Of a stretch of DNA of 53,071 nucleotides, positions 1 to 53,071 are shown in pieces. Position 1 is the stretch's first letter; each line of letters begins with the position of its first letter. A program made the translations under genes and the position numbers. The notes beneath the pieces were generated by a model, which saw nothing but the letters and a program-made list of their open reading frames with translations, was not told the DNA's origin and searched no databases. Source of the stretch: Eubacteriales bacterium (GTDB taxonomy: Bacteria; Bacillota; Clostridia; Lachnospirales; Lachnospiraceae); contig JAUNGM010000028.1 of NCBI GenBank assembly GCA_030524545.1, positions 1 to 53,071 on the forward strand. The letters run 5' to 3'.

Positions 1-351
1 GTTATCATTCCTCGAATGTTTATTGAATCAGAATATATGTTAATGCTGTTCGATGTTTTCCTCACAATATCTGTTGTTGTTTGGAGTTATCTCTTTATTA
101 TTCGAATTCCTTGGCTGGGAGATTTGCTTCAATTTTTAGGAAAGCATTCTATGAATATTTTCCTGTTGCATAGCTTTATCAGAGGATCATGGTTTTATGA
201 ATGGACTTATTCACGGGGACATTTTATGATAATTTGGATTATTTTGTTGCTGGAAAGCTTGATGCTTTCAGTTGTGGTAGAGAAGTTTAAGAATTTAATC
301 GGCTATAACAAATTTATTGATAAGATTCAAAAGAAGATAATTTTAATGTAA
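1..351 (+). CDS. Membrane acyltransferase (acyltransferase-3 type), C-terminal part
   Basis: The reading frame is open through the left edge of the window, so the gene is 5'-truncated here and only about 116 residues are seen. It is very hydrophobic, with membrane segments around the first ATG-encoded part and near the end (FMIIWIILLLESLMLSVVV). The phrase LGKHSMNIFLLHSFIR matches the late part of acyltransferase-3/OpgC-type integral membrane proteins, which transfer acyl groups to surface sugars. Placement next to sugar-nucleotide genes fits decoration of a surface glycan, but that is inference. The family call rests on a short tail only. Confidence 0.6.
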   Translation, partial: VIIPRMFIESEYMLMLFDVFLTISVVVWSYLFIIRIPWLGDLLQFLGKHSMNIFLLHSFIRGSWFYEWTYSRGHFMIIWIILLLESLMLSVVVEKFKNLIGYNKFIDKIQKKIILM

Positions 352-409
352 GCGATGAAACCGAACCGTTTTTTGAATGTTTTAGATTGTATAAAAGGAG
401 GTCAGACCC

Positions 410-1288
410 ATGGAATTTCCATTATTCACCAACAACCCCAATTCCATAGTGACCTCCGACCGAATCTTATACACCCCATCATCTTTTGCAAAAGCATCTC
501 TTTTGTATCTGCAGGAGATAGGATCGTTGGTTGCTAATAGGCCTCATGTGAGCAGGAGAAGCAATCTGGAATCCTATCTTTTTTTTGTTGTTCTGGAGGG
601 CGCAGGAGAACTAATCTATGGAGATGATACATTTTATCTGAAAGCCGGAGATTGTGTTTTTTTGAATTGTTATGAGAAAACCTATGCCCATAGTACAGAC
701 CCGAAAGATTTGTGGAGTCTTTCATGGATTCATTTTAATGGTATGACTCTTCCTGCTATTTATGAAAAATACCGTTCCCGTGGCGGGAAAACGGTATTTC
801 ACCCGTCTTCTTTGGAAAAGTTTTCTGAGCTGCATAAAAAGCTCTTTCAAACAGCTTCATCGACAGATTATATCCGTGATATGAAGGTAAATGCCGGACT
901 GAATGAACTATTAACACTTTTGATGAACGAATCGTGGAATCCTGAGGAGGTAAATGGCAAAAAGCAAAAACGAGACATGCTTCCAATCAAACGTTACCTC
1001 GATGAACATTATAACGAAAAAATAGTTCTGGACAAGTTGGCATCTGTTTTTTACATAAATAAGTTTTATATGACTCGTATATTTAAAGAACAGTTTGGGA
1101 TTTCCATAAATTCATATCTGCAGCAGGTCAGAATCACACATGCAAAACAAATGCTTCGATTTACAGATGCCACGTTAGAGAATATCGGAGTAACCTGCGG
1201 TATTGGAGAACCGAACTATTTCAGCAGGATGTTTAAGAGTGTAGAGGGAATCACCCCAAGTGAATATAGAAAAAGATGGAAAGGATGA
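410..1288 (+). CDS. AraC-family transcriptional regulator
   Basis: A 292-residue protein with an N-terminal cupin-like sensor half (LEGAGELIYGDDTFYLKAGD, about residues 65-85) and a C-terminal double helix-turn-helix DNA-binding domain of about 100 residues. The latter includes LDKLASVFYINKFYMTRIFK and the typical end motif IGEPNYFSRMFKSVEGITPSEYRKR. The start is fixed by a strong AAAGGAGGT site 8 nt upstream of ATG 410. AraC proteins with this layout usually sense a sugar or related ligand. It lies directly upstream of the GDP-fucose genes in the same direction, so control of that block is a reasonable inference that the sequence does not prove. Confidence 0.9.
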   Translation: MEFPLFTNNPNSIVTSDRILYTPSSFAKASLLYLQEIGSLVANRPHVSRRSNLESYLFFVVLEGAGELIYGDDTFYLKAGDCVFLNCYEKTYAHSTDPKDLWSLSWIHFNGMTLPAIYEKYRSRGGKTVFHPSSLEKFSELHKKLFQTASSTDYIRDMKVNAGLNELLTLLMNESWNPEEVNGKKQKRDMLPIKRYLDEHYNEKIVLDKLASVFYINKFYMTRIFKEQFGISINSYLQQVRITHAKQMLRFTDATLENIGVTCGIGEPNYFSRMFKSVEGITPSEYRKRWKG

Positions 1289-1433
1289 TCATAGAAGTCA
1301 ATATCGTGCAAGCTGAAGTCAATCTTATGCATTCATCAAAGACGTAATTCTCTGTAAAATGGTCACGTTGAAAGACATATCTGACAAAAGACAAACTACA
1401 GATAGAAGATGATAGAAAGTTGAGGATTACATA

Positions 1434-2480
1434 ATGAAAAAAGCATTGATTACCGGCATTACAGGCCAGGATGGCTCCTATCTTGCAGAATTCCTCCTGG
1501 AAAAAGGATATGAAGTTCATGGCATTACCCGCCGCGCCTCTATTTCAAATACTGCACGTATTGATCATCTGATGGATCGGATTACATTACATGACGGGGA
1601 TCTGTCGGATTCCTCTTCTTTGGTTCGTAGTATTAATCTTGTCCAGCCAGATGAGATTTACAACTTGGCTGCACAGAGCCATGTGCAGGTTTCCTTCGAT
1701 GTCCCGGAATATTCCGGAGATGTGGATGCCATTGGTGTTCTGCGTATATTGGAGGCTGTCCGTATCCTGGGTCTGACGAAGAAGACAAAAGTTTACCAGG
1801 CTTCCACCTCAGAGTTATACGGTAAGGTTGAGGAAGTTCCTCAGAGAGAGACTACTCCATTCCATCCATACAGTCCGTATGCGGTTGCCAAACAGTATGG
1901 CTTCTGGATTACGAAAGAATACAGAGAGGCTTATGGTATGTTTGCAGTAAACGGTATTTTGTTTAATCATGAGTCTGAACGTCGGGGGGAAAACTTTGTT
2001 ACCCGTAAGATTACATTGGCAGCCGGCCGTATTGCCGAAGGGCTGCAGGATCATCTTGAGTTGGGAAACATGGATTCTTTGCGTGATTGGGGATATGCGA
2101 AGGACTATGTAGAGTGTATGTGGCTGATTATGCAGCAGGAGAAACCGGATGACTTTGTGATTGCTACAGGAGTGCAGCACACGGTTCGTGATTTTACAGA
2201 AAAGGCTTTTGCTGCGAATGGGATTACCATTCGCTGGGAAGGAACCGGTATGGATGAAAAGGGCTTTGACAAGGAAACAGGCAAGATGCTTGTCTGCGTG
2301 AATCCGGCATGGTTCCGTCCGACAGATGTCGACAATTTATGGGGAGATCCGACTAAGGCAAAGACTGTTTTAGGATGGAATCCGCAAAAGACATCTTACG
2401 AGCAGCTTGTTGAGATTATGGCAAAGCATGACCGAGAACTGGCAAAACGTGAGAAGGCTATGAAAAACGCACAGGAATAG
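1434..2480 (+). CDS. gmd: GDP-mannose 4,6-dehydratase
   Basis: A cytosolic short-chain dehydrogenase/reductase of 348 residues, the usual Gmd length. It converts GDP-D-mannose to GDP-4-keto-6-deoxymannose, the first committed step to GDP-L-fucose. Seen: the N-terminal NADP-binding loop [14 protein letters not shown], the catalytic Ser/Thr region STSELYGKV, the YAVAK catalytic Tyr-Lys pair, and [16 protein letters not shown], characteristic of Gmd. Weak SD (GAGG) ahead of ATG 1434. It is followed after 17 nt by fcl, giving a two-step module. Confidence 0.97.
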
Positions 2481-2497
2481 AAGAGAGGGCGATCATC

Positions 2498-3442
2498 ATG
2501 ATGGAAAAAGATGCAAAAATATATGTGGCAGGTCATCGTGGTATGGTAGGATCTGCGATTGTCCGGGAACTGTGCAGACAAGGCTATACAAATATTATTA
2601 CCCGCACACATAAGGAATTGGATCTCTGTCGTCAGGAGGCGGTTGAGAAGTTTTTTGCAGAGGAAAAACCGGAGTATGTTTTTCTTGCTGCAGCAAAAGT
2701 CGGCGGAATTATTGCAAATCAAGAGGCACTGGCGGATTTTATGTGGTTTAATATGACCCTTGAAATGAATGTGATTCACTCTGCCTGGCAAAATGGATGT
2801 AAGAAGCTGGAATTCTTAGGCAGTTCCTGCATTTATCCGCGTATGGCTCCTCAGCCGATGCCAGAGAGCTGTCTTTTGACAAGTGAACTGGAAAAGACTA
2901 ATGAGGCATATGCATTGGCAAAGATTTCCGGACTGAAATATTGCGAATTTTTAAACAAGCAGTATGGAACAGACTATATATCCGTTATGCCGACTAATCT
3001 TTACGGGCCAAATGATAACTATCATCCGACCCACAGCCATGTTCTGCCTGCGTTGATTCGGCGTTTTCATGAAGCAAAAGAACAGAAGCTGCCATATGTA
3101 ACATGCTGGGGTGACGGATCTCCCTTGAGAGAGTTTTTATATGTGGATGATCTGGCAAATTTGTGTGTGTTCTTAATGAATCATTATAGTGGAGATGAAA
3201 CTGTCAATGCCGGTACCGGAAAAGAACTGTCGATTAAGGAATTAACCTGTCTGGTAGCAAAAGTGATTGGTTATGACGGAGAAATCCGATGGGATACTTC
3301 CAAGCCCAATGGTACACCGCGAAAACTGCTGGATGTGAGCAAAGCTGCGAGACTGGGCTGGACCTATAAGACAGAGCTGGAAGAAGGAATTCGTTTATCT
3401 TATGAGGATTTTCTTAATAATCCTATGAGAGCAGAAAGATAA
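2498..3442 (+). CDS. fcl: GDP-L-fucose synthase
   Basis: A 314-residue SDR enzyme (also called WcaG) that epimerises and reduces GDP-4-keto-6-deoxymannose to GDP-L-fucose. Seen: the nucleotide-binding loop GHRGMVGSAIV near the N-terminus, the GSSCIYP motif, the YALAK catalytic pair, and NLYGPNDNYHPTHSHVLPA typical of the family. ATG 2498 and ATG 2501 are both possible; the GAGGGCG site lies upstream. It follows gmd by 17 nt and surely shares its transcript. With gmd, manC and manA it completes the route from fructose-6-phosphate except for phosphomannomutase, which is not in this window. Confidence 0.97.
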   Translation: MMEKDAKIYVAGHRGMVGSAIVRELCRQGYTNIITRTHKELDLCRQEAVEKFFAEEKPEYVFLAAAKVGGIIANQEALADFMWFNMTLEMNVIHSAWQNGCKKLEFLGSSCIYPRMAPQPMPESCLLTSELEKTNEAYALAKISGLKYCEFLNKQYGTDYISVMPTNLYGPNDNYHPTHSHVLPALIRRFHEAKEQKLPYVTCWGDGSPLREFLYVDDLANLCVFLMNHYSGDETVNAGTGKELSIKELTCLVAKVIGYDGEIRWDTSKPNGTPRKLLDVSKAARLGWTYKTELEEGIRLSYEDFLNNPMRAER

Positions 3443-3452
3443 AGCAAATAGG

Positions 3453-3497
3453 AGGATTGCTCACGTTCCGAAAACATCCGAGCGTGATGCGATCCTT
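3453..3497 (+). promoter_or_regulatory. Long imperfect hairpin between fcl and manC
   Basis: The left arm begins AGGATTGCTCACG and the right arm CGTGATGCGATCCT. They pair almost completely (one mismatch, one bulge) around a 17-nt loop, followed by TTATTTT. This looks like a weak rho-independent terminator or an RNA processing/stability element that partly separates gmd-fcl from manC-manA. The T-tract is interrupted, so full termination is doubtful. Confidence 0.55.
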
Positions 3498-3512
3498 ATT
3501 TTATAAGGAGAG

Positions 3513-4835
3513 ATGGGTAATATGAATATTGTTTTATTGTCCGGAGGATCTGGGAAGAGACTGTGGCCTCTGTCTAATGATATCCGTTCTAAGCAGTTTA
3601 TAAAGATTTTTAAAAATGAAGACGGTACATATGAGTCCATGGTGCAGCGTGTTTACCGGCAGATTAAAAAAGCTGACGCAAATGCGACGGTAACTATTGC
3701 AACCAGCAAAACGCAGGTTTCTGCGATTCACAATCAGTTGGGTGAGAATGTTGGGATTTCAGTGGAACCGTGCCGGCGTGATACCTTTCCGGCTATTGCA
3801 TTGGCGACATCCTATCTTGTTGATGTGCAGGGAATTGATCCGGAGGAGTCCGTAATTGTTTGTCCGGTTGATCCGTATGTAGAGGATGATTATTTTGAAG
3901 CACTGAAACGGTTATCAGATCAGGCTGAGAAAGGAGAAGCGAATCTTGTACTGATAGGAATGGAACCAACGTATCCGAGTGAGAAGTATGGATACATCAT
4001 TCCGGAAAACTCTGAAAAAACAGCAAAGGTAGTGACATTTAAAGAAAAGCCAACGACAGAAGCAGCCAAAGAATATATAAAACAGGGTGCCTTATGGAAT
4101 GGCGGAGTGTTTGCGTACAAACTGAAATATATGCTGAATAAAGCGCATGAACTGATTGATTTTACGGACTATCAGGATTTGTTTACAAAATATGAAACCC
4201 TGACAAAGATATCATTTGACTATGCAGTGGTAGAGAAGGAGAGTCATATTCAGGTTATGCGGTTTGCGGGGCAGTGGAAAGATCTTGGTACCTGGAACAC
4301 ACTGACAGAAGCGATGGGGGAATGTAATGTCGGTGATACGATGATGAATGAAAAGTGTGAGAATGTTCATATTATCAATGAACTGGGGATACCGGTTTTG
4401 GCAATGGGGCTGCATGATGTGGTGATTTCAGCATCTCCGGAGGGGATTTTAGTTTCGGACAAAGAACAAAGCTCTTATATTAAACCGTTTGTTGATAAAA
4501 TTGATCAGCAGATTATGTTCGCCGAAAAGTCGTGGGGCAGTTTTCGGGTACTGGATGTGGAGGAAGAAAGCCTGACAATCAAAGTGACATTAAATGCAGG
4601 GCACAGTATGAACTATCATAGTCACAAGTACCGTGATGAGGTTTGGGTGGTTATCTCCGGTTCGGGCCTTACGATCGTTGACGGGATGGAACAGAAAGTC
4701 CGTACAGGTGATGTGATTACAATGCAGGCCGGATGCCGTCATACGATTAAGGCAGAAACAGAACTGAAACTGGTTGAAGTGCAGCTTGGCAGGGGGATAA
4801 GTGTCCATGATAAACAAAAATTCCCGTTGGAGTAG
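3513..4835 (+). CDS. manC: Mannose-1-phosphate guanylyltransferase with C-terminal cupin
   Basis: Makes GDP-mannose from GTP and mannose-1-phosphate. The 440 residues begin with the nucleotidyltransferase signature LLSGGSGKRLWPLS and include VEPCRRDTFPAIALA and VTFKEKPTTEAAKEY. The last ~110 residues form a cupin (GHSMNYHSHKYRDEVWVV), as in the bifunctional ManC/AlgA class, so isomerase activity is possible although a separate manA follows. A start at ATG 3522 (MNIVLL) is also plausible; the AAGGAG site at 3505-3510 is nearer the first codon. It overlaps manA by 35 nt, which implies translational coupling. Confidence 0.95.
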   Translation: MGNMNIVLLSGGSGKRLWPLSNDIRSKQFIKIFKNEDGTYESMVQRVYRQIKKADANATVTIATSKTQVSAIHNQLGENVGISVEPCRRDTFPAIALATSYLVDVQGIDPEESVIVCPVDPYVEDDYFEALKRLSDQAEKGEANLVLIGMEPTYPSEKYGYIIPENSEKTAKVVTFKEKPTTEAAKEYIKQGALWNGGVFAYKLKYMLNKAHELIDFTDYQDLFTKYETLTKISFDYAVVEKESHIQVMRFAGQWKDLGTWNTLTEAMGECNVGDTMMNEKCENVHIINELGIPVLAMGLHDVVISASPEGILVSDKEQSSYIKPFVDKIDQQIMFAEKSWGSFRVLDVEEESLTIKVTLNAGHSMNYHSHKYRDEVWVVISGSGLTIVDGMEQKVRTGDVITMQAGCRHTIKAETELKLVEVQLGRGISVHDKQKFPLE

Positions 4836-5826
4836 TGGATCTATTCAAAACAGACCATTTATGTTAAAGCCTGTAGGGAAAGATTATTTATGGGGCGGCA
4901 GCAGACTGAATGATGATTTTTCAAAGAATATAAATCTCAGTCCATTGGCAGAAACATGGGAATGCTCTACGCATCCGGACGGTCCCTGTATTGTGGCCAG
5001 CGGAACACATGAAGGAAAAATGCTTTCAGAGGTATTAAGAATACACCCGGAATATCTTGGCTCGCATCCGAAAACAGAAGGGGAACTGCCGATTTTGATC
5101 AAGCTTATTGATGCAAAAAGCAATCTTTCTGTTCAGGTACATCCGAGCGATGAATACGCCCGTGAACATGAGAAGGGCCAATTGGGAAAAACAGAGATGT
5201 GGTATGTTCTGGATGCTGCGAAAGATGCGAAGCTGGTTTATGGCTTTCATCATAATACAGATAGGGAGAGTATCCGAAAGAGCATTGAAGACGGCACTGT
5301 AGAGAAGTATCTGCAGAAGGTTTCAGTTCAAAAAGATGATCTTTTTTTTATTGAAGCCGGTACGGTGCATGCAATTGGTGCAGGAGCGTTGATTGCAGAA
5401 ATACAGGAGAGTTCCAATTTGACCTACCGCATGTATGATTATAACCGTGTGGATAAAAATGGAAAGAAACGGGAACTGCATGTGGATAAAGCGCTGGCAG
5501 TTGCAAACCTAAAGGCCAGTGCAGAACCAAGACAGCCTCTGAGGGTATTGAAATACCGCCAGGGATGCGCTTCAGAGCTGCTGTGCCGATGCAGGTACTT
5601 TGAAGTTTATCGTATGCTTGTGAATACAGAACGCTGCAGGCAGATGGTAGGATATCAGTCAGACAGTACATCGTTTCGAGTACTCCTTTGTACAGATGGA
5701 TGCGGTGCGATTCAGAATGAGAAAGAAATCCTTACCTTTTTCAAAGGAGATTGTATTTTTGTACCCGCAAATTCTGTGAAACTCCGTATTCATGGTATGG
5801 CACAGTTTCTTGATGTTAGAGGATAG
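4801..5826 (+). CDS. manA: Mannose-6-phosphate isomerase, class I
   Basis: A zinc-dependent cytosolic isomerase linking fructose-6-phosphate and mannose-6-phosphate. Seen: KPVGKDYLWGG near the N-terminus, the metal-site segment SVQVHPSDEYA followed by the glutamate of KTEMWYVLDA, and TVHAIGAG with the later zinc histidine. Length 341 or 339 residues. The start is GTG 4801 or ATG 4807: the AGGGGG site at 4791-4796 lies 4 nt from the first and 10 nt from the second, so ATG 4807 is slightly favoured. It overlaps the manC end in another frame and closes the GDP-mannose supply block. Confidence 0.93.
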   Translation: MSMINKNSRWSSGSIQNRPFMLKPVGKDYLWGGSRLNDDFSKNINLSPLAETWECSTHPDGPCIVASGTHEGKMLSEVLRIHPEYLGSHPKTEGELPILIKLIDAKSNLSVQVHPSDEYAREHEKGQLGKTEMWYVLDAAKDAKLVYGFHHNTDRESIRKSIEDGTVEKYLQKVSVQKDDLFFIEAGTVHAIGAGALIAEIQESSNLTYRMYDYNRVDKNGKKRELHVDKALAVANLKASAEPRQPLRVLKYRQGCASELLCRCRYFEVYRMLVNTERCRQMVGYQSDSTSFRVLLCTDGCGAIQNEKEILTFFKGDCIFVPANSVKLRIHGMAQFLDVRG

Positions 5827-5828
5827 AA

Positions 5829-5857
5829 TTGTTATTTACCATGGTCTGTGTTAGAAT
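5829..5857 (+). promoter_or_regulatory. Promoter for the inositol-monophosphatase-like gene
   Basis: TTGTTA (-35), a 17-nt spacer and TAGAAT (-10), placed just after manA and about 57 nt before the next ATG. Sigma-A-like spacing suggests the downstream gene can be transcribed on its own. Confidence 0.55.
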
Positions 5858-5913
5858 AGAGAACATAATAGATTTATTCGGCAGAAAAATCAGTATTAAT
5901 AGGAGAGAATGAT

Positions 5914-6717
5914 ATGTCAATGAAAATCGATTATGCATCTATAGAAGAAACAGTCCGAAATGCTGGCCAAATGCTGCGGAATGCACATTTGACCACTGAT
6001 AGAATTTATCATAAAGAGGGTATAGCTAATTTTGTTACCTTGTTTGATGTGGAGATTCAACAGTATCTGATCCGTGAGTTAGCAAAAATTGTTCAGGGAG
6101 CTTCTTTTTTCGGGGAAGAGGAAACGGATGGAAACGAGAGGAATTGTTTATCTGACGGATATACTTTTTTTGTTGATCCTATTGACGGTACGACAAATTT
6201 TATGTTTGGGTACCATCATAGCTGTGTTTCTGTGGGACTTTCCTACAATAGGAGAATGATCGCCGGGTTTGTATACAATCCATATGTGGATGAGATGTAT
6301 AAAGCTGTCAGGGGAGAAGGAAGTTATTTGAATCTGCGCAGACTTCAGATGGAAAATAAGCCGCTTTCTAAAGGAATCGTTTCGTTTGGCTGTGCCAGAT
6401 ATAATGAAGCGGATACGGATCTTTTGTTCGATGTAGTGAAGGAATTGTATTTGCAGAGTCTGTCTGTCCGAAACGGAGGATCTGCAGCGCTTGATCTGTG
6501 CAGGGTTGCGTCAGGAAGTAATGCTGCTTATGTGGAATTAATGCTTCAGCCGTATGACTATGCTGCCGCATCCGTGATTATTGAGGAGGCGGGAGGGTGT
6601 ATTACGCAGAAAGACGGAAGCGATATTACACTGGATTTGCCATGTTCTATAGTAGCCGGTACTCCTGCTTCGGCAGAAACGGTCAGATACGTGATTGAAC
6701 AGAAAAGAACGGGGTAA
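5914..6717 (+). CDS. Inositol-monophosphatase family phosphatase
   Basis: A 267-residue Mg-dependent sugar/inositol/nucleotide phosphatase. The three metal-site motifs are seen in order: GEEETD, FVDPIDGTTNF (the family signature) and YDYAAASVIIEEAGG near the C-terminus. The last departs from the usual WD pair (here YD). The substrate cannot be read from sequence: inositol phosphate, fructose bisphosphate, PAP or a sugar phosphate are all possible. It follows manA after 87 nt with its own promoter, and a strong terminator follows it. GGAGAG precedes ATG 5914. Confidence 0.85.
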   Translation: MSMKIDYASIEETVRNAGQMLRNAHLTTDRIYHKEGIANFVTLFDVEIQQYLIRELAKIVQGASFFGEEETDGNERNCLSDGYTFFVDPIDGTTNFMFGYHHSCVSVGLSYNRRMIAGFVYNPYVDEMYKAVRGEGSYLNLRRLQMENKPLSKGIVSFGCARYNEADTDLLFDVVKELYLQSLSVRNGGSAALDLCRVASGSNAAYVELMLQPYDYAAASVIIEEAGGCITQKDGSDITLDLPCSIVAGTPASAETVRYVIEQKRTG

Positions 6718-6734
6718 TTTTTTTACCATAGACT

Positions 6735-6763
6735 GCCGCCGGAGAATTTCCGGCGGCTTTTTC
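6735..6763 (+). terminator. Rho-independent terminator after the GDP-fucose block
   Basis: A perfect 9-bp GC-rich stem (GCCGCCGGA / TCCGGCGGC) followed by TTTTTCT. It ends transcription of the gmd-to-phosphatase block. Confidence 0.9.
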
Positions 6764-6876
6764 TGTCAAGCCTCTTGAAATCAGGGGAGGGATATGGCAA
6801 ACTAAAAACAGGAATGCGTGGTCAGGCTCGCATGCAGAGAGGTAACAAATCATTTTTCATGAAGGGGGAATGGGAT

Positions 6877-9800
6877 ATGAAAAAGAAACTGAAAAAATTC
6901 GCAGCAGCAGTGGTAACAGCCGCAGTTGTGTTGAATTCCGTGCCGTTTATGACGTTGGCAGAGGACTTTGGATCCGGTGATTCGGATTGGGAGATTTTTG
7001 AGGAAAATGGAGAAGCGATTTCAGGAGAAATTGCAGCGGAAGATACTCAGAATATGGACATTTTTGGGGATTCTGCGGCAGCAGTCGATACAGAGCGGGA
7101 TACAGCAGAGGATGAAATACCTGTGGAAAGCAGTGAGTTTGAAGCTGCACCCGATGAAAGCTTTTCCGGTGATGTATTTGAGGATGGCAGTGAAGAAATA
7201 CTGTTTGATGATGGAGAACCGGAGGAGGAAGACGTTTTCGGAGACGGGGAATCCACGGAAGATATTGTGGAAGATGGGGTACTCGGCGGCGAACTGCTGG
7301 GAAACGGCCTTGCATCAGAGTCCCTTCTGAGTGCTTCCGGAGTAAGCGATAATAGAAACCGTCAGAATTATTCCGTATGGTCTTCGCCGGTGAAATCCTA
7401 TCTGACTGCAGACGCATCCGGATATATGCGGGTAGAATATGCGGAGGGACAGGTGGTGATCGAACGGTATAATGCAGCCCTGCAGCTTCAGTCACAGGGG
7501 TATATTACCAGTGAACTTCCGTATTTTGGGGGCTTTTATGCAGGAAGCAATGCCTATTACCTTGTGTTTGGGCAGAGTAATCTGGCGGAGGATGATTCTG
7601 CGGAGGTTATACGTGTGGTGAAATACGATAAAAGCTGGAACCGTATAGGCGCCGCATCCCTCAGAGGGGCAAATACGACTTACCCGTTTGATGCCGGAAG
7701 CCTGCGTATGGCAGAATACGGCGGGTATCTTTATATACGTACCAGCCATGAAATGTATACATCTTCAGACGGGCTGAACCATCAGGCTAATCTGACCATG
7801 CAGGTTAGAATCTCTGACATGGAAATCGTGGATTCCTATTATAGAGTCATGAATATTTCGGAAGGTTATGTGAGCCATTCCTTTAACCAGTTTATTATTG
7901 TGGATGACCAGGCCAATATCGTGGCCCTGGATCATGGAGATGCCTATCCTCGATGCGCAGCGATTGGAACCTACAGCGCGCCTGCAGGCGGGGAATTCTT
8001 TACCGGAGATTACTATGCAGGAAGTGTGTTCGGGTTCCGGGGCGAAACTGGTCAGAATTATACGGGTGCATCTATGGGTGGGCTTGAGTACTCCGCCTCC
8101 CATTATCTGGCAGCCGGGAATTCCGTACTTCAGGACGAAGCGTGGTCAGACCATTCCGTGAGAAATATTTTTGTGACCTCCACTGCCCGCAACCTGAAGA
8201 ACAGCTTTTCATCGTCATCCAAATGGATCACCAACTATACGGAAGCCAGTGGAATCAGTGCATCTACGCCGCAACTTGTAAAGCTTGGAAGTGATTCTTT
8301 CCTGCTGTTATGGGCACAGATGGAGGGATATTCCCTGAATGGAAAGATTTCGTATGTTTTTCTGGACGGTGCCGGAAATGTTACAAGTTCCATATATACA
8401 AAAGAGGGTTATTTATCAGACTGCAAACCTGCCGTGTCGGGAGAAATGGCCATCTGGTATGTGACGGACGGAGAGAAGCTGACCTTCTATAAAGTCAAAA
8501 AGGATGGCTCGTTTGAGGCTGAAGTGGGCCATATCCATACATATGAGCCGAAATTGCAGTTTACAAAAACGGAAGTAAATTGCGGACTTGTGGAGGGCAG
8601 TATAGAAAATGCATTAACAGCTGAAACAGACGGTACGATCACTTACGCTTCCAGCGATACTGACATTGCGTCTGTGGATAACAGCGGAAAGGTAACCCTG
8701 AAGAAGCTTGGTACCTGTACCATCACTGTGTCTGCTTCAGCAGGTATTCATTATGCAGCCAAAAAGATATCCTATACGCTGCATATCCTGCCACTGAAAA
8801 AACAGACGATCAAAGCGGCAGACAGCTTTATAAAGACCTATGGGGATGCGAAGTTTTCCTTAAATGCCTCCTGCAGCGGCGGGGCAAAATTAACGTATGC
8901 AAGCGATAATACGAAAGTAGCGGCTGTTTCTGCCAAAGGTGAGGTGACCGTGGCAGGCAGCGGTACGGCTGTTCTGACCATCACTGCAGATCCCACAACA
9001 GAATATGCGGGCGCTGTGAAAAAGATTCCAATAGAGGTCAAACCGAAAGAAATCAGCACGTGCCGTCTGATTTTTACAAAAACTGGTTCGATGCCTTCTG
9101 ACAGCACAGAGTTTTCCAAATATCTTGCAGTTGCAGACGGTGAAACGATCCTGCAGGAAGGCAGAGATTATCAGTTTTGGGGAAATAGCTGGAGCAGCGC
9201 AGGAGGCCAGCTTTTGTTACTGAGTAAGTATGTGACAGGAACCGGCAATTATGCAGGAGGAGGATATCTGAATGCAAGCCCGATAAGTGATCCCCCTGCA
9301 TTGTCTTCTGTGCTGAGGGAGACCGATGGAGTGACCGTGACCTGGGAAAAAGAAACAGGCGCCCTGGGTTATGTGATCTACAGAAAAGTAAATAGCGGCA
9401 GCTATGCCTTGACTGCAACGATTAAAGACAACACTGCCGTAAGCTGGAAGGATAAATCAGCCACTGCAGCGAAGTCCTCATATAGCTATTATATCAAGGC
9501 CTATACTCAAAACGTGAATGGAAAGGTCTATACGAAGCAGTCTTCGGCAAAAACAGTGGCAGCTTTACAGACACCGGACATGAAGTTTGCAAAGGAAGTG
9601 CTGAACTGCGGCCTGATCCAGGAAACAGCAGCGAATACGCTGACCACAAATACAGACGGGAAGATAACCTATTCATCCAGTGATACAAGCATTGCAGCCG
9701 TGGATTCTACGGGAAAAGTGACCTTAAAGAAGCTTGGCAAATGCACGATCACCGCATCCGCAGCCATGACCCAGCGCTATGAAGCGAAAAAAGTGTCTTA

Positions 9801-12648
9801 TACACTGAATGTGCTTCCGCTGAAAAAACAGACGATCAAAGTGGCAGACAGTTTTACAAAGACCTACGGGGATGCGAAATTTGCATTAAATGCCTCCTGC
9901 AGCGGCGGAGCGAAATTAACGTATACCAGTGATAATACGAAGGTAGTAACTGTTTCTTCTAAAGGAGAGGTGACAGTGGTGGGCAGCGGTACGGCTGCGA
10001 TCACGGTTGCTTCAGAGCAAACCGATGAATATATTGGTACGGTAAAAAAGATTTCGATAGTGGTAAAGCCGAAAAATCTCAGCACGTGCCGTTTGATTTT
10101 TACGAAAACCGGTTCGATGCTCGCTGACAGCGCAGAGTTTTCCAAATATCTTGCAATTGTAGATGGAGAAACGATCCTGCAGGCAGGCAGAGATTATCGG
10201 TTTGGTGGAAGCAGCTGGAACAGCATGGGCAATCAGCTTTTATTACTGAGTAAGTATGTGGTGGGAATCGGCAATTATACAGGAGGAGGATATCTGTATA
10301 CATCCCCGATAAGTGATCCCCCTGCACTGTCCTCTGTGCTGAGAGATACAGACGGGGTGACCCTGTCCTGGGAAAAGGAAACCGGAGCATTAGGCTACGT
10401 AATCTATAAAAAAGTGAACAGCGGAAGTTATTCTTTAGCTGCAACAATCAAAGACAATACTACCGTAAGCTGGAAAGACAAGTCAGCCACTGCAGCAAAG
10501 TCTTCATACAGCTACTATATCAAGGCCTATACCAAAAATCAGAATGGAATGGTCTATACAAAACAGTCCTCCGCAAAAACAGCGGCAGCTTTACAGACAC
10601 CTGACATGAAGTTTGCAAAGGGAGTGCTGGACTGTGGCTTGATTCAGGAAACAGCATCGAATAAGCTGACTGCAAATACGGACGGGAAGATTACGTATTC
10701 ATCCAGTGATACAAGTATTGCAACCGTGGATTCCGCGGGAAACGTCACATTAAAGAAGCTTGGCAAATGCACGATCACCGCATCCGCAGCCATGACCCAG
10801 CGCTATGAGGCTAAAAAGGTGTCTTATACACTGAACGTGCTTCCTCTGAAAAAACAGACGATTAAAGTCGCAGACAGCTTTACAAAGACCTATGGGGATG
10901 CGAAATTTGCTTTAAATGCTTCCTGCAGCGGCGGAGCAAAATTAACGTATGTCAGTGATAATACGAAAGTAGTAACTGTCTCCTCCAGGGGAGAAGTAAC
11001 CGTTGTGGGCAGCGGCACGGCTTCTGTTACGATTACATCAGATGCGACCAGTGAATACATCGGAACTGCGAAGAAGGTACAGATTAAGGTAACACCGAAA
11101 TCAATCGGCAAGTGCAGGCTTATTTTTACTAAGATCGGCCCGATGTCCTCAGACAGCTCTGAATTTTCCAAATATCTTGCAGTGATTGATGGAAATAAGC
11201 TTCTGAAGGAAGGGAAGGATTATGAGTTTTGGGGAAGTTCCTCGTCATCTGCAGGAAATTCTCTGTATTATGTCAGCAAATCGGTGGAGGGAATCGGTAA
11301 TTATACGGGATATGAAAGCATGTCCGCACGTCCTGTCAGCAAGAATACCGTATTAACCTCGGCGGCCAGAACAGAAAAGGGAGTCAAACTGTCCTGGGAA
11401 AAGGAAGAAGGCGCGGCAGGCTATTGTATTTACGGAAAAAAAGGCAGTGAAGCGTACAGCCTGGTTCAGAAGATTACGAACAGGGATACGGTCAATTGGA
11501 CGGATACAACCGCATCCGATGCAAAAGAGACCTATGCTTATTACATAAAAGCGTATACACTGAACAGCTCCGGCAGCATAGTTTATGCAGAAAAGTCCAA
11601 AACCCTGACCGTTGCACCGAAAAAGACGGGAATGTCCGAGTGTAAGATTGCGGCAATCAGCAGCCAGGTTTATACAGGCAAGGCAATTCAGCCTGCTGTT
11701 ACTGTTACCTACGGAAAAACAACCCTGACCAGGGATAAAGACTATACGCTGACTTATTCCGGCAATATCAATGCCGGAACAGCAAAGGTAACGGTGAAAG
11801 GAAAAGGTGATTACAGCGGAACCGTTACAAAAGAGTTTACGATTAAAAAGGCAGCCAACAGCATTACGGCCGCTAATTTCGTAAAAAATGCCAGCCCATC
11901 CAAAGTACAGACGCTTTCCATTGGTGCAAAGGCGAAGGGCGGTAAATTCACTTATAAGTCCAATAACAGTAAGATTACGGTAGATAAGACAGGAAAGGTG
12001 ACCATTGCGAAGAACTATGCCGGAAAGGCAACAATTACGATTACAGCAGGAAACAGCAATTACCAGACAGTAAAGAAAAACATTACGGTTACTGTCAATC
12101 GGATTGCCAATGTAATTACGGCATCGAATGCTACCAGGAACTATTCTGCCAAAGCCCAGACATTTTCTTTGGGCGTAAAGCAGAAAGGAAAGGGAAAAAT
12201 AACTTACAGCAGCAATAACAAGATGGTAAAGGTAAACAGTGCGGGTAAAGTGACAGTCAGTGCCAAATTTGTCGGAAAGGCTGTCATTACGGTCAAAGCG
12301 GCTGCGTCCGGAATCTATAAAGCTGTAAGCAAACAGATTACCGTAACGGTAAAACCGCCTAAAACAGAGCTTTCCGGTGCGGTAAATACTGCCGGAAAGA
12401 AAATGACAGTGAAGTGGAAGAAAAATTCTGCGGTAACAGGGTATGAGATTCAGTATTCCACAGATAAAAACTTCAAAAAAGGTGTAAAAACAGTAACCAT
12501 AAAGAAGAACAGTACGATTTCTGCTGTGATTTCAAAGCTGGTCAAAGGGAAGACCTATTATGTAAGGCTCCGTTCGTATAAGCAGGTTTCTAAAGTAAAT
12601 TATTATGCGGACTGGAGCAGCCGGAAGCAGGTAAAGATTCAAAAATAA
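6877..12648 (+). CDS. Very large secreted protein with Ig-like and FnIII domains and three 342-aa repeats
   Basis: 1,923 residues from ATG 6877, chosen because GAAGGGGGAA sits 6 nt upstream and a signal peptide follows at once (MKKKLKKF, hydrophobic core, cleavage near LA-ED at ~28). Residues ~30-150 are acidic and low-complexity. Residues ~150-560 are a unique region. Residues ~562-1581 hold three tandem 342-residue units, each with Big-type Ig-like stretches (SSDTSIAAVDSTGKVTLKKL), a shared middle segment and an FnIII-like part (LSWEKETGALGYVIYKK). Then come an MBG-like domain (~1584-1660), more Ig-like modules, and a final FnIII domain (~1828-1923). No LPXTG-type anchor or terminal membrane helix is seen, so it is secreted or held non-covalently. 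Adhesive or glycan-binding work is likely but unproven. Confidence 0.88.
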   Translation: MKKKLKKFAAAVVTAAVVLNSVPFMTLAEDFGSGDSDWEIFEENGEAISGEIAAEDTQNMDIFGDSAAAVDTERDTAEDEIPVESSEFEAAPDESFSGDVFEDGSEEILFDDGEPEEEDVFGDGESTEDIVEDGVLGGELLGNGLASESLLSASGVSDNRNRQNYSVWSSPVKSYLTADASGYMRVEYAEGQVVIERYNAALQLQSQGYITSELPYFGGFYAGSNAYYLVFGQSNLAEDDSAEVIRVVKYDKSWNRIGAASLRGANTTYPFDAGSLRMAEYGGYLYIRTSHEMYTSSDGLNHQANLTMQVRISDMEIVDSYYRVMNISEGYVSHSFNQFIIVDDQANIVALDHGDAYPRCAAIGTYSAPAGGEFFTGDYYAGSVFGFRGETGQNYTGASMGGLEYSASHYLAAGNSVLQDEAWSDHSVRNIFVTSTARNLKNSFSSSSKWITNYTEASGISASTPQLVKLGSDSFLLLWAQMEGYSLNGKISYVFLDGAGNVTSSIYTKEGYLSDCKPAVSGEMAIWYVTDGEKLTFYKVKKDGSFEAEVGHIHTYEPKLQFTKTEVNCGLVEGSIENALTAETDGTITYASSDTDIASVDNSGKVTLKKLGTCTITVSASAGIHYAAKKISYTLHILPLKKQTIKAADSFIKTYGDAKFSLNASCSGGAKLTYASDNTKVAAVSAKGEVTVAGSGTAVLTITADPTTEYAGAVKKIPIEVKPKEISTCRLIFTKTGSMPSDSTEFSKYLAVADGETILQEGRDYQFWGNSWSSAGGQLLLLSKYVTGTGNYAGGGYLNASPISDPPALSSVLRETDGVTVTWEKETGALGYVIYRKVNSGSYALTATIKDNTAVSWKDKSATAAKSSYSYYIKAYTQNVNGKVYTKQSSAKTVAALQTPDMKFAKEVLNCGLIQETAANTLTTNTDGKITYSSSDTSIAAVDSTGKVTLKKLGKCTITASAAMTQRYEAKKVSYTLNVLPLKKQTIKVADSFTKTYGDAKFALNASCSGGAKLTYTSDNTKVVTVSSKGEVTVVGSGTAAITVASEQTDEYIGTVKKISIVVKPKNLSTCRLIFTKTGSMLADSAEFSKYLAIVDGETILQAGRDYRFGGSSWNSMGNQLLLLSKYVVGIGNYTGGGYLYTSPISDPPALSSVLRDTDGVTLSWEKETGALGYVIYKKVNSGSYSLAATIKDNTTVSWKDKSATAAKSSYSYYIKAYTKNQNGMVYTKQSSAKTAAALQTPDMKFAKGVLDCGLIQETASNKLTANTDGKITYSSSDTSIATVDSAGNVTLKKLGKCTITASAAMTQRYEAKKVSYTLNVLPLKKQTIKVADSFTKTYGDAKFALNASCSGGAKLTYVSDNTKVVTVSSRGEVTVVGSGTASVTITSDATSEYIGTAKKVQIKVTPKSIGKCRLIFTKIGPMSSDSSEFSKYLAVIDGNKLLKEGKDYEFWGSSSSSAGNSLYYVSKSVEGIGNYTGYESMSARPVSKNTVLTSAARTEKGVKLSWEKEEGAAGYCIYGKKGSEAYSLVQKITNRDTVNWTDTTASDAKETYAYYIKAYTLNSSGSIVYAEKSKTLTVAPKKTGMSECKIAAISSQVYTGKAIQPAVTVTYGKTTLTRDKDYTLTYSGNINAGTAKVTVKGKGDYSGTVTKEFTIKKAANSITAANFVKNASPSKVQTLSIGAKAKGGKFTYKSNNSKITVDKTGKVTIAKNYAGKATITITAGNSNYQTVKKNITVTVNRIANVITASNATRNYSAKAQTFSLGVKQKGKGKITYSSNNKMVKVNSAGKVTVSAKFVGKAVITVKAAASGIYKAVSKQITVTVKPPKTELSGAVNTAGKKMTVKWKKNSAVTGYEIQYSTDKNFKKGVKTVTIKKNSTISAVISKLVKGKTYYVRLRSYKQVSKVNYYADWSSRKQVKIQK
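8563..11640 (+). repeat. Three tandem 1,026-bp coding repeats
   Basis: Matching landmarks recur exactly 1,026 bp apart. GATGCG of the TYGDAKF segment is at 8845, 9871 and 10897, and the CGL codons are near 8581, 9607 and 10633. Units 1 and 2 are very similar at DNA level. Unit 3 begins alike but diverges in its last third. The period is a multiple of three, so loss or gain of a unit keeps the frame. Confidence 0.92.
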
Positions 12649-12773
12649 GCTGCCCGGTCTTTCGGATCTTCAGCGAATATTCCTCAGGAAAATCAGGAAT
12701 ACGGAAAGCAACAGGATAAAGAATAAAATAAGAAAGAGTATTGCATGATTATATAACCGGAGGTGAAGATACC

Positions 12774-13217
12774 TTGGCTATACAAAAGAAAAGAACACCC
12801 TGCAGCTCCAATATGGATCTGCGGAACGGAGAACCGGCAGATCAGATAAACACGGAAGGGCATGAAGTCGGCCGGACAGAGCCGGACAGGGGGCAGATGG
12901 CTGCCCTCTCCCGTCTTTGGGAGTCCATGGAAGATCCGGACGGGACTACGGAGGAGATTCTGTGGGAGACGCTTGTCCGGTTTCAAAATGAGACGTACTA
13001 TACGGCAAAGGGGCTGGATTTTACGTATACCATTAAGGGAAACGAAATGTTTGTGACCAGAAAGGACAAATCGATTACGAGGGCCACTGTAAGCATGTCA
13101 TTCCGGAAAGCTCTGGAACTGGACGGATATGTGACAGGCCCGAAGAAGCTTGGCACATTTGGGGCAAGCTACCTGTATCCTGTATTTCAAAGGCTGGGGA
13201 TTATCAAAGAAGTTTAA
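12774..13217 (+). CDS. Conserved protein of unknown function (TTG start)
   Basis: 147 residues from TTG 12774, preferred over TTG 12741 because GGAGG at 12759-12763 lies 10 nt before it. The N-terminal 60 residues are charged and look disordered. The C-terminal ~85 residues (TYTIKGNEMFVTRKDKSITR, then GPKKLGTFGASYLYP) look like a compact conserved domain that recurs in Firmicutes genomes as I recall; I can name no function. No signal peptide or membrane segment. It lies 125 nt after the large secreted protein and 15 nt before the next gene. Confidence 0.7.
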   Translation: MAIQKKRTPCSSNMDLRNGEPADQINTEGHEVGRTEPDRGQMAALSRLWESMEDPDGTTEEILWETLVRFQNETYYTAKGLDFTYTIKGNEMFVTRKDKSITRATVSMSFRKALELDGYVTGPKKLGTFGASYLYPVFQRLGIIKEV

Positions 13218-13232
13218 GGAGGTATGGTCTGC

Positions 13233-13931
13233 ATGCCGGGCTATATTTTACATCTGACATGTGCATGTATGGCATTGGAGATGATGCCGGAATCCAGCAT
13301 ATTACGTCAAAATACAAAGGAACGGAATGCTTTCCTGGCAGGCAATTTTGCTCCGGATGCCGTCACCGACAAAAGTTTTTCTCATTTCCGAAGTCCGGAC
13401 AGAAACGGAGCAATGATTGAATATCCGGAAGTTACGGAGTTCAGAAAGAAATACAGGCATTTGTTTGGAGACAGCAGCTGTCTCGGGTATGATTTTCATT
13501 TGTATATTGACCGGAGATTTTTTCTGGATTATCTTCCTCTTTTGATAGAGTTTCAGGATGAGGATGGGAAAAGTGAAATCCGGATGGATAGAGTGGCAAA
13601 AGTTCTTATCAAACGGACAGGCCGCACTGTTCCGAAAAATGATTTTTTTTCTGAAGAATATTATTATGGGGATTTTACAAAAATGAATTCCTATTTAATA
13701 AAACATTTTCATCTGCCTGTGCATTTGGATATGAATATCCAAAATCCGGGAATCCGGGAAGTAGATTATTCAGATATTGCTATCGTTATGGAACAGCTAA
13801 AAGAATTCTGCAGTGTTCCGGAAAAGGCAGCAGATGATCTGAAGGTCTTTGAAATGGAGAATCTGCTGAACTTTTTAAGGGAAGCAACAGGAGACTGGGT
13901 GGAGGAATGGAACACAGGCTTTTGGAAATAA
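13233..13931 (+). CDS. Zinc-dependent phospholipase C-like domain protein
   Basis: 232 residues from ATG 13233, chosen over ATG 13224 because the AAGGAGG at about 13216-13222 leaves 10 nt to the second but almost none to the first. The start PGYILHLTCACMALEMM, then FLAGNFAPDAV, SHF and GYDFHLYIDRRFFLDYLPL resemble the His/Asp-rich pattern of bacterial zinc-dependent phospholipase C-like proteins, often annotated as hypothetical in Clostridia. No signal peptide is seen, so the enzymatic label is tentative. Probably co-transcribed with its neighbours. Confidence 0.6.
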   Translation: MPGYILHLTCACMALEMMPESSILRQNTKERNAFLAGNFAPDAVTDKSFSHFRSPDRNGAMIEYPEVTEFRKKYRHLFGDSSCLGYDFHLYIDRRFFLDYLPLLIEFQDEDGKSEIRMDRVAKVLIKRTGRTVPKNDFFSEEYYYGDFTKMNSYLIKHFHLPVHLDMNIQNPGIREVDYSDIAIVMEQLKEFCSVPEKAADDLKVFEMENLLNFLREATGDWVEEWNTGFWK

Positions 13932-13946
13932 GGGAGATGATTTTTG

Positions 13947-14252
13947 ATGAGCAGTAATGAAGCAAAAGAACCGGCAGAACCGATCCGTATGAAGCTCGTG
14001 TTCTATGGACGTGTTCAGGGCGTTGGTTTTCGGTACCGGGCGCGCTATGCCGCAGACAGTCTCGGTCTGACCGGATGGGTGGAAAACGAATGGGATGGCT
14101 CTGTCAGGATGGAAGTGCAGGGCAGCAGAGAAAACATCTATGAAATGATAAGACGGATCCGGCAGGGAACATTTGTAAACGTTGACCATATGGATATGAA
14201 GGAAATTCCTCCGGAAGACACGGAAAGAGGATTCCGGGTGAGAGGATATTAG
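13947..14252 (+). CDS. acyP: Acylphosphatase
   Basis: About 101 residues, the usual size. It hydrolyses carboxyl-phosphate bonds such as acetyl phosphate and carbamoyl phosphate. The first signature GRVQGVGFRYR (with the phosphate-binding loop and catalytic Arg) and the GWVENEWDGSVRMEVQG segment (catalytic Asn) are both present. The start is ATG 13947, with AGGGAG at 13931-13936; the preceding in-frame TTG 13944 is less likely. Soluble and cytosolic. Confidence 0.93.
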   Translation: MSSNEAKEPAEPIRMKLVFYGRVQGVGFRYRARYAADSLGLTGWVENEWDGSVRMEVQGSRENIYEMIRRIRQGTFVNVDHMDMKEIPPEDTERGFRVRGY

Positions 14253-14339
14253 TACAACAGAACTTAGCTGAGACGTATTTACATTGGTATTTACATCGTC
14301 TTTGAAGCGTGAGACTGATCAGGAAAGGAGCGGCTTTGA

Positions 14340-15185
14340 ATGGCAAATAAGAAACCAGATAAAAAACCTAACAAGAAACCCAAAAAGAAAAGCAAAGTGG
14401 GAGATATTCTGCTGACGCTGATATTGATCATCGCAATCGGCGTATTTTGTTATGCAGCCTATAATCTGTATCATATCTATACAGAATATAAAAAAGGAAC
14501 GGACGAATACAACAAGATTGAGCAGATGGCAGTCACCAACCGAGATCCCGACAAAGTCCAGGAAGAGACCGGGGACACAGAAGAGCAGGGCTCATCTCTT
14601 GTGGCTCCTATGAAGATTGATTTTGCCACGCTGAGAGGTGTAAATGAAGATGTGATCGGCTGGATCTATGTGGAAGCTTTGGACGGCGTCAGCTATCCTG
14701 TGGTCAAAGGCAGTGACAACAGTACCTATCTTCATATGACATATGAACGGAACTATAATTTTGCAGGAACGATTTTTATTGACTGCGAAAACAGCGGAGA
14801 TTTCAATGACTGTAATACGCTGGTTTACGGGCATAATATGAAAAACGGTTCCATGTTCGGACAGCTCCGGAAATTCAGCCAGGATGCTGAAACTTATAAA
14901 AAGAGCAAGTATTTCTGGATATTTACCCCGGACAAGGACTACAGATATGAGATCATTTCTGCATATACCACAGGTGTGAACAGTGATACATATACCTTAT
15001 TTAAAGGTCCCGGAACAGAATTTGAGGAATATCTCGAAAAAATCAAAGGCCGCTCCGAAATTCAGACAGATGCGGGGGAAATGACGATCAGGGACAAAAT
15101 CGTGACTCTATCCACATGCACGGGCAATGAGTCAACACGCTTTGTGGTACAGGGCAGAAGAGTGGATGAACTGGATGTACAATAA
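14340..15185 (+). CDS. srtB: Class B sortase
   Basis: A 281-residue membrane-anchored transpeptidase. A lysine-rich cytoplasmic start is followed by one membrane helix (about residues 21-43) and an extracellular catalytic domain. The catalytic triad is visible: His165 (LVYGHNM), Cys260 (TLSTC) and Arg267 (STRF). Class B sortases attach proteins to peptidoglycan or pili by NPQTN-like or variant signals. No obvious substrate is encoded here: the big secreted protein upstream lacks a recognisable sorting signal. GGAG precedes ATG 14340. Confidence 0.93.
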   Translation: MANKKPDKKPNKKPKKKSKVGDILLTLILIIAIGVFCYAAYNLYHIYTEYKKGTDEYNKIEQMAVTNRDPDKVQEETGDTEEQGSSLVAPMKIDFATLRGVNEDVIGWIYVEALDGVSYPVVKGSDNSTYLHMTYERNYNFAGTIFIDCENSGDFNDCNTLVYGHNMKNGSMFGQLRKFSQDAETYKKSKYFWIFTPDKDYRYEIISAYTTGVNSDTYTLFKGPGTEFEEYLEKIKGRSEIQTDAGEMTIRDKIVTLSTCTGNESTRFVVQGRRVDELDVQ

Positions 15186-15221
15186 CAGGGGATTGATTAA
15201 AAAGGAAGAGGAGGAGTTCTT

Positions 15222-15953
15222 ATGGGCAATGAAATAGAAAAACTTCAGGAGATCATTGATACGTATGATAATATTGTGTTTTTTGGCGGAGCAGGGGTAT
15301 CTACGGAGAGCGGAATACCGGATTTCCGTTCAAAGGACGGGCTTTACAACCAGAAATATGATTTTCCGCCGGAAACGATTCTGAGTCATACTTTTTTTAT
15401 GAGACGGCCGGAGGAATTCTACCGGTTTTATCAGGACAAAATGCTTTGTGATACGGCAAAACCAAATGCTGCGCATCTGAAGCTGGCCGAACTGGAACAG
15501 GCCGGGAAGCTGAAGGCGGTCATCACGCAGAATATTGACAATCTCCACCAGATGGCAGGCAGCCGGAAGGTTCTGGAGCTTCATGGAAGTGTTTACCGCA
15601 ATTATTGTATGAAATGCGGCAGATTCCATGATTTTTCTTATATGAAGAATGCCAAAGGGGTGCCGCGCTGCGAGTGCGGCGGCATCATCAAGCCGGATGT
15701 CGTCCTCTATGAAGAGGGGCTGGACAATGATACGATCCGGGAATCCGTGCAGGCTATTTCCAATGCCCGGGTACTGATCATCGGCGGAACCTCTCTTGCC
15801 GTTTATCCGGCAGCAAGCCTGATCGATTATTTCCAGGGAGATCATCTGGTAGTGATCAATAAATCGCCTACTCCGCGTGACCGTTATGCGGATCTGCTCA
15901 TTCAGGGGCCGATCGGTCAGGTATTTTCGCAGATCGTGGTAAAAGGAGTATAG
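15222..15953 (+). CDS. cobB: NAD-dependent protein deacylase, Sir2 family
   Basis: A 243-residue sirtuin removing acyl groups from lysines using NAD. Seen: the NAD-binding motif FFGGAGVSTESGIPDFR, TQNIDNLHQ, the catalytic His in LELHGSVYR, a zinc ribbon with cysteines in YCMKCGRF and RCECGGII, and GTSLAVYPAA. Good RBS (GAGGAG) before ATG 15222. It ends 3 nt before the next gene, which implies one transcript. Whether deacetylase or desuccinylase is preferred cannot be read. Confidence 0.95.
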   Translation: MGNEIEKLQEIIDTYDNIVFFGGAGVSTESGIPDFRSKDGLYNQKYDFPPETILSHTFFMRRPEEFYRFYQDKMLCDTAKPNAAHLKLAELEQAGKLKAVITQNIDNLHQMAGSRKVLELHGSVYRNYCMKCGRFHDFSYMKNAKGVPRCECGGIIKPDVVLYEEGLDNDTIRESVQAISNARVLIIGGTSLAVYPAASLIDYFQGDHLVVINKSPTPRDRYADLLIQGPIGQVFSQIVVKGV

Positions 15954-15956
15954 ATC

Positions 15957-16148
15957 ATGGGACTTCTCTATGAAATCGGAGACATCGTAACACTGAAAAA
16001 GGGACATCCCTGCGGAAGCCGGGAATGGGAAATTTTGCGGGTAGGTGCAGACTTTCGCCTGAAATGTATGGGGTGCGGCCATCAGATCATGGTACCACGC
16101 AAAATGGTGGAAAAAAACACAAAAAACCTGAAAAAAAATCAGGAATAA
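15957..16148 (+). CDS. DUF951 family protein
   Basis: A 63-residue small protein (YEIGDIVTLKKGHPCG, REWEILRVGADFRLKCMGCG) matching the short Firmicutes DUF951 family, often found next to rpsF and possibly a nucleic-acid or metal binder given the Cys pair in CMGCG. The overlap of AAAGGAG with the end of the sirtuin gene sets the start at ATG 15957. Function unknown. Confidence 0.85.
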   Translation: MGLLYEIGDIVTLKKGHPCGSREWEILRVGADFRLKCMGCGHQIMVPRKMVEKNTKNLKKNQE

Positions 16149-16151
16149 TGC

Positions 16152-16180
16152 TTTACAGACCGCAGAAAATATGCTAAAAT
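16152..16180 (+). promoter_or_regulatory. Sigma-A promoter of the rpsF operon
   Basis: TTTACA, a 17-nt spacer and TAAAAT, immediately after the DUF951 stop codon. It starts the rpsF-ssb-rpsR transcript with a leader of about 70 nt. Confidence 0.8.
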
Positions 16181-16185
16181 CAACA

Positions 16186-16255
16186 ATCGTGATATATTTA
16201 TCCTTGCTCTTTGTACAGGCAAAGGGCCACCAAGACCACAAGGAGGTAAGAAAGC
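16186..16255 (+). promoter_or_regulatory. rpsF leader, candidate S6:S18 autoregulatory site
   Basis: The leader contains CTTTG...CAAAG, able to pair, followed by GGCCACCAAGACCAC next to the AAGGAGG ribosome site. Many bacteria carry an S6:S18-binding RNA motif in this position. The match here is by position and a loose pattern only. Confidence 0.3.
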
Positions 16256-16543
16256 ATGAACAAGTACGAGTTAGCATTAGTTGTGAGTGCCAAAGTAGAA
16301 GACGAGGTTCGTGAAGCAGTTGTAGAAAAAGCAAAAGGCTACATCACCCGTTACAATGGTAACATCACAGAAGTAGAAGAATGGGGTAAGAAAAAATTAG
16401 CTTACGAAATTCAGAAAATGCATGAAGGCTTCTACTACTTTATTCAGTTCGAAGCAGACTCAGCATGCCCTGCAGAAGTAGAAAGACATGTACGTATCAT
16501 GGACAACGTATTAAGATACTTAGTCGTTCGTAAAGACGCATAA
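16256..16543 (+). CDS. rpsF: 30S ribosomal protein S6
   Basis: A 95-residue ribosomal protein binding 16S rRNA with S18. NKYELALVVSAKVEDE at the start and WGKKKLAYEIQKMHEGFYYF are diagnostic. AAGGAGG precedes ATG 16256. First gene of the classical rpsF-ssb-rpsR operon. Confidence 0.98.
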   Translation: MNKYELALVVSAKVEDEVREAVVEKAKGYITRYNGNITEVEEWGKKKLAYEIQKMHEGFYYFIQFEADSACPAEVERHVRIMDNVLRYLVVRKDA

Positions 16544-16658
16544 TCTTTTTACAGATACAGACGTACAGGATGTTTGCTGTTAGCGGGCATCATACAGTGG
16601 ATTTTAGAAAGCACCATTAAGAAACCCGTTCACCCAAACAGAAAAAAGAGGTAAAAGA

Positions 16659-17111
16659 ATGAACAAAGTAATTTTAATGGGACGCTTAACAAGAGATCCT
16701 GAGGTAAGATATTCCGCAGGAGAAAATGCATTGGCAATTGCCAGATATACACTGGCTGTAGACAGAAGATTCCGTAGAGACGGCGAAGCAAGTGCTGATT
16801 TTATCAGCTGTGTGGCATTCGGCCGCAGTGCAGAGTTTGCAGAGAAGTATTTCCGTCAGGGACTGAAGATAGCGATTACCGGACGTATTCAGACCGGCAG
16901 CTATACAAATAGAGAAGGACAGAAGGTGTATACCACGGAAGTGGTTGTTGAGGATCAGGAATTTGCAGAGAGCAAGGCCGCTAGTGATAGCTATGCAGCA
17001 TCTCATCCTCATCAGAATGCGGCACCGTCCATGCCAAGTCCAAGCGCGGCAAGTGCAGACGGATTTATGAATATTCCGGACGGAATTGACGAGGAACTGC
17101 CATTCAATTAA
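16659..17111 (+). CDS. ssb: Single-stranded DNA-binding protein
   Basis: 150 residues: an N-terminal OB-fold (MNKVILMGRLTRDPEVRYS to EVVVEDQEF, about 1-105), a flexible Ser/Ala/Pro-rich linker, and an acidic tail ending EELPFN, a variant of the usual D-D-[DI]-P-F partner-binding tip. Tetrameric in the family; protects ssDNA in replication and repair. Sits between rpsF and rpsR as expected. Confidence 0.97.
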   Translation: MNKVILMGRLTRDPEVRYSAGENALAIARYTLAVDRRFRRDGEASADFISCVAFGRSAEFAEKYFRQGLKIAITGRIQTGSYTNREGQKVYTTEVVVEDQEFAESKAASDSYAASHPHQNAAPSMPSPSAASADGFMNIPDGIDEELPFN

Positions 17112-17227
17112 ACTGCCAGAGCACTTAATGATATCGGGCATTCGGGTACCGATGAAGTTTCGTGCGAAGTTGGTTCGAAGGAACCGGCATTGAACAAAAA
17201 CTGAAAATAAGATAGGAGGAAACCATC

Positions 17228-17494
17228 ATGGCTTACAACAATAGAGGTGAAAGACCGGACTCTCCAATGAAAAGAAGAGGCGGACGCAAGAGAAAAAAAG
17301 TTTGCGTATTCTGTGGTAAAGAAAACAATGAGATCGATTACAAGGATGTAGCAAAATTAAGAAAATACGTTTCTGAAAGAGGCAAAATCCTTCCGAGAAG
17401 AATCACTGGAAACTGTGCAAAACATCAGAGAGCTCTGACAGTAGCTATCAAGAGAGCACGTCATCTTTCCCTGATGCCGTACGTTCAGGATTAA
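17228..17494 (+). CDS. rpsR: 30S ribosomal protein S18
   Basis: 88 residues with [18 protein letters not shown] (zinc-ribbon-type start with Cys pair), [16 protein letters not shown] and [11 protein letters not shown], all typical of S18. AGGAGG lies upstream of ATG 17228. Last gene of the operon; a strong terminator follows. Confidence 0.98.
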
Positions 17495-17513
17495 TTAAAC
17501 TGCTTAACAATGA

Positions 17514-17548
17514 CACCGCCATCCTGCAGAGGGTGGCGGTGATTTTTT
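17514..17548 (+). terminator. Terminator of the rpsF operon
   Basis: CACCGCC and GGCGGTG arms, extended inward, enclose a short loop and are followed by ATTTTTTTG. Confidence 0.92.
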
Positions 17549-17583
17549 TGCAGGATGATATGGTATTATTTGTACAAATCTGA

Positions 17584-17589
17584 TATAAT
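17584..17589 (+). promoter_or_regulatory. Extended -10 promoter for gdpP
   Basis: TGATATAAT is an extended -10 element (TGn plus TATAAT). The -35 region 17 nt upstream (TGGTAT) is weak. It predicts a leader RNA of about 90 nt before gdpP. Confidence 0.6.
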
Positions 17590-17614
17590 AAGGACTAGCT
17601 TCTTGTCAATTTTC

Positions 17615-17669
17615 GTATCTGCTCAGTACCTGCGGAGACTGCCTGCTGAACAGATACTAATATTTTTTA
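17615..17669 (+). promoter_or_regulatory. Terminator-like hairpin in the gdpP leader
   Basis: GTATCTG/CAGATAC plus TCAG/CTGA form an 11-bp stem with one mismatch, followed by TAATATTTTTT. It lies between the predicted promoter and the gdpP start, so it could act as an attenuator. Confidence 0.6.
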
Positions 17670-17684
17670 AGAACGGTAGAAATT

Positions 17685-19739
17685 ATGGACGATAAACTGA
17701 AATTAAAAGGACGAATGGGGCGTTTTGTGCGGTGGCCGCTGTATTTGTCCATCCTGCTGGTTTTTTTTAATGTACTGGTATATTTTATAAGCGTGAAAGC
17801 CGGACTGCTGGTTTCTCTGGGCCTGTTGATCTATATTGGGATTGCTGTCGGGCTGTACCGGAGAAACAAGCCTCAGATTCTCAATGAACTGATTGCTTTT
17901 GCCAACCAGTATGATCTGTTGGAGAAACGGATTCTGGAAGAACTGGCGCTTCCCTATGCCATTATGGATATGGAGGGCAAGCTGATCTGGACAAATAAAC
18001 TGTTTTCGGAGATTACAGGCAAAGATCAGTTTTATAAAAAAAATATTAATACGATATTTCCCGATATTACGGCGGATAAGCTGCCGTCGGAGGGCGGAAA
18101 GGAGATCTCCGAGGTGAGCACCCGGTTTCAGGAGCGGATCTACAGAGCTTCCATGCAGAGGGTGTCATTGAATGAGATTGTCGAACAGTCGGAAATTCTG
18201 GAACAGACTTCCGGAAACGTCAGCCTGATCGCTATGTATCTTTACGATGAGACAGAGCTTAAGGAATATATCCAGAAGAACGAAGATAATAAGCTGGTTG
18301 TAGCTCTGGCATATCTGGATAACTATGAGGAAGCCCTGGAGAGCGTGGAGGATGTGCGACGTTCCCTGCTCATTGCACTGATCGACCGAAAGATTACCAA
18401 ATATTTTTCCAATTTTGACGGACTTGTGCGTAAACTGGAAAAAGACAAATATTTTCTTATTATGCGCCAGAGTTCTCTGGAAGCTCTGAAAGAACAGCGG
18501 TTCCATATTCTGGACGAAGTGAAAACGGTCAATATCGGCAATGAAATGGCTGTGACGTTAAGTATTGGTATCGGACTGAATGCGGCGACCTATCTTCAGA
18601 ACTATGAATATTCACGTATTGCCATAGAGATGGCCCTCGGACGCGGCGGTGATCAGGTGGTGATCAAGAATGGCAACAGCATTACTTATTTCGGCGGCAA
18701 GGCGCAGCAGGTAGAGAAGACGACGCGTGTAAAGGCCAGAGTGAAGGCTCAGGCGCTCAAGGAATTTATGAGCACCAAGGAACGTGTGGTCGTTATGGGA
18801 CACAAAATTACGGATGTAGATGCACTTGGAGCCGCCATCGGCATTTACCGTGCAGGCAAGACCCTGGGCAAGCCGGTACACATTGTAGTCAATGATCCGT
18901 CAACATCTATTCGCCCTCTTATGGCGGGATATCTGGATAATCCGGACTATGAGCCGTCTATGTTTGTGGATGGAGAGCAGGCGAAGGATCTGGTAGATAA
19001 TAATACGGCAGTGATCGTCGTAGATACCAATAAACCCAGCTATACGGAATGTCAGGAACTGCTTTATATGACTAAGACGATCGTGGTTCTGGATCATCAC
19101 AGACGCGGCAATGAAGTGATTCAGAATGCGGTATTGTCCTATGTGGAACCATACGCTTCTTCTACATGTGAGATGGTAGCGGAGATTCTGCAGTATTTTT
19201 CGGATGACCTTCGTTTGCGGAATATTGAGGCAGATTGTATTTATGCAGGTATTCTCATTGACACGAATAACTTTATAACACGGGCAGGTGTCCGTACCTT
19301 TGAGGCCGCTGCTTTCCTTCGAAGGAGCGGTGCGGATATGACAAGAGTACGAAAGATGCTTCGGGATAATATTGATTCGTATAAGGCCAGGGCTGAAGCT
19401 GTCAGGACAGCCAGCATATACAGGGATTATTTTGCGATTGCCAAGTGCCCGAGTGAGGGGCTGGAAAGCCCGACGATCGTGGGTGCCCAGGCAGCCAATG
19501 AACTTTTGAATATTGCAGGAGTGAAGGCATCTTTTGTCCTGACGAGCTATAACCAGGAGGTATATATCAGTGCCAGGGCGATTGATGAAATCAATGTTCA
19601 GGTAATGATGGAAAAAATGGGCGGAGGCGGCCATATCAACATAGCCGGAGCACAGGTGAAGGCATCTGTGGATGAAGTGGAAGAGATGCTGAAGTCTATT
19701 ATAGATGATTTGTACCAGGAAGGAGATATCATAAAATGA
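17685..19739 (+). CDS. gdpP: Cyclic-di-AMP phosphodiesterase GdpP, DHH/DHHA1 family
   Basis: 684 residues with the full GdpP/YybT layout: two N-terminal membrane helices (about 17-60), a PAS domain (~85-160), a degenerate GGDEF domain (~190-340), and a catalytic DHH-DHHA1 phosphoesterase half. The latter has [13 protein letters not shown] (~372), VVLDHHRRG (~470) and [12 protein letters not shown] (~645). It breaks down the second messenger c-di-AMP at the membrane, influencing potassium, turgor and wall stress. The SD is weak (ACGGTAG). The stop overlaps the rplI start by 4 nt. Confidence 0.97.
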
Positions 19740-20182
19740 AAGTAATTTTATTAGAAGACGTAAAATCTTTAGGTAAAAAAGGGGAAATCGTGAATGTGAG
19801 CGATGGTTATGCCCGCAACATGATCCTGCCGAAGAAACTGGGAGTGGAAGCAACTCCCAAGAATCTGAATGATTTAAAGCTCCAGAAAGCCAATGCGGAA
19901 AAAGTTGCACAGGAAAATCTGGAAGCAGCACAGGCCTTCGCCAAAGAGCTGGAGACGAAGGAAATTATCCTCACACTGAAAGTGGGAGAGGGCGGAAGAA
20001 CCTTTGGCTCTGTTTCTACGAAAGAGATTTCCGAGGCAGCAAAGAAACAGCTGAATCTGGACATTGATAAAAAGAAACTGCAGCTTCCAAGCCCTATTAA
20101 AAATCTGGGTGTTACACAGGTTCCGGTGCGTCTGCATCCGAAGGTAACAGGAAGCCTGAAAGTGTGGATTAAAGAAGCGTAA
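19736..20182 (+). CDS. rplI: 50S ribosomal protein L9
   Basis: 148 residues. The N-terminal rRNA-binding part has the L9 signature [19 protein letters not shown], then a long connecting helix and a C-terminal domain ([19 protein letters not shown]). ATGA overlap with gdpP indicates coupled translation, the usual Firmicutes order. Confidence 0.98.
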
Positions 20183-20208
20183 AGATTACTGTCGGAGGAA
20201 AGATACAC

Positions 20209-21537
20209 ATGGAAGAAGCCCTGATTAAACGAATTCTGCCTCATAGTATTGAGGCGGAGCAGTCGGTAATCGGTTCCATGATTCTGGATCGGGATGCCAT
20301 TTTGGTTGCATCTGAGATTCTCACCAGTGATGATTTTTATCAAAATCAGTATGGAATCATCTTTGATGCCATGGTGGAGCTTTGCAATGAGGGAAAACCG
20401 GTAGATTTGATCACTCTTCAGAACCGTCTGAAAGAAAAAGAGCTGCCTCCGGATATCAGCAGTATGGAATATGTACGTGAGCTGATCGCAGCCGTACCTA
20501 CTTCTGCTAATGTGAAATATTATGCCAATATTGTCAGCGAAAAGGCACTTCTCCGGCGTCTGATCAAGGCAACGGAGGAAGTAGCAAACACCTGCTATCT
20601 CGAAAAAGAAAGTACGGAGACGATCCTTGAGGAGTCGGAAAAGAAGCTTTTTAACATTCTTCAGAGGAATGTAGGCGGTGAGTTTGTTCCTATCCAGCAG
20701 GTTGTACTGAATGCGATCAATAATATCGAAAAAGCTTCCAAGCTGAAAGGCAGTGTTACCGGCATTCCTACCGGTTTTGTGGATCTTGACTACAAAACCT
20801 CCGGTATGCATGGTTCAGATCTGGTTTTGATCGCTGCCCGCCCTTCCATGGGAAAGACTGCGTTTGTATTGAACATTGCTCAGTATATGGCTTTCCGGAA
20901 GGATGTGACTGTTGCTATCTTCAGTCTGGAAATGTCCAAGGAACAGCTTGTGAACCGTCTTCTTGCCATGGAATCTCATGTGGATTCCCAGAATATGCGT
21001 ACCGGTAACCTTAAAGATGAGGACTGGACAAAACTGGTAGAAGGCGCAGATATCATCGGGCGTTCCAATCTGATCATTGATGATACACCGGGTATTTCCA
21101 TTGCGGAGATGCGTTCCAAATGCAGAAAGTATAAGCTTGAGCATAATCTCGGTATTATTATGATCGACTATTTGCAGCTTATGAGCGGCAGCGGCCGAAG
21201 TGATTCCAGACAGCAGGAAATTTCTGATATTTCCCGTTCCCTGAAAGCTCTTGCACGAGAACTGGACGTACCGGTGATCGCTCTTTCTCAGCTCAGCCGT
21301 GCCGTGGAGCAGAGACCGGATCACAGACCTATGCTTTCGGACCTGCGTGAGTCAGGTGCAATTGAGCAGGACGCGGATGTGGTAATGTTTATTTACCGTG
21401 ATGATTATTATCATAAGGACACGGAGAAGAAGGATATCGCAGAGATCATCATTGCAAAACAGAGAAATGGCCCGATCGGAACGGTAGAACTGGTCTGGCT
21501 GCCAAGGTATACACAGTTTGTAAACATGAAAAAGTAG
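20209..21537 (+). CDS. dnaB: Replicative DNA helicase DnaB
   Basis: 442 residues, normal length (Gram-positive DnaC equivalent). An N-terminal primase-interacting domain (HSIEAEQSVIGSMI) is followed by a RecA-like motor with the Walker A AARPSMGKTAFVLN (~209-222), the Walker B IIMIDYLQLM, and SQLSRAVEQRPDHRP. It unwinds DNA at the fork as a hexamer. No intein is present. CGGAGGAAAG precedes ATG 20209. Confidence 0.98.
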   Translation: MEEALIKRILPHSIEAEQSVIGSMILDRDAILVASEILTSDDFYQNQYGIIFDAMVELCNEGKPVDLITLQNRLKEKELPPDISSMEYVRELIAAVPTSANVKYYANIVSEKALLRRLIKATEEVANTCYLEKESTETILEESEKKLFNILQRNVGGEFVPIQQVVLNAINNIEKASKLKGSVTGIPTGFVDLDYKTSGMHGSDLVLIAARPSMGKTAFVLNIAQYMAFRKDVTVAIFSLEMSKEQLVNRLLAMESHVDSQNMRTGNLKDEDWTKLVEGADIIGRSNLIIDDTPGISIAEMRSKCRKYKLEHNLGIIMIDYLQLMSGSGRSDSRQQEISDISRSLKALARELDVPVIALSQLSRAVEQRPDHRPMLSDLRESGAIEQDADVVMFIYRDDYYHKDTEKKDIAEIIIAKQRNGPIGTVELVWLPRYTQFVNMKK

Positions 21538-21591
21538 TGGCATGTCGGAGTAAATTGTCCCTTCCTCAGACATTATGTCGACCTCTTTTCA

Positions 21592-21621
21592 TTGCATTTC
21601 TATGGTTCCCTGCGCTATAAT
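21592..21621 (+). promoter_or_regulatory. Promoter of the MerR-type regulator gene
   Basis: TTGCAT, an 18-nt spacer and a perfect TATAAT, followed about 20 nt later by a strong ribosome site. Confidence 0.75.
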
Positions 21622-21652
21622 AGTAACAATGAATTTCATAAGGAGGGGTAGT

Positions 21653-22198
21653 ATGGAACCAAAGTACACCGTCAGGCAGGCAGCCGAAATGACCGGGGTC
21701 AAATCCTATGTCCTGCGTTACTGGGAGGACGAGCTAGACCTGCAGATTCAGCGAAATGAGCTTGGGCACCGCTACTACACCAGATATGATATCCAGTTAT
21801 TTATGAATATTAAAGAACTGAAGAAAAGGGGACTGCAGCTTCGTGCTATCAAAGAATTGATTCCTCAGATTGCCCATACAGCGCCCGGTTCCGGGACAAG
21901 TAAGATTAAGCTTCTTGAGACGGGAGAGGAAGTTCCGGAATTTGAGTTTGAGGCGGCAGAACAGCAGGAGTCCGCAGCTGCAAACGAAAATCCTTTTGTG
22001 TGGGTGGAGAATCATAAAATTTTGGAATTCCAGGCAATTCTTGAGCGATTGATTGCTCAGGAAATGCAGTCAAAAAACGAAGAAGAAGAGCGATGCCGCT
22101 CCCTGGATCTGGCAATCCGAAGACAGCAGATGGCAAGACGGGAAGCTGCTGCGGCTGCAGCAGACAAAAAAAACCGGAAAAAGCATAGAAATACATAG
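21653..22198 (+). CDS. MerR-family transcriptional regulator
   Basis: 181 residues from ATG 21653, set by AAGGAGGGG and by the promoter lying inside the longer open frame. The winged-helix MerR domain fills the N-terminus: YTVRQAAEMTGVKSYVLRYW, then RYYTRYDIQLFMNIKELKKRGLQLRAIKELI. The middle and C-terminal part is Glu/Gln/Ala-rich and helical, with a basic tail, and shows no obvious ligand domain. Many Clostridia carry this protein just after dnaB; its targets are unknown to me. Confidence 0.9.
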   Translation: MEPKYTVRQAAEMTGVKSYVLRYWEDELDLQIQRNELGHRYYTRYDIQLFMNIKELKKRGLQLRAIKELIPQIAHTAPGSGTSKIKLLETGEEVPEFEFEAAEQQESAAANENPFVWVENHKILEFQAILERLIAQEMQSKNEEEERCRSLDLAIRRQQMARREAAAAAADKKNRKKHRNT

Positions 22199-22216
22199 GA
22201 TAGCTATGTCTGATAA

Positions 22217-22255
22217 GCAAAAAGCGGGTCGCGGCATAATGCCGCAGACCCGCTT
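22217..22255 (-). terminator. Terminator of the ferredoxin gene (and barrier to merR readthrough)
   Basis: A stem AAGCGGGTC/GACCCGCTT with inner GCGGCAT/TGCCGC. On the - strand it is followed by TTTTTGC, a proper T-tract; on the + strand there is no T-tract. It lies between two convergent genes. Confidence 0.85.
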
Positions 22256-22278
22256 CGCCTTGCTCTCGTAAATGTGGA

Positions 22279-22464
<186 letters not shown>

Positions 22465-22571
22465 TTATATTAGAACTCTTTAGTACCTTATTCAGGTTCT
22501 ACCAACATTCTAATATATCTTACCGCGGATTACAAGTACAAAATTATAAACATAATTTTAGAATCTCCCCG

Positions 22572-22600
22572 TTGATTCTCAGGATGTTTCGTATTATAAT
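22572..22600 (+). promoter_or_regulatory. Promoter of the DUF1858 gene
   Basis: TTGATT, a 17-nt spacer and TATAAT, with ATG 32 nt downstream of the -10. Confidence 0.8.
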
Positions 22601-22631
22601 GTGTAGAGAACAAATAAGGAGGAAACCTGAA

Positions 22632-22832
22632 ATGGCAAAAGTGAATAAAAACATGCTGATTGGTCAGTTAATTACATTAGATCCGAATATCGTACCGATT
22701 CTTATGAGAGCTGGTATGCATTGCATCGGCTGCCCGTCTGCACAGATGGAGTCTCTTGAGGAAGCAGCTATGGTTCATGGCTTGGACGCAGATATTCTGG
22801 TTCAGCAGATTAACGATTTTCTTGGAGAATAA
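22632..22832 (+). CDS. DUF1858 domain protein
   Basis: 66 residues from ATG 22632, set by AAGGAGG and by a promoter at 22572-22600 that excludes longer starts. Sequence such as [20 protein letters not shown] matches the DUF1858 family (ScdA/RIC-like N-terminal helical domain), whose conserved CxxC (here CIGC) suggests redox or metal handling. Function unproven. It is monocistronic, with its own terminator. Confidence 0.9.
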
Positions 22833-22840
22833 TAAGCAAC

Positions 22841-22869
22841 AAAAAGGCTGGCGTGATGCCAGTCTTTTT
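22841..22869 (+). terminator. Terminator of the DUF1858 gene
   Basis: AAAAAGGCTGGC, a 5-nt loop, then GCCAGTCTTTTT. Confidence 0.92.
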
Positions 22870-22871
22870 GT

Positions 22872-23165
22872 TTAATAGGAAAGTTCGACCTCCGTCGAAC
22901 TTCTGATGAAAAAAGCCTGCACGAAAGCGGGCATAGCAAACAGACTAAAGACGCAATGTCTGTTGTTACAGCGAATGAGTTTAAAGGCCATAGAGACAGA
23001 ACGCTCCTGCGAGTATTTAACACTGCAGGTGGGACAAAAGCGACTCTTGCAGCGAAAAGGAACAAACTTCATATTTCCGCAGTGAGGGCAGGCATACATG
23101 GCACCGCCAAAAGAAGGGTCACTACAGTGGATCTTCTTGTCAACGCAACAAATTTGTGACTGCAT
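22872..23165 (-). pseudogene. IS91-type transposase, N-terminal zinc-binding stub
   Basis: About 73 residues of recognisable sequence (22947-23165) from the zinc-binding N-terminus of IS91/IS801-like transposases: YACPHCGNMKFVPFRCKSRF, CPTCSVKYS and RHCVF, with the expected Cys pairs. After HCVF the frame runs 24 more residues of unrelated sequence and stops. The catalytic Y1/HUH-like part (full proteins are roughly 350-400 residues) is missing, so this is a dead remnant. Confidence 0.8.
22881..22902. repeat. Perfect 9-bp palindrome at the transposase relic edge
   Basis: AAGTTCGAC-CTCC-GTCGAACTT. It lies at the downstream edge of the IS91-type relic, where such elements carry terminal hairpins, and so may mark an element end; this is inference. 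Confidence 0.4.
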
Positions 23166-23230
23166 AATGTTGGATGGTGCTTAATTGTGCCAAGAGATTG
23201 TGAATCCAATTTCATAAATTTGTGCCTTAG

Positions 23231-23266
23231 AGGACACTTTCCAAATCATGAGGAAAGTGTCCTTTT
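23231..23266 (+). terminator. Strong hairpin with short T-tract
   Basis: AGGACACTTTCC and GGAAAGTGTCCT form a perfect 12-bp stem with a 9-nt loop, then TTT. It probably isolates the following genes from readthrough, or is an element-end structure. Confidence 0.6.
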
Positions 23267-23303
23267 GGTTATAGTCAAAAATCTGAAATTGGAGGAAAGA
23301 AAA

Positions 23304-24068
<765 letters not shown>

Positions 24069-24394
24069 ACGGGCATTTTTACAGGAAAGTATACATTTCT
24101 GTAAAATTGCCCGCTTCTCATTTCAAGTACTATATTAGCATAAAGATGTGCTTTTTGCAACTAACAAGGGGAGATTTAATGGGGAATTTGCGTTTGTAAA
24201 TGTACCAAAATCAAGTTTCCAAAATGTATACATTAAAAAAAAGGAGGTTTAGAATTATTAAAAAAGGAATGGAGAAACGAATAGATATGGTGTAAAGTTC
24301 AGCACACCAAATGGTGTGGGAAGCCTGAGTATGGAATTTGTTAACCGGCAATTAGTAGTGTATCAAAAAATATAATCACAGTGGAGGTAACAAA
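24069..24394 (+). other. Intergenic stretch with a decayed coding fragment
   Basis: No intact gene. An AAGGAGG at 24241-24247 has no standard start codon at proper distance. The frame ending at 24375 reads protein-like (NRYGVKFSTPNGVGSLSMEF, then VNRQLVVYQKI) but has a stop and no start just upstream, as if a small gene lost its 5' part by a frameshift. The rest is AT-rich without recognisable signals. Confidence 0.4.
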
Positions 24395-25381
24395 ATGAAA
24401 AGACTGAAAACAGTTTCATTTATTATTATTTACGCAGCAATTGCAACCTCAATGTTTGCGTACGGAGTTTCGGCAGAGGAAACATTAACAGAAGACGCAT
24501 TCACGGAAGAAATGTACCAGTGGAACGGAGAAGACGTTATTTATGATGAAAACGGGATTAAACTTGCCGTGTATGAAATTTTCGGCGACGAAGATAGTTT
24601 TTCTGTTTCAATTAGTGTAGAAAATAATATTGGTGCAGAAATAGGCGTTTTGGAAAAAGAAACGTCCATTCATGGAACTGTTGTAGAAAGTAATGCGTAT
24701 GAGACTCCGGAAGACATTCAAAAGAAATGGGAAGAAGAACGCCAAGATGCAGAAGAACGACATTCCGGGGAAGGAGAAGAAACAATAATAAGCGCTATAA
24801 AGAGTAGTATGGGAGTTCCAGAGCTTGATAAATTAACAGGCAAGGATTACATTTGGGAGTATATACATCTTGATCTTATAGAAACATTATATCCAGAGGT
24901 AGGAACCATTGATTCTGTAGATTTCTCTTTTATCATTTACAGAACCGATTCCTTTGAAGTGATTGATATTACAGATCCCCTGCATATTTCCCTGACGGCA
25001 GAAAGCGACGAAATTACAGCGGCAGGAACAGAGCTTTATAATTCTAACGGCGTAAGAGTTTTATGGGCGGATGATGCGGAAGTAAAATTTTCTGAGGATC
25101 AATATTTTATTCCGCTTTACATCGAAAACAGCACTGAAAAAACGATATTACTTGATCTTACGAATGTAAACGGAGATAAAAATACATCCTATGGAGTTGA
25201 ATTTGTGGAAGCAGGAAAAACTGTGCAAACGACTTTACGCCTTGACAAATACCATTCTACTTCGCCAACCGGAGAAGATATGTCCGAGACGCAAACCTTC
25301 AGTTTTGTGGTAAGAGACGGGGAAGCTTATAATATAATCGGAGAAGGTTCTGAAATCATCCTTGCAGATTTGCTGGAATAA
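24395..25381 (+). CDS. Secreted protein of unknown function
   Basis: 328 residues with a clear signal peptide (MKRLKTVSFIIIYAAIATSM, cleavage near VSAEE at ~27). There is no lipobox Cys and no sorting signal or terminal helix, so it is probably released. The mature part is acidic, rich in Glu and beta-type sequence, with two similar-looking halves: KLAVYEIFGDEDSFSVSISV near 50-70, and RVLWADDAEVKFSEDQYFIP with LYIENSTEKTILLDLTNV later. That suggests two immunoglobulin-like beta-sandwich domains (inference). GGAGG precedes the ATG. It sits inside a decayed mobile patch, so it may be cargo. Confidence 0.65.
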   Translation: MKRLKTVSFIIIYAAIATSMFAYGVSAEETLTEDAFTEEMYQWNGEDVIYDENGIKLAVYEIFGDEDSFSVSISVENNIGAEIGVLEKETSIHGTVVESNAYETPEDIQKKWEEERQDAEERHSGEGEETIISAIKSSMGVPELDKLTGKDYIWEYIHLDLIETLYPEVGTIDSVDFSFIIYRTDSFEVIDITDPLHISLTAESDEITAAGTELYNSNGVRVLWADDAEVKFSEDQYFIPLYIENSTEKTILLDLTNVNGDKNTSYGVEFVEAGKTVQTTLRLDKYHSTSPTGEDMSETQTFSFVVRDGEAYNIIGEGSEIILADLLE

Positions 25382-25509
25382 AGAAAAAATGCTTGTTCTT
25401 CAAATCCTGCAAATCTTACCTAATAATGATGAGTATGATGGTTCACATTTATGGGATTAACGAATAAATTTGTGACATATAATTGCATTATGGTCAAACT
25501 TTTACTTTA

Positions 25510-25535
25510 AAGAACGCCTGTCGGTGTTCTTTTGT
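25510..25535 (+). terminator. Terminator downstream of the secreted protein gene
   Basis: AAGAACGCC, a TGTC loop, then GGTGTTCTT (one G-T pair) followed by TTG. Confidence 0.7.
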
Positions 25536-25547
25536 CCCAATATATAT

Positions 25548-25576
25548 AAAGAGCTGCCAATGGCAGCTCTTTTGCA
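25548..25576. terminator. Bidirectional terminator between convergent genes
   Basis: AAAGAGCTGCC and GGCAGCTCTTT form an 11-bp stem with a 3-nt loop. T residues follow on both strands. It ends mecA from the right. Confidence 0.85.
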
Positions 25577-25598
25577 TTTGAAATGTTATTACATCATA

Positions 25599-26345
25599 TT
25601 AAAGCTGGATCAGAGTCTGCAAAGCGTCTTTAGAAATCAGTTCCCCATGTTCCTTCAGATATGCTTCACCGGATAAGGAGAATGCCTTGCCTGTACCGTA
25701 TTCCGAGAGAATATTGCAGACTTTGTTAAATTCTTCCGGAGTACAGGAAGATTGGCGGATGACAAGCTGGTATCTGCCGTCTGCGCTGTTTTTATAAAGA
25801 GTATTTTCACCGCTGAAAAAGCCGTTCAGTCCGTGTGAAGCCGAAATAACATCATCCAGATACCGGAAGGTATAAAGACGTGTCAGATTCACCGGAGCTT
25901 CCTCCTGTGCAGCGGTGGATTTCGTGTCGCTACTTTCTGTCTTCGACGGCTGTTTCTTGGAAATATTCTTCAATTTCGCTTCACAGAGCTTCTGGAAGAT
26001 ATCGATAATATTGTCAGCACCGTCAAACTGAATATTCTCTGTCTGGCCGGCGTCTTTAAACGGAGCGAACTTGGAAAAACGCGTATCAAGCTCTTCCGGA
26101 TCCTCCACCTTGGTGATGATGAGGATAATACTCTCTGTGTTAATGGGAATCGCCTCAATCATCAGCGGGATATTGTCTGCTTCAAATCCGAACTGCATCT
26201 GTGCCTGCTGCATCATGTCGCGGAAAAGTTTTTTTGCTTTTTCTGTGCCATAAGCAAGCTCGCTGATACGAATCTGGTGATTCTCCAGATCTTCCCTCGT
26301 GAGTGTGCATCGAATCTGATTTTCGTTAATTTTTTCTATTTTCAT
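25599..26345 (-). CDS. mecA: Adaptor protein MecA
   Basis: A 248-residue negative regulator/adaptor that delivers proteins to the ClpC/ClpP protease. The N-terminal substrate-binding part reads MKIEKINENQIRCTLTREDL, then DMMQQAQMQFGF. A Ser/Thr/Glu-rich linker (~125-150) follows, and a C-terminal ClpC-binding domain (YTFRYLDDVISASHGLN onward). Length and two-domain shape fit MecA/YpbH. The gene is alone on the - strand with its own promoter and terminator. Confidence 0.94.
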   Translation of the reverse strand: MKIEKINENQIRCTLTREDLENHQIRISELAYGTEKAKKLFRDMMQQAQMQFGFEADNIPLMIEAIPINTESIILIITKVEDPEELDTRFSKFAPFKDAGQTENIQFDGADNIIDIFQKLCEAKLKNISKKQPSKTESSDTKSTAAQEEAPVNLTRLYTFRYLDDVISASHGLNGFFSGENTLYKNSADGRYQLVIRQSSCTPEEFNKVCNILSEYGTGKAFSLSGEAYLKEHGELISKDALQTLIQL

Positions 26346-26481
26346 ATAATCACATCCTATTCCTGGTTGCCTGCCTCTTTCTAATAGAATATTGCGAGAT
26401 CAGGATATAAGTCCATGACTTATTAAAAAGGCTCTAAAAAAGCTTTCTGCCATTTGAAGCTTCTACTCCAGCTTTCTTCTT

Positions 26482-26511
26482 ATTATATACCACAAGAGTG
26501 CAGAATGTAAA
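26482..26511 (-). promoter_or_regulatory. mecA promoter
   Basis: On the - strand: TTTACA (complement of 26506-26511), an 18-nt spacer, TATAAT (complement of 26482-26487). The leader to mecA is about 130 nt and contains an AAGCTT-based stem followed by TTTTTT around 26415-26455, a possible attenuator. Confidence 0.7.
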
Positions 26512-26583
26512 GAAATTCAATTTACCTATTTATAAAATATTTGGAAAAAAAATCGAAAAAATTTCACAAATTGCCGAAAACTA

Positions 26584-26611
26584 TTGCATCTCTTTCAAAA
26601 AGACGTATAAT
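26584..26611 (+). promoter_or_regulatory. Orphan sigma-A promoter
   Basis: TTGCAT, a 16-nt spacer and TATAAT, divergent from the mecA promoter and not placed before any convincing coding start. Confidence 0.6.
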
Positions 26612-27019
26612 AAAAAGCAGGAAAAGATATCTGGATCAGGACGGAAGAGCGAAGTACCAGGTATCAACTTACATAATACATCCCCAAAGTTTCTTCTTAC
26701 ACATGTCATTGCCAGAATATATTCATGCAGCATTCCTGCTGCGGCAGCCGGCAATTTCCCAGGATTAAATTCGGTCAGGAATAAGGATATCTTTTCTTGG
26801 AACCTATCAGGTGTTTTCTAAAATCAGATAAAACAGAGAAAGGAGGGCAGAATACGAAAAGTATATCACGATACAAGGAAAAGGAGAATCCTGCCAGTGC
26901 GATGGCCTGTAACGTCGCAGAAGGTGAAAAATCTATGCAGGATTATACGGAAGATGAGAAAGGACGGACCATACGGGCCGATTTTGAGTTTATCTAGGAT
27001 GTATAAAACCTGAGAAAAA

Positions 27020-27074
27020 GAATTCCCCCGGTAACAGGTAAATTCCCCTCATACAGAACCATCCGGGGGAATTC
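27020..27074. repeat. 12-bp perfect inverted repeat with 31-nt loop
   Basis: GAATTCCCCCGG at 27020-27031 and CCGGGGGAATTC at 27063-27074. The loop holds a third partial copy (AATTCCCC). On the - strand the stem is followed by TTTTTCTC, so it can act as a terminator in that direction. Confidence 0.7.
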
Positions 27075-27129
27075 AAATGTGAAAAAAGTGTAAAAAAGTC
27101 GAAATTTGTAATGCAATCTTCTTAAGATA

Positions 27130-27138
27130 TGGTATAAT
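27130..27138 (+). promoter_or_regulatory. Extended -10 promoter for the GH18 gene
   Basis: TGGTATAAT (TGn plus a perfect -10) with no good -35 box. ATG lies about 47 nt downstream. Confidence 0.6.
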
Positions 27139-27184
27139 AAGACGGAAAATGCGCTATTATACATAAACCGAAAGGAAGAGAATT

Positions 27185-28834
27185 ATGAAGAAAAAATACA
27201 TGCCGGTCCTGATTGTCTGCCTGCTGATCTTTATTGTAGGGGCAGTGGGACTGGGAGTACATGTGGTTCTGAAATATACTCCCACGAAAAATCGCATGGA
27301 TTTGAACGAATATTACGGACAGGTGGCAGAAGGTGAGGCTGCGTTGATTCTTGGAACAGAAAAACTGGAACAGAGAGGCATTATGTCTGACGGAGAACCG
27401 TACCTTCCTCTTGAAGTAGTGAACAGTTATCTGAACCAGAGATATTATTGGGATTCGGAGAACCAGCAGATTCTTTATGCAACACCGTCAGAACTGTTTT
27501 CTTATCCTGCTTCAGATGCTGCAGGAGGAGAAGTATGGCTGAAGGACGGCAATATCTATCTGAGCCTGTCTTTTATTAAGCAATATACGGATATCGATTC
27601 TTATATTTATGAGGGGCCGGACAGAGTGGCCATTCAGTATCAGTTTACAGATGTTCAGACGGTAACGGTTTTGAAGAATACCTATGTGCGCTACCGCGGC
27701 GGTATCAAGGCAGAGGTGCTTTCCGAGGCGAAGGCAGGAGATACGCTGATCTATATGGAGGCCCTGGAAGACTGGACGCAGGTTGCCACAAAGGACGGCT
27801 ACATCGGTTACATCGAAAACAAAAAAATATCTGCCCCTGAGACAATGACTGCCGACCGTGATTTCCAGAGTGAGCAATATACCTATTTCTCTATGGAGAA
27901 ACCCGTAAATATGGCATGGCATCAGGTAACTTCCATGGACGCGAATGCCTATCTGGCGGATACGATTCAGAATGTAACAGGAGTGAATGTGATTTCTCCT
28001 ACCTGGTTTTATATTCAGGATCATGCAGGAAATATCTCAAACATTGCTTCTTCCGATTATGTGGCACTGGCTCATGAACGAGGCATGCAGGTATGGGGCC
28101 TGGTGGATAATTTTACTGTAGAGGTACAGACAACGGAGGTTCTTTCCAGAACTTCTTCCCGCCAGAATCTGGTGAAACAGCTTATTCAGGCTGCACTTGA
28201 AGTCGGTTTAGACGGAATCAATGTGGACTTTGAGTCCCTGAGCGAAGATGTGGGTATTCATTTTCTTCAGTTTTTGAGGGAAATGTCCATTGAATGTCAT
28301 AAGAACAATCTGGTACTCTCCGTAGATAATCCGGTACCGGAGGACTTCACCAGCCATTATGACCGTGCGGAGCAGGGACGTGTGGTGGACTACGTGATTG
28401 TTATGGGATATGATGAACATTATGTGGGCTCCGAGGAAGCCGGTTCCGTTGCCTCTCTTCCGTGGGTAGAAAAAGGAATCCAGGATACACTGGCGGAGGT
28501 TCCGGCAGAGCGTGTTATCAATGCCATTCCATTTTATACCAGATTGTGGAAAACCTCCGGTGCAGTGCTTTCCAGCGAAGCTATTGGCATGGATGCGGCA
28601 CAGGAGGCTGTTGCCGCCAACCAGGCACAGGTTTACTGGGACAAGAACACCAGTCAGAATTACGGAACATATGAGCTGGAAGGGGATACATACCAAATCT
28701 GGCTGGAGGATGCAGAATCCATTGCCGCCAAGGTGAAACTGGTTCCTCAGTATAACCTTGCAGGTGTGGCACAGTGGAAACTTGGTTTTGAGAACAGCAG
28801 TATTTGGCAGGTAATCAGCGATAATCTGCAATAA
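27185..28834 (+). CDS. GH18 family glycosidase with SH3-like domain (wall/spore type)
   Basis: 549 residues: one N-terminal membrane anchor/signal (~6-28), a stalk domain with repeated LPLEVV/LSLSFI beta elements like copper-amine-oxidase N-domains (~60-155), a bacterial SH3-like domain (~157-215), then a GH18 barrel (~235-549). The catalytic motif is DGINVDFESL, with Glu350 as acid. Relatives in spore formers (YaaH/SleL/YdhD class) cut N-acetylglucosaminyl bonds in peptidoglycan. It lies directly before cwlD, which supports a cell-wall or spore-cortex role. Confidence 0.88.
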   Translation: MKKKYMPVLIVCLLIFIVGAVGLGVHVVLKYTPTKNRMDLNEYYGQVAEGEAALILGTEKLEQRGIMSDGEPYLPLEVVNSYLNQRYYWDSENQQILYATPSELFSYPASDAAGGEVWLKDGNIYLSLSFIKQYTDIDSYIYEGPDRVAIQYQFTDVQTVTVLKNTYVRYRGGIKAEVLSEAKAGDTLIYMEALEDWTQVATKDGYIGYIENKKISAPETMTADRDFQSEQYTYFSMEKPVNMAWHQVTSMDANAYLADTIQNVTGVNVISPTWFYIQDHAGNISNIASSDYVALAHERGMQVWGLVDNFTVEVQTTEVLSRTSSRQNLVKQLIQAALEVGLDGINVDFESLSEDVGIHFLQFLREMSIECHKNNLVLSVDNPVPEDFTSHYDRAEQGRVVDYVIVMGYDEHYVGSEEAGSVASLPWVEKGIQDTLAEVPAERVINAIPFYTRLWKTSGAVLSSEAIGMDAAQEAVAANQAQVYWDKNTSQNYGTYELEGDTYQIWLEDAESIAAKVKLVPQYNLAGVAQWKLGFENSSIWQVISDNLQ

Positions 28835-28858
28835 TAGTATGAGCATATCAGAATAATG

Positions 28859-28936
28859 AAACACCCTCCGGGATATTCTGAGGATAAAAACATCCTTGGA
28901 ATCATATATTTTAAGGAATATACCGGAGGGTGTTTT
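28859..28936 (+). promoter_or_regulatory. Long hairpin that buries the cwlD ribosome site
   Basis: ACACCCTCCGG pairs with CCGGAGGGTGT, extended by ATATTC/GAATAT after one mismatch, about 18-19 bp in all. The loop contains a smaller AGGAT/ATCCT stem. The right arm includes GGAGGG (28925-28930), the SD of cwlD, and is followed by TTTTCT. It can serve as a terminator of the GH18 gene or as a translation block for cwlD. Confidence 0.75.
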
Positions 28937-28939
28937 CTA

Positions 28940-29650
28940 TTGAAAAAATATATTTCGGAGCTATTTATGGCATGTCTGCTTCTCATCTGCTTTTTCTTTT
29001 TGTCCAGACAGGCGGCGGAGGTATCGAATAACCTGAATGACAAAAAAGTGCAGGACAACGTGATCGTCTTGGATGCCGGACACGGCGGAATTGATCCGGG
29101 AATGCTGGGAATAGGCGGCCTGGAAGAGAAGAAAATCAATCTGGAAGTGGCTCTTAGGCTTCAGCAGCTATTGGAATCCAAAGGCTTTACTGTGGTGATG
29201 ACGCGTTCGGAAGATAAAGGGCTTTATGATGAATCATCCAACAGCAAGAAATCTCAGGATATGCAGAGGCGGATTGCTCTCATCAATGAGTCAAAGCCTG
29301 TGCTGACGGTGAGCATTCACCAGAACAGTTATCAGGATTCCAGCGTAAAGGGGCCGCAGGTGTTTTATTTCCAACATTCCGCAGAGGGAGAAAAACTTGC
29401 CAGAGCCCTTCAGGAGAGCCTGAATACAGGCCTTGCGGTGGAACGTCCAAGGAAAGAAAAGGCAAATACGACCTATTATCTTCTGAAGCGAAGTGAAGGA
29501 ACTCTTGTTATCGCAGAATGCGGATTTTTAACAAATCCGGATGAGGCGGCACTCCTTCAGACAGAGGAATATCAGGAAAAGGTTGCTGCAGCGCTGGCAG
29601 AGGGAATCCTTACATATTTGGAAGAGGAAGGAAAATATAAAAAAGTTTAA
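28940..29650 (+). CDS. cwlD: N-acetylmuramoyl-L-alanine amidase CwlD
   Basis: 236 residues from TTG 28940, set by GGAGGG 9 nt upstream; an earlier in-frame ATG at 28856 lies in the hairpin arm and would prepend unrelated sequence. One membrane/signal helix (~7-22), then an Amidase_3 domain with the zinc and catalytic residues His48 (DAGHGG), Glu62, His127 (SIHQNS) and Glu193 (IAECGF). In spore formers CwlD strips stem peptides to make muramic-lactam in cortex. Located after the GH18 gene. Confidence 0.92.
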   Translation: MKKYISELFMACLLLICFFFLSRQAAEVSNNLNDKKVQDNVIVLDAGHGGIDPGMLGIGGLEEKKINLEVALRLQQLLESKGFTVVMTRSEDKGLYDESSNSKKSQDMQRRIALINESKPVLTVSIHQNSYQDSSVKGPQVFYFQHSAEGEKLARALQESLNTGLAVERPRKEKANTTYYLLKRSEGTLVIAECGFLTNPDEAALLQTEEYQEKVAAALAEGILTYLEEEGKYKKV

Positions 29651-29687
29651 AAATTGCGTGAAGATGCTATGAATAGATAGAAAATTT

Positions 29688-29696
29688 TGATATACT
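29688..29696 (+). promoter_or_regulatory. Extended -10 promoter for the membrane-protein pair
   Basis: TGATATACT (TGn plus a 5/6 -10 match), about 60 nt before ATG 29756. The -35 is weak. Confidence 0.45.
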
Positions 29697-29755
29697 AAAA
29701 AAATGAGAAAAAAGATGGAAAAGAACCAAATGGACAGAGTGAGCAGGAGATCGAC

Positions 29756-31786
29756 ATGCTTGGAGTTATTTATATAAGTTTATGTATTTTGGTGGGAAAG
29801 GAACTGGCAGGACATTTTCTTTTTAACCTGGAACAGGAGCGAAGAAGAGAAAGAAACCTGAATTTTTGCTGGGTTTTCTGGCCGGCGGCGTTTGGTGCCG
29901 GAACTCTTTTGATCACCTGGATGACATATGTGGTTTCGTGGATCGCAGGTGCTGTATTCGGGAAAGAATCGCCTCTTTTTTATGGGAATCTCTTAATAAT
30001 GGTTCCTGGAGTTTTAGGATTAGGAATGCTGTATTGGGGCCGGTTCAGAAAAGGGCGGAGAACATCAGGTAAAGATAAATCATCAGGTAACCATGCACAG
30101 GAAATCCGGGAAGCTGTCTTTTTTGCTGCTCTGTTTGTGTTTCTGATCTGGATCATGTTTTATATGTTCCATATAAAAGGAGGGATTCTGTATTCCGGTT
30201 TTACAGTTTACGGGGATTATGCACCGCATACGGCTATGATGCGATCCTTTTCCATGGGAAATAATTTTCCTACCCAGTATCCTCATTATGGCGGTGCAGA
30301 TGTGAAATACCATTTTATGTTCCAATTTCTTGCGGGGAACCTGGAATACCTGGGTATCCGGTTGGATTTTGCGTATAATCTGGTCAGTGCACTGTCTTTG
30401 CTTGGGTTTCTCATGCTGCTTTACGGGCTGGCTGTGAGGATTACCGGGAAATGTGCGGCAGGTGTATGTTCTATTGTTTTGTTTTTCTTTAGAAGCGCAT
30501 TTACGTTCTTTCGGTTTGCAGCAGAACATATTGCGGCGGGAGATTTTTGGACGGTTCTGAAGGAAAACACCGCATTTATTGGTTATACGACTAATGAAAA
30601 TTGGGGGTTATGGAATTTTAATGTATATCTGAATCAGCGGCATCTGGCATTTGGGCTGCTGGTCGTATGTACTGCGCTGTGGATCTATCTGGATTGGCTG
30701 GAAGCTGGTGATCGTCATCAGGAAAAGGGGCTGATCTGGATGAAAGAACGGCTGTTTGCCAAAGAGGCCTGGGCCTGCAGGGATGCGGGGCGTGCTCTTG
30801 CTGTCGGCATTTTGATAGGCCTGACTGCATTTTGGAATGGGGCGGCTGTGATCGGAGGACTGCTGATTCTGATGGGATTTGCCTTGTTCTCAGATGGTAA
30901 GCTGGATTATGCTTTGACAGCTTTGGCCGCAGTGGTATTTACAGTTTTGCAGACCAGGTTTTTTATAAAAGAAAGCGCGATGTCCTTTTCTTTCTACTGG
31001 GGATTTTTGGCAGAGGATAAGTCTGCGGCGGGGGTAGTATGGTATCTTCAGCAGATGAGCGGAATTTTCTTTGTTGGTCTTATCGTTGTGGCTGTTTTTC
31101 TGAAGCGGAGGGAAAGGTCGATTCTGGCAGGATTTCTGCTTCCCGTATTGTTTGCATTCTGTATCTCACTGACGCCGGATATTAATGTAAATCATAAATA
31201 CATTATGATTGCCTATGCATTCGTGACGATCTTCTGGGCAGAGACAGTCATCCGGATCTGGAAAAGCGGATGGGCAGGAAAGGCGGCAGCAGCAGTAATG
31301 GCTGTGTGTCTGACTGCTACCGGAATTTATGATTTTAGCGTAATTCTGCGAGGGAATGATGAAAGGCACCGGGTAGCCGTGAACATGGACAGCAATCTGA
31401 CAAAATGGCTGACGGAAACCCTTGACAGCAGTGATCTGCTCCTGACACCGGAATATAGCATGAATGAAGTGACTATGTCCGGTGTGATGATGTATTGCGG
31501 ATGGCCGTACTATGCGTGGTCCGCAGGATATGACACCAATTACCGGGCGGCCGCGGCAGTGGATATTTATACTGCATCGGACACGGAAACAGTGAAAAAT
31601 CTTGCAAAGCAGGAAGGAATTACTTACATATTGTTTGAAGAGAATATGACCTTTGAGCAGGAAAATTGCAGGGAAGATGTGATTGCAGAGGCATGCCCGC
31701 TTATGTATACTTCGGATGATGGGAGAATCCGGATTTATGAGGTTCCGGCCGATGCGGACGAAGATAGCCGGGAATATAGAGATTGA
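29756..31786 (+). CDS. Large polytopic membrane protein, GT-C-like (paralogue of the next gene)
   Basis: 676 residues with a dozen or more hydrophobic helices and a short soluble C-terminal part (~530-676). The loop after an early helix reads YGDYAPHTAMMRSF, then YPHYGGADVKYHFMFQF. The same pattern (acidic pair, MMRS, YG, YHF/YYG) recurs in the next gene, so the two are paralogues. Such topology with an acidic residue in the first large outer loop is typical of GT-C lipid-linked glycosyltransferases. The donor and acceptor are unknown. AGGAGA precedes ATG 29756. Confidence 0.7.
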   Translation: MLGVIYISLCILVGKELAGHFLFNLEQERRRERNLNFCWVFWPAAFGAGTLLITWMTYVVSWIAGAVFGKESPLFYGNLLIMVPGVLGLGMLYWGRFRKGRRTSGKDKSSGNHAQEIREAVFFAALFVFLIWIMFYMFHIKGGILYSGFTVYGDYAPHTAMMRSFSMGNNFPTQYPHYGGADVKYHFMFQFLAGNLEYLGIRLDFAYNLVSALSLLGFLMLLYGLAVRITGKCAAGVCSIVLFFFRSAFTFFRFAAEHIAAGDFWTVLKENTAFIGYTTNENWGLWNFNVYLNQRHLAFGLLVVCTALWIYLDWLEAGDRHQEKGLIWMKERLFAKEAWACRDAGRALAVGILIGLTAFWNGAAVIGGLLILMGFALFSDGKLDYALTALAAVVFTVLQTRFFIKESAMSFSFYWGFLAEDKSAAGVVWYLQQMSGIFFVGLIVVAVFLKRRERSILAGFLLPVLFAFCISLTPDINVNHKYIMIAYAFVTIFWAETVIRIWKSGWAGKAAAAVMAVCLTATGIYDFSVILRGNDERHRVAVNMDSNLTKWLTETLDSSDLLLTPEYSMNEVTMSGVMMYCGWPYYAWSAGYDTNYRAAAAVDIYTASDTETVKNLAKQEGITYILFEENMTFEQENCREDVIAEACPLMYTSDDGRIRIYEVPADADEDSREYRD

Positions 31787-31847
31787 GGAGCAGATGGATG
31801 GAGATGAGAACGCCCGGTGAGAGGAACCGGGGAACTGGGAGGAACTT

Positions 31848-34115
31848 ATGAAAAAATGGATGGAAAAAATGGCTCCGGTTGTTGTATTGCTGGGAGTATC
31901 AGCCTTTCTTTTAAAAGGGGATGTGTGGATTTTTTGGACATGGTATCTTCTGGCCGGTCTTATGGGGCTGGTAGGAATGCCTGTGACCGGTATGCTGTTT
32001 CAAAGATTTGAAGACCGGGGATGGATGTTCTCCAAAGTCCTGTCAATTACAGTGACGGGATTTCTGACATGGTTTTTGGTGGCGGTGAAATTACTGAAAT
32101 TCGGTACCCTGGCTTGTGCAGGAGTTTCTCTGGTCTGTGGTGCGGCCTGTTTTTGGTTGTTTCGCTGCCAGACTAAAAAAGGAATCGAATGCATGCCGGT
32201 AAATGCAGCGAAATTGATATATTGGGAAGAAGTGCTGTTTTTTGTGGTGTTCCTGATGTGGACATATCTGGCAGGATTTCATCCTGCAGCCAATGGAACG
32301 GAAAAGTTCATGGACTACGGGTTTATGGAGGCCATGATGAGAAGCACGGAGCTGCCTGCAACGGATTTGTGGTATTCCCAGGGGCATATTAATTATTATT
32401 ACGGGGGACAGTATTTTGCCGTTTTTCTTACAAAGCTGTCCGGAAGCAAGCCTGAGCTGACCTATAATCTGATGCGGACTTTTGTGGCTGCTTTTGCATT
32501 TGTTCTACCTTTTTCTCTGGTTTATCAGATGGCTAAGGACAGGCTTGGACGCGGAATGCTAAAGGATCATAAGAGGATTCCGGCAATCTCGGGACTGACA
32601 GCCGGGGTGTCGGTGTCTATTGCGGGAAATATGCATTATGTGATTTATGCAGTGATCATTCCGGCTGTAGAGAAGCTTACGGGGGCGGAGGAAATCAGCA
32701 GCTACTGGTTTCCTAATTCTACAAGATATATCGGATATAATCCGGATGTACCGGATAAGACGATTCATGAATTTCCAAGCTATTCCTTTGTGTTGGGCGA
32801 TTTGCATGCCCATGTGGTAAATATCATGTTTGTGCTTCTCCTGGTGGGGCTTTTGTATGCGTGGACGCAGAGGGTGCGGCAGGAGACTGCTGTCAGAAGA
32901 AGGAACGATGCGGCGTTGACGGTGCTGAAGCCGTATGGCGGGGAATTCTGGAAAAAGCAGCTTCTCATGCCGCATATTCTGCTGGTCAGCGTGCTCCTTG
33001 GGATGTTCCAGTGGACAAATTTCTGGGATTTTGTAATCTATTTTGTAGTTACGGGCGGCGTTGTCCTGTTTATGAATATCATACAGTTTGAGGGCAAAGC
33101 AAAGCGGATTTTTGCCGTGACTGCGGCACAGGCGATTGAGGTGGCTGTACTTTCGTATCTGGTGATTTTGCCGTTTACTTTAAAGTTTGAGACAATGGTT
33201 CAGGGGGTGGCTCCGGCACAGAATCATTCCCTTCCCCATCAGCTTCTTGTACTGTGGGGGCTGCCGGCAATGCTGACGGTTTCATTTTTGTTTTGTGTGC
33301 TTTGGGAAAAGCTTCGGAAAAAACGGAAAAAAAATCTGTATACCTGGATGCGGTCCCTATGCGGGCCGGATCTGTTTGCTGTCATTATGGGACTTTGTGC
33401 TTTGGGGTTAGTGCTGATTCCTGAGCTTGTCTATGTGCGTGACATTTATGAGGAAAAGCATGCCAGGGCCAATACCATGTTTAAACTGACTTATCAGGCA
33501 TATATTCTCTTTGGAATGGTAATGGGATATGCCATTTACCGGATGCTGCTCCTGTCCAGGCAGAAGATTGTGAAAGCACTGTCTGTGGTTGGGCTGGTGC
33601 TTCTGGTATGGACCTGCGGCTATTTTGGGAACAGTGTGCGCGCCTGGTTCGGAGAGGTCTGGTATCCTTCGGAATATCAGGGACTGAATGCAACCGCCTT
33701 TATAGAAACAGAGCTTGCGGAGGATGCTGCTGCGATCCATTGGTTAAAAGAAAATATAGAGGGTTCCCCGGTTGTTTTGGAAGCAAATGGTGACAGCTAT
33801 ACGACTTTTAACCGGGTTTCCGCAATGACCGGACTGCCTACGGTGCTTGGGTGGTATGTACACCAGTGGCTTTGGAGAAACGATGTGGCAGATCTGAATC
33901 AGAAGAGTGCGGACATTGAGAGTATCTATACGTCCGAAGACAGCGGACTTGTGAAGCGGCTGCTTGAGCAGTATGATGTTTCCTATATTTTTATTGGTTC
34001 GAAAGAAAAAGAAAAGTATGCGGAGCGGCTGAATCTGGTGCTGCTGGAGAGTCTCGGAGAAATCATGTTCCAGGATGAGACGTATGGAACAATGATTGTG
34101 AAAGTTGCAGAATGA
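31848..34115 (+). CDS. DUF2298-type polytopic membrane protein
   Basis: 755 residues, more than ten membrane helices. MDYGFMEAMMRSTELPATDLW, then GHINYYYGGQYF, and FPSYSFVLGDLHAHV are the hallmarks of DUF2298 (archaeal YYY-type) membrane proteins, which resemble GT-C glycosyltransferases or mannosyltransferases. The C-terminal ~130 residues look soluble (AIHWLKENIEGSPVVLEANG). GGAGG lies 6 nt before ATG 31848, 61 nt after the first paralogue, so one transcript is expected. A role in surface-glycan or teichoic-type assembly is inference. Confidence 0.82.
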   Translation: MKKWMEKMAPVVVLLGVSAFLLKGDVWIFWTWYLLAGLMGLVGMPVTGMLFQRFEDRGWMFSKVLSITVTGFLTWFLVAVKLLKFGTLACAGVSLVCGAACFWLFRCQTKKGIECMPVNAAKLIYWEEVLFFVVFLMWTYLAGFHPAANGTEKFMDYGFMEAMMRSTELPATDLWYSQGHINYYYGGQYFAVFLTKLSGSKPELTYNLMRTFVAAFAFVLPFSLVYQMAKDRLGRGMLKDHKRIPAISGLTAGVSVSIAGNMHYVIYAVIIPAVEKLTGAEEISSYWFPNSTRYIGYNPDVPDKTIHEFPSYSFVLGDLHAHVVNIMFVLLLVGLLYAWTQRVRQETAVRRRNDAALTVLKPYGGEFWKKQLLMPHILLVSVLLGMFQWTNFWDFVIYFVVTGGVVLFMNIIQFEGKAKRIFAVTAAQAIEVAVLSYLVILPFTLKFETMVQGVAPAQNHSLPHQLLVLWGLPAMLTVSFLFCVLWEKLRKKRKKNLYTWMRSLCGPDLFAVIMGLCALGLVLIPELVYVRDIYEEKHARANTMFKLTYQAYILFGMVMGYAIYRMLLLSRQKIVKALSVVGLVLLVWTCGYFGNSVRAWFGEVWYPSEYQGLNATAFIETELAEDAAAIHWLKENIEGSPVVLEANGDSYTTFNRVSAMTGLPTVLGWYVHQWLWRNDVADLNQKSADIESIYTSEDSGLVKRLLEQYDVSYIFIGSKEKEKYAERLNLVLLESLGEIMFQDETYGTMIVKVAE

Positions 34116-34145
34116 TTGACAGAAAGCCTTTGAAAATGGTATAGT
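34116..34145 (+). promoter_or_regulatory. Strong promoter of the HD-domain gene
   Basis: A perfect TTGACA begins within the stop codon region of the preceding gene, with an 18-nt spacer and TATAGT preceded by TGG (extended -10). Confidence 0.85.
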
Positions 34146-34160
34146 ATTTTTATATAAAAC

Positions 34161-34207
34161 AAAGCGGACAAAGACGTCTGAGAGATGGTCTTTTTGTCCG
34201 CTTTTAT
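34161..34207 (+). terminator. Terminator/attenuator between DUF2298 gene and HD gene
   Basis: AAAGCGGACAAAGAC pairs with GTCTTTTTGTCCGCTTT, then TATG. It lies downstream of the HD-gene promoter, so it can both end the upstream operon and attenuate the HD gene. Confidence 0.75.
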
Positions 34208-34237
34208 GATATCGGAATCTAAGGAGGAAACGGGATT

Positions 34238-34819
34238 ATGAGTCGGATGAATGAGCTTTATAAGAAAATGGTATCTTTTTACAGGGGAGATCCACAGCAT
34301 ATCCAGCATTTTGTGAAGGTGCAGAGCTTTGCAAGAATGATCGGGCAGGAAGAACATTTGGATGAAAAAACACTGTATATTCTGGAAGCCGCTGCTTTGG
34401 TACATGATATCGGAATACGTCCGGCAATGGAGAAATACGGAAAAAGCAACGGTAAGCTTCAGGAAGAAGAGGGCCCTGCTTATGCGGAGAGAATGCTGAG
34501 AGAGCTTGGCTTTGACAAAGATGTGATTGCAAGAGTTTCCTATCTGGTGGGACATCATCATACTTATAAGGATATTGACGGGCTGGATTATCAGATTCTG
34601 GTAGAGGCGGATTTTCTGGTAAATTTTTTGGAAGATCATCTGGATGAGGAGAACATCAGACAGAGTGTGAAAAAAATCTTTAAAACAGAGACAGGCAGGC
34701 ATATTGCCCAGGAAATGTTCTATCCACAGGAATTCCGGATGTCCGAAACCTGGGCGCAGGATGGCTTGCAGGATCTGGAGGATTGGATAGAAGAGCAGGG
34801 GATTTATATCAGGCAATAA
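34238..34819 (+). CDS. HD-domain phosphohydrolase
   Basis: 193 residues. A metal-dependent HD superfamily protein: early His in HIQHFVKVQSFA, the HD pair in ALVHDIGIRP, GHHHTYKDIDG and a later Asp in VEADFLVN complete the metal set. Relatives hydrolyse nucleotides or act in tRNA/phosphate metabolism; the exact substrate cannot be read. TAAGGAGG precedes ATG 34238. Transcribed from its own promoter with a leader hairpin. Confidence 0.88.
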   Translation: MSRMNELYKKMVSFYRGDPQHIQHFVKVQSFARMIGQEEHLDEKTLYILEAAALVHDIGIRPAMEKYGKSNGKLQEEEGPAYAERMLRELGFDKDVIARVSYLVGHHHTYKDIDGLDYQILVEADFLVNFLEDHLDEENIRQSVKKIFKTETGRHIAQEMFYPQEFRMSETWAQDGLQDLEDWIEEQGIYIRQ

Positions 34820-34899
34820 CCATTGTATGGAATTTGGCAAGATAAGTATGATTTAATCTATTCAGAGTTTTTATTATGAATTTTCATCTTTTAATAGAG

Positions 34900-34940
34900 A
34901 CAGGTGTCACTTATCTTTTTCATAAGCGACACCTGTTTTT
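34900..34940 (+). terminator. Terminator of the HD gene
   Basis: ACAGGTGTC pairs with GACACCTGT, extended by CTTAT/ATAAG, followed by TTTTT. The core is also the left copy of the 27-bp inverted repeat. Confidence 0.85.
34905..34931 (+). repeat. Left copy of 27-bp near-palindrome (inverted repeat)
   Basis: TGTCaCTTAT, loop CTTTTTC, ATAAGCGACA. It is the reverse complement of 35238-35264 with one mismatch. Confidence 0.9.
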
Positions 34941-35194
34941 ACTGCTTTTATAAGGCTTATATTATGATATCATCATGAATGTAGCTTGTCAAGCCGCTCA
35001 TTGTGCCTATTATCTTGCGAATTACGACATTTTTATGTGAAAAATGGGTGATTCTTCTAACAAAGTAAGTCCATGGAAAGCTGCATTAGAAGAAAAATAT
35101 CTGATAAGGGGTAAAAGTGGTCAGATCAGGAGATGGATTTAACTAGGGAAAAGAAGATTCTGACAACTATAAATAGCAGTCAACCATGGAACAG

Positions 35195-35238
35195 AAAAGG
35201 GAAAAAAGCTTAAAAATATAAGCTTTTTTCCCTTTTTT
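35195..35238 (+). terminator. Strong 17-bp hairpin with T-tract
   Basis: AAAAGGGAAAAAAGCTT pairs perfectly with AAGCTTTTTTCCCTTTT, 8-nt loop, then TT. It would end any RNA made from the 35.0-35.2 kb region. Confidence 0.85.
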
Positions 35239-35264
35239 GTCGCTTATGAAAAAGATAAGCGACA
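35238..35264 (-). repeat. Right copy of 27-bp near-palindrome (inverted repeat)
   Basis: TGTCGCTTAT, loop GAAAAAG, ATAAGCGACA; the arms pair perfectly. It is the inverted mate of 34905-34931. A further partial copy of the arm, GATAAGCGAAAGC, lies at 36650-36662 beyond the TnpB-like gene. Confidence 0.9.
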
Positions 35265-35380
35265 GCAAAAAATATAAGGTGATAAGTTAAAAAAATAAAC
35301 AAAAAGCAGATATTAGACGGTATTTCGGATTGTTCGTACCGATAAAGATATCAAACTGCGATAGTAAGGAAAAACAGAGA

Positions 35381-36586
35381 ATGGGCAGCGGACAAGGTTA
35401 CTGCATTACAACATGGAGGTTGCGGCTGAGATGCAAACATCCCCAGTGGCTTAGGGCGACGCAGGAATTATTTAATGGGATTGAACTGTTTTACTACAAT
35501 CTTCTGCTGGAGCATGAGGAACTGTGGGCACAGAACAGCCAGGGAACTCTGCGGGGGTTGGAGATTCTGAGTTTGTCCGGAAAGGAAAAAAGGGTTCCGG
35601 CTACTCCCCTTCCATGGGAAGATGTGCCTCCGTATTTTCGACGGGCAGCAGCCAATGCGGGGATTGCGGCAGCCAAAAGCCACATTTCCAGAGGAAAAAC
35701 TTCTTATGTAAATAAGGCAGAAAAGCTAAATTCAGCAGTTGTCTTTTATAAAAGAATGTACCGAGATTTTTCCGCAGAAGAAATTACACTGAAAGTTTGG
35801 ACCGGGACGCAGTGGCAATGGATGCACTGTCGGCTTTACGGAAAGGATTTTCCAAAGGATGCGGAACTGATGTCTCCGTCCGTGGTTTTTGAACGGGATT
35901 TTATCATGCTTCATGTACCTGTAAAAGAACCTACCCGCGATACTTCACCTGTGAAGCTTCGAATGAAAGAAGGCAGAAACATCTGCGGACTTCAGTTTAC
36001 CAACGGCGACGCCTTTGCTGTGGGATGTGTGATGGACAAAGATGGAAAGGAACTGGGAGTACGTTTCTTCCGTGGCGGAGAAGAGTACAGCCACTATTGC
36101 CGGTCTTTGACGGAGAAAATCGATAAGTCCCGGGAGGCTCTGGGAGATGCACCGAAAGGACACCCAAACCAGAAATACTGGATGCATCTGAAACACATGA
36201 GTGATCATTACGCACATCAGGTAAGCAGGGAAATCATCCGGTTTTGCCAGGAAAAAGATGCATCGGTAATTGCAGTTCCCAAATATAACGAGGAATACAC
36301 CCGCAAAGTAATGATCGGCTCCGGCAACTGGGGCCCTCTGCATCTGAGTATGCGGATTCGGGAATATCTGAGTTATAAAGCATGGAAGGCCGGAATCCTT
36401 GTGATTGAGGTTCACGCCAATGGGATTGGATCTGTGTGTGCTCTTTGCGGCGGTTCGATCGCAGATGCGGACAGGAAGTCTAAAGAGTTTGTCTGCAAAA
36501 ACGGACATTATGGGAATCGGTATCTGAATGCTGCCAGAAACCTGACAAAAAAATGCCGGACACAATTTGAAAAACATGTGAATTGA
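35381..36586 (+). CDS. TnpB-like protein with apparently dead RuvC nuclease
   Basis: 401 residues from ATG 35381 (AAGGAA at 35366-35371 gives 9-nt spacing; a TTG at 35330 would add 17 residues). The C-terminal half reads as TnpB/Cas12-type RuvC with a zinc-ribbon insertion. The RuvC-I strand is ICGLQFTNGDAFAVGCVMD, with Gln205 where catalytic Asp is expected. RuvC-II is SVIAVPKYNEE, with Pro300 where Glu is expected. RuvC-III is GNRYLNAARNL, with Asn379 for the first Asp of the usual D-x-D-x-NAA. The zinc part keeps Cys353, Cys356 and Cys372 but has His376 near the fourth site. The N-terminal ~190 residues fit a WED/REC-like region weakly. No TnpA is nearby. All three catalytic acids missing with an intact frame suggests a domesticated, RNA-binding but non-cutting protein. 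Confidence 0.75.
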   Translation: MGSGQGYCITTWRLRLRCKHPQWLRATQELFNGIELFYYNLLLEHEELWAQNSQGTLRGLEILSLSGKEKRVPATPLPWEDVPPYFRRAAANAGIAAAKSHISRGKTSYVNKAEKLNSAVVFYKRMYRDFSAEEITLKVWTGTQWQWMHCRLYGKDFPKDAELMSPSVVFERDFIMLHVPVKEPTRDTSPVKLRMKEGRNICGLQFTNGDAFAVGCVMDKDGKELGVRFFRGGEEYSHYCRSLTEKIDKSREALGDAPKGHPNQKYWMHLKHMSDHYAHQVSREIIRFCQEKDASVIAVPKYNEEYTRKVMIGSGNWGPLHLSMRIREYLSYKAWKAGILVIEVHANGIGSVCALCGGSIADADRKSKEFVCKNGHYGNRYLNAARNLTKKCRTQFEKHVN

Positions 36587-36904
36587 TGCAAGAAGAGACT
36601 CCAAAGGAGTTTTTTCCATAAAAGAAACCGAAGTTAAGTCTTCGGTTAAGATAAGCGAAAGCTGAAAAACAGGATCTATATACAGTAGGTTTTGTTGGGT
36701 TGAATACCGCCTGTCGTGTCTTAAACGTTCCCTGAAGGACGGAAAGAGACGGCGAAGACGCTTCGTACCGCTGCCGTTTGGCGGGTGCGGGGGAGGGTAT
36801 TTGAAGTTATTTTTTTTAAATGGCTGTCAGGGACAGCCTGCCATAAGTATATTGGCGTGGAAATGATGAGTTTAGAGAATAAAGAGTAAGGAATCGGATA
36901 TGCC
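36587..36904 (+). ncRNA. Candidate structured RNA downstream of the TnpB-like gene
   Basis: 318 nt without a gene. Successive stems: 36598-36610 with T-tract (likely terminator), 36626-36647 (AACCGAAG/CTTCGGTT), 36726-36741, 36753-36765 (CGAAG/CTTCG), 36768-36790 (CCGC/GCGG with inner GCC/GGC) and 36822-36838 (GGCTGTC/GACAGCC). TnpB and nuclease-dead relatives usually encode their guide RNA at the 3' end of the gene. Position fits; the scaffold and guide boundary cannot be assigned by eye. It could instead be the fkp leader. Confidence 0.35.
36598..36616 (+). terminator. Short terminator after the TnpB-like gene
   Basis: ACTCC, AAA loop, GGAGT, then TTTTT; a 5-bp stem, so of modest strength. 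Confidence 0.55.
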
Positions 36905-39900
36905 ATGAAATCAATGTATCGAAAGATGAAAAACCTGTTTTTAAGGCAAAGTTACCTGGATGCGTGGGAGGATTATGCAAGAAGTATACGCAAGACGAAT
37001 TTTCCGCGCTGGGATTATATCATCCTGACCTCATCCAATGAGGAACAGGCCAGATCCTTCCGGCAGCAGATCGCATACCGGTTAGAACAGGGTGTGATTC
37101 CGGAAAAAACAAAGTATCTGGTACTCCCGGATCCGGCCGGTAAACGTATCGGATCAGGCGGCGCAACCCTGAATGTGATCCGTTATCTGTCAAAGGAAGA
37201 AGGTTTCGGGTCTGATTTTCATGGAAAAAGAATCCTGGTCATCCATTCCGGAGGGGACAGTAAACGCGTACCGCAGTATTCCGTATGCGGAAAGCTCTTT
37301 TCGCCTGTGCCAAGGGAATTGCCGGATGGACGGGGATCTACCTTATTTGATGAGTTTTTGATCAGCATGGCAGGGGTACCGGCGCGTTTTAAGGAAGGGA
37401 TGCTGGTGCTTTCCGGTGATGTCTTATTGTTGTTTAATCCGCTGCAGATTGATGCCCAGTTCAGGGGAGCTGCGGCGATTTCTATGAAATCTCCTGTTGA
37501 AATAGGAGTAGACCATGGTGTGTATCTGAATGATGGGACGGACCATGTAAGGAAATTTTTACATAAACAGGAAGAAGCGACTCTGCGGGAACTTGGTGCT
37601 GTGAATGAACAGGACTGCGTAGACCTGGATACCGGGGCGGTACTGTTGGATTCAGAGCTGGTGGAGGCGCTGCTGTCTTTGATATCCAGTCCCTGTGAGG
37701 AAGCAGAAATGGGGGCAAGGGTAATTGATGAAGAAAAATATGCGGCATTTGTTAATGATAGGGCGCGTGTCAGCTTTTATGGGGATTTCCTGTATCCTCT
37801 GGCTTCTGATTCTACTTTAGAACAGTATTATAAGGAAAAGCCGGAAGGGGATTTTTGCGGCGAACTTCTGGCCTGCAGGGAAAAAATATGGGAGGTATTA
37901 AGCCCGTATCAGATGAAGCTGATCTGTCTTTCCCCTGCGGAGTTTATTCACTTTGGGACTACCAGGGAGCTGCGTGCACTTATGACTGAGGAAGTAGCAG
38001 ACTATGAATTTCTGGACTGGAAAAAGCACGTATTTACCAATGCGGCAGAATGTGCAGGAGCCCTGCATACCTGTTTGATCGGCCCGGAAGTTCGGATAGA
38101 GGAGGGCTGTTACCTCGAAAACTGCAGTATCAAGGGTACTTCCAGGATAGAAAGGGGCGCAGTTGTATCCGGGCTTGCCCTGGAGGATACGGCTGTACCT
38201 TCTGATACAGTTCTGCATGGCGTAAAGCTTCAGGAAAATGGAGGATTTCTGGTAAGAACCTACGGTGTGCTGGATAATCCTAAGAAAACGTATGAAGAAA
38301 ACGGAAGCTTTCTGAAGGGAACACTTAAGAGCTTTTTAGACAGAAATCAGTTGGTGACTGCGGATCTGTGGGCTGATAAAAGTGAATATTCCCTTTGGAA
38401 TGCGGCGCTTTATCCGGTATGCCGTTCCTGGCAGGAGGCTGTGGAATATGGTGTGCTGCTGGTAAAGATGAGCGAGGGCTTTGCATCTGCCGGGGAAATC
38501 CGGAAATGGAAAGTGCAGAAGAGGCTGAGCCTGCAGGAGTCGTTCTCTCTGGGAGATACAGAGGGATTGTTGGTTTGGAAGCAGGAACTGGAGGATGAAA
38601 TCCTGGTGGATCGTTTTCTGGAACGTATCCGGAAAGGGGAACACTATATTCCTGCTCTGAAGACTTTTGGCGAGCAGGAAATTACGGACGGCCAGTTCAG
38701 GCTTCTGATGGATCGGAAGGAGAAAGCGGATTTTTCCGAAAAGATCAGGATTCTTTATGATGTTTCCAGATCTATGAAATATAAGAAAAACAAATTTCAG
38801 GGGAAATCTTATGATGCCCTGGAGCAGGAATGCTTTGAGACAATTAAAAAAGAAATATTTGCCCGGTCATTTGTAAATCATGTTGGAGATTACCGGATTG
38901 CCTGTGACGAGGTGAAGGTAACACTTCCGGTACGTGTCAACTGGGGCGGCGGCTGGACAGATACTCCGCCGTACTGCAATGAACACGGCGGGGTGGTGCT
39001 GAATGCGGCGATCAGGCTGAAAGGGACGGAACCTATTGAAGTGGAGATCAAGAGGATACCGGAGCTTCGGATTGAGTTCGGCAGCGTGGATACGGGAGCT
39101 TATGGAAAAGCTGTGACAGCAGAAGAGATTCAGGACTGCCATAATCCGTATGACCCGTTTGCATTGCATAAGGCGGCGATCATTGCCTGCGGAATCCTGC
39201 CGCTGGAGAATAAGGCAGACCTGCAGGAGACTTTGGAAAAAATGGGAGGCGGATTCTATCTGTCAACCCGTGTCAGAGGTGTACCGAAAGGCTCCGGGCT
39301 TGGTACCAGCAGTATCCTGGCGGGCGCATGTGTAAGGGCATTTTCAAAATTCCTGGGACAGGAATGGTCAGACGGAGAAGTGTACGATATCGTGCTGAAT
39401 CTGGAGCAGATCATGAGTACAGGCGGCGGCTGGCAGGATCAGGTGGGCGGCCTGACACCGGGAATCAAATTTATTACGTCCAGGTCGGGAATCCGCCAGC
39501 ATATCCATGTGGAGCAGGTGGAAATTTCAGAAGAGACGAAGAAAGAACTGCAGGAGAGGTTTGCCCTGATCTATACAGGCCAGAGAAGGCTTGCAAGAAA
39601 TCTTCTACGGGAAGTTGTCGGAAATTATATCGGAGGCAGGCCGGAGTCCGTGAAAGCGCTGGAAGACATGCAGAAGGTTGCTGTGTTGATGAAGTTTGCG
39701 CTGGAGAGAGGAAACATTGATGAGTTTGCCGCACTGCTGAATGAACACTGGGAGATATCCAAGAGGCTGGATGCCGGGTCAACGAATACCTGTATTGACC
39801 AGATCTTTGAGGTTTGCAATGACCTGATCGATGGAAGATTTATCTCAGGCGCCGGCGGAGGCGGATTTTTGCAGGTCGTGCTGAAAAAGGGCGTGAAAAA

Positions 39901-39976
39901 AGAACAGCTTAGCAGGCGGCTGCATGAAGTGTTCCAGGATTCGGGAGTGGATGTCTGGGAGTGTGAGATTGTGTAG
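36905..39976 (+). CDS. fkp: Bifunctional L-fucokinase / GDP-L-fucose pyrophosphorylase
   Basis: 1,023 residues, close to the size of Bacteroides Fkp. The N-terminal half is a sugar-1-phosphate guanylyltransferase with LPDPAGKRIGSGGATLN (~74-90) and left-handed beta-helix-like turns (~390-440). The C-terminal ~370 residues are a GHMP kinase with VNWGGGWTDTPPYCNEHGG (~680), the ATP loop VPKGSGLGTSSILAG (~792-807) and SGAGGGGFLQVV. It turns scavenged L-fucose into fucose-1-phosphate and then GDP-fucose. A start at ATG 36914 is also possible (MYRKM). Weak SD. It heads the surface-glycan cluster. Confidence 0.95.
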   Translation: MKSMYRKMKNLFLRQSYLDAWEDYARSIRKTNFPRWDYIILTSSNEEQARSFRQQIAYRLEQGVIPEKTKYLVLPDPAGKRIGSGGATLNVIRYLSKEEGFGSDFHGKRILVIHSGGDSKRVPQYSVCGKLFSPVPRELPDGRGSTLFDEFLISMAGVPARFKEGMLVLSGDVLLLFNPLQIDAQFRGAAAISMKSPVEIGVDHGVYLNDGTDHVRKFLHKQEEATLRELGAVNEQDCVDLDTGAVLLDSELVEALLSLISSPCEEAEMGARVIDEEKYAAFVNDRARVSFYGDFLYPLASDSTLEQYYKEKPEGDFCGELLACREKIWEVLSPYQMKLICLSPAEFIHFGTTRELRALMTEEVADYEFLDWKKHVFTNAAECAGALHTCLIGPEVRIEEGCYLENCSIKGTSRIERGAVVSGLALEDTAVPSDTVLHGVKLQENGGFLVRTYGVLDNPKKTYEENGSFLKGTLKSFLDRNQLVTADLWADKSEYSLWNAALYPVCRSWQEAVEYGVLLVKMSEGFASAGEIRKWKVQKRLSLQESFSLGDTEGLLVWKQELEDEILVDRFLERIRKGEHYIPALKTFGEQEITDGQFRLLMDRKEKADFSEKIRILYDVSRSMKYKKNKFQGKSYDALEQECFETIKKEIFARSFVNHVGDYRIACDEVKVTLPVRVNWGGGWTDTPPYCNEHGGVVLNAAIRLKGTEPIEVEIKRIPELRIEFGSVDTGAYGKAVTAEEIQDCHNPYDPFALHKAAIIACGILPLENKADLQETLEKMGGGFYLSTRVRGVPKGSGLGTSSILAGACVRAFSKFLGQEWSDGEVYDIVLNLEQIMSTGGGWQDQVGGLTPGIKFITSRSGIRQHIHVEQVEISEETKKELQERFALIYTGQRRLARNLLREVVGNYIGGRPESVKALEDMQKVAVLMKFALERGNIDEFAALLNEHWEISKRLDAGSTNTCIDQIFEVCNDLIDGRFISGAGGGGFLQVVLKKGVKKEQLSRRLHEVFQDSGVDVWECEIV

Positions 39977-40094
39977 CTATACGATAATTGTTTTTTGAAC
40001 TGCATAATTAACGGTATGAATATGAAAGATGAGAGATATGTGACCTGTTCAACGAGGATTAGTGATGCGAAATTATAAAACGGAGGTATTTAAG

Positions 40095-40883
40095 GTGGGA
40101 AGGGCACCATACAATGAGAATTATGATAGAAAAATAGAGAGCACACAGATACCTACCTGCAACATTCTCGGAGTGGAGGTTGCCGCTATTGACATGGAAT
40201 GGCTATTGGATTTTACAGAAAGAAATATAAAAGACTTGGTTGGCGATTATGGATGTGTGTCAAATGTACATACAACTGTTACCGCAATGGAAAATTATAA
40301 ATATTTGGAAGTCCAAAATGGAGGAATTATAGCTATTCCGGATGGTGGACCCTTATCTACAGTTGGGCGTAAACGTGGATATAAAGGCATGAAGCGTACG
40401 ACTGGTCCTTCGTATATGGAAGAGATTTTTAAGGTAAGTGCCCAAAAGGGGTACAGGCATTATTTCTATGGAAGTACGGAAGAAACCTTAGAAAAACTCT
40501 ATAGAGTTTTGGAACATGATTATCCGGGTATTCAGATAGTAGGAATGTACAGTCCGCCGTTCCGTCCTCAGACGGAGGATGAAGATCAGATGATTGTAGA
40601 GAGAATTAATAAGACAAAGCCGGATTTTGTGTGGGTAGGTCTTGGCGCTCCAAAACAGGAAATTTGGATGGCGGCGCATCAAGGTACAGTAAATGGTTTT
40701 ATGGTTGGCGTTGGTGCAGGGTTTGATTATTTTGCAGGAAATATTAATAGGGCACCAGAATGGATGCAGAACAGAAACCTAGAATGGTTGTATAGATTAA
40801 TGCAAGATCCTAAAAGACTATTTGGTAGGTATTGGCATACTAATATAAAGTTTATTTGGAATGCGATGATTAAAGGAAAGTAA
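40095..40883 (+). CDS. WecG/TagA/CpsF family glycosyltransferase (GT26)
   Basis: 262 residues from GTG 40095, preferred because CGGAGG at 40081-40086 lies 8 nt upstream; GTG 40062 or ATG 40065 would add 10-11 residues with a poor site. Diagnostic: NILGVEVAAIDM, IPDGGPLSTVGRKRGY, RTTGPSYMEEIF, and the family signature VGLGAPKQEIWMAAH. These enzymes transfer ManNAc, ManNAcA or glucose onto a lipid-linked first sugar on the inner membrane face. It probably adds the second sugar of the repeat unit. No initiating phosphoglycosyltransferase is in the window. Confidence 0.92.
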   Translation: MGRAPYNENYDRKIESTQIPTCNILGVEVAAIDMEWLLDFTERNIKDLVGDYGCVSNVHTTVTAMENYKYLEVQNGGIIAIPDGGPLSTVGRKRGYKGMKRTTGPSYMEEIFKVSAQKGYRHYFYGSTEETLEKLYRVLEHDYPGIQIVGMYSPPFRPQTEDEDQMIVERINKTKPDFVWVGLGAPKQEIWMAAHQGTVNGFMVGVGAGFDYFAGNINRAPEWMQNRNLEWLYRLMQDPKRLFGRYWHTNIKFIWNAMIKGK

Positions 40884-40893
40884 GGTTACAGAT

Positions 40894-41487
40894 TTGAGAA
40901 AATCAGAAAAGCAGAATATATGCTACCCTATTATAGACGCACTGCTACAGAAAGTGTGCAGTATGATTAAGAAACTAAAGCAGTTAAGATGTCAGTTATT
41001 ATTAGCAAGAAATAGAAATATATCACTTGGAAGTAACAGCACATTTGGAAGAGGAACAGTATTTTATGCTCCTAACCGTATGATTATTGGAAAAAATGTT
41101 TATATTGGAAAATACTGTTCCCTAGAGGCTGATATTGAAATAGCAGATGATGTTTTGATTGGGAATAATGTTGGTTTGATCGGTAAATATGATCATGATT
41201 ATACCTGTATTGGGAAGAGCATAAAAGATAGTCCGGAAATTCGGGATTCATGTTATTCATTTAAAGGAAAGAACCAGAAAATTGTAATTGAAAACGATGT
41301 TTGGATTGGATATGGGGCAATTGTGTTTACTGGAATAACGGTACATAGAGGAGCTATTGTAGCAGCAGGAAGTGTGGTCACACATGATGTTCCACCATAT
41401 ACAATTGTGGGAGGAAACCCTGCTAAGATTTTATCTGTGAGATTCACTGATGAGCAGATAGAGGAACATGAACGCAAGTATAAGTAG
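40894..41487 (+). CDS. Hexapeptide-repeat acetyltransferase
   Basis: 197 residues with a left-handed beta-helix built of hexapeptide turns (IIGKNVYIGKYCSLEADIEI, VIENDVWIGYGAIVFTGITV, AIVAAGSVVTHDVPPYTIVG). The ending GGNPAKILSVRF is typical of sugar O-acetyltransferases such as the Maa/NodL/WcaF group. The start is TTG 40894 (AAGG 8 nt upstream) or ATG 40963, which begins MIKKLKQLR. It probably acetylates a sugar in the surface glycan using acetyl-CoA. Confidence 0.85.
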   Translation: MRKSEKQNICYPIIDALLQKVCSMIKKLKQLRCQLLLARNRNISLGSNSTFGRGTVFYAPNRMIIGKNVYIGKYCSLEADIEIADDVLIGNNVGLIGKYDHDYTCIGKSIKDSPEIRDSCYSFKGKNQKIVIENDVWIGYGAIVFTGITVHRGAIVAAGSVVTHDVPPYTIVGGNPAKILSVRFTDEQIEEHERKYK

Positions 41488-41503
41488 GAAGTGAATGAAT
41501 TAA

Positions 41504-42622
41504 ATGAAAATTGGATTACTTATAACTAGTATGGGAAACTTTGGACAAAAGGGTTTCTATAACGCACAGGAAATCGGTCTTGCGAAAGCGCTAGATTCTT
41601 TGGGTAATGAAGTGATTGTGTATAAACTGGTTTCAATAAAGGAACGAAAGCATGTTGAAAAAATAGATAGTTGTAAGCATTCGCGCATTATATTTTATCC
41701 GACGAAGTGTCTTGGAATTAATGGCATTATAGACACTAAAATATTAGATACATCTCTTGATGCGCTAATATATTTTTCTGATACGCAATTTTGTGTACCA
41801 AAGGTGTATAAATGGGCAAGAAAGAATAGTGTGAAGTTCTTTCCTTATATAGGTGTAATAGAAAGTCATAGCAACAATAAAATGAAAAAGAAGCTTGTAA
41901 ACGGGATGTTCAAGCGAAATTTGAGGGTATATAAGAAATGTCATTGCTTTACAAAGACGCCAACAGTTAAGATGCGATTAGAGGAAATTGGGGTTAAAAA
42001 CGTAACAGTAACGCCGGTGGGATTGGATTTAAGCCTTTTAGAATCTGATTTTGAGAATTATGATCTGATAGAGCTTAAGAAGAAGTATTGCTATAAATCT
42101 GAAGATAAAGTTCTTCTTTTCATTGGAAGACTTATCGAAGAAAAGCAACCAATTAGAATGATAGAGATTTTTTCGGAGTTATATCAGCAGAATACATCGC
42201 TTCGTTTACTCATAGTTGGAACTGGTGAATTAAAAGATCAAGTGACAAATCTCATTAAGAAAAAAGAACTGGAAGACTATATTCAGATGATAGATAAGAT
42301 TCCGAATAAGAATATCTGGGAATTGTACAGAATTGCAGATTGTTTTGTGAATCTTAATCAGCAAGAAATTTTCGGAATGGCAATATTAGAAGCGATGTAT
42401 TATGGATGTAAGGTTGTAGCTTGGCAAGCTCCGGGTCCAAATTTGATTATTGAAGATGGAGTATCCGGCTGGCTAGCTGCATCTAACGAAGATGTGAAAG
42501 ATTATATAAAGAATCCCCAGGATATGTCTATGGCTGCATACAATAGGATTGTGAACAAATTTACATGGGCTAGTACAGCAAAGACTATAATAAGACGGCT
42601 GCAAGAAGAAAAAAATGAATAA
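41504..42622 (+). CDS. GT-B glycosyltransferase, family 4 type
   Basis: 372 residues. The N-terminal Rossmann half is LLITSMGNFGQKGFYNAQEI. The C-terminal half carries LLFIGRLIEEKQPIRMIEIF, LLIVGTGELKDQV and the donor-binding E-x7-E motif in QEIFGMAILEAMYYGCKVVA. A cytosolic-face retaining transferase using a nucleotide sugar; the sugar cannot be read. AGGAAGTG precedes ATG 41504. Confidence 0.9.
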   Translation: MKIGLLITSMGNFGQKGFYNAQEIGLAKALDSLGNEVIVYKLVSIKERKHVEKIDSCKHSRIIFYPTKCLGINGIIDTKILDTSLDALIYFSDTQFCVPKVYKWARKNSVKFFPYIGVIESHSNNKMKKKLVNGMFKRNLRVYKKCHCFTKTPTVKMRLEEIGVKNVTVTPVGLDLSLLESDFENYDLIELKKKYCYKSEDKVLLFIGRLIEEKQPIRMIEIFSELYQQNTSLRLLIVGTGELKDQVTNLIKKKELEDYIQMIDKIPNKNIWELYRIADCFVNLNQQEIFGMAILEAMYYGCKVVAWQAPGPNLIIEDGVSGWLAASNEDVKDYIKNPQDMSMAAYNRIVNKFTWASTAKTIIRRLQEEKNE

Positions 42623-42631
42623 AATAATAAG

Positions 42632-42727
42632 ATGATTATGTCTACGATTTCGTCGAATATCACAGGAGAGAATATGAAACTTACTCCTACAAGTGTGATG
42701 ACAGAATGGGGAAAGAAACTTAAATGA
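42632..42727 (+). other. Short open frame between two glycosyltransferases
   Basis: 31 residues (MIMSTISSNITGENMKLTPT, then SVMTEWGKKLK) whose TGA overlaps the next ATG by ATGA. No ribosome site upstream. It may be a coupling leader peptide or a remnant; not recognised. Confidence 0.3.
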
Positions 42728-43836
42728 GTTTTAAGAGGAAGATGGGTAATGCCCATAATGAGAGTAGTATGAAAGTATTATTGAGCGAGAGAACATTCAA
42801 AGGACATAGAAAAACATATATGGAATGGTTATCTCATGTTCCAGGCGTGGAATTTTTTATAATAGCGCCTGAAAATTTTGGGATTGATGACAAACATTTT
42901 AGAAAATATGAATCAACTGGAGGGATAAAGACTGTAAAAGAGTATTTAGCCTGGATAAATCAAATGAAGGACATTGTAGAACAAAACAAGATAGATATAG
43001 TACATATTCTTGATGGCGATTCTATAATGCGATGGTTTGGATTTGGACTTAGTTTTTCCAAAGCAAGAAAAACGGTTATAACATATCACCATTTCTTTCC
43101 TGGTGCGGTACGAAGGTGGAGTTACAGGCTTATGTGCCACGGGAAAAAGAGAATGTGTGTTGCACATACAGTTTCTGTAGAACATTCGCTCAAAGAGTGC
43201 GGTATAAAGCAAGTTTTCCGTTGCGAATATCCGGCTTTTAGTTTTGACAGTATTGCATCACGAAATCCAGCAAAATGTAAAGAAAAATATGGAATTCCTT
43301 CTGATGTACCGACTATAGGGATTGTTGGGGGGCTGAGTATATATAAAAACATAATTCCATTTTTAGAGACAATGCAAAATTGTTGCCAGGATTTTCACAT
43401 TCTGATTTGCGGCAAAGATAGTGGTGTTGGGAAAGAGAAAATACAAACTGCAGTAAAGCCTTATGCAGATCGGGTTACTATGAAAATTGAGCATCTTAGT
43501 GACGATGAATATGAGGAGGCAATCGTAGCGAGTGATATAATCTTCTGTATTTATGGACGTGAGTTTGATGGTGCAAGTGGACCTTTGACAGATGGGGTAT
43601 GCGCGGGAAAACTAATTTTGGCTTGTAAGCATGGCTCACTAGGTGAAATTGTTTCTCAGAATCTCTTGGGAATCACCGCTGAGTGTGATGATAGTAAAGA
43701 TATGTTGTGCAAGACAGAGCTTGCATTAAGCAGAATTGTGGAGTTTAAATACGGTGAAATGGCTAATAAGTATAGAATGCATCTTAATCCAGAGCTATTT
43801 CAGGAGAGATATAAGAATATATATGAAGTTGAATAA
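42724..43836 (+). CDS. GT-B glycosyltransferase
   Basis: 370 residues from ATG 42724 (GGGGAAAG 8 nt upstream); ATG 42742 and ATG 42769 (MKVLLSERTFKGHRKTY) are alternatives, the last fitting a typical GT-B beginning. The C-terminal donor domain shows IGIVGGLSIYKNIIPFLETM, FHILICGKDSGVG and DGASGPLTDGVCAGKLILA. Substrates unknown. Part of the repeat-unit assembly set. Confidence 0.8.
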   Translation: MSFKRKMGNAHNESSMKVLLSERTFKGHRKTYMEWLSHVPGVEFFIIAPENFGIDDKHFRKYESTGGIKTVKEYLAWINQMKDIVEQNKIDIVHILDGDSIMRWFGFGLSFSKARKTVITYHHFFPGAVRRWSYRLMCHGKKRMCVAHTVSVEHSLKECGIKQVFRCEYPAFSFDSIASRNPAKCKEKYGIPSDVPTIGIVGGLSIYKNIIPFLETMQNCCQDFHILICGKDSGVGKEKIQTAVKPYADRVTMKIEHLSDDEYEEAIVASDIIFCIYGREFDGASGPLTDGVCAGKLILACKHGSLGEIVSQNLLGITAECDDSKDMLCKTELALSRIVEFKYGEMANKYRMHLNPELFQERYKNIYEVE

Positions 43837-43875
43837 GATATTATACAAGCGATTGAAAAATGGAGGATTAACGAG

Positions 43876-44772
43876 ATGAAAGGTATTATTCTTGCTGGAG
43901 GTTCTGGCACAAGATTATATCCGCTTACAAAGGTAACTTCAAAGCAGTTACTTCCTATTTACGATAAGCCAATGATCTATTATCCGATGTCTGTGCTTAT
44001 GAATGCGGGTATTCGGGATATTCTTATCATCGCCACACCACAGGATATGCCGCGTTTTCAGGATTTGCTGGGGAAGGGTAATCAGTTTGGTGTGAATCTT
44101 GCCTACGCTGAGCAGCCCTCTCCGGATGGACTAGCACAGGCGTTTATTATTGGTACTGATTTTATTGGCAATGATACGGTAGCAATGGTGCTTGGCGACA
44201 ATATTTTTGCTGGGAATGGATTGAAGAAACGCCTGAAAGCGGCTGTAGAAAATGCCGAAAGTGGCAAAGGAGCTACTGTATTCGGTTATTATGTGGATGA
44301 TCCGGAACGCTTCGGTATTGTTGAATTTGATAAGGCTGGCAAGGCAATCAGTATTGAAGAAAAACCAGAGCATCCAAAAAGCAACTACTGTGTAACTGGT
44401 CTCTATTTCTATGATAATAGGGTTGTGGAGTATGCGAAGAATTTAAAGCCATCCGCCCGTGGTGAATTGGAAATTACAGACCTAAACCGCATCTATTTAG
44501 AGAATAGTAGCTTGAATGTGGAACTGCTTGGACAAGGGTTTACATGGCTCGATACAGGTACCCACGAGAGTCTTGTGGATGCAACGAACTTTGTGAAGAC
44601 TGTAGAGCAGCATCAGCATCGTAAAGTGGCATGTTTGGAGGAAATTGCATATCTTAACGGTTGGATTTCTAAAGAGGATGTGCTGGAAGTTTATGAAGTA
44701 TTGAAAAAGAATCAATACGGCCAATATTTGAAAGATGTTCTGGATGGCAAGTATATGGATCAACTGTATTAA
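43876..44772 (+). CDS. rfbA: Glucose-1-phosphate thymidylyltransferase
   Basis: 298 residues, normal for RmlA. Makes dTDP-glucose. Seen: [61 protein letters not shown] and [35 protein letters not shown] lies before ATG 43876. First of four dTDP-rhamnose genes in order A-B-D-C, of which B is broken. Confidence 0.97.
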
Positions 44773-44789
44773 GAGGAGACAATGAGAAT

Positions 44790-45642
44790 ATGAAGAAGTA
44801 TCTGATTACTAGTTGCTGAGGGTTGAGAAATGTGATTTTGACTATATCATCAATTTGGCAGCAGAATTTCAAGTTGATCGTTCCATTGCAAATACGGAAG
44901 TATTTGTACAGTCCAAGGTTATGGGAACTGTGAATCTTCTCCAGAGAGCAAACGAGGCATGGTATGATAAGTAAACTAAAATCTGGAAGGATGGCAAGAT
45001 ATATTTGCAGGTTTCAACAGGTTATTTCATGGAAAACACTCCCCTGTCTTCTCACGGTCCGTATTCTTCTTCCAAGGCTAGTGCAGACCATTTTGTTATG
45101 GTATTTCACGATACATACGGTATGCCGATTAATATGACGAGAGATGCAGTAATAATTATGGCCCGTTTCAGTTTCCGGAAAAGTTAATTCCGCTGATGAT
45201 TAACAATGCGAAACATTACAAGCGGCTATCAATATATGGTGATGGAATTCAGATTCGTGATTGGGTGTATGTGGAGGATCGCTTCAAGGCTATTGATATG
45301 GCAACAAAGGGAGGCAAGGTTGGCGAAGTCTATAATGTCGGAGGCATGATGAGCGTTCGAACATCTTTATTGTAAAAACTATTTTGAAAAGCTTTATGAC
45401 CGTCTGCAAGATGATAGTATTTCAAAAGAATTCATCAAACATGTAGAAGATCGTCTCGGTTATGATTGTCGCTATTATATTGATCCTACCCAAATTAGGA
45501 ATGATTGAGTTGGTATCCGGAGACACCATTTGAAAAAATAATTGTGCTGACTATGGGGGATTTGGCAAATGAAGAGTTGATGAAGAATGTCACTAGCGGC
45601 AGCTACCAGAAATACTATAAAGATATGTATAAGAGTAAATGA
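44790..45642 (+). pseudogene. rfbB: dTDP-glucose 4,6-dehydratase, inactivated
   Basis: Pieces of RfbB appear in order but in shifting frames with stops and deletions. MKKYLIT at 44790 is followed soon by a stop. FDYIINLAAEFQVDRSIANT and FVQSKVMGTVNLLQRANEA follow after loss of the NAD-binding start. Then come [54 protein letters not shown] and NVGGMMSV, and a displaced tail WYPETPFEKI ending YYKDMYKSK at 45642. The intact enzyme is ~340-350 residues; here several indels and a missing nucleotide-binding loop rule out function. Confidence 0.93.
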
Positions 45643-45654
45643 GAGGGCAAATAG

Positions 45655-46569
45655 ATGAAGTTTTTTGTGACGGGTGTTGGTGGACAGTTGGGGCATGATG
45701 TGATAAAAGAACTGGCAAAGCGTGGTTATGAGAGCGTGGGTTCAGATATCCAGCCTATTTATTCTGGAGTATCAGATGATTCGGCTGTAACCATGATGCA
45801 TTATATTCAGTTGGACATTACGGATAAAAAGGCAGTAGAAAAAGTGATTACAGAAGTTAAACCGGACGCTGTCATTCATTGTGCTGCATGGACTGCAGTG
45901 GATATGGCAGAGGATGATGATAAGGTCGAAAAGGTTCGTGCAATTAATGCGGGTGGTACCCAGAACATCGCGAATGTCTGCAAGAAACTGGACTGTAAGC
46001 TGACCTATATTTCTACAGACTATGTATTTGATGGACAGGGGACTGAGCCGTGGAAGCCAGATTGTAAAGACTATAAGCCGTTGAATGTGTACGGACAGAC
46101 AAAGTTGGAAGGAGAGCTGGCAGTTAGCAATACATTGGATAAATATTTCATCGTCCGTATTGCATGGGTGTTTGGGCTAAATGGTAAGAACTTCATTAAG
46201 ACAATGATAAATGTGGGAAAGGCTTGCGATACTGTTCGTGTTGTCTATGATCAGATTGGTACGCCGACATATACATTAGATTTGGCGCGTCTACTAGTTG
46301 ACATGAATGGAACGGAGAAGTATGGCTATTATCATGTAACTAATGAGGGCGGCTATATTAGCTGGTATGATTTTGCGGTTGAGATATACAGGCAGTATGG
46401 ATTAAAGACTAACATTATTCCTGTAACAACAGAAGAATATGGTTTAAGCAAGGCAAATCGTCCTTTCAATAGCCGGATGGACAAAAGCAAACTTGTAGAG
46501 GCAGGTTTTGAATTACTTCCGACTTGGAAGGATGCTGTCAGCAGATATTTAAAGGAGGAACAATTGTAA
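45655..46569 (+). CDS. rfbD: dTDP-4-dehydrorhamnose reductase
   Basis: 304 residues, the last step of dTDP-L-rhamnose synthesis. SDR enzyme with the N-terminal FVTGVGGQLGHDVIKEL loop, CAAWTAVDMAEDD, YISTDYVFDGQG and the YGQTKLEGE catalytic Tyr-Lys. GAGGG precedes ATG 45655. The TAA overlaps the rfbC ATG by one base. Confidence 0.96.
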   Translation: MKFFVTGVGGQLGHDVIKELAKRGYESVGSDIQPIYSGVSDDSAVTMMHYIQLDITDKKAVEKVITEVKPDAVIHCAAWTAVDMAEDDDKVEKVRAINAGGTQNIANVCKKLDCKLTYISTDYVFDGQGTEPWKPDCKDYKPLNVYGQTKLEGELAVSNTLDKYFIVRIAWVFGLNGKNFIKTMINVGKACDTVRVVYDQIGTPTYTLDLARLLVDMNGTEKYGYYHVTNEGGYISWYDFAVEIYRQYGLKTNIIPVTTEEYGLSKANRPFNSRMDKSKLVEAGFELLPTWKDAVSRYLKEEQL

Positions 46570-47168
46570 TGGGGCAGATTAAAATAGAGAAAAATGTTGC
46601 TGGTATTGAAGGGCTATGCGTAATCAAACCGGCTGTTCATGGAGATAGCCGTGGCTATTTTATGGAAACATATAACAAACGAGACATGGAAGAAAATGGT
46701 ATAGATATTGTTTTTGTTCAGGATAACCAGAGCCTGAGTACAAGGGGCGTTCTTCGGGGACTTCACTTCCAGAAGCGCTTTCCACAGACAAAATTGGTTC
46801 GTGTAATCAAAGGCTCCGTATTTGATGTGGCTGTTGATTTGCGGTCTGGAAGTGAGACTTATGGAAAGTGGTATGGTATTGAATTGACGGAAGAGAATAA
46901 GAAGCAGTTTTTGATTCCAAGAGGATTTGCTCATGGTTTTCTAGTTTTGTCTGACACTGCAGAGTTCTGTTATAAATGTGATGACTTCTACCATCCGAAC
47001 GATGAGGGGGGTGTGGCATGGAATGACCCAGAAATTGGAATTGAATGGCCTAAGTTGAAAGGAATGTATAAAGGTACAGCAAGTGCTGAAGGATATAGTG
47101 TTTATGGTACATCTTTGAAGCTTAGTGATAAAGATCAGAAATGGCCGGGGATTAATGACATATTTTAA
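46569..47168 (+). CDS. rfbC: dTDP-4-dehydrorhamnose 3,5-epimerase
   Basis: 199 residues from ATG 46569, set by AAAGGAGG 10 nt upstream inside the end of rfbD. Cupin-fold epimerase with HGDSRGYFMETYNK, FVQDNQSLSTRGVLRGLHFQ, VFDVAVDLRSGSETYGKW and PRGFAHGFLVLSD. Complete and apparently functional. Confidence 0.96.
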   Translation: MGQIKIEKNVAGIEGLCVIKPAVHGDSRGYFMETYNKRDMEENGIDIVFVQDNQSLSTRGVLRGLHFQKRFPQTKLVRVIKGSVFDVAVDLRSGSETYGKWYGIELTEENKKQFLIPRGFAHGFLVLSDTAEFCYKCDDFYHPNDEGGVAWNDPEIGIEWPKLKGMYKGTASAEGYSVYGTSLKLSDKDQKWPGINDIF

Positions 47169-47184
47169 GAGAGGATACTATATT

Positions 47185-48345
47185 ATGAACTCTGAAAAAG
47201 CAAAAGTAATTGCGTTTTATTTGCCACAATATCACTGCATCCCTGAAAATGATAAGTGGTGGGGCAAAGGATTTACTGAATGGACTAATACAAAGAAAGC
47301 GGTTCCGTTGTTTGAAGGACATTATCAACCTAAAACTCCATTAAATCAGAATTATTATAATTTGTTAGATCCCAGTGTAATGAGAGAGCAAGCAAAGCTA
47401 GCAAAAGAATATAAAATTTATGGATTTTGTTATTATCATTATTGGTTTAAAAATGGAAAAAAACTTTTGGAAAAACCAATTGAAAATATGCTGAATGACA
47501 AGGAAGTAGATATTCCATTTTGTTTATCTTGGGCTAATGAAAATTGGTCTAGGCGTTGGGATGGTGGGAAAAACGAGGTTATAATGCCGCAGGATTATGG
47601 AGATAAAAAAGAGTGGAAAAAACATTTTGATTACTTATTATCTTTTTTTAAGGACGACAGATACATAAAAATTGATGGAAAGCCGTTACTTGTGATTTAT
47701 AAACCTCAGTTAATTCCGAGACTAGGAAAAATGTTGGATTATTTTAGAGAAAGAGCTTTGTGTGCGGGGTTTCCGGGTTTAGTTTTAATGAGTCAGCATC
47801 CTTCTTGGATTACAGATAAAAGATACAATAAAAAATATTTTGATTACATAATAAAGTTTGAACCTTTTTTTACCTATTCAACAATGAATAAGTGCATTAG
47901 TCTTGAGGGGAATAGTTTTAATAATAGAATTTGGAATATAATCAATGAGAATGAAGTTCTATTAAAAATTCTAGAAATAGGAAAAAAGATAAGGGATGTC
48001 TTTTCAAATATGGATAAGTCGGATGCGGGAAGTTTGACCATTAAAGATTATGATGAATATTGGAATTATATATTAGATAACAAAATAAGATCAGATTTAT
48101 TAATAAGTGGAGCTTTTACAGACTGGGATAATACAGCAAGAAAAGTAAATGGAATGATGTTTCAAGGTGCTTCTCCGGAGAAGTTCGAAAGATATCTGTC
48201 AAAGTTAGTTATAAATAATCAGAGTAAAGATAAATTGGTATTTATTAATGCATGGAATGAATGGGCTGAAGGTGCCTATCTCGAACCAGACGAGAAATTT
48301 GGTTATTCATATCTTGAAGCTGTTAAGAGAGCATTAATCAAGTGA
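47185..48345 (+). CDS. WbsX-type glycosyltransferase
   Basis: 386 residues from ATG 47185 (GAGAGG upstream; the longer frame overlaps rfbC). The N-terminal KVIAFYLPQYHCIPENDKWW, GFTEWTN, GFCYYHYWF and LSWANENWSRRWDG are the hallmarks of the WbsX/rhamnan-synthesis F-like family, followed late by INAWNEWAEGAYLEPD. These proteins occur in O-antigen and capsule clusters and are treated as glycosyltransferases. Clearly lower GC than the first half of the window. Confidence 0.9.
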   Translation: MNSEKAKVIAFYLPQYHCIPENDKWWGKGFTEWTNTKKAVPLFEGHYQPKTPLNQNYYNLLDPSVMREQAKLAKEYKIYGFCYYHYWFKNGKKLLEKPIENMLNDKEVDIPFCLSWANENWSRRWDGGKNEVIMPQDYGDKKEWKKHFDYLLSFFKDDRYIKIDGKPLLVIYKPQLIPRLGKMLDYFRERALCAGFPGLVLMSQHPSWITDKRYNKKYFDYIIKFEPFFTYSTMNKCISLEGNSFNNRIWNIINENEVLLKILEIGKKIRDVFSNMDKSDAGSLTIKDYDEYWNYILDNKIRSDLLISGAFTDWDNTARKVNGMMFQGASPEKFERYLSKLVINNQSKDKLVFINAWNEWAEGAYLEPDEKFGYSYLEAVKRALIK

Positions 48346-48367
48346 TTATAGAGACGGAGAAATGGCA

Positions 48368-49123
48368 ATGGTACTGATTATTACGGCATGTATAAAACCA
48401 CAAAACTCAATAAGTAATATTGCTATTCGTGATGAAAATATAAGATTACAGCAATATTTAGAAAGTTTAGAGTTTTATATTAATTCTGAGAGTATCACTG
48501 ATATAATATTTTGCGATAATAGTGCAACAAGTTTTGATGAGTCCTTGTTGGTGAAACTCGCAAAAAAGAAAAACAAAAATTTAGAAATACATAGATTTAA
48601 ATCCAACACGTTAGCTTGTGCAACAAGAGGAAAAAGCTATGGCGAATATGAAATAATGAAATATGTTTTTGAACATAGTTATTTGGTTAAACAACATAAT
48701 TGTTTTGTTAAAATTACTGGAAGGCTTATTGTAAAAAATTTTGATAAAATTGTTAGGAAATTAAGTGATAAAAATAATTATTTCGTTTTTTTGGGAAATC
48801 CCATAAATAGAAATGGCAAAAAGATAGATACAAGATTTTATTCTATGAAAGTGGATGATTTTAAAAAAATTGAGAAAAATTTGGGCTCTCAAATAAACGA
48901 ATTAGAAGGTTTTACTTTAGAACGGAGTTTTTTTGAAGTAATTGATAGTACGGGTACAAATTTTCGTATGCTTCCACTATATCCTCAATATGAAGGTATT
49001 TCTGGAAGCACAGGAATAGATTATTCGAATGTAAAGTTAAAGTTCGTTAAGCTTTTGTTAAAGAATGTTGCTATGAAGTTGTTTGATCTAACGCAAAGGT
49101 GGGGAATGCAAGATGAAAATTAA
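48368..49123 (+). CDS. Putative glycosyltransferase of unknown family
   Basis: 251 residues from ATG 48368, favoured over ATG 48362 because GGAG at 48356-48359 gives 8-nt spacing. Starts MVLIITACIKP, then FCDNSATSFDE, TRGKSYGEYEIMKYVFEHS and HNCFVKITGRLIV: a GT-A-like flow with a possible Asp-based metal site, as in small capsule transferases. I do not recognise a named family with certainty. Its stop overlaps the polymerase gene by 11 nt. AT-rich. Confidence 0.6.
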   Translation: MVLIITACIKPQNSISNIAIRDENIRLQQYLESLEFYINSESITDIIFCDNSATSFDESLLVKLAKKKNKNLEIHRFKSNTLACATRGKSYGEYEIMKYVFEHSYLVKQHNCFVKITGRLIVKNFDKIVRKLSDKNNYFVFLGNPINRNGKKIDTRFYSMKVDDFKKIEKNLGSQINELEGFTLERSFFEVIDSTGTNFRMLPLYPQYEGISGSTGIDYSNVKLKFVKLLLKNVAMKLFDLTQRWGMQDEN

Positions 49124-50339
49124 AATACATAAATACTGCCCACCAGTAATAATTCTTTTTATAGTATTATACCCAAAAGTATTAGACTATATTCCAGCAT
49201 GCAACTCTCTAATACATATAATATATATTTTGCAAATTGTATTTGCGTTTTTTGTTTTGGGTTCAAGAATAGTCAGGATATTTATAGAGAAAAGAATGTT
49301 GGATAACAGAGAAAGATGTTTTGTTACTATTCTCATTTTTATTAATCTTGGATTTTTTCTGTCAGATTTCTATGTAGGTGTATTTAGTCAAACCTTTACG
49401 ATTAATATAAGGCGAACGGCACTTATTTTAGCACTATATTATTATATTGAACAGGCGAATGCTGATAAAAGATATAATATTATAAAAAGTAGTTATTATT
49501 ATTTGACAGCATTAATGTTTTTTAATTTAGTGCTAAAGGTGATGTTTCCAAAAGGTATGGCAGGTATGTTTATGTATACAACCGAGGGATATCTAGCTTG
49601 GACTGATACTATCGGTTTTTTGGATGCAGATAATAGAGTATCTCTATTTGCTTTTCTGTATTTCTTCATAGCACACATATATATAGAATTATATTGTGAT
49701 GGTATACATGCGTACAAAAAAAATAACTATATAATTACATATATATTAGTAATCGTCAATATACTTTTGTCAAAAAGCGGCAGTGGTGTGTTAGCGATGT
49801 TGGTATTACTATTACTTGTTTTTTTTATAAAGAGTAAAAAAAGTATAGGAAATATAGTTTCTTGGAAAGGTTTAACTATTATTTCAATTGTTATCGCTTT
49901 TTTTGTAACAGGTAAGATGACAAATGTTGTTTCATGGCTTGGATCTCTTATGGGAAAAGGAGTATCATTATCAGGCAGAACTGCGATATGGGCCATGGCC
50001 GTTGAAAAAATAATAAACTCTCCGATTATTGGATATGGAACATTGGAGGAAGGGGCTTTTTTTAATATTGGATATTATACTTGGTATGCGCATGACCAAT
50101 ACTTAGATTTTTGGCTACAAGGAGGAATCCTTACATTAATATCGTTTATAATATTGATTGGATATACACATTCAAGGATAAAAAGAGTAGCTATAAAGAA
50201 TTACTACATAGTATATGTTGCATCTTTGGTTGCTTTTCTAGCATTAGGGGTTGTTGAACATTTTGTTATTCGAAATTATTATCAATTCTGGTGTTTTATT
50301 TGTTTCGCATTTGTAATGAGTAAGGAGAAAGTGAAATGA
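49113..50339 (+). CDS. wzy: O-antigen/capsule polymerase (Wzy-like)
   Basis: 408 residues with roughly ten membrane helices and a large outer loop. The segment LSGRTAIWAMAVEKIINSPI, then GYGTLEEGAFF and AHDQYLDFWLQGG, is the recurring polymerase/ligase pattern (R in the loop, H before the next helix). Joins lipid-linked repeat units on the outer membrane face. Overlaps the preceding gene by 11 nt and the flippase by 4 nt, which implies a tight operon. Confidence 0.85.
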   Translation: MKIKIHKYCPPVIILFIVLYPKVLDYIPACNSLIHIIYILQIVFAFFVLGSRIVRIFIEKRMLDNRERCFVTILIFINLGFFLSDFYVGVFSQTFTINIRRTALILALYYYIEQANADKRYNIIKSSYYYLTALMFFNLVLKVMFPKGMAGMFMYTTEGYLAWTDTIGFLDADNRVSLFAFLYFFIAHIYIELYCDGIHAYKKNNYIITYILVIVNILLSKSGSGVLAMLVLLLLVFFIKSKKSIGNIVSWKGLTIISIVIAFFVTGKMTNVVSWLGSLMGKGVSLSGRTAIWAMAVEKIINSPIIGYGTLEEGAFFNIGYYTWYAHDQYLDFWLQGGILTLISFIILIGYTHSRIKRVAIKNYYIVYVASLVAFLALGVVEHFVIRNYYQFWCFICFAFVMSKEKVK

Positions 50340-51787
50340 AAGAAAAGTCGATAGCGAAGAACACAGTAATTTATACCGTAAAGATATTGGCCTCAATGAT
50401 ATTTCCCCTCATCACATTCCCCTACATTAGCCGCGTATTAACGCCGGAAGGTGTGGGAAAATATAATTTTTCTGCATCAGTTATTTCCTATTTTTCTTTA
50501 TTAGCAGCTTTGGGAATATCCACATATGCAATTAGAGAGGGATCAAAGGTTCGCGATGATAAGGCTAAGCTAGAAAAACTAGCTCAAGAATTGTTTACGG
50601 TAAATATGATATCGACAATATTTGCATATAGCCTTTTTTTAATAGCATTATTTACTATAGACAAGTTTATCGAGTATTGGCCTATATTACTGATTTTATC
50701 AACTACGTTGCCATTATCTGCTTTGGGAACAGAATGGATATTCAGTATATATGAGGATTATACATATATAACATATCGGAGTATTGCTTTTCAGTTCTTG
50801 TCGTTAGTATTGATGTTTATATTTGTAAAAGACCAATCAGATATAAATATATATGCATTAATTACAGTAGTGTCAAATGTTGGTTCAAATGTTTTTAATT
50901 ATATCCATGCGAATAACTATTTTCGTCATAGAATTATTATATCAAGAAGATTGAGACAGCATTTGTCTCCAATATTAATTCTTTTTGCATCTGCAGTTGC
51001 AAGCCAAATATATGTTAATTCAGATATCACTATGCTTGGTTTTTTCAAAACAGATTATGATGTGGGCTTATATTCTGCAGCAACAAAAATATATAATATT
51101 ATAAGATCTGTTTTAACAGCTTTTATTACAGTACTAACTCCTAGATTGACATTTTATTATTCACAAAAAAATAAATCGTTATATAGAAATTTGTTAAAAA
51201 AGTCATTAAGTGGATATTTGTCTATAATGATTCCAGCATCGATTGGATTATGTTCTATTTCAAAATATGCGATCATGCTTCTTTCGGGTGAGAATTATAT
51301 AGCAGCAACACCAGCTCTTAGAATACTTGCTGTCGCATTGTTATTTAGTACGATAGGTAGCTTTGTGGCAAATGAAGTACTTATTATTTTTGGCAAAGAG
51401 AAAAAGATATTAGCTGCTACAGTCACGGGAGCAATTTTCAATTTTTGCGGTAATCTTATATTGATTCCAACTATTGGTTTTGTTGGTGCGGCAATGACAA
51501 CATTACTATCTGAAGTTTTGGTTTTTGGAATACAGTTATATTATGGAAGAAAATGTGTGAAAAAAATGGAAATGGATATTTCTGAGTTGATTAAGGTACT
51601 GATTTCTTGTATTCCGATGGTTTTCATTTCTATTTTTTTGGAAAGCTTTTCAATAAATATCATATTAAAAATGGGAATTATTATAGGTTTTAGTATTTTC
51701 ACATATGTAATTTTTATAATCCTTTTACAGCATAGCATAATTGATTTGGCAAAAGAATATTTAGCTAGTAAAAAGAAAGGAGTATGA
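50336..51787 (+). CDS. wzx: Polysaccharide repeat-unit flippase (Wzx-like)
   Basis: 483 residues, about 12-14 membrane helices, MATE/MOP superfamily. The start IAKNTVIYTVKILASMIFPL, then ITFPYISRVLTPEGVGKYNF, is highly typical of oligosaccharide flippases. ATGA overlap with wzy. Transfers undecaprenyl-linked units across the membrane. Confidence 0.93.
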   Translation: MKEKSIAKNTVIYTVKILASMIFPLITFPYISRVLTPEGVGKYNFSASVISYFSLLAALGISTYAIREGSKVRDDKAKLEKLAQELFTVNMISTIFAYSLFLIALFTIDKFIEYWPILLILSTTLPLSALGTEWIFSIYEDYTYITYRSIAFQFLSLVLMFIFVKDQSDINIYALITVVSNVGSNVFNYIHANNYFRHRIIISRRLRQHLSPILILFASAVASQIYVNSDITMLGFFKTDYDVGLYSAATKIYNIIRSVLTAFITVLTPRLTFYYSQKNKSLYRNLLKKSLSGYLSIMIPASIGLCSISKYAIMLLSGENYIAATPALRILAVALLFSTIGSFVANEVLIIFGKEKKILAATVTGAIFNFCGNLILIPTIGFVGAAMTTLLSEVLVFGIQLYYGRKCVKKMEMDISELIKVLISCIPMVFISIFLESFSINIILKMGIIIGFSIFTYVIFIILLQHSIIDLAKEYLASKKKGV

Positions 51788-51794
51788 TTATAGA

Positions 51795-52718
51795 ATGTTT
51801 GTTGTTTGTTTTGGAGATGGTTTAGGGAATCAAATGTTTCAATATGCATTTTATAAAGCATTAAAAGTAGCTTATCCAAATAATAATATAAAGATGGATA
51901 TTTTCCATATATATGGAGGGCATATACATAATGGATTTGAGCTAAACAGTGTTTTTGGAATACCAATTGACGAGTGTGACCATAGAACTGCATTATTATT
52001 GTCAGATTATTGCCCTTACCAGGAAAAGAGATACTGGTTCATGAATAAAATGTATGGTATAAGACGATATTTGTTTGGTTTGAAAGAAAGCTTTATTACT
52101 CAGGATGATCCAACTTGCTATTACGATGAAGTGTTTCATTTATCTGAACTGAAATCTTATATTTTAAAGGGAAATTGGGTAAATGAAAAGTACTTTGCAA
52201 ATTGTAGAGAGGAATTGATAAAGGATTTTACTTTCCCTGAAATTGTATATGGCGCTAATAAGCATTATAAAGAAGAAATACTTAAATCTAATTCTATATC
52301 AGTTCATATAAGGAAAGGGGATTATATCAATTCGGGAATGATTAATTTACCAGTTGAATATTATAAGCAGGCAAAAAAAATAATTGAAGAGAAAGTAAGT
52401 ACTCCTAAATATTTTATTTTTACTGATGATAAACATGCTATTTCAGAATATTTAGAGGTATTCAAAGAATACATAATTGTTGAGGGGAATTCTGGGAATC
52501 AGAGCTACAGAGATATGCAATTAATGAGTTTGTGTAAGCATAATATTATTCCAAATAGTACATTTAGCTTTTGGGGGGCATATCTCAATAGCAATCCAAA
52601 TAAAATTGTAATTGCCCCAAACAAGTCAAAACTTGATTTTAGGCATCCTTTTGCATTAAAAGAATGGACTACAATCCCTTTTAATGGAAAAAATGATAGT
52701 AAGTATTTTGAGAGATAA
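51795..52718 (+). CDS. Alpha-1,2-fucosyltransferase (GT11)
   Basis: 307 residues, the usual GT11 size. Seen: the N-terminal GDGLGNQMFQYAFYKAL, the GDP-fucose-binding HIRKGDY at 171-177 (VHIRKGDYINSG), FTDDKHAISEYL, and NSTFSFWGAYLN near the end. It moves L-fucose from GDP-fucose onto a galactose-type acceptor at the 2-OH, as in bacterial H-antigen-like glycans. It uses the product of gmd-fcl and of fkp, both in this window. The SD is poor (AAAGGAG sits inside the end of wzx). AT-rich. Confidence 0.94.
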   Translation: MFVVCFGDGLGNQMFQYAFYKALKVAYPNNNIKMDIFHIYGGHIHNGFELNSVFGIPIDECDHRTALLLSDYCPYQEKRYWFMNKMYGIRRYLFGLKESFITQDDPTCYYDEVFHLSELKSYILKGNWVNEKYFANCREELIKDFTFPEIVYGANKHYKEEILKSNSISVHIRKGDYINSGMINLPVEYYKQAKKIIEEKVSTPKYFIFTDDKHAISEYLEVFKEYIIVEGNSGNQSYRDMQLMSLCKHNIIPNSTFSFWGAYLNSNPNKIVIAPNKSKLDFRHPFALKEWTTIPFNGKNDSKYFER

Positions 52719-53071
52719 TATGGTATTTTTATCATATTTTTATGATAGGTCGTTACGATAATAAATGCTTTAAGAAGGAAGAATTAAAGTTAATTTATAC
52801 AGTGAATCATACTGGTAGGTAAAGTAGAAATTGCACAAAGGTGATAAGTTTATAATCTGGTTCTTTTATGCCTAAAATACTTGTTCTTACAGTGCAGAGA
52901 TATCATAGCAACTTACTGGGGAATCGGTCAGAAAGAGGCTGAGATTGGTACAATCTATGGATTTGTATAGGATTCTTTGCAAAAAACCATCACAATACTT
53001 TCAAAGGAAGGTACCAAAGTTTGAAACAAATAAGTAGAAGACAACCAAGAAATAAAGGACATGGCAAATAA
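52719..53071 (+). other. Right-edge region without an intact gene
   Basis: 353 nt, AT-rich. One stretch near 52890-52970 reads protein-like (CRDIIATYWGIGQKEAEIGT, then IYGFV) before a stop, and short in-frame pieces follow (SLQKTITILSKEGTKV). Probably a decayed gene; not identified. No clear promoter or terminator seen. Confidence 0.35.

Follow-up and report, generated by a model that had tools for sequence, protein, structure and literature searches.

The gene at positions 35381..36586 (+ strand) of the window, the whole 53,071-nt stretch of Lachnospiraceae DNA that was analyzed (contig JAUNGM010000028.1), very probably encodes a TldR-type RNA-guided repressor that is phase-variably expressed and silences surface-glycan operons. 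Sequence comparison points to lost catalysis, selection, RNA structure, matching TAM sites, a glycan context and an invertible promoter. In the mechanism that we propose, the tldR product would descend from TnpB, no longer able to cut DNA and still supplied with an omega-RNA-like guide encoded just downstream. The protein would bind this RNA, and the complex would recognize, in capsular or exopolysaccharide operon leaders, a TAM (TTAGAT, TTGGAT or GTGAT) followed by a short A/T-rich operator, pair with the template strand there and stop the polymerase, which would block transcription. The tldR gene would itself head a glycan operon whose promoter is flipped ON or OFF by recombination, so that with one operon ON the silencer of operator-bearing operons would also be made, and the outcome may be the phase-variable exchange of one surface glycan for another. 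A sequence-only reading of this DNA had suggested a nuclease-dead regulator and a new branch of RNA-guided regulators. The loss of the nuclease stands, and a new branch of RNA-guided regulators gains support from a covarying RNA scaffold and guide-matched TAM sites before glycan genes; the RNA itself and its sites had been overlooked, as had the invertible promoter and how widely the family occurs.

The dead TnpB-like gene and its family

The frame is open throughout its 401 codons without a stop, as had been stated, and the TnpB/Cas12 framework that was claimed for the C-terminal half was recovered there. Matches of the 401-aa protein to TnpB/Cas12f families are confined to its C-terminal part, with Cas12f1-like_TNB (PF07282) of Pfam at E=4e-10, over the family cut-off, guided_TnpB of NCBIfam at E=6e-15, under the family cut-off, and profile matches to solved TnpB/Cas12f chains at 2e-11 at best; hhalign of the window-protein family against nine TnpB-like proteins gave 97.8%. 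The reference for the catalytic positions was nine TnpB-like proteins from related genomes, with D/E/D in 9/9. In the profile-profile alignment with these, Gln205 stands in place of the first RuvC Asp, Pro300 in place of the Glu and Tyr381 in place of the last Asp. The loss of all three acids, with Gln205 and Pro300 as two of the replacements, had thus been read correctly, and the error lay in the third position, which had been given as Asn379. This residue was rejected as the third catalytic position, given that it aligns with the noncatalytic first D of 'DRD', two residues before Tyr381. Judged by the D/E/D triad, the protein would not belong with the active TnpB proteins. Cys353, Cys356, Cys372 and His376 are conserved in the family alignment.

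The window's own genome (4.34 Mb) holds a second tldR copy at 44% identity. In the genus survey, 17 of 64 genomes matched and 15 were counted as tldR-positive, with G061 and G062 left out because their match was weak and merely TnpB-like; two to four copies are present in 11 of the 15, and in G036 and G063 tldR was seen as a fragment alone. A contig database scan returned four relatives, the closest named one a Blautia MAG and the other three Lachnospiraceae records. A profile search of the bacterial family found tldR in 9 of 397 sampled genomes, seven of the nine in other genera, and the class-wide search (391 genomes) found one genome of another family, G832, with four copies on one contig. 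The tldR family is diverse and occurs, besides Blautia, in seven further sampled genera of its bacterial family and in a single genome from another one. The phage collection held no match to the window protein, and the plasmid collection gave one weak match alone, to an ordinary TnpB. Among the 25 most common neighbor families listed, there is no transposase. A multicopy TnpB-like group in G062 (L017, L029) has kept D/E/D, has lost the zinc cysteines and shows about 30% identity with the dead family across 200 to 300 aa; it is perhaps close to the dead family's ancestor. One locus of G029 (L104, G029:C109:10000-29500) holds two dead-TnpB copies about 2.6 kb apart, the second with an aberrant tail, AAGTATTGG, and without the conserved Pro300.

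We considered that these genes could be decaying TnpB relics, functionless and carried along by neighboring genes, given that three copies are damaged: G161:C28 has an in-frame stop, G056:C36 has its frame split in two and G000:C67 (L103) is without the zinc part. However, 43 copies are full length, and across the 49 family ORFs or pieces (46 loci) Asp205, Glu300 and Asp381 are found in none, with alignment gaps at these positions in 4, 2 and 3 of the 49 rows, respectively. Residue 300 is Pro in 45 of the 47 rows having a residue there. The dN/dS ratio was 0.061 to 0.121 across 11 pairs (about 0.1), rough values with dS > 1 in six of the 11, which indicate that the tldR family is under purifying selection and on which decay of the whole family was rejected; the covarying RNA described below likewise argues against relics. 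We regard the relic reading as extremely improbable for the family; it can hold for single copies. Selected loss of catalysis, as opposed to random decay, had been the earlier suggestion, along with a check of homologues for preserved frame and dN/dS below 1, and both are borne out by the lack of D/E/D in all 43 full-length members and by the ratios of the 11 pairs. The stops and frameshifts in homologues that had been named as a mark of decay would apply to single copies only.

The downstream RNA and the glycan genes beyond it

The gene had been described as stand-alone, which did not hold, as an omega-RNA-like RNA lies directly 3' of it. The scaffold (36655..36803, + strand) is made up of a hairpin, a GGY/GCC stem and a pseudoknot, with covariation in 38 sequences; the pseudoknot strands are GAATAC on the 5' side (36702..36707, +) and GTATTT on the 3' side (36797..36802, +). 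An RNA was located downstream of tldR by script in 44 of 47 copies; the script missed it at L098, L100 and L107, and the RNAs of L098 and L100 are visible by eye. In the alignment of 38 of the 44 sequences (L088, L091, L102, L114, L116 and L118 excluded), the hairpin, the invariant GGY/GCC stem and the pseudoknot comprise 24 pairs with 90.5% of cells paired, compared to 37 to 49% in slid-partner controls. Double changes occur in 21 of the 24 pairs and in 6/6 pairs of the pseudoknot, where 99.6% of cells are paired. A covariance model, with the 50 best candidates scored per genome, found 33 RNA copies in 14 of 64 genomes. All 33 adjoin a tldR, and an RNA standing apart from the gene was rejected on these 50 candidates per genome. 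The RNA model R1 did not recognize the RNAs of G832, in which the pseudoknot was read by eye, and Rfam gave no match to the downstream RNA even at E=1.

In TnpB and Cas12f systems, the guide lies directly 3' of the pseudoknot of a pseudoknotted RNA, at the 3' end of that RNA. The putative guide of the window, AAGTTATTTTTTTTAAATGG (36804..36823, +), starts one base past the pseudoknot, with a provisional 3' end. The tail one base past the pseudoknot varies: the main clade has AAGTTAT, a distant clade GAG(A/G/T)TAT and the genome G832 GAGTTTT. At L103 (G000:C67) the seed is changed to AAGTAAT and the gene 3' of the RNA resembles rmlA; this copy may be decaying or re-addressed. A perfect 7-bp hairpin, GGCTGTC-agg-GACAGCC, was seen by eye at 36822-36838, 18 nt past the guide start, and could indicate where the guide RNA is processed or where its 3' end lies.

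The first gene past the RNA is fkp (36905..39976, +), encoding a bifunctional fucokinase/fucose-1-phosphate guanylyltransferase (NCBIfam match below cut-off), an annotation that confirms the reported position of tldR directly upstream of fkp. Further glycan genes run in the direction of fkp at 40062..52718 (+); their Pfam types are WecG-type transferase, hexapeptide transferase, glycosyltransferase, RmlA-type nucleotidyltransferase, RmlD, WbsX, Wzy_C, Wzx-type flippase and GT11, and two genes are without a Pfam match. Across the family loci, the leading families among 116 downstream proteins (116 of 118 scanned, with duplicates, tldR pieces and doubtful ORFs left out) are sugar-nucleotide epimerases/dehydratases and glycosyltransferases. 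Elsewhere in the window, the gene at 6775-12645 encodes a protein of 1957 aa that carries Big_2 (bacterial Ig-like) and fn3 domains. Its antisense ORFs return about every 1026 bases, which suggests long internal repeats that TRF, with a period limit of 500, did not call.

Candidate operators and their co-change with the guide

The guide tail of the main clade reappears in DNA behind GAT, as a TTAGAT-like TAM followed by AAGTTATAAATA; the TAM consensus is TTAGAT, with variants TTGGAT and GTGAT. Candidate operators lie in the leaders of dead-TnpB genes, downstream of the RNA (L091, L103) and in glycan operons without tldR. In the window, the tldR leader carries a putative operator, AAGTTAAAAAAATAAA (35284..35299, +), which agrees with the locus's own guide in its first 6 nt, behind a TAM-like GGTGAT (35278..35283, +). 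Leader sites were sense in 17 cases and antisense in 0, and a uniformly sense orientation fits a roadblock. The sequence GATAAGTTATWWWWWW was counted at 38 sites in the 64 genus genomes versus 7 for reversed controls. TTAGAT-type sites outside tldR loci were present in 7/15 tldR-positive versus 2/49 tldR-negative genomes (P = 3e-4), a count made by eye under a TTAGAT restriction chosen after the sites were seen; without this restriction, the association was 9/15 versus 10/49 (P = 0.005). Family-wide, operator sites occurred in 4/9 tldR-positive versus 3/388 tldR-negative genomes (P = 4e-6). Five of the six sites in the positive genomes precede glycan genes and the sixth a protein without assignment, whereas none of the three in the negative genomes does (subtilase, amidase, no ORF).

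In G009, G015, G016 and G017, the operator is flanked by a sugar transferase and the gene that follows it; in G013 it precedes fkp, and in both G030 and G036 it precedes a sugar transferase. Pfam searches covered one such pair of flanking genes (L213) and the genes of G013, G015 and G030, and the others were named by likeness. The guide of L081 in G016 matches the G016 operator over its first 10 nt, with a single mismatch (nt 11) within the first 17. No tldR was detected in G013 and G030, where operators precede glycan genes (assemblies 83% and 92% complete); the G013 site is L218, and the G030 site, L219, is accompanied by an invertible-promoter-like repeat. Sites in G006 and G008 adjoin no clear glycan gene, and some in G009, G016 and G017 have another TAM and precede a glmM-like gene or a gene without assignment. 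An intergenic CGGAT followed by AAGTTATATGTG (L036, G000:C2:64648-64656, minus strand) is a possible further site, although no 80-codon ORF begins within 300 nt of it.

Many guides share merely 7 nt with any operator found, and those of the G060 trio have 4 nt in common with their own operators; the A/T-richness of tails and leaders inflates such match counts. In the window's own genome, the guide matches its own site over just 6 nt and the C67 site over 7 nt, and the C67 guide matches each of the two over 4 nt. A 6-nt seed suffices for a published TldR (PMC13418256), which would bring both the C67 operon (7 nt) and the window's tldR leader (6 nt) within reach of the window's complex.

For the distant clade with the GAG(A/G/T)TAT tail, this tail was searched behind GAT in the genomes of that clade, with the pattern predicted before the search. 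The predicted operator GAGTTATA turned up upstream of glycan genes, preceded by the TAM of the main clade. GAGnTAT had been predicted in this way for G079 and G305; sites versus controls numbered 16 versus 5 in G079, 9 versus 6 in G305, 6 versus 0 in G237 and 2 versus 4 in G364, for which the searched pattern was therefore no prediction, its tail being AAGTTATT. Loci were available for 30 of the 33 sites, which were inspected, and 22 of the 30 lie inside ORFs, including all of G237 (six) and G364. Sites L240, L251 and L252 each precede a glycosyltransferase, L243 a gene of mannose-1-phosphate guanylyltransferase type, L230 a protein without assignment and L231 (G305, intergenic, GAGATATTT seed) an aminotransferase-like gene that is no glycan gene; L250 and L253 are at the end of a dead-TnpB gene or fragment. 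Three guides seen in G079 mismatch the free-standing G079 operators at nt 4.

For G832, the guide GAGTTTTA was written down ahead of the genome search, which returned one exact match, TTTAGAT followed by GAGTTTTAATA. The start codon of a DegT aminotransferase lies 33 nt downstream, and the site heads at least 13 co-directional ORFs, this aminotransferase and at least 12 more, several of which resemble glycosyltransferases and other glycan genes (Pfam run on the first ORF alone). Exact matches expected by chance were 0.62, so the weight of this one lies in its position and not in its number. Of 15 one-mismatch matches, all but one (L282) are within ORFs. In two G832 copies (L265-L268), a TAM-like ATAGAT stands at the tldR stop codon, followed by sequence near, and not equal to, the copy's own guide (GAGTAATG, GAATTATA), much like a former own site that has since drifted. 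By these comparisons, guide and site differ in concert across three clades.

Factors of the LoaP, RfaH and UpxY types help polymerase through long operons, and the tldR gene and its RNA stand ahead of the structural genes, the position of capsule-operon antiterminators. We considered that the protein could be such an antiterminator acting in cis, which would bind its own leader RNA and carry polymerase through the long glycan operon, the AAGTTAT match being incidental. This explanation appears unlikely, given that it accounts neither for the TAM-flanked tail copies in operons without the gene nor for the change of operators along with the tail in three clades, and that the protein is TnpB-like and not NusG-like: Cas12f1-like_TNB was the sole Pfam match up to E=1, with no NusG-like domain. 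Our preferred reading is still a TldR-type repressor guided by its RNA.

The putative invertible promoter, possible self-sparing and known systems

Two 27-nt inverted repeats upstream of tldR (34905..34931 and 35238..35264), 96% complementary with 306 nt between the arms, bound a putative invertible promoter segment. Inside them, a sigma-A-like promoter, TTGACA-17-TATCAT (34964..34992, - strand), points away from tldR, the OFF orientation, in this assembly. A near-perfect 22-bp hairpin with T/A-rich arms (inverted repeat I2, 35191..35240, 95% complementary) adjoins the right repeat, and promoter and terminator-like hairpin stand at opposite ends of the segment; the hairpin could insulate tldR in the OFF orientation. 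Around it (35187-35270), Rfam gave sub-threshold miRNA- and snoRNA-like matches only. At L104 (G029), an 81%-identical relative, the same promoter type is directed toward tldR. An inverted-repeat pair was found upstream in 29/44 loci by script, with promoter-like sequences in either orientation, a count made without a shuffled control. Between two close species (L078 versus L116), a 1447-bp segment right before tldR is inverted between collinear flanks and includes a tyrosine recombinase gene. Phage_integrase was the commonest Pfam family upstream (9/70 proteins; 70 of 75 scanned, with duplicates, tldR pieces and doubtful ORFs left out).

We further considered an RNA-addressed mutual exclusion, in which the guides of phase-variable loci would silence other loci, their own mismatched operator would escape and the code at nt 4 to 10 would diverge as an identity tag. 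The idea is attractive and weakly supported, and we put it at somewhat under an even chance. Leading guide-operator matches of own pairs span 3 to 9 nt (mean 5.70, n = 23), compared to means of 6.29 for guides against the operators of other tldR loci (n = 49) and 6.55 against free-standing operators (n = 44). Own pairs thus match slightly worse than other pairs (by permutation, P = 0.038 for the mean, and P = 0.004 for a post hoc count of leading matches of 8 or more). From the own-pair count, L095 -331 and L097 RNAend+38 (taken as spurious) and L099 (second seed base differs) were dropped; the first copy of L104, the gene-end site of L095, the G079 C117 copy and L100 (TAM = GAA) were added by hand; and genomes without both guide and operator (G013, G030, G036, G020, G063 and others) were excluded. 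Few contrasts favor mutual exclusion: L082 and L084, which have an own site, depart from their sisters at nt 8, and in G060 the operators changed instead of the guides. In 14 of the 23 own pairs, the first 6 or more nt match, and these would still be bound if the seed is 6 nt. The same 14 loci would be enough for pure autoregulation with the published 6-nt seed, each protein-RNA pair limiting its own operon only, via an operator in its own leader or after the RNA. We consider this improbable, given the slightly worse fit of own sites to own guides than to others, the lack of an own site by script in about half of the 44 copies and the presence of operators in operons without tldR. Control of other glycan operons by the guided repressor is the reading that we retain.

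The C-terminal RuvC/zinc region and the pseudoknotted RNA with its guide at the 3' end are shared with IS200/IS605 TnpB and Cas12f. Unlike in these, the catalytic acids are missing here, and no CRISPR-like repeat array was found in 34100-37000. UpxY and UpxZ are the first genes of phase-variable Bacteroides capsule operons with invertible promoters and inhibit other loci in trans; to our knowledge, they use no guide RNA. The phase-variable capsule operon with its first gene behind an invertible promoter is a likeness, whereas the protein families are unrelated. The closest likeness is to TldR: a nuclease-dead TnpB, an adjacent guide RNA, a TAM-flanked short target and a link to a surface-structure gene. 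We would assign the family there by its TnpB superfamily membership, RuvC loss in a conserved intact gene, adjacent guide RNA and guide-matched TAM site (just 6 to 7 nt in the window's own genome), an assignment made without direct comparison to published TldR sequences. In contrast to the fliC TldRs, the regulon would be capsule/EPS operons, not flagellin; further differences from TldRs are one operator common to several operons, upstream recombinases of tyrosine type and not Hin, and a window protein with no counterpart in the phage collection. An oppF-associated TldR group is also known. The nearest precedent is the csrA-linked TldRs of Oscillibacter and relatives, for which PMC13418256 describes upstream inversions; those loci share with ours DNA inversions and predicted multilocus cross-targeting. 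In the searchable literature, no glycan-linked TldR was among the matches listed; the 2024 founding TldR paper and a 2023 PNAS survey lie beyond that search, and a prior mention is possible.

If this reading is true, natural RNA-guided transcription control would extend from flagellin to the capsule/EPS loci of gut Firmicutes, and RNA-guided control would be coupled to DNA inversion. The natural set of matched guide-operator pairs may serve to gauge how few base pairs a TldR needs. The proposal would also offer a testable mechanism for exchanging the surface glycans seen by phages and host immunity.
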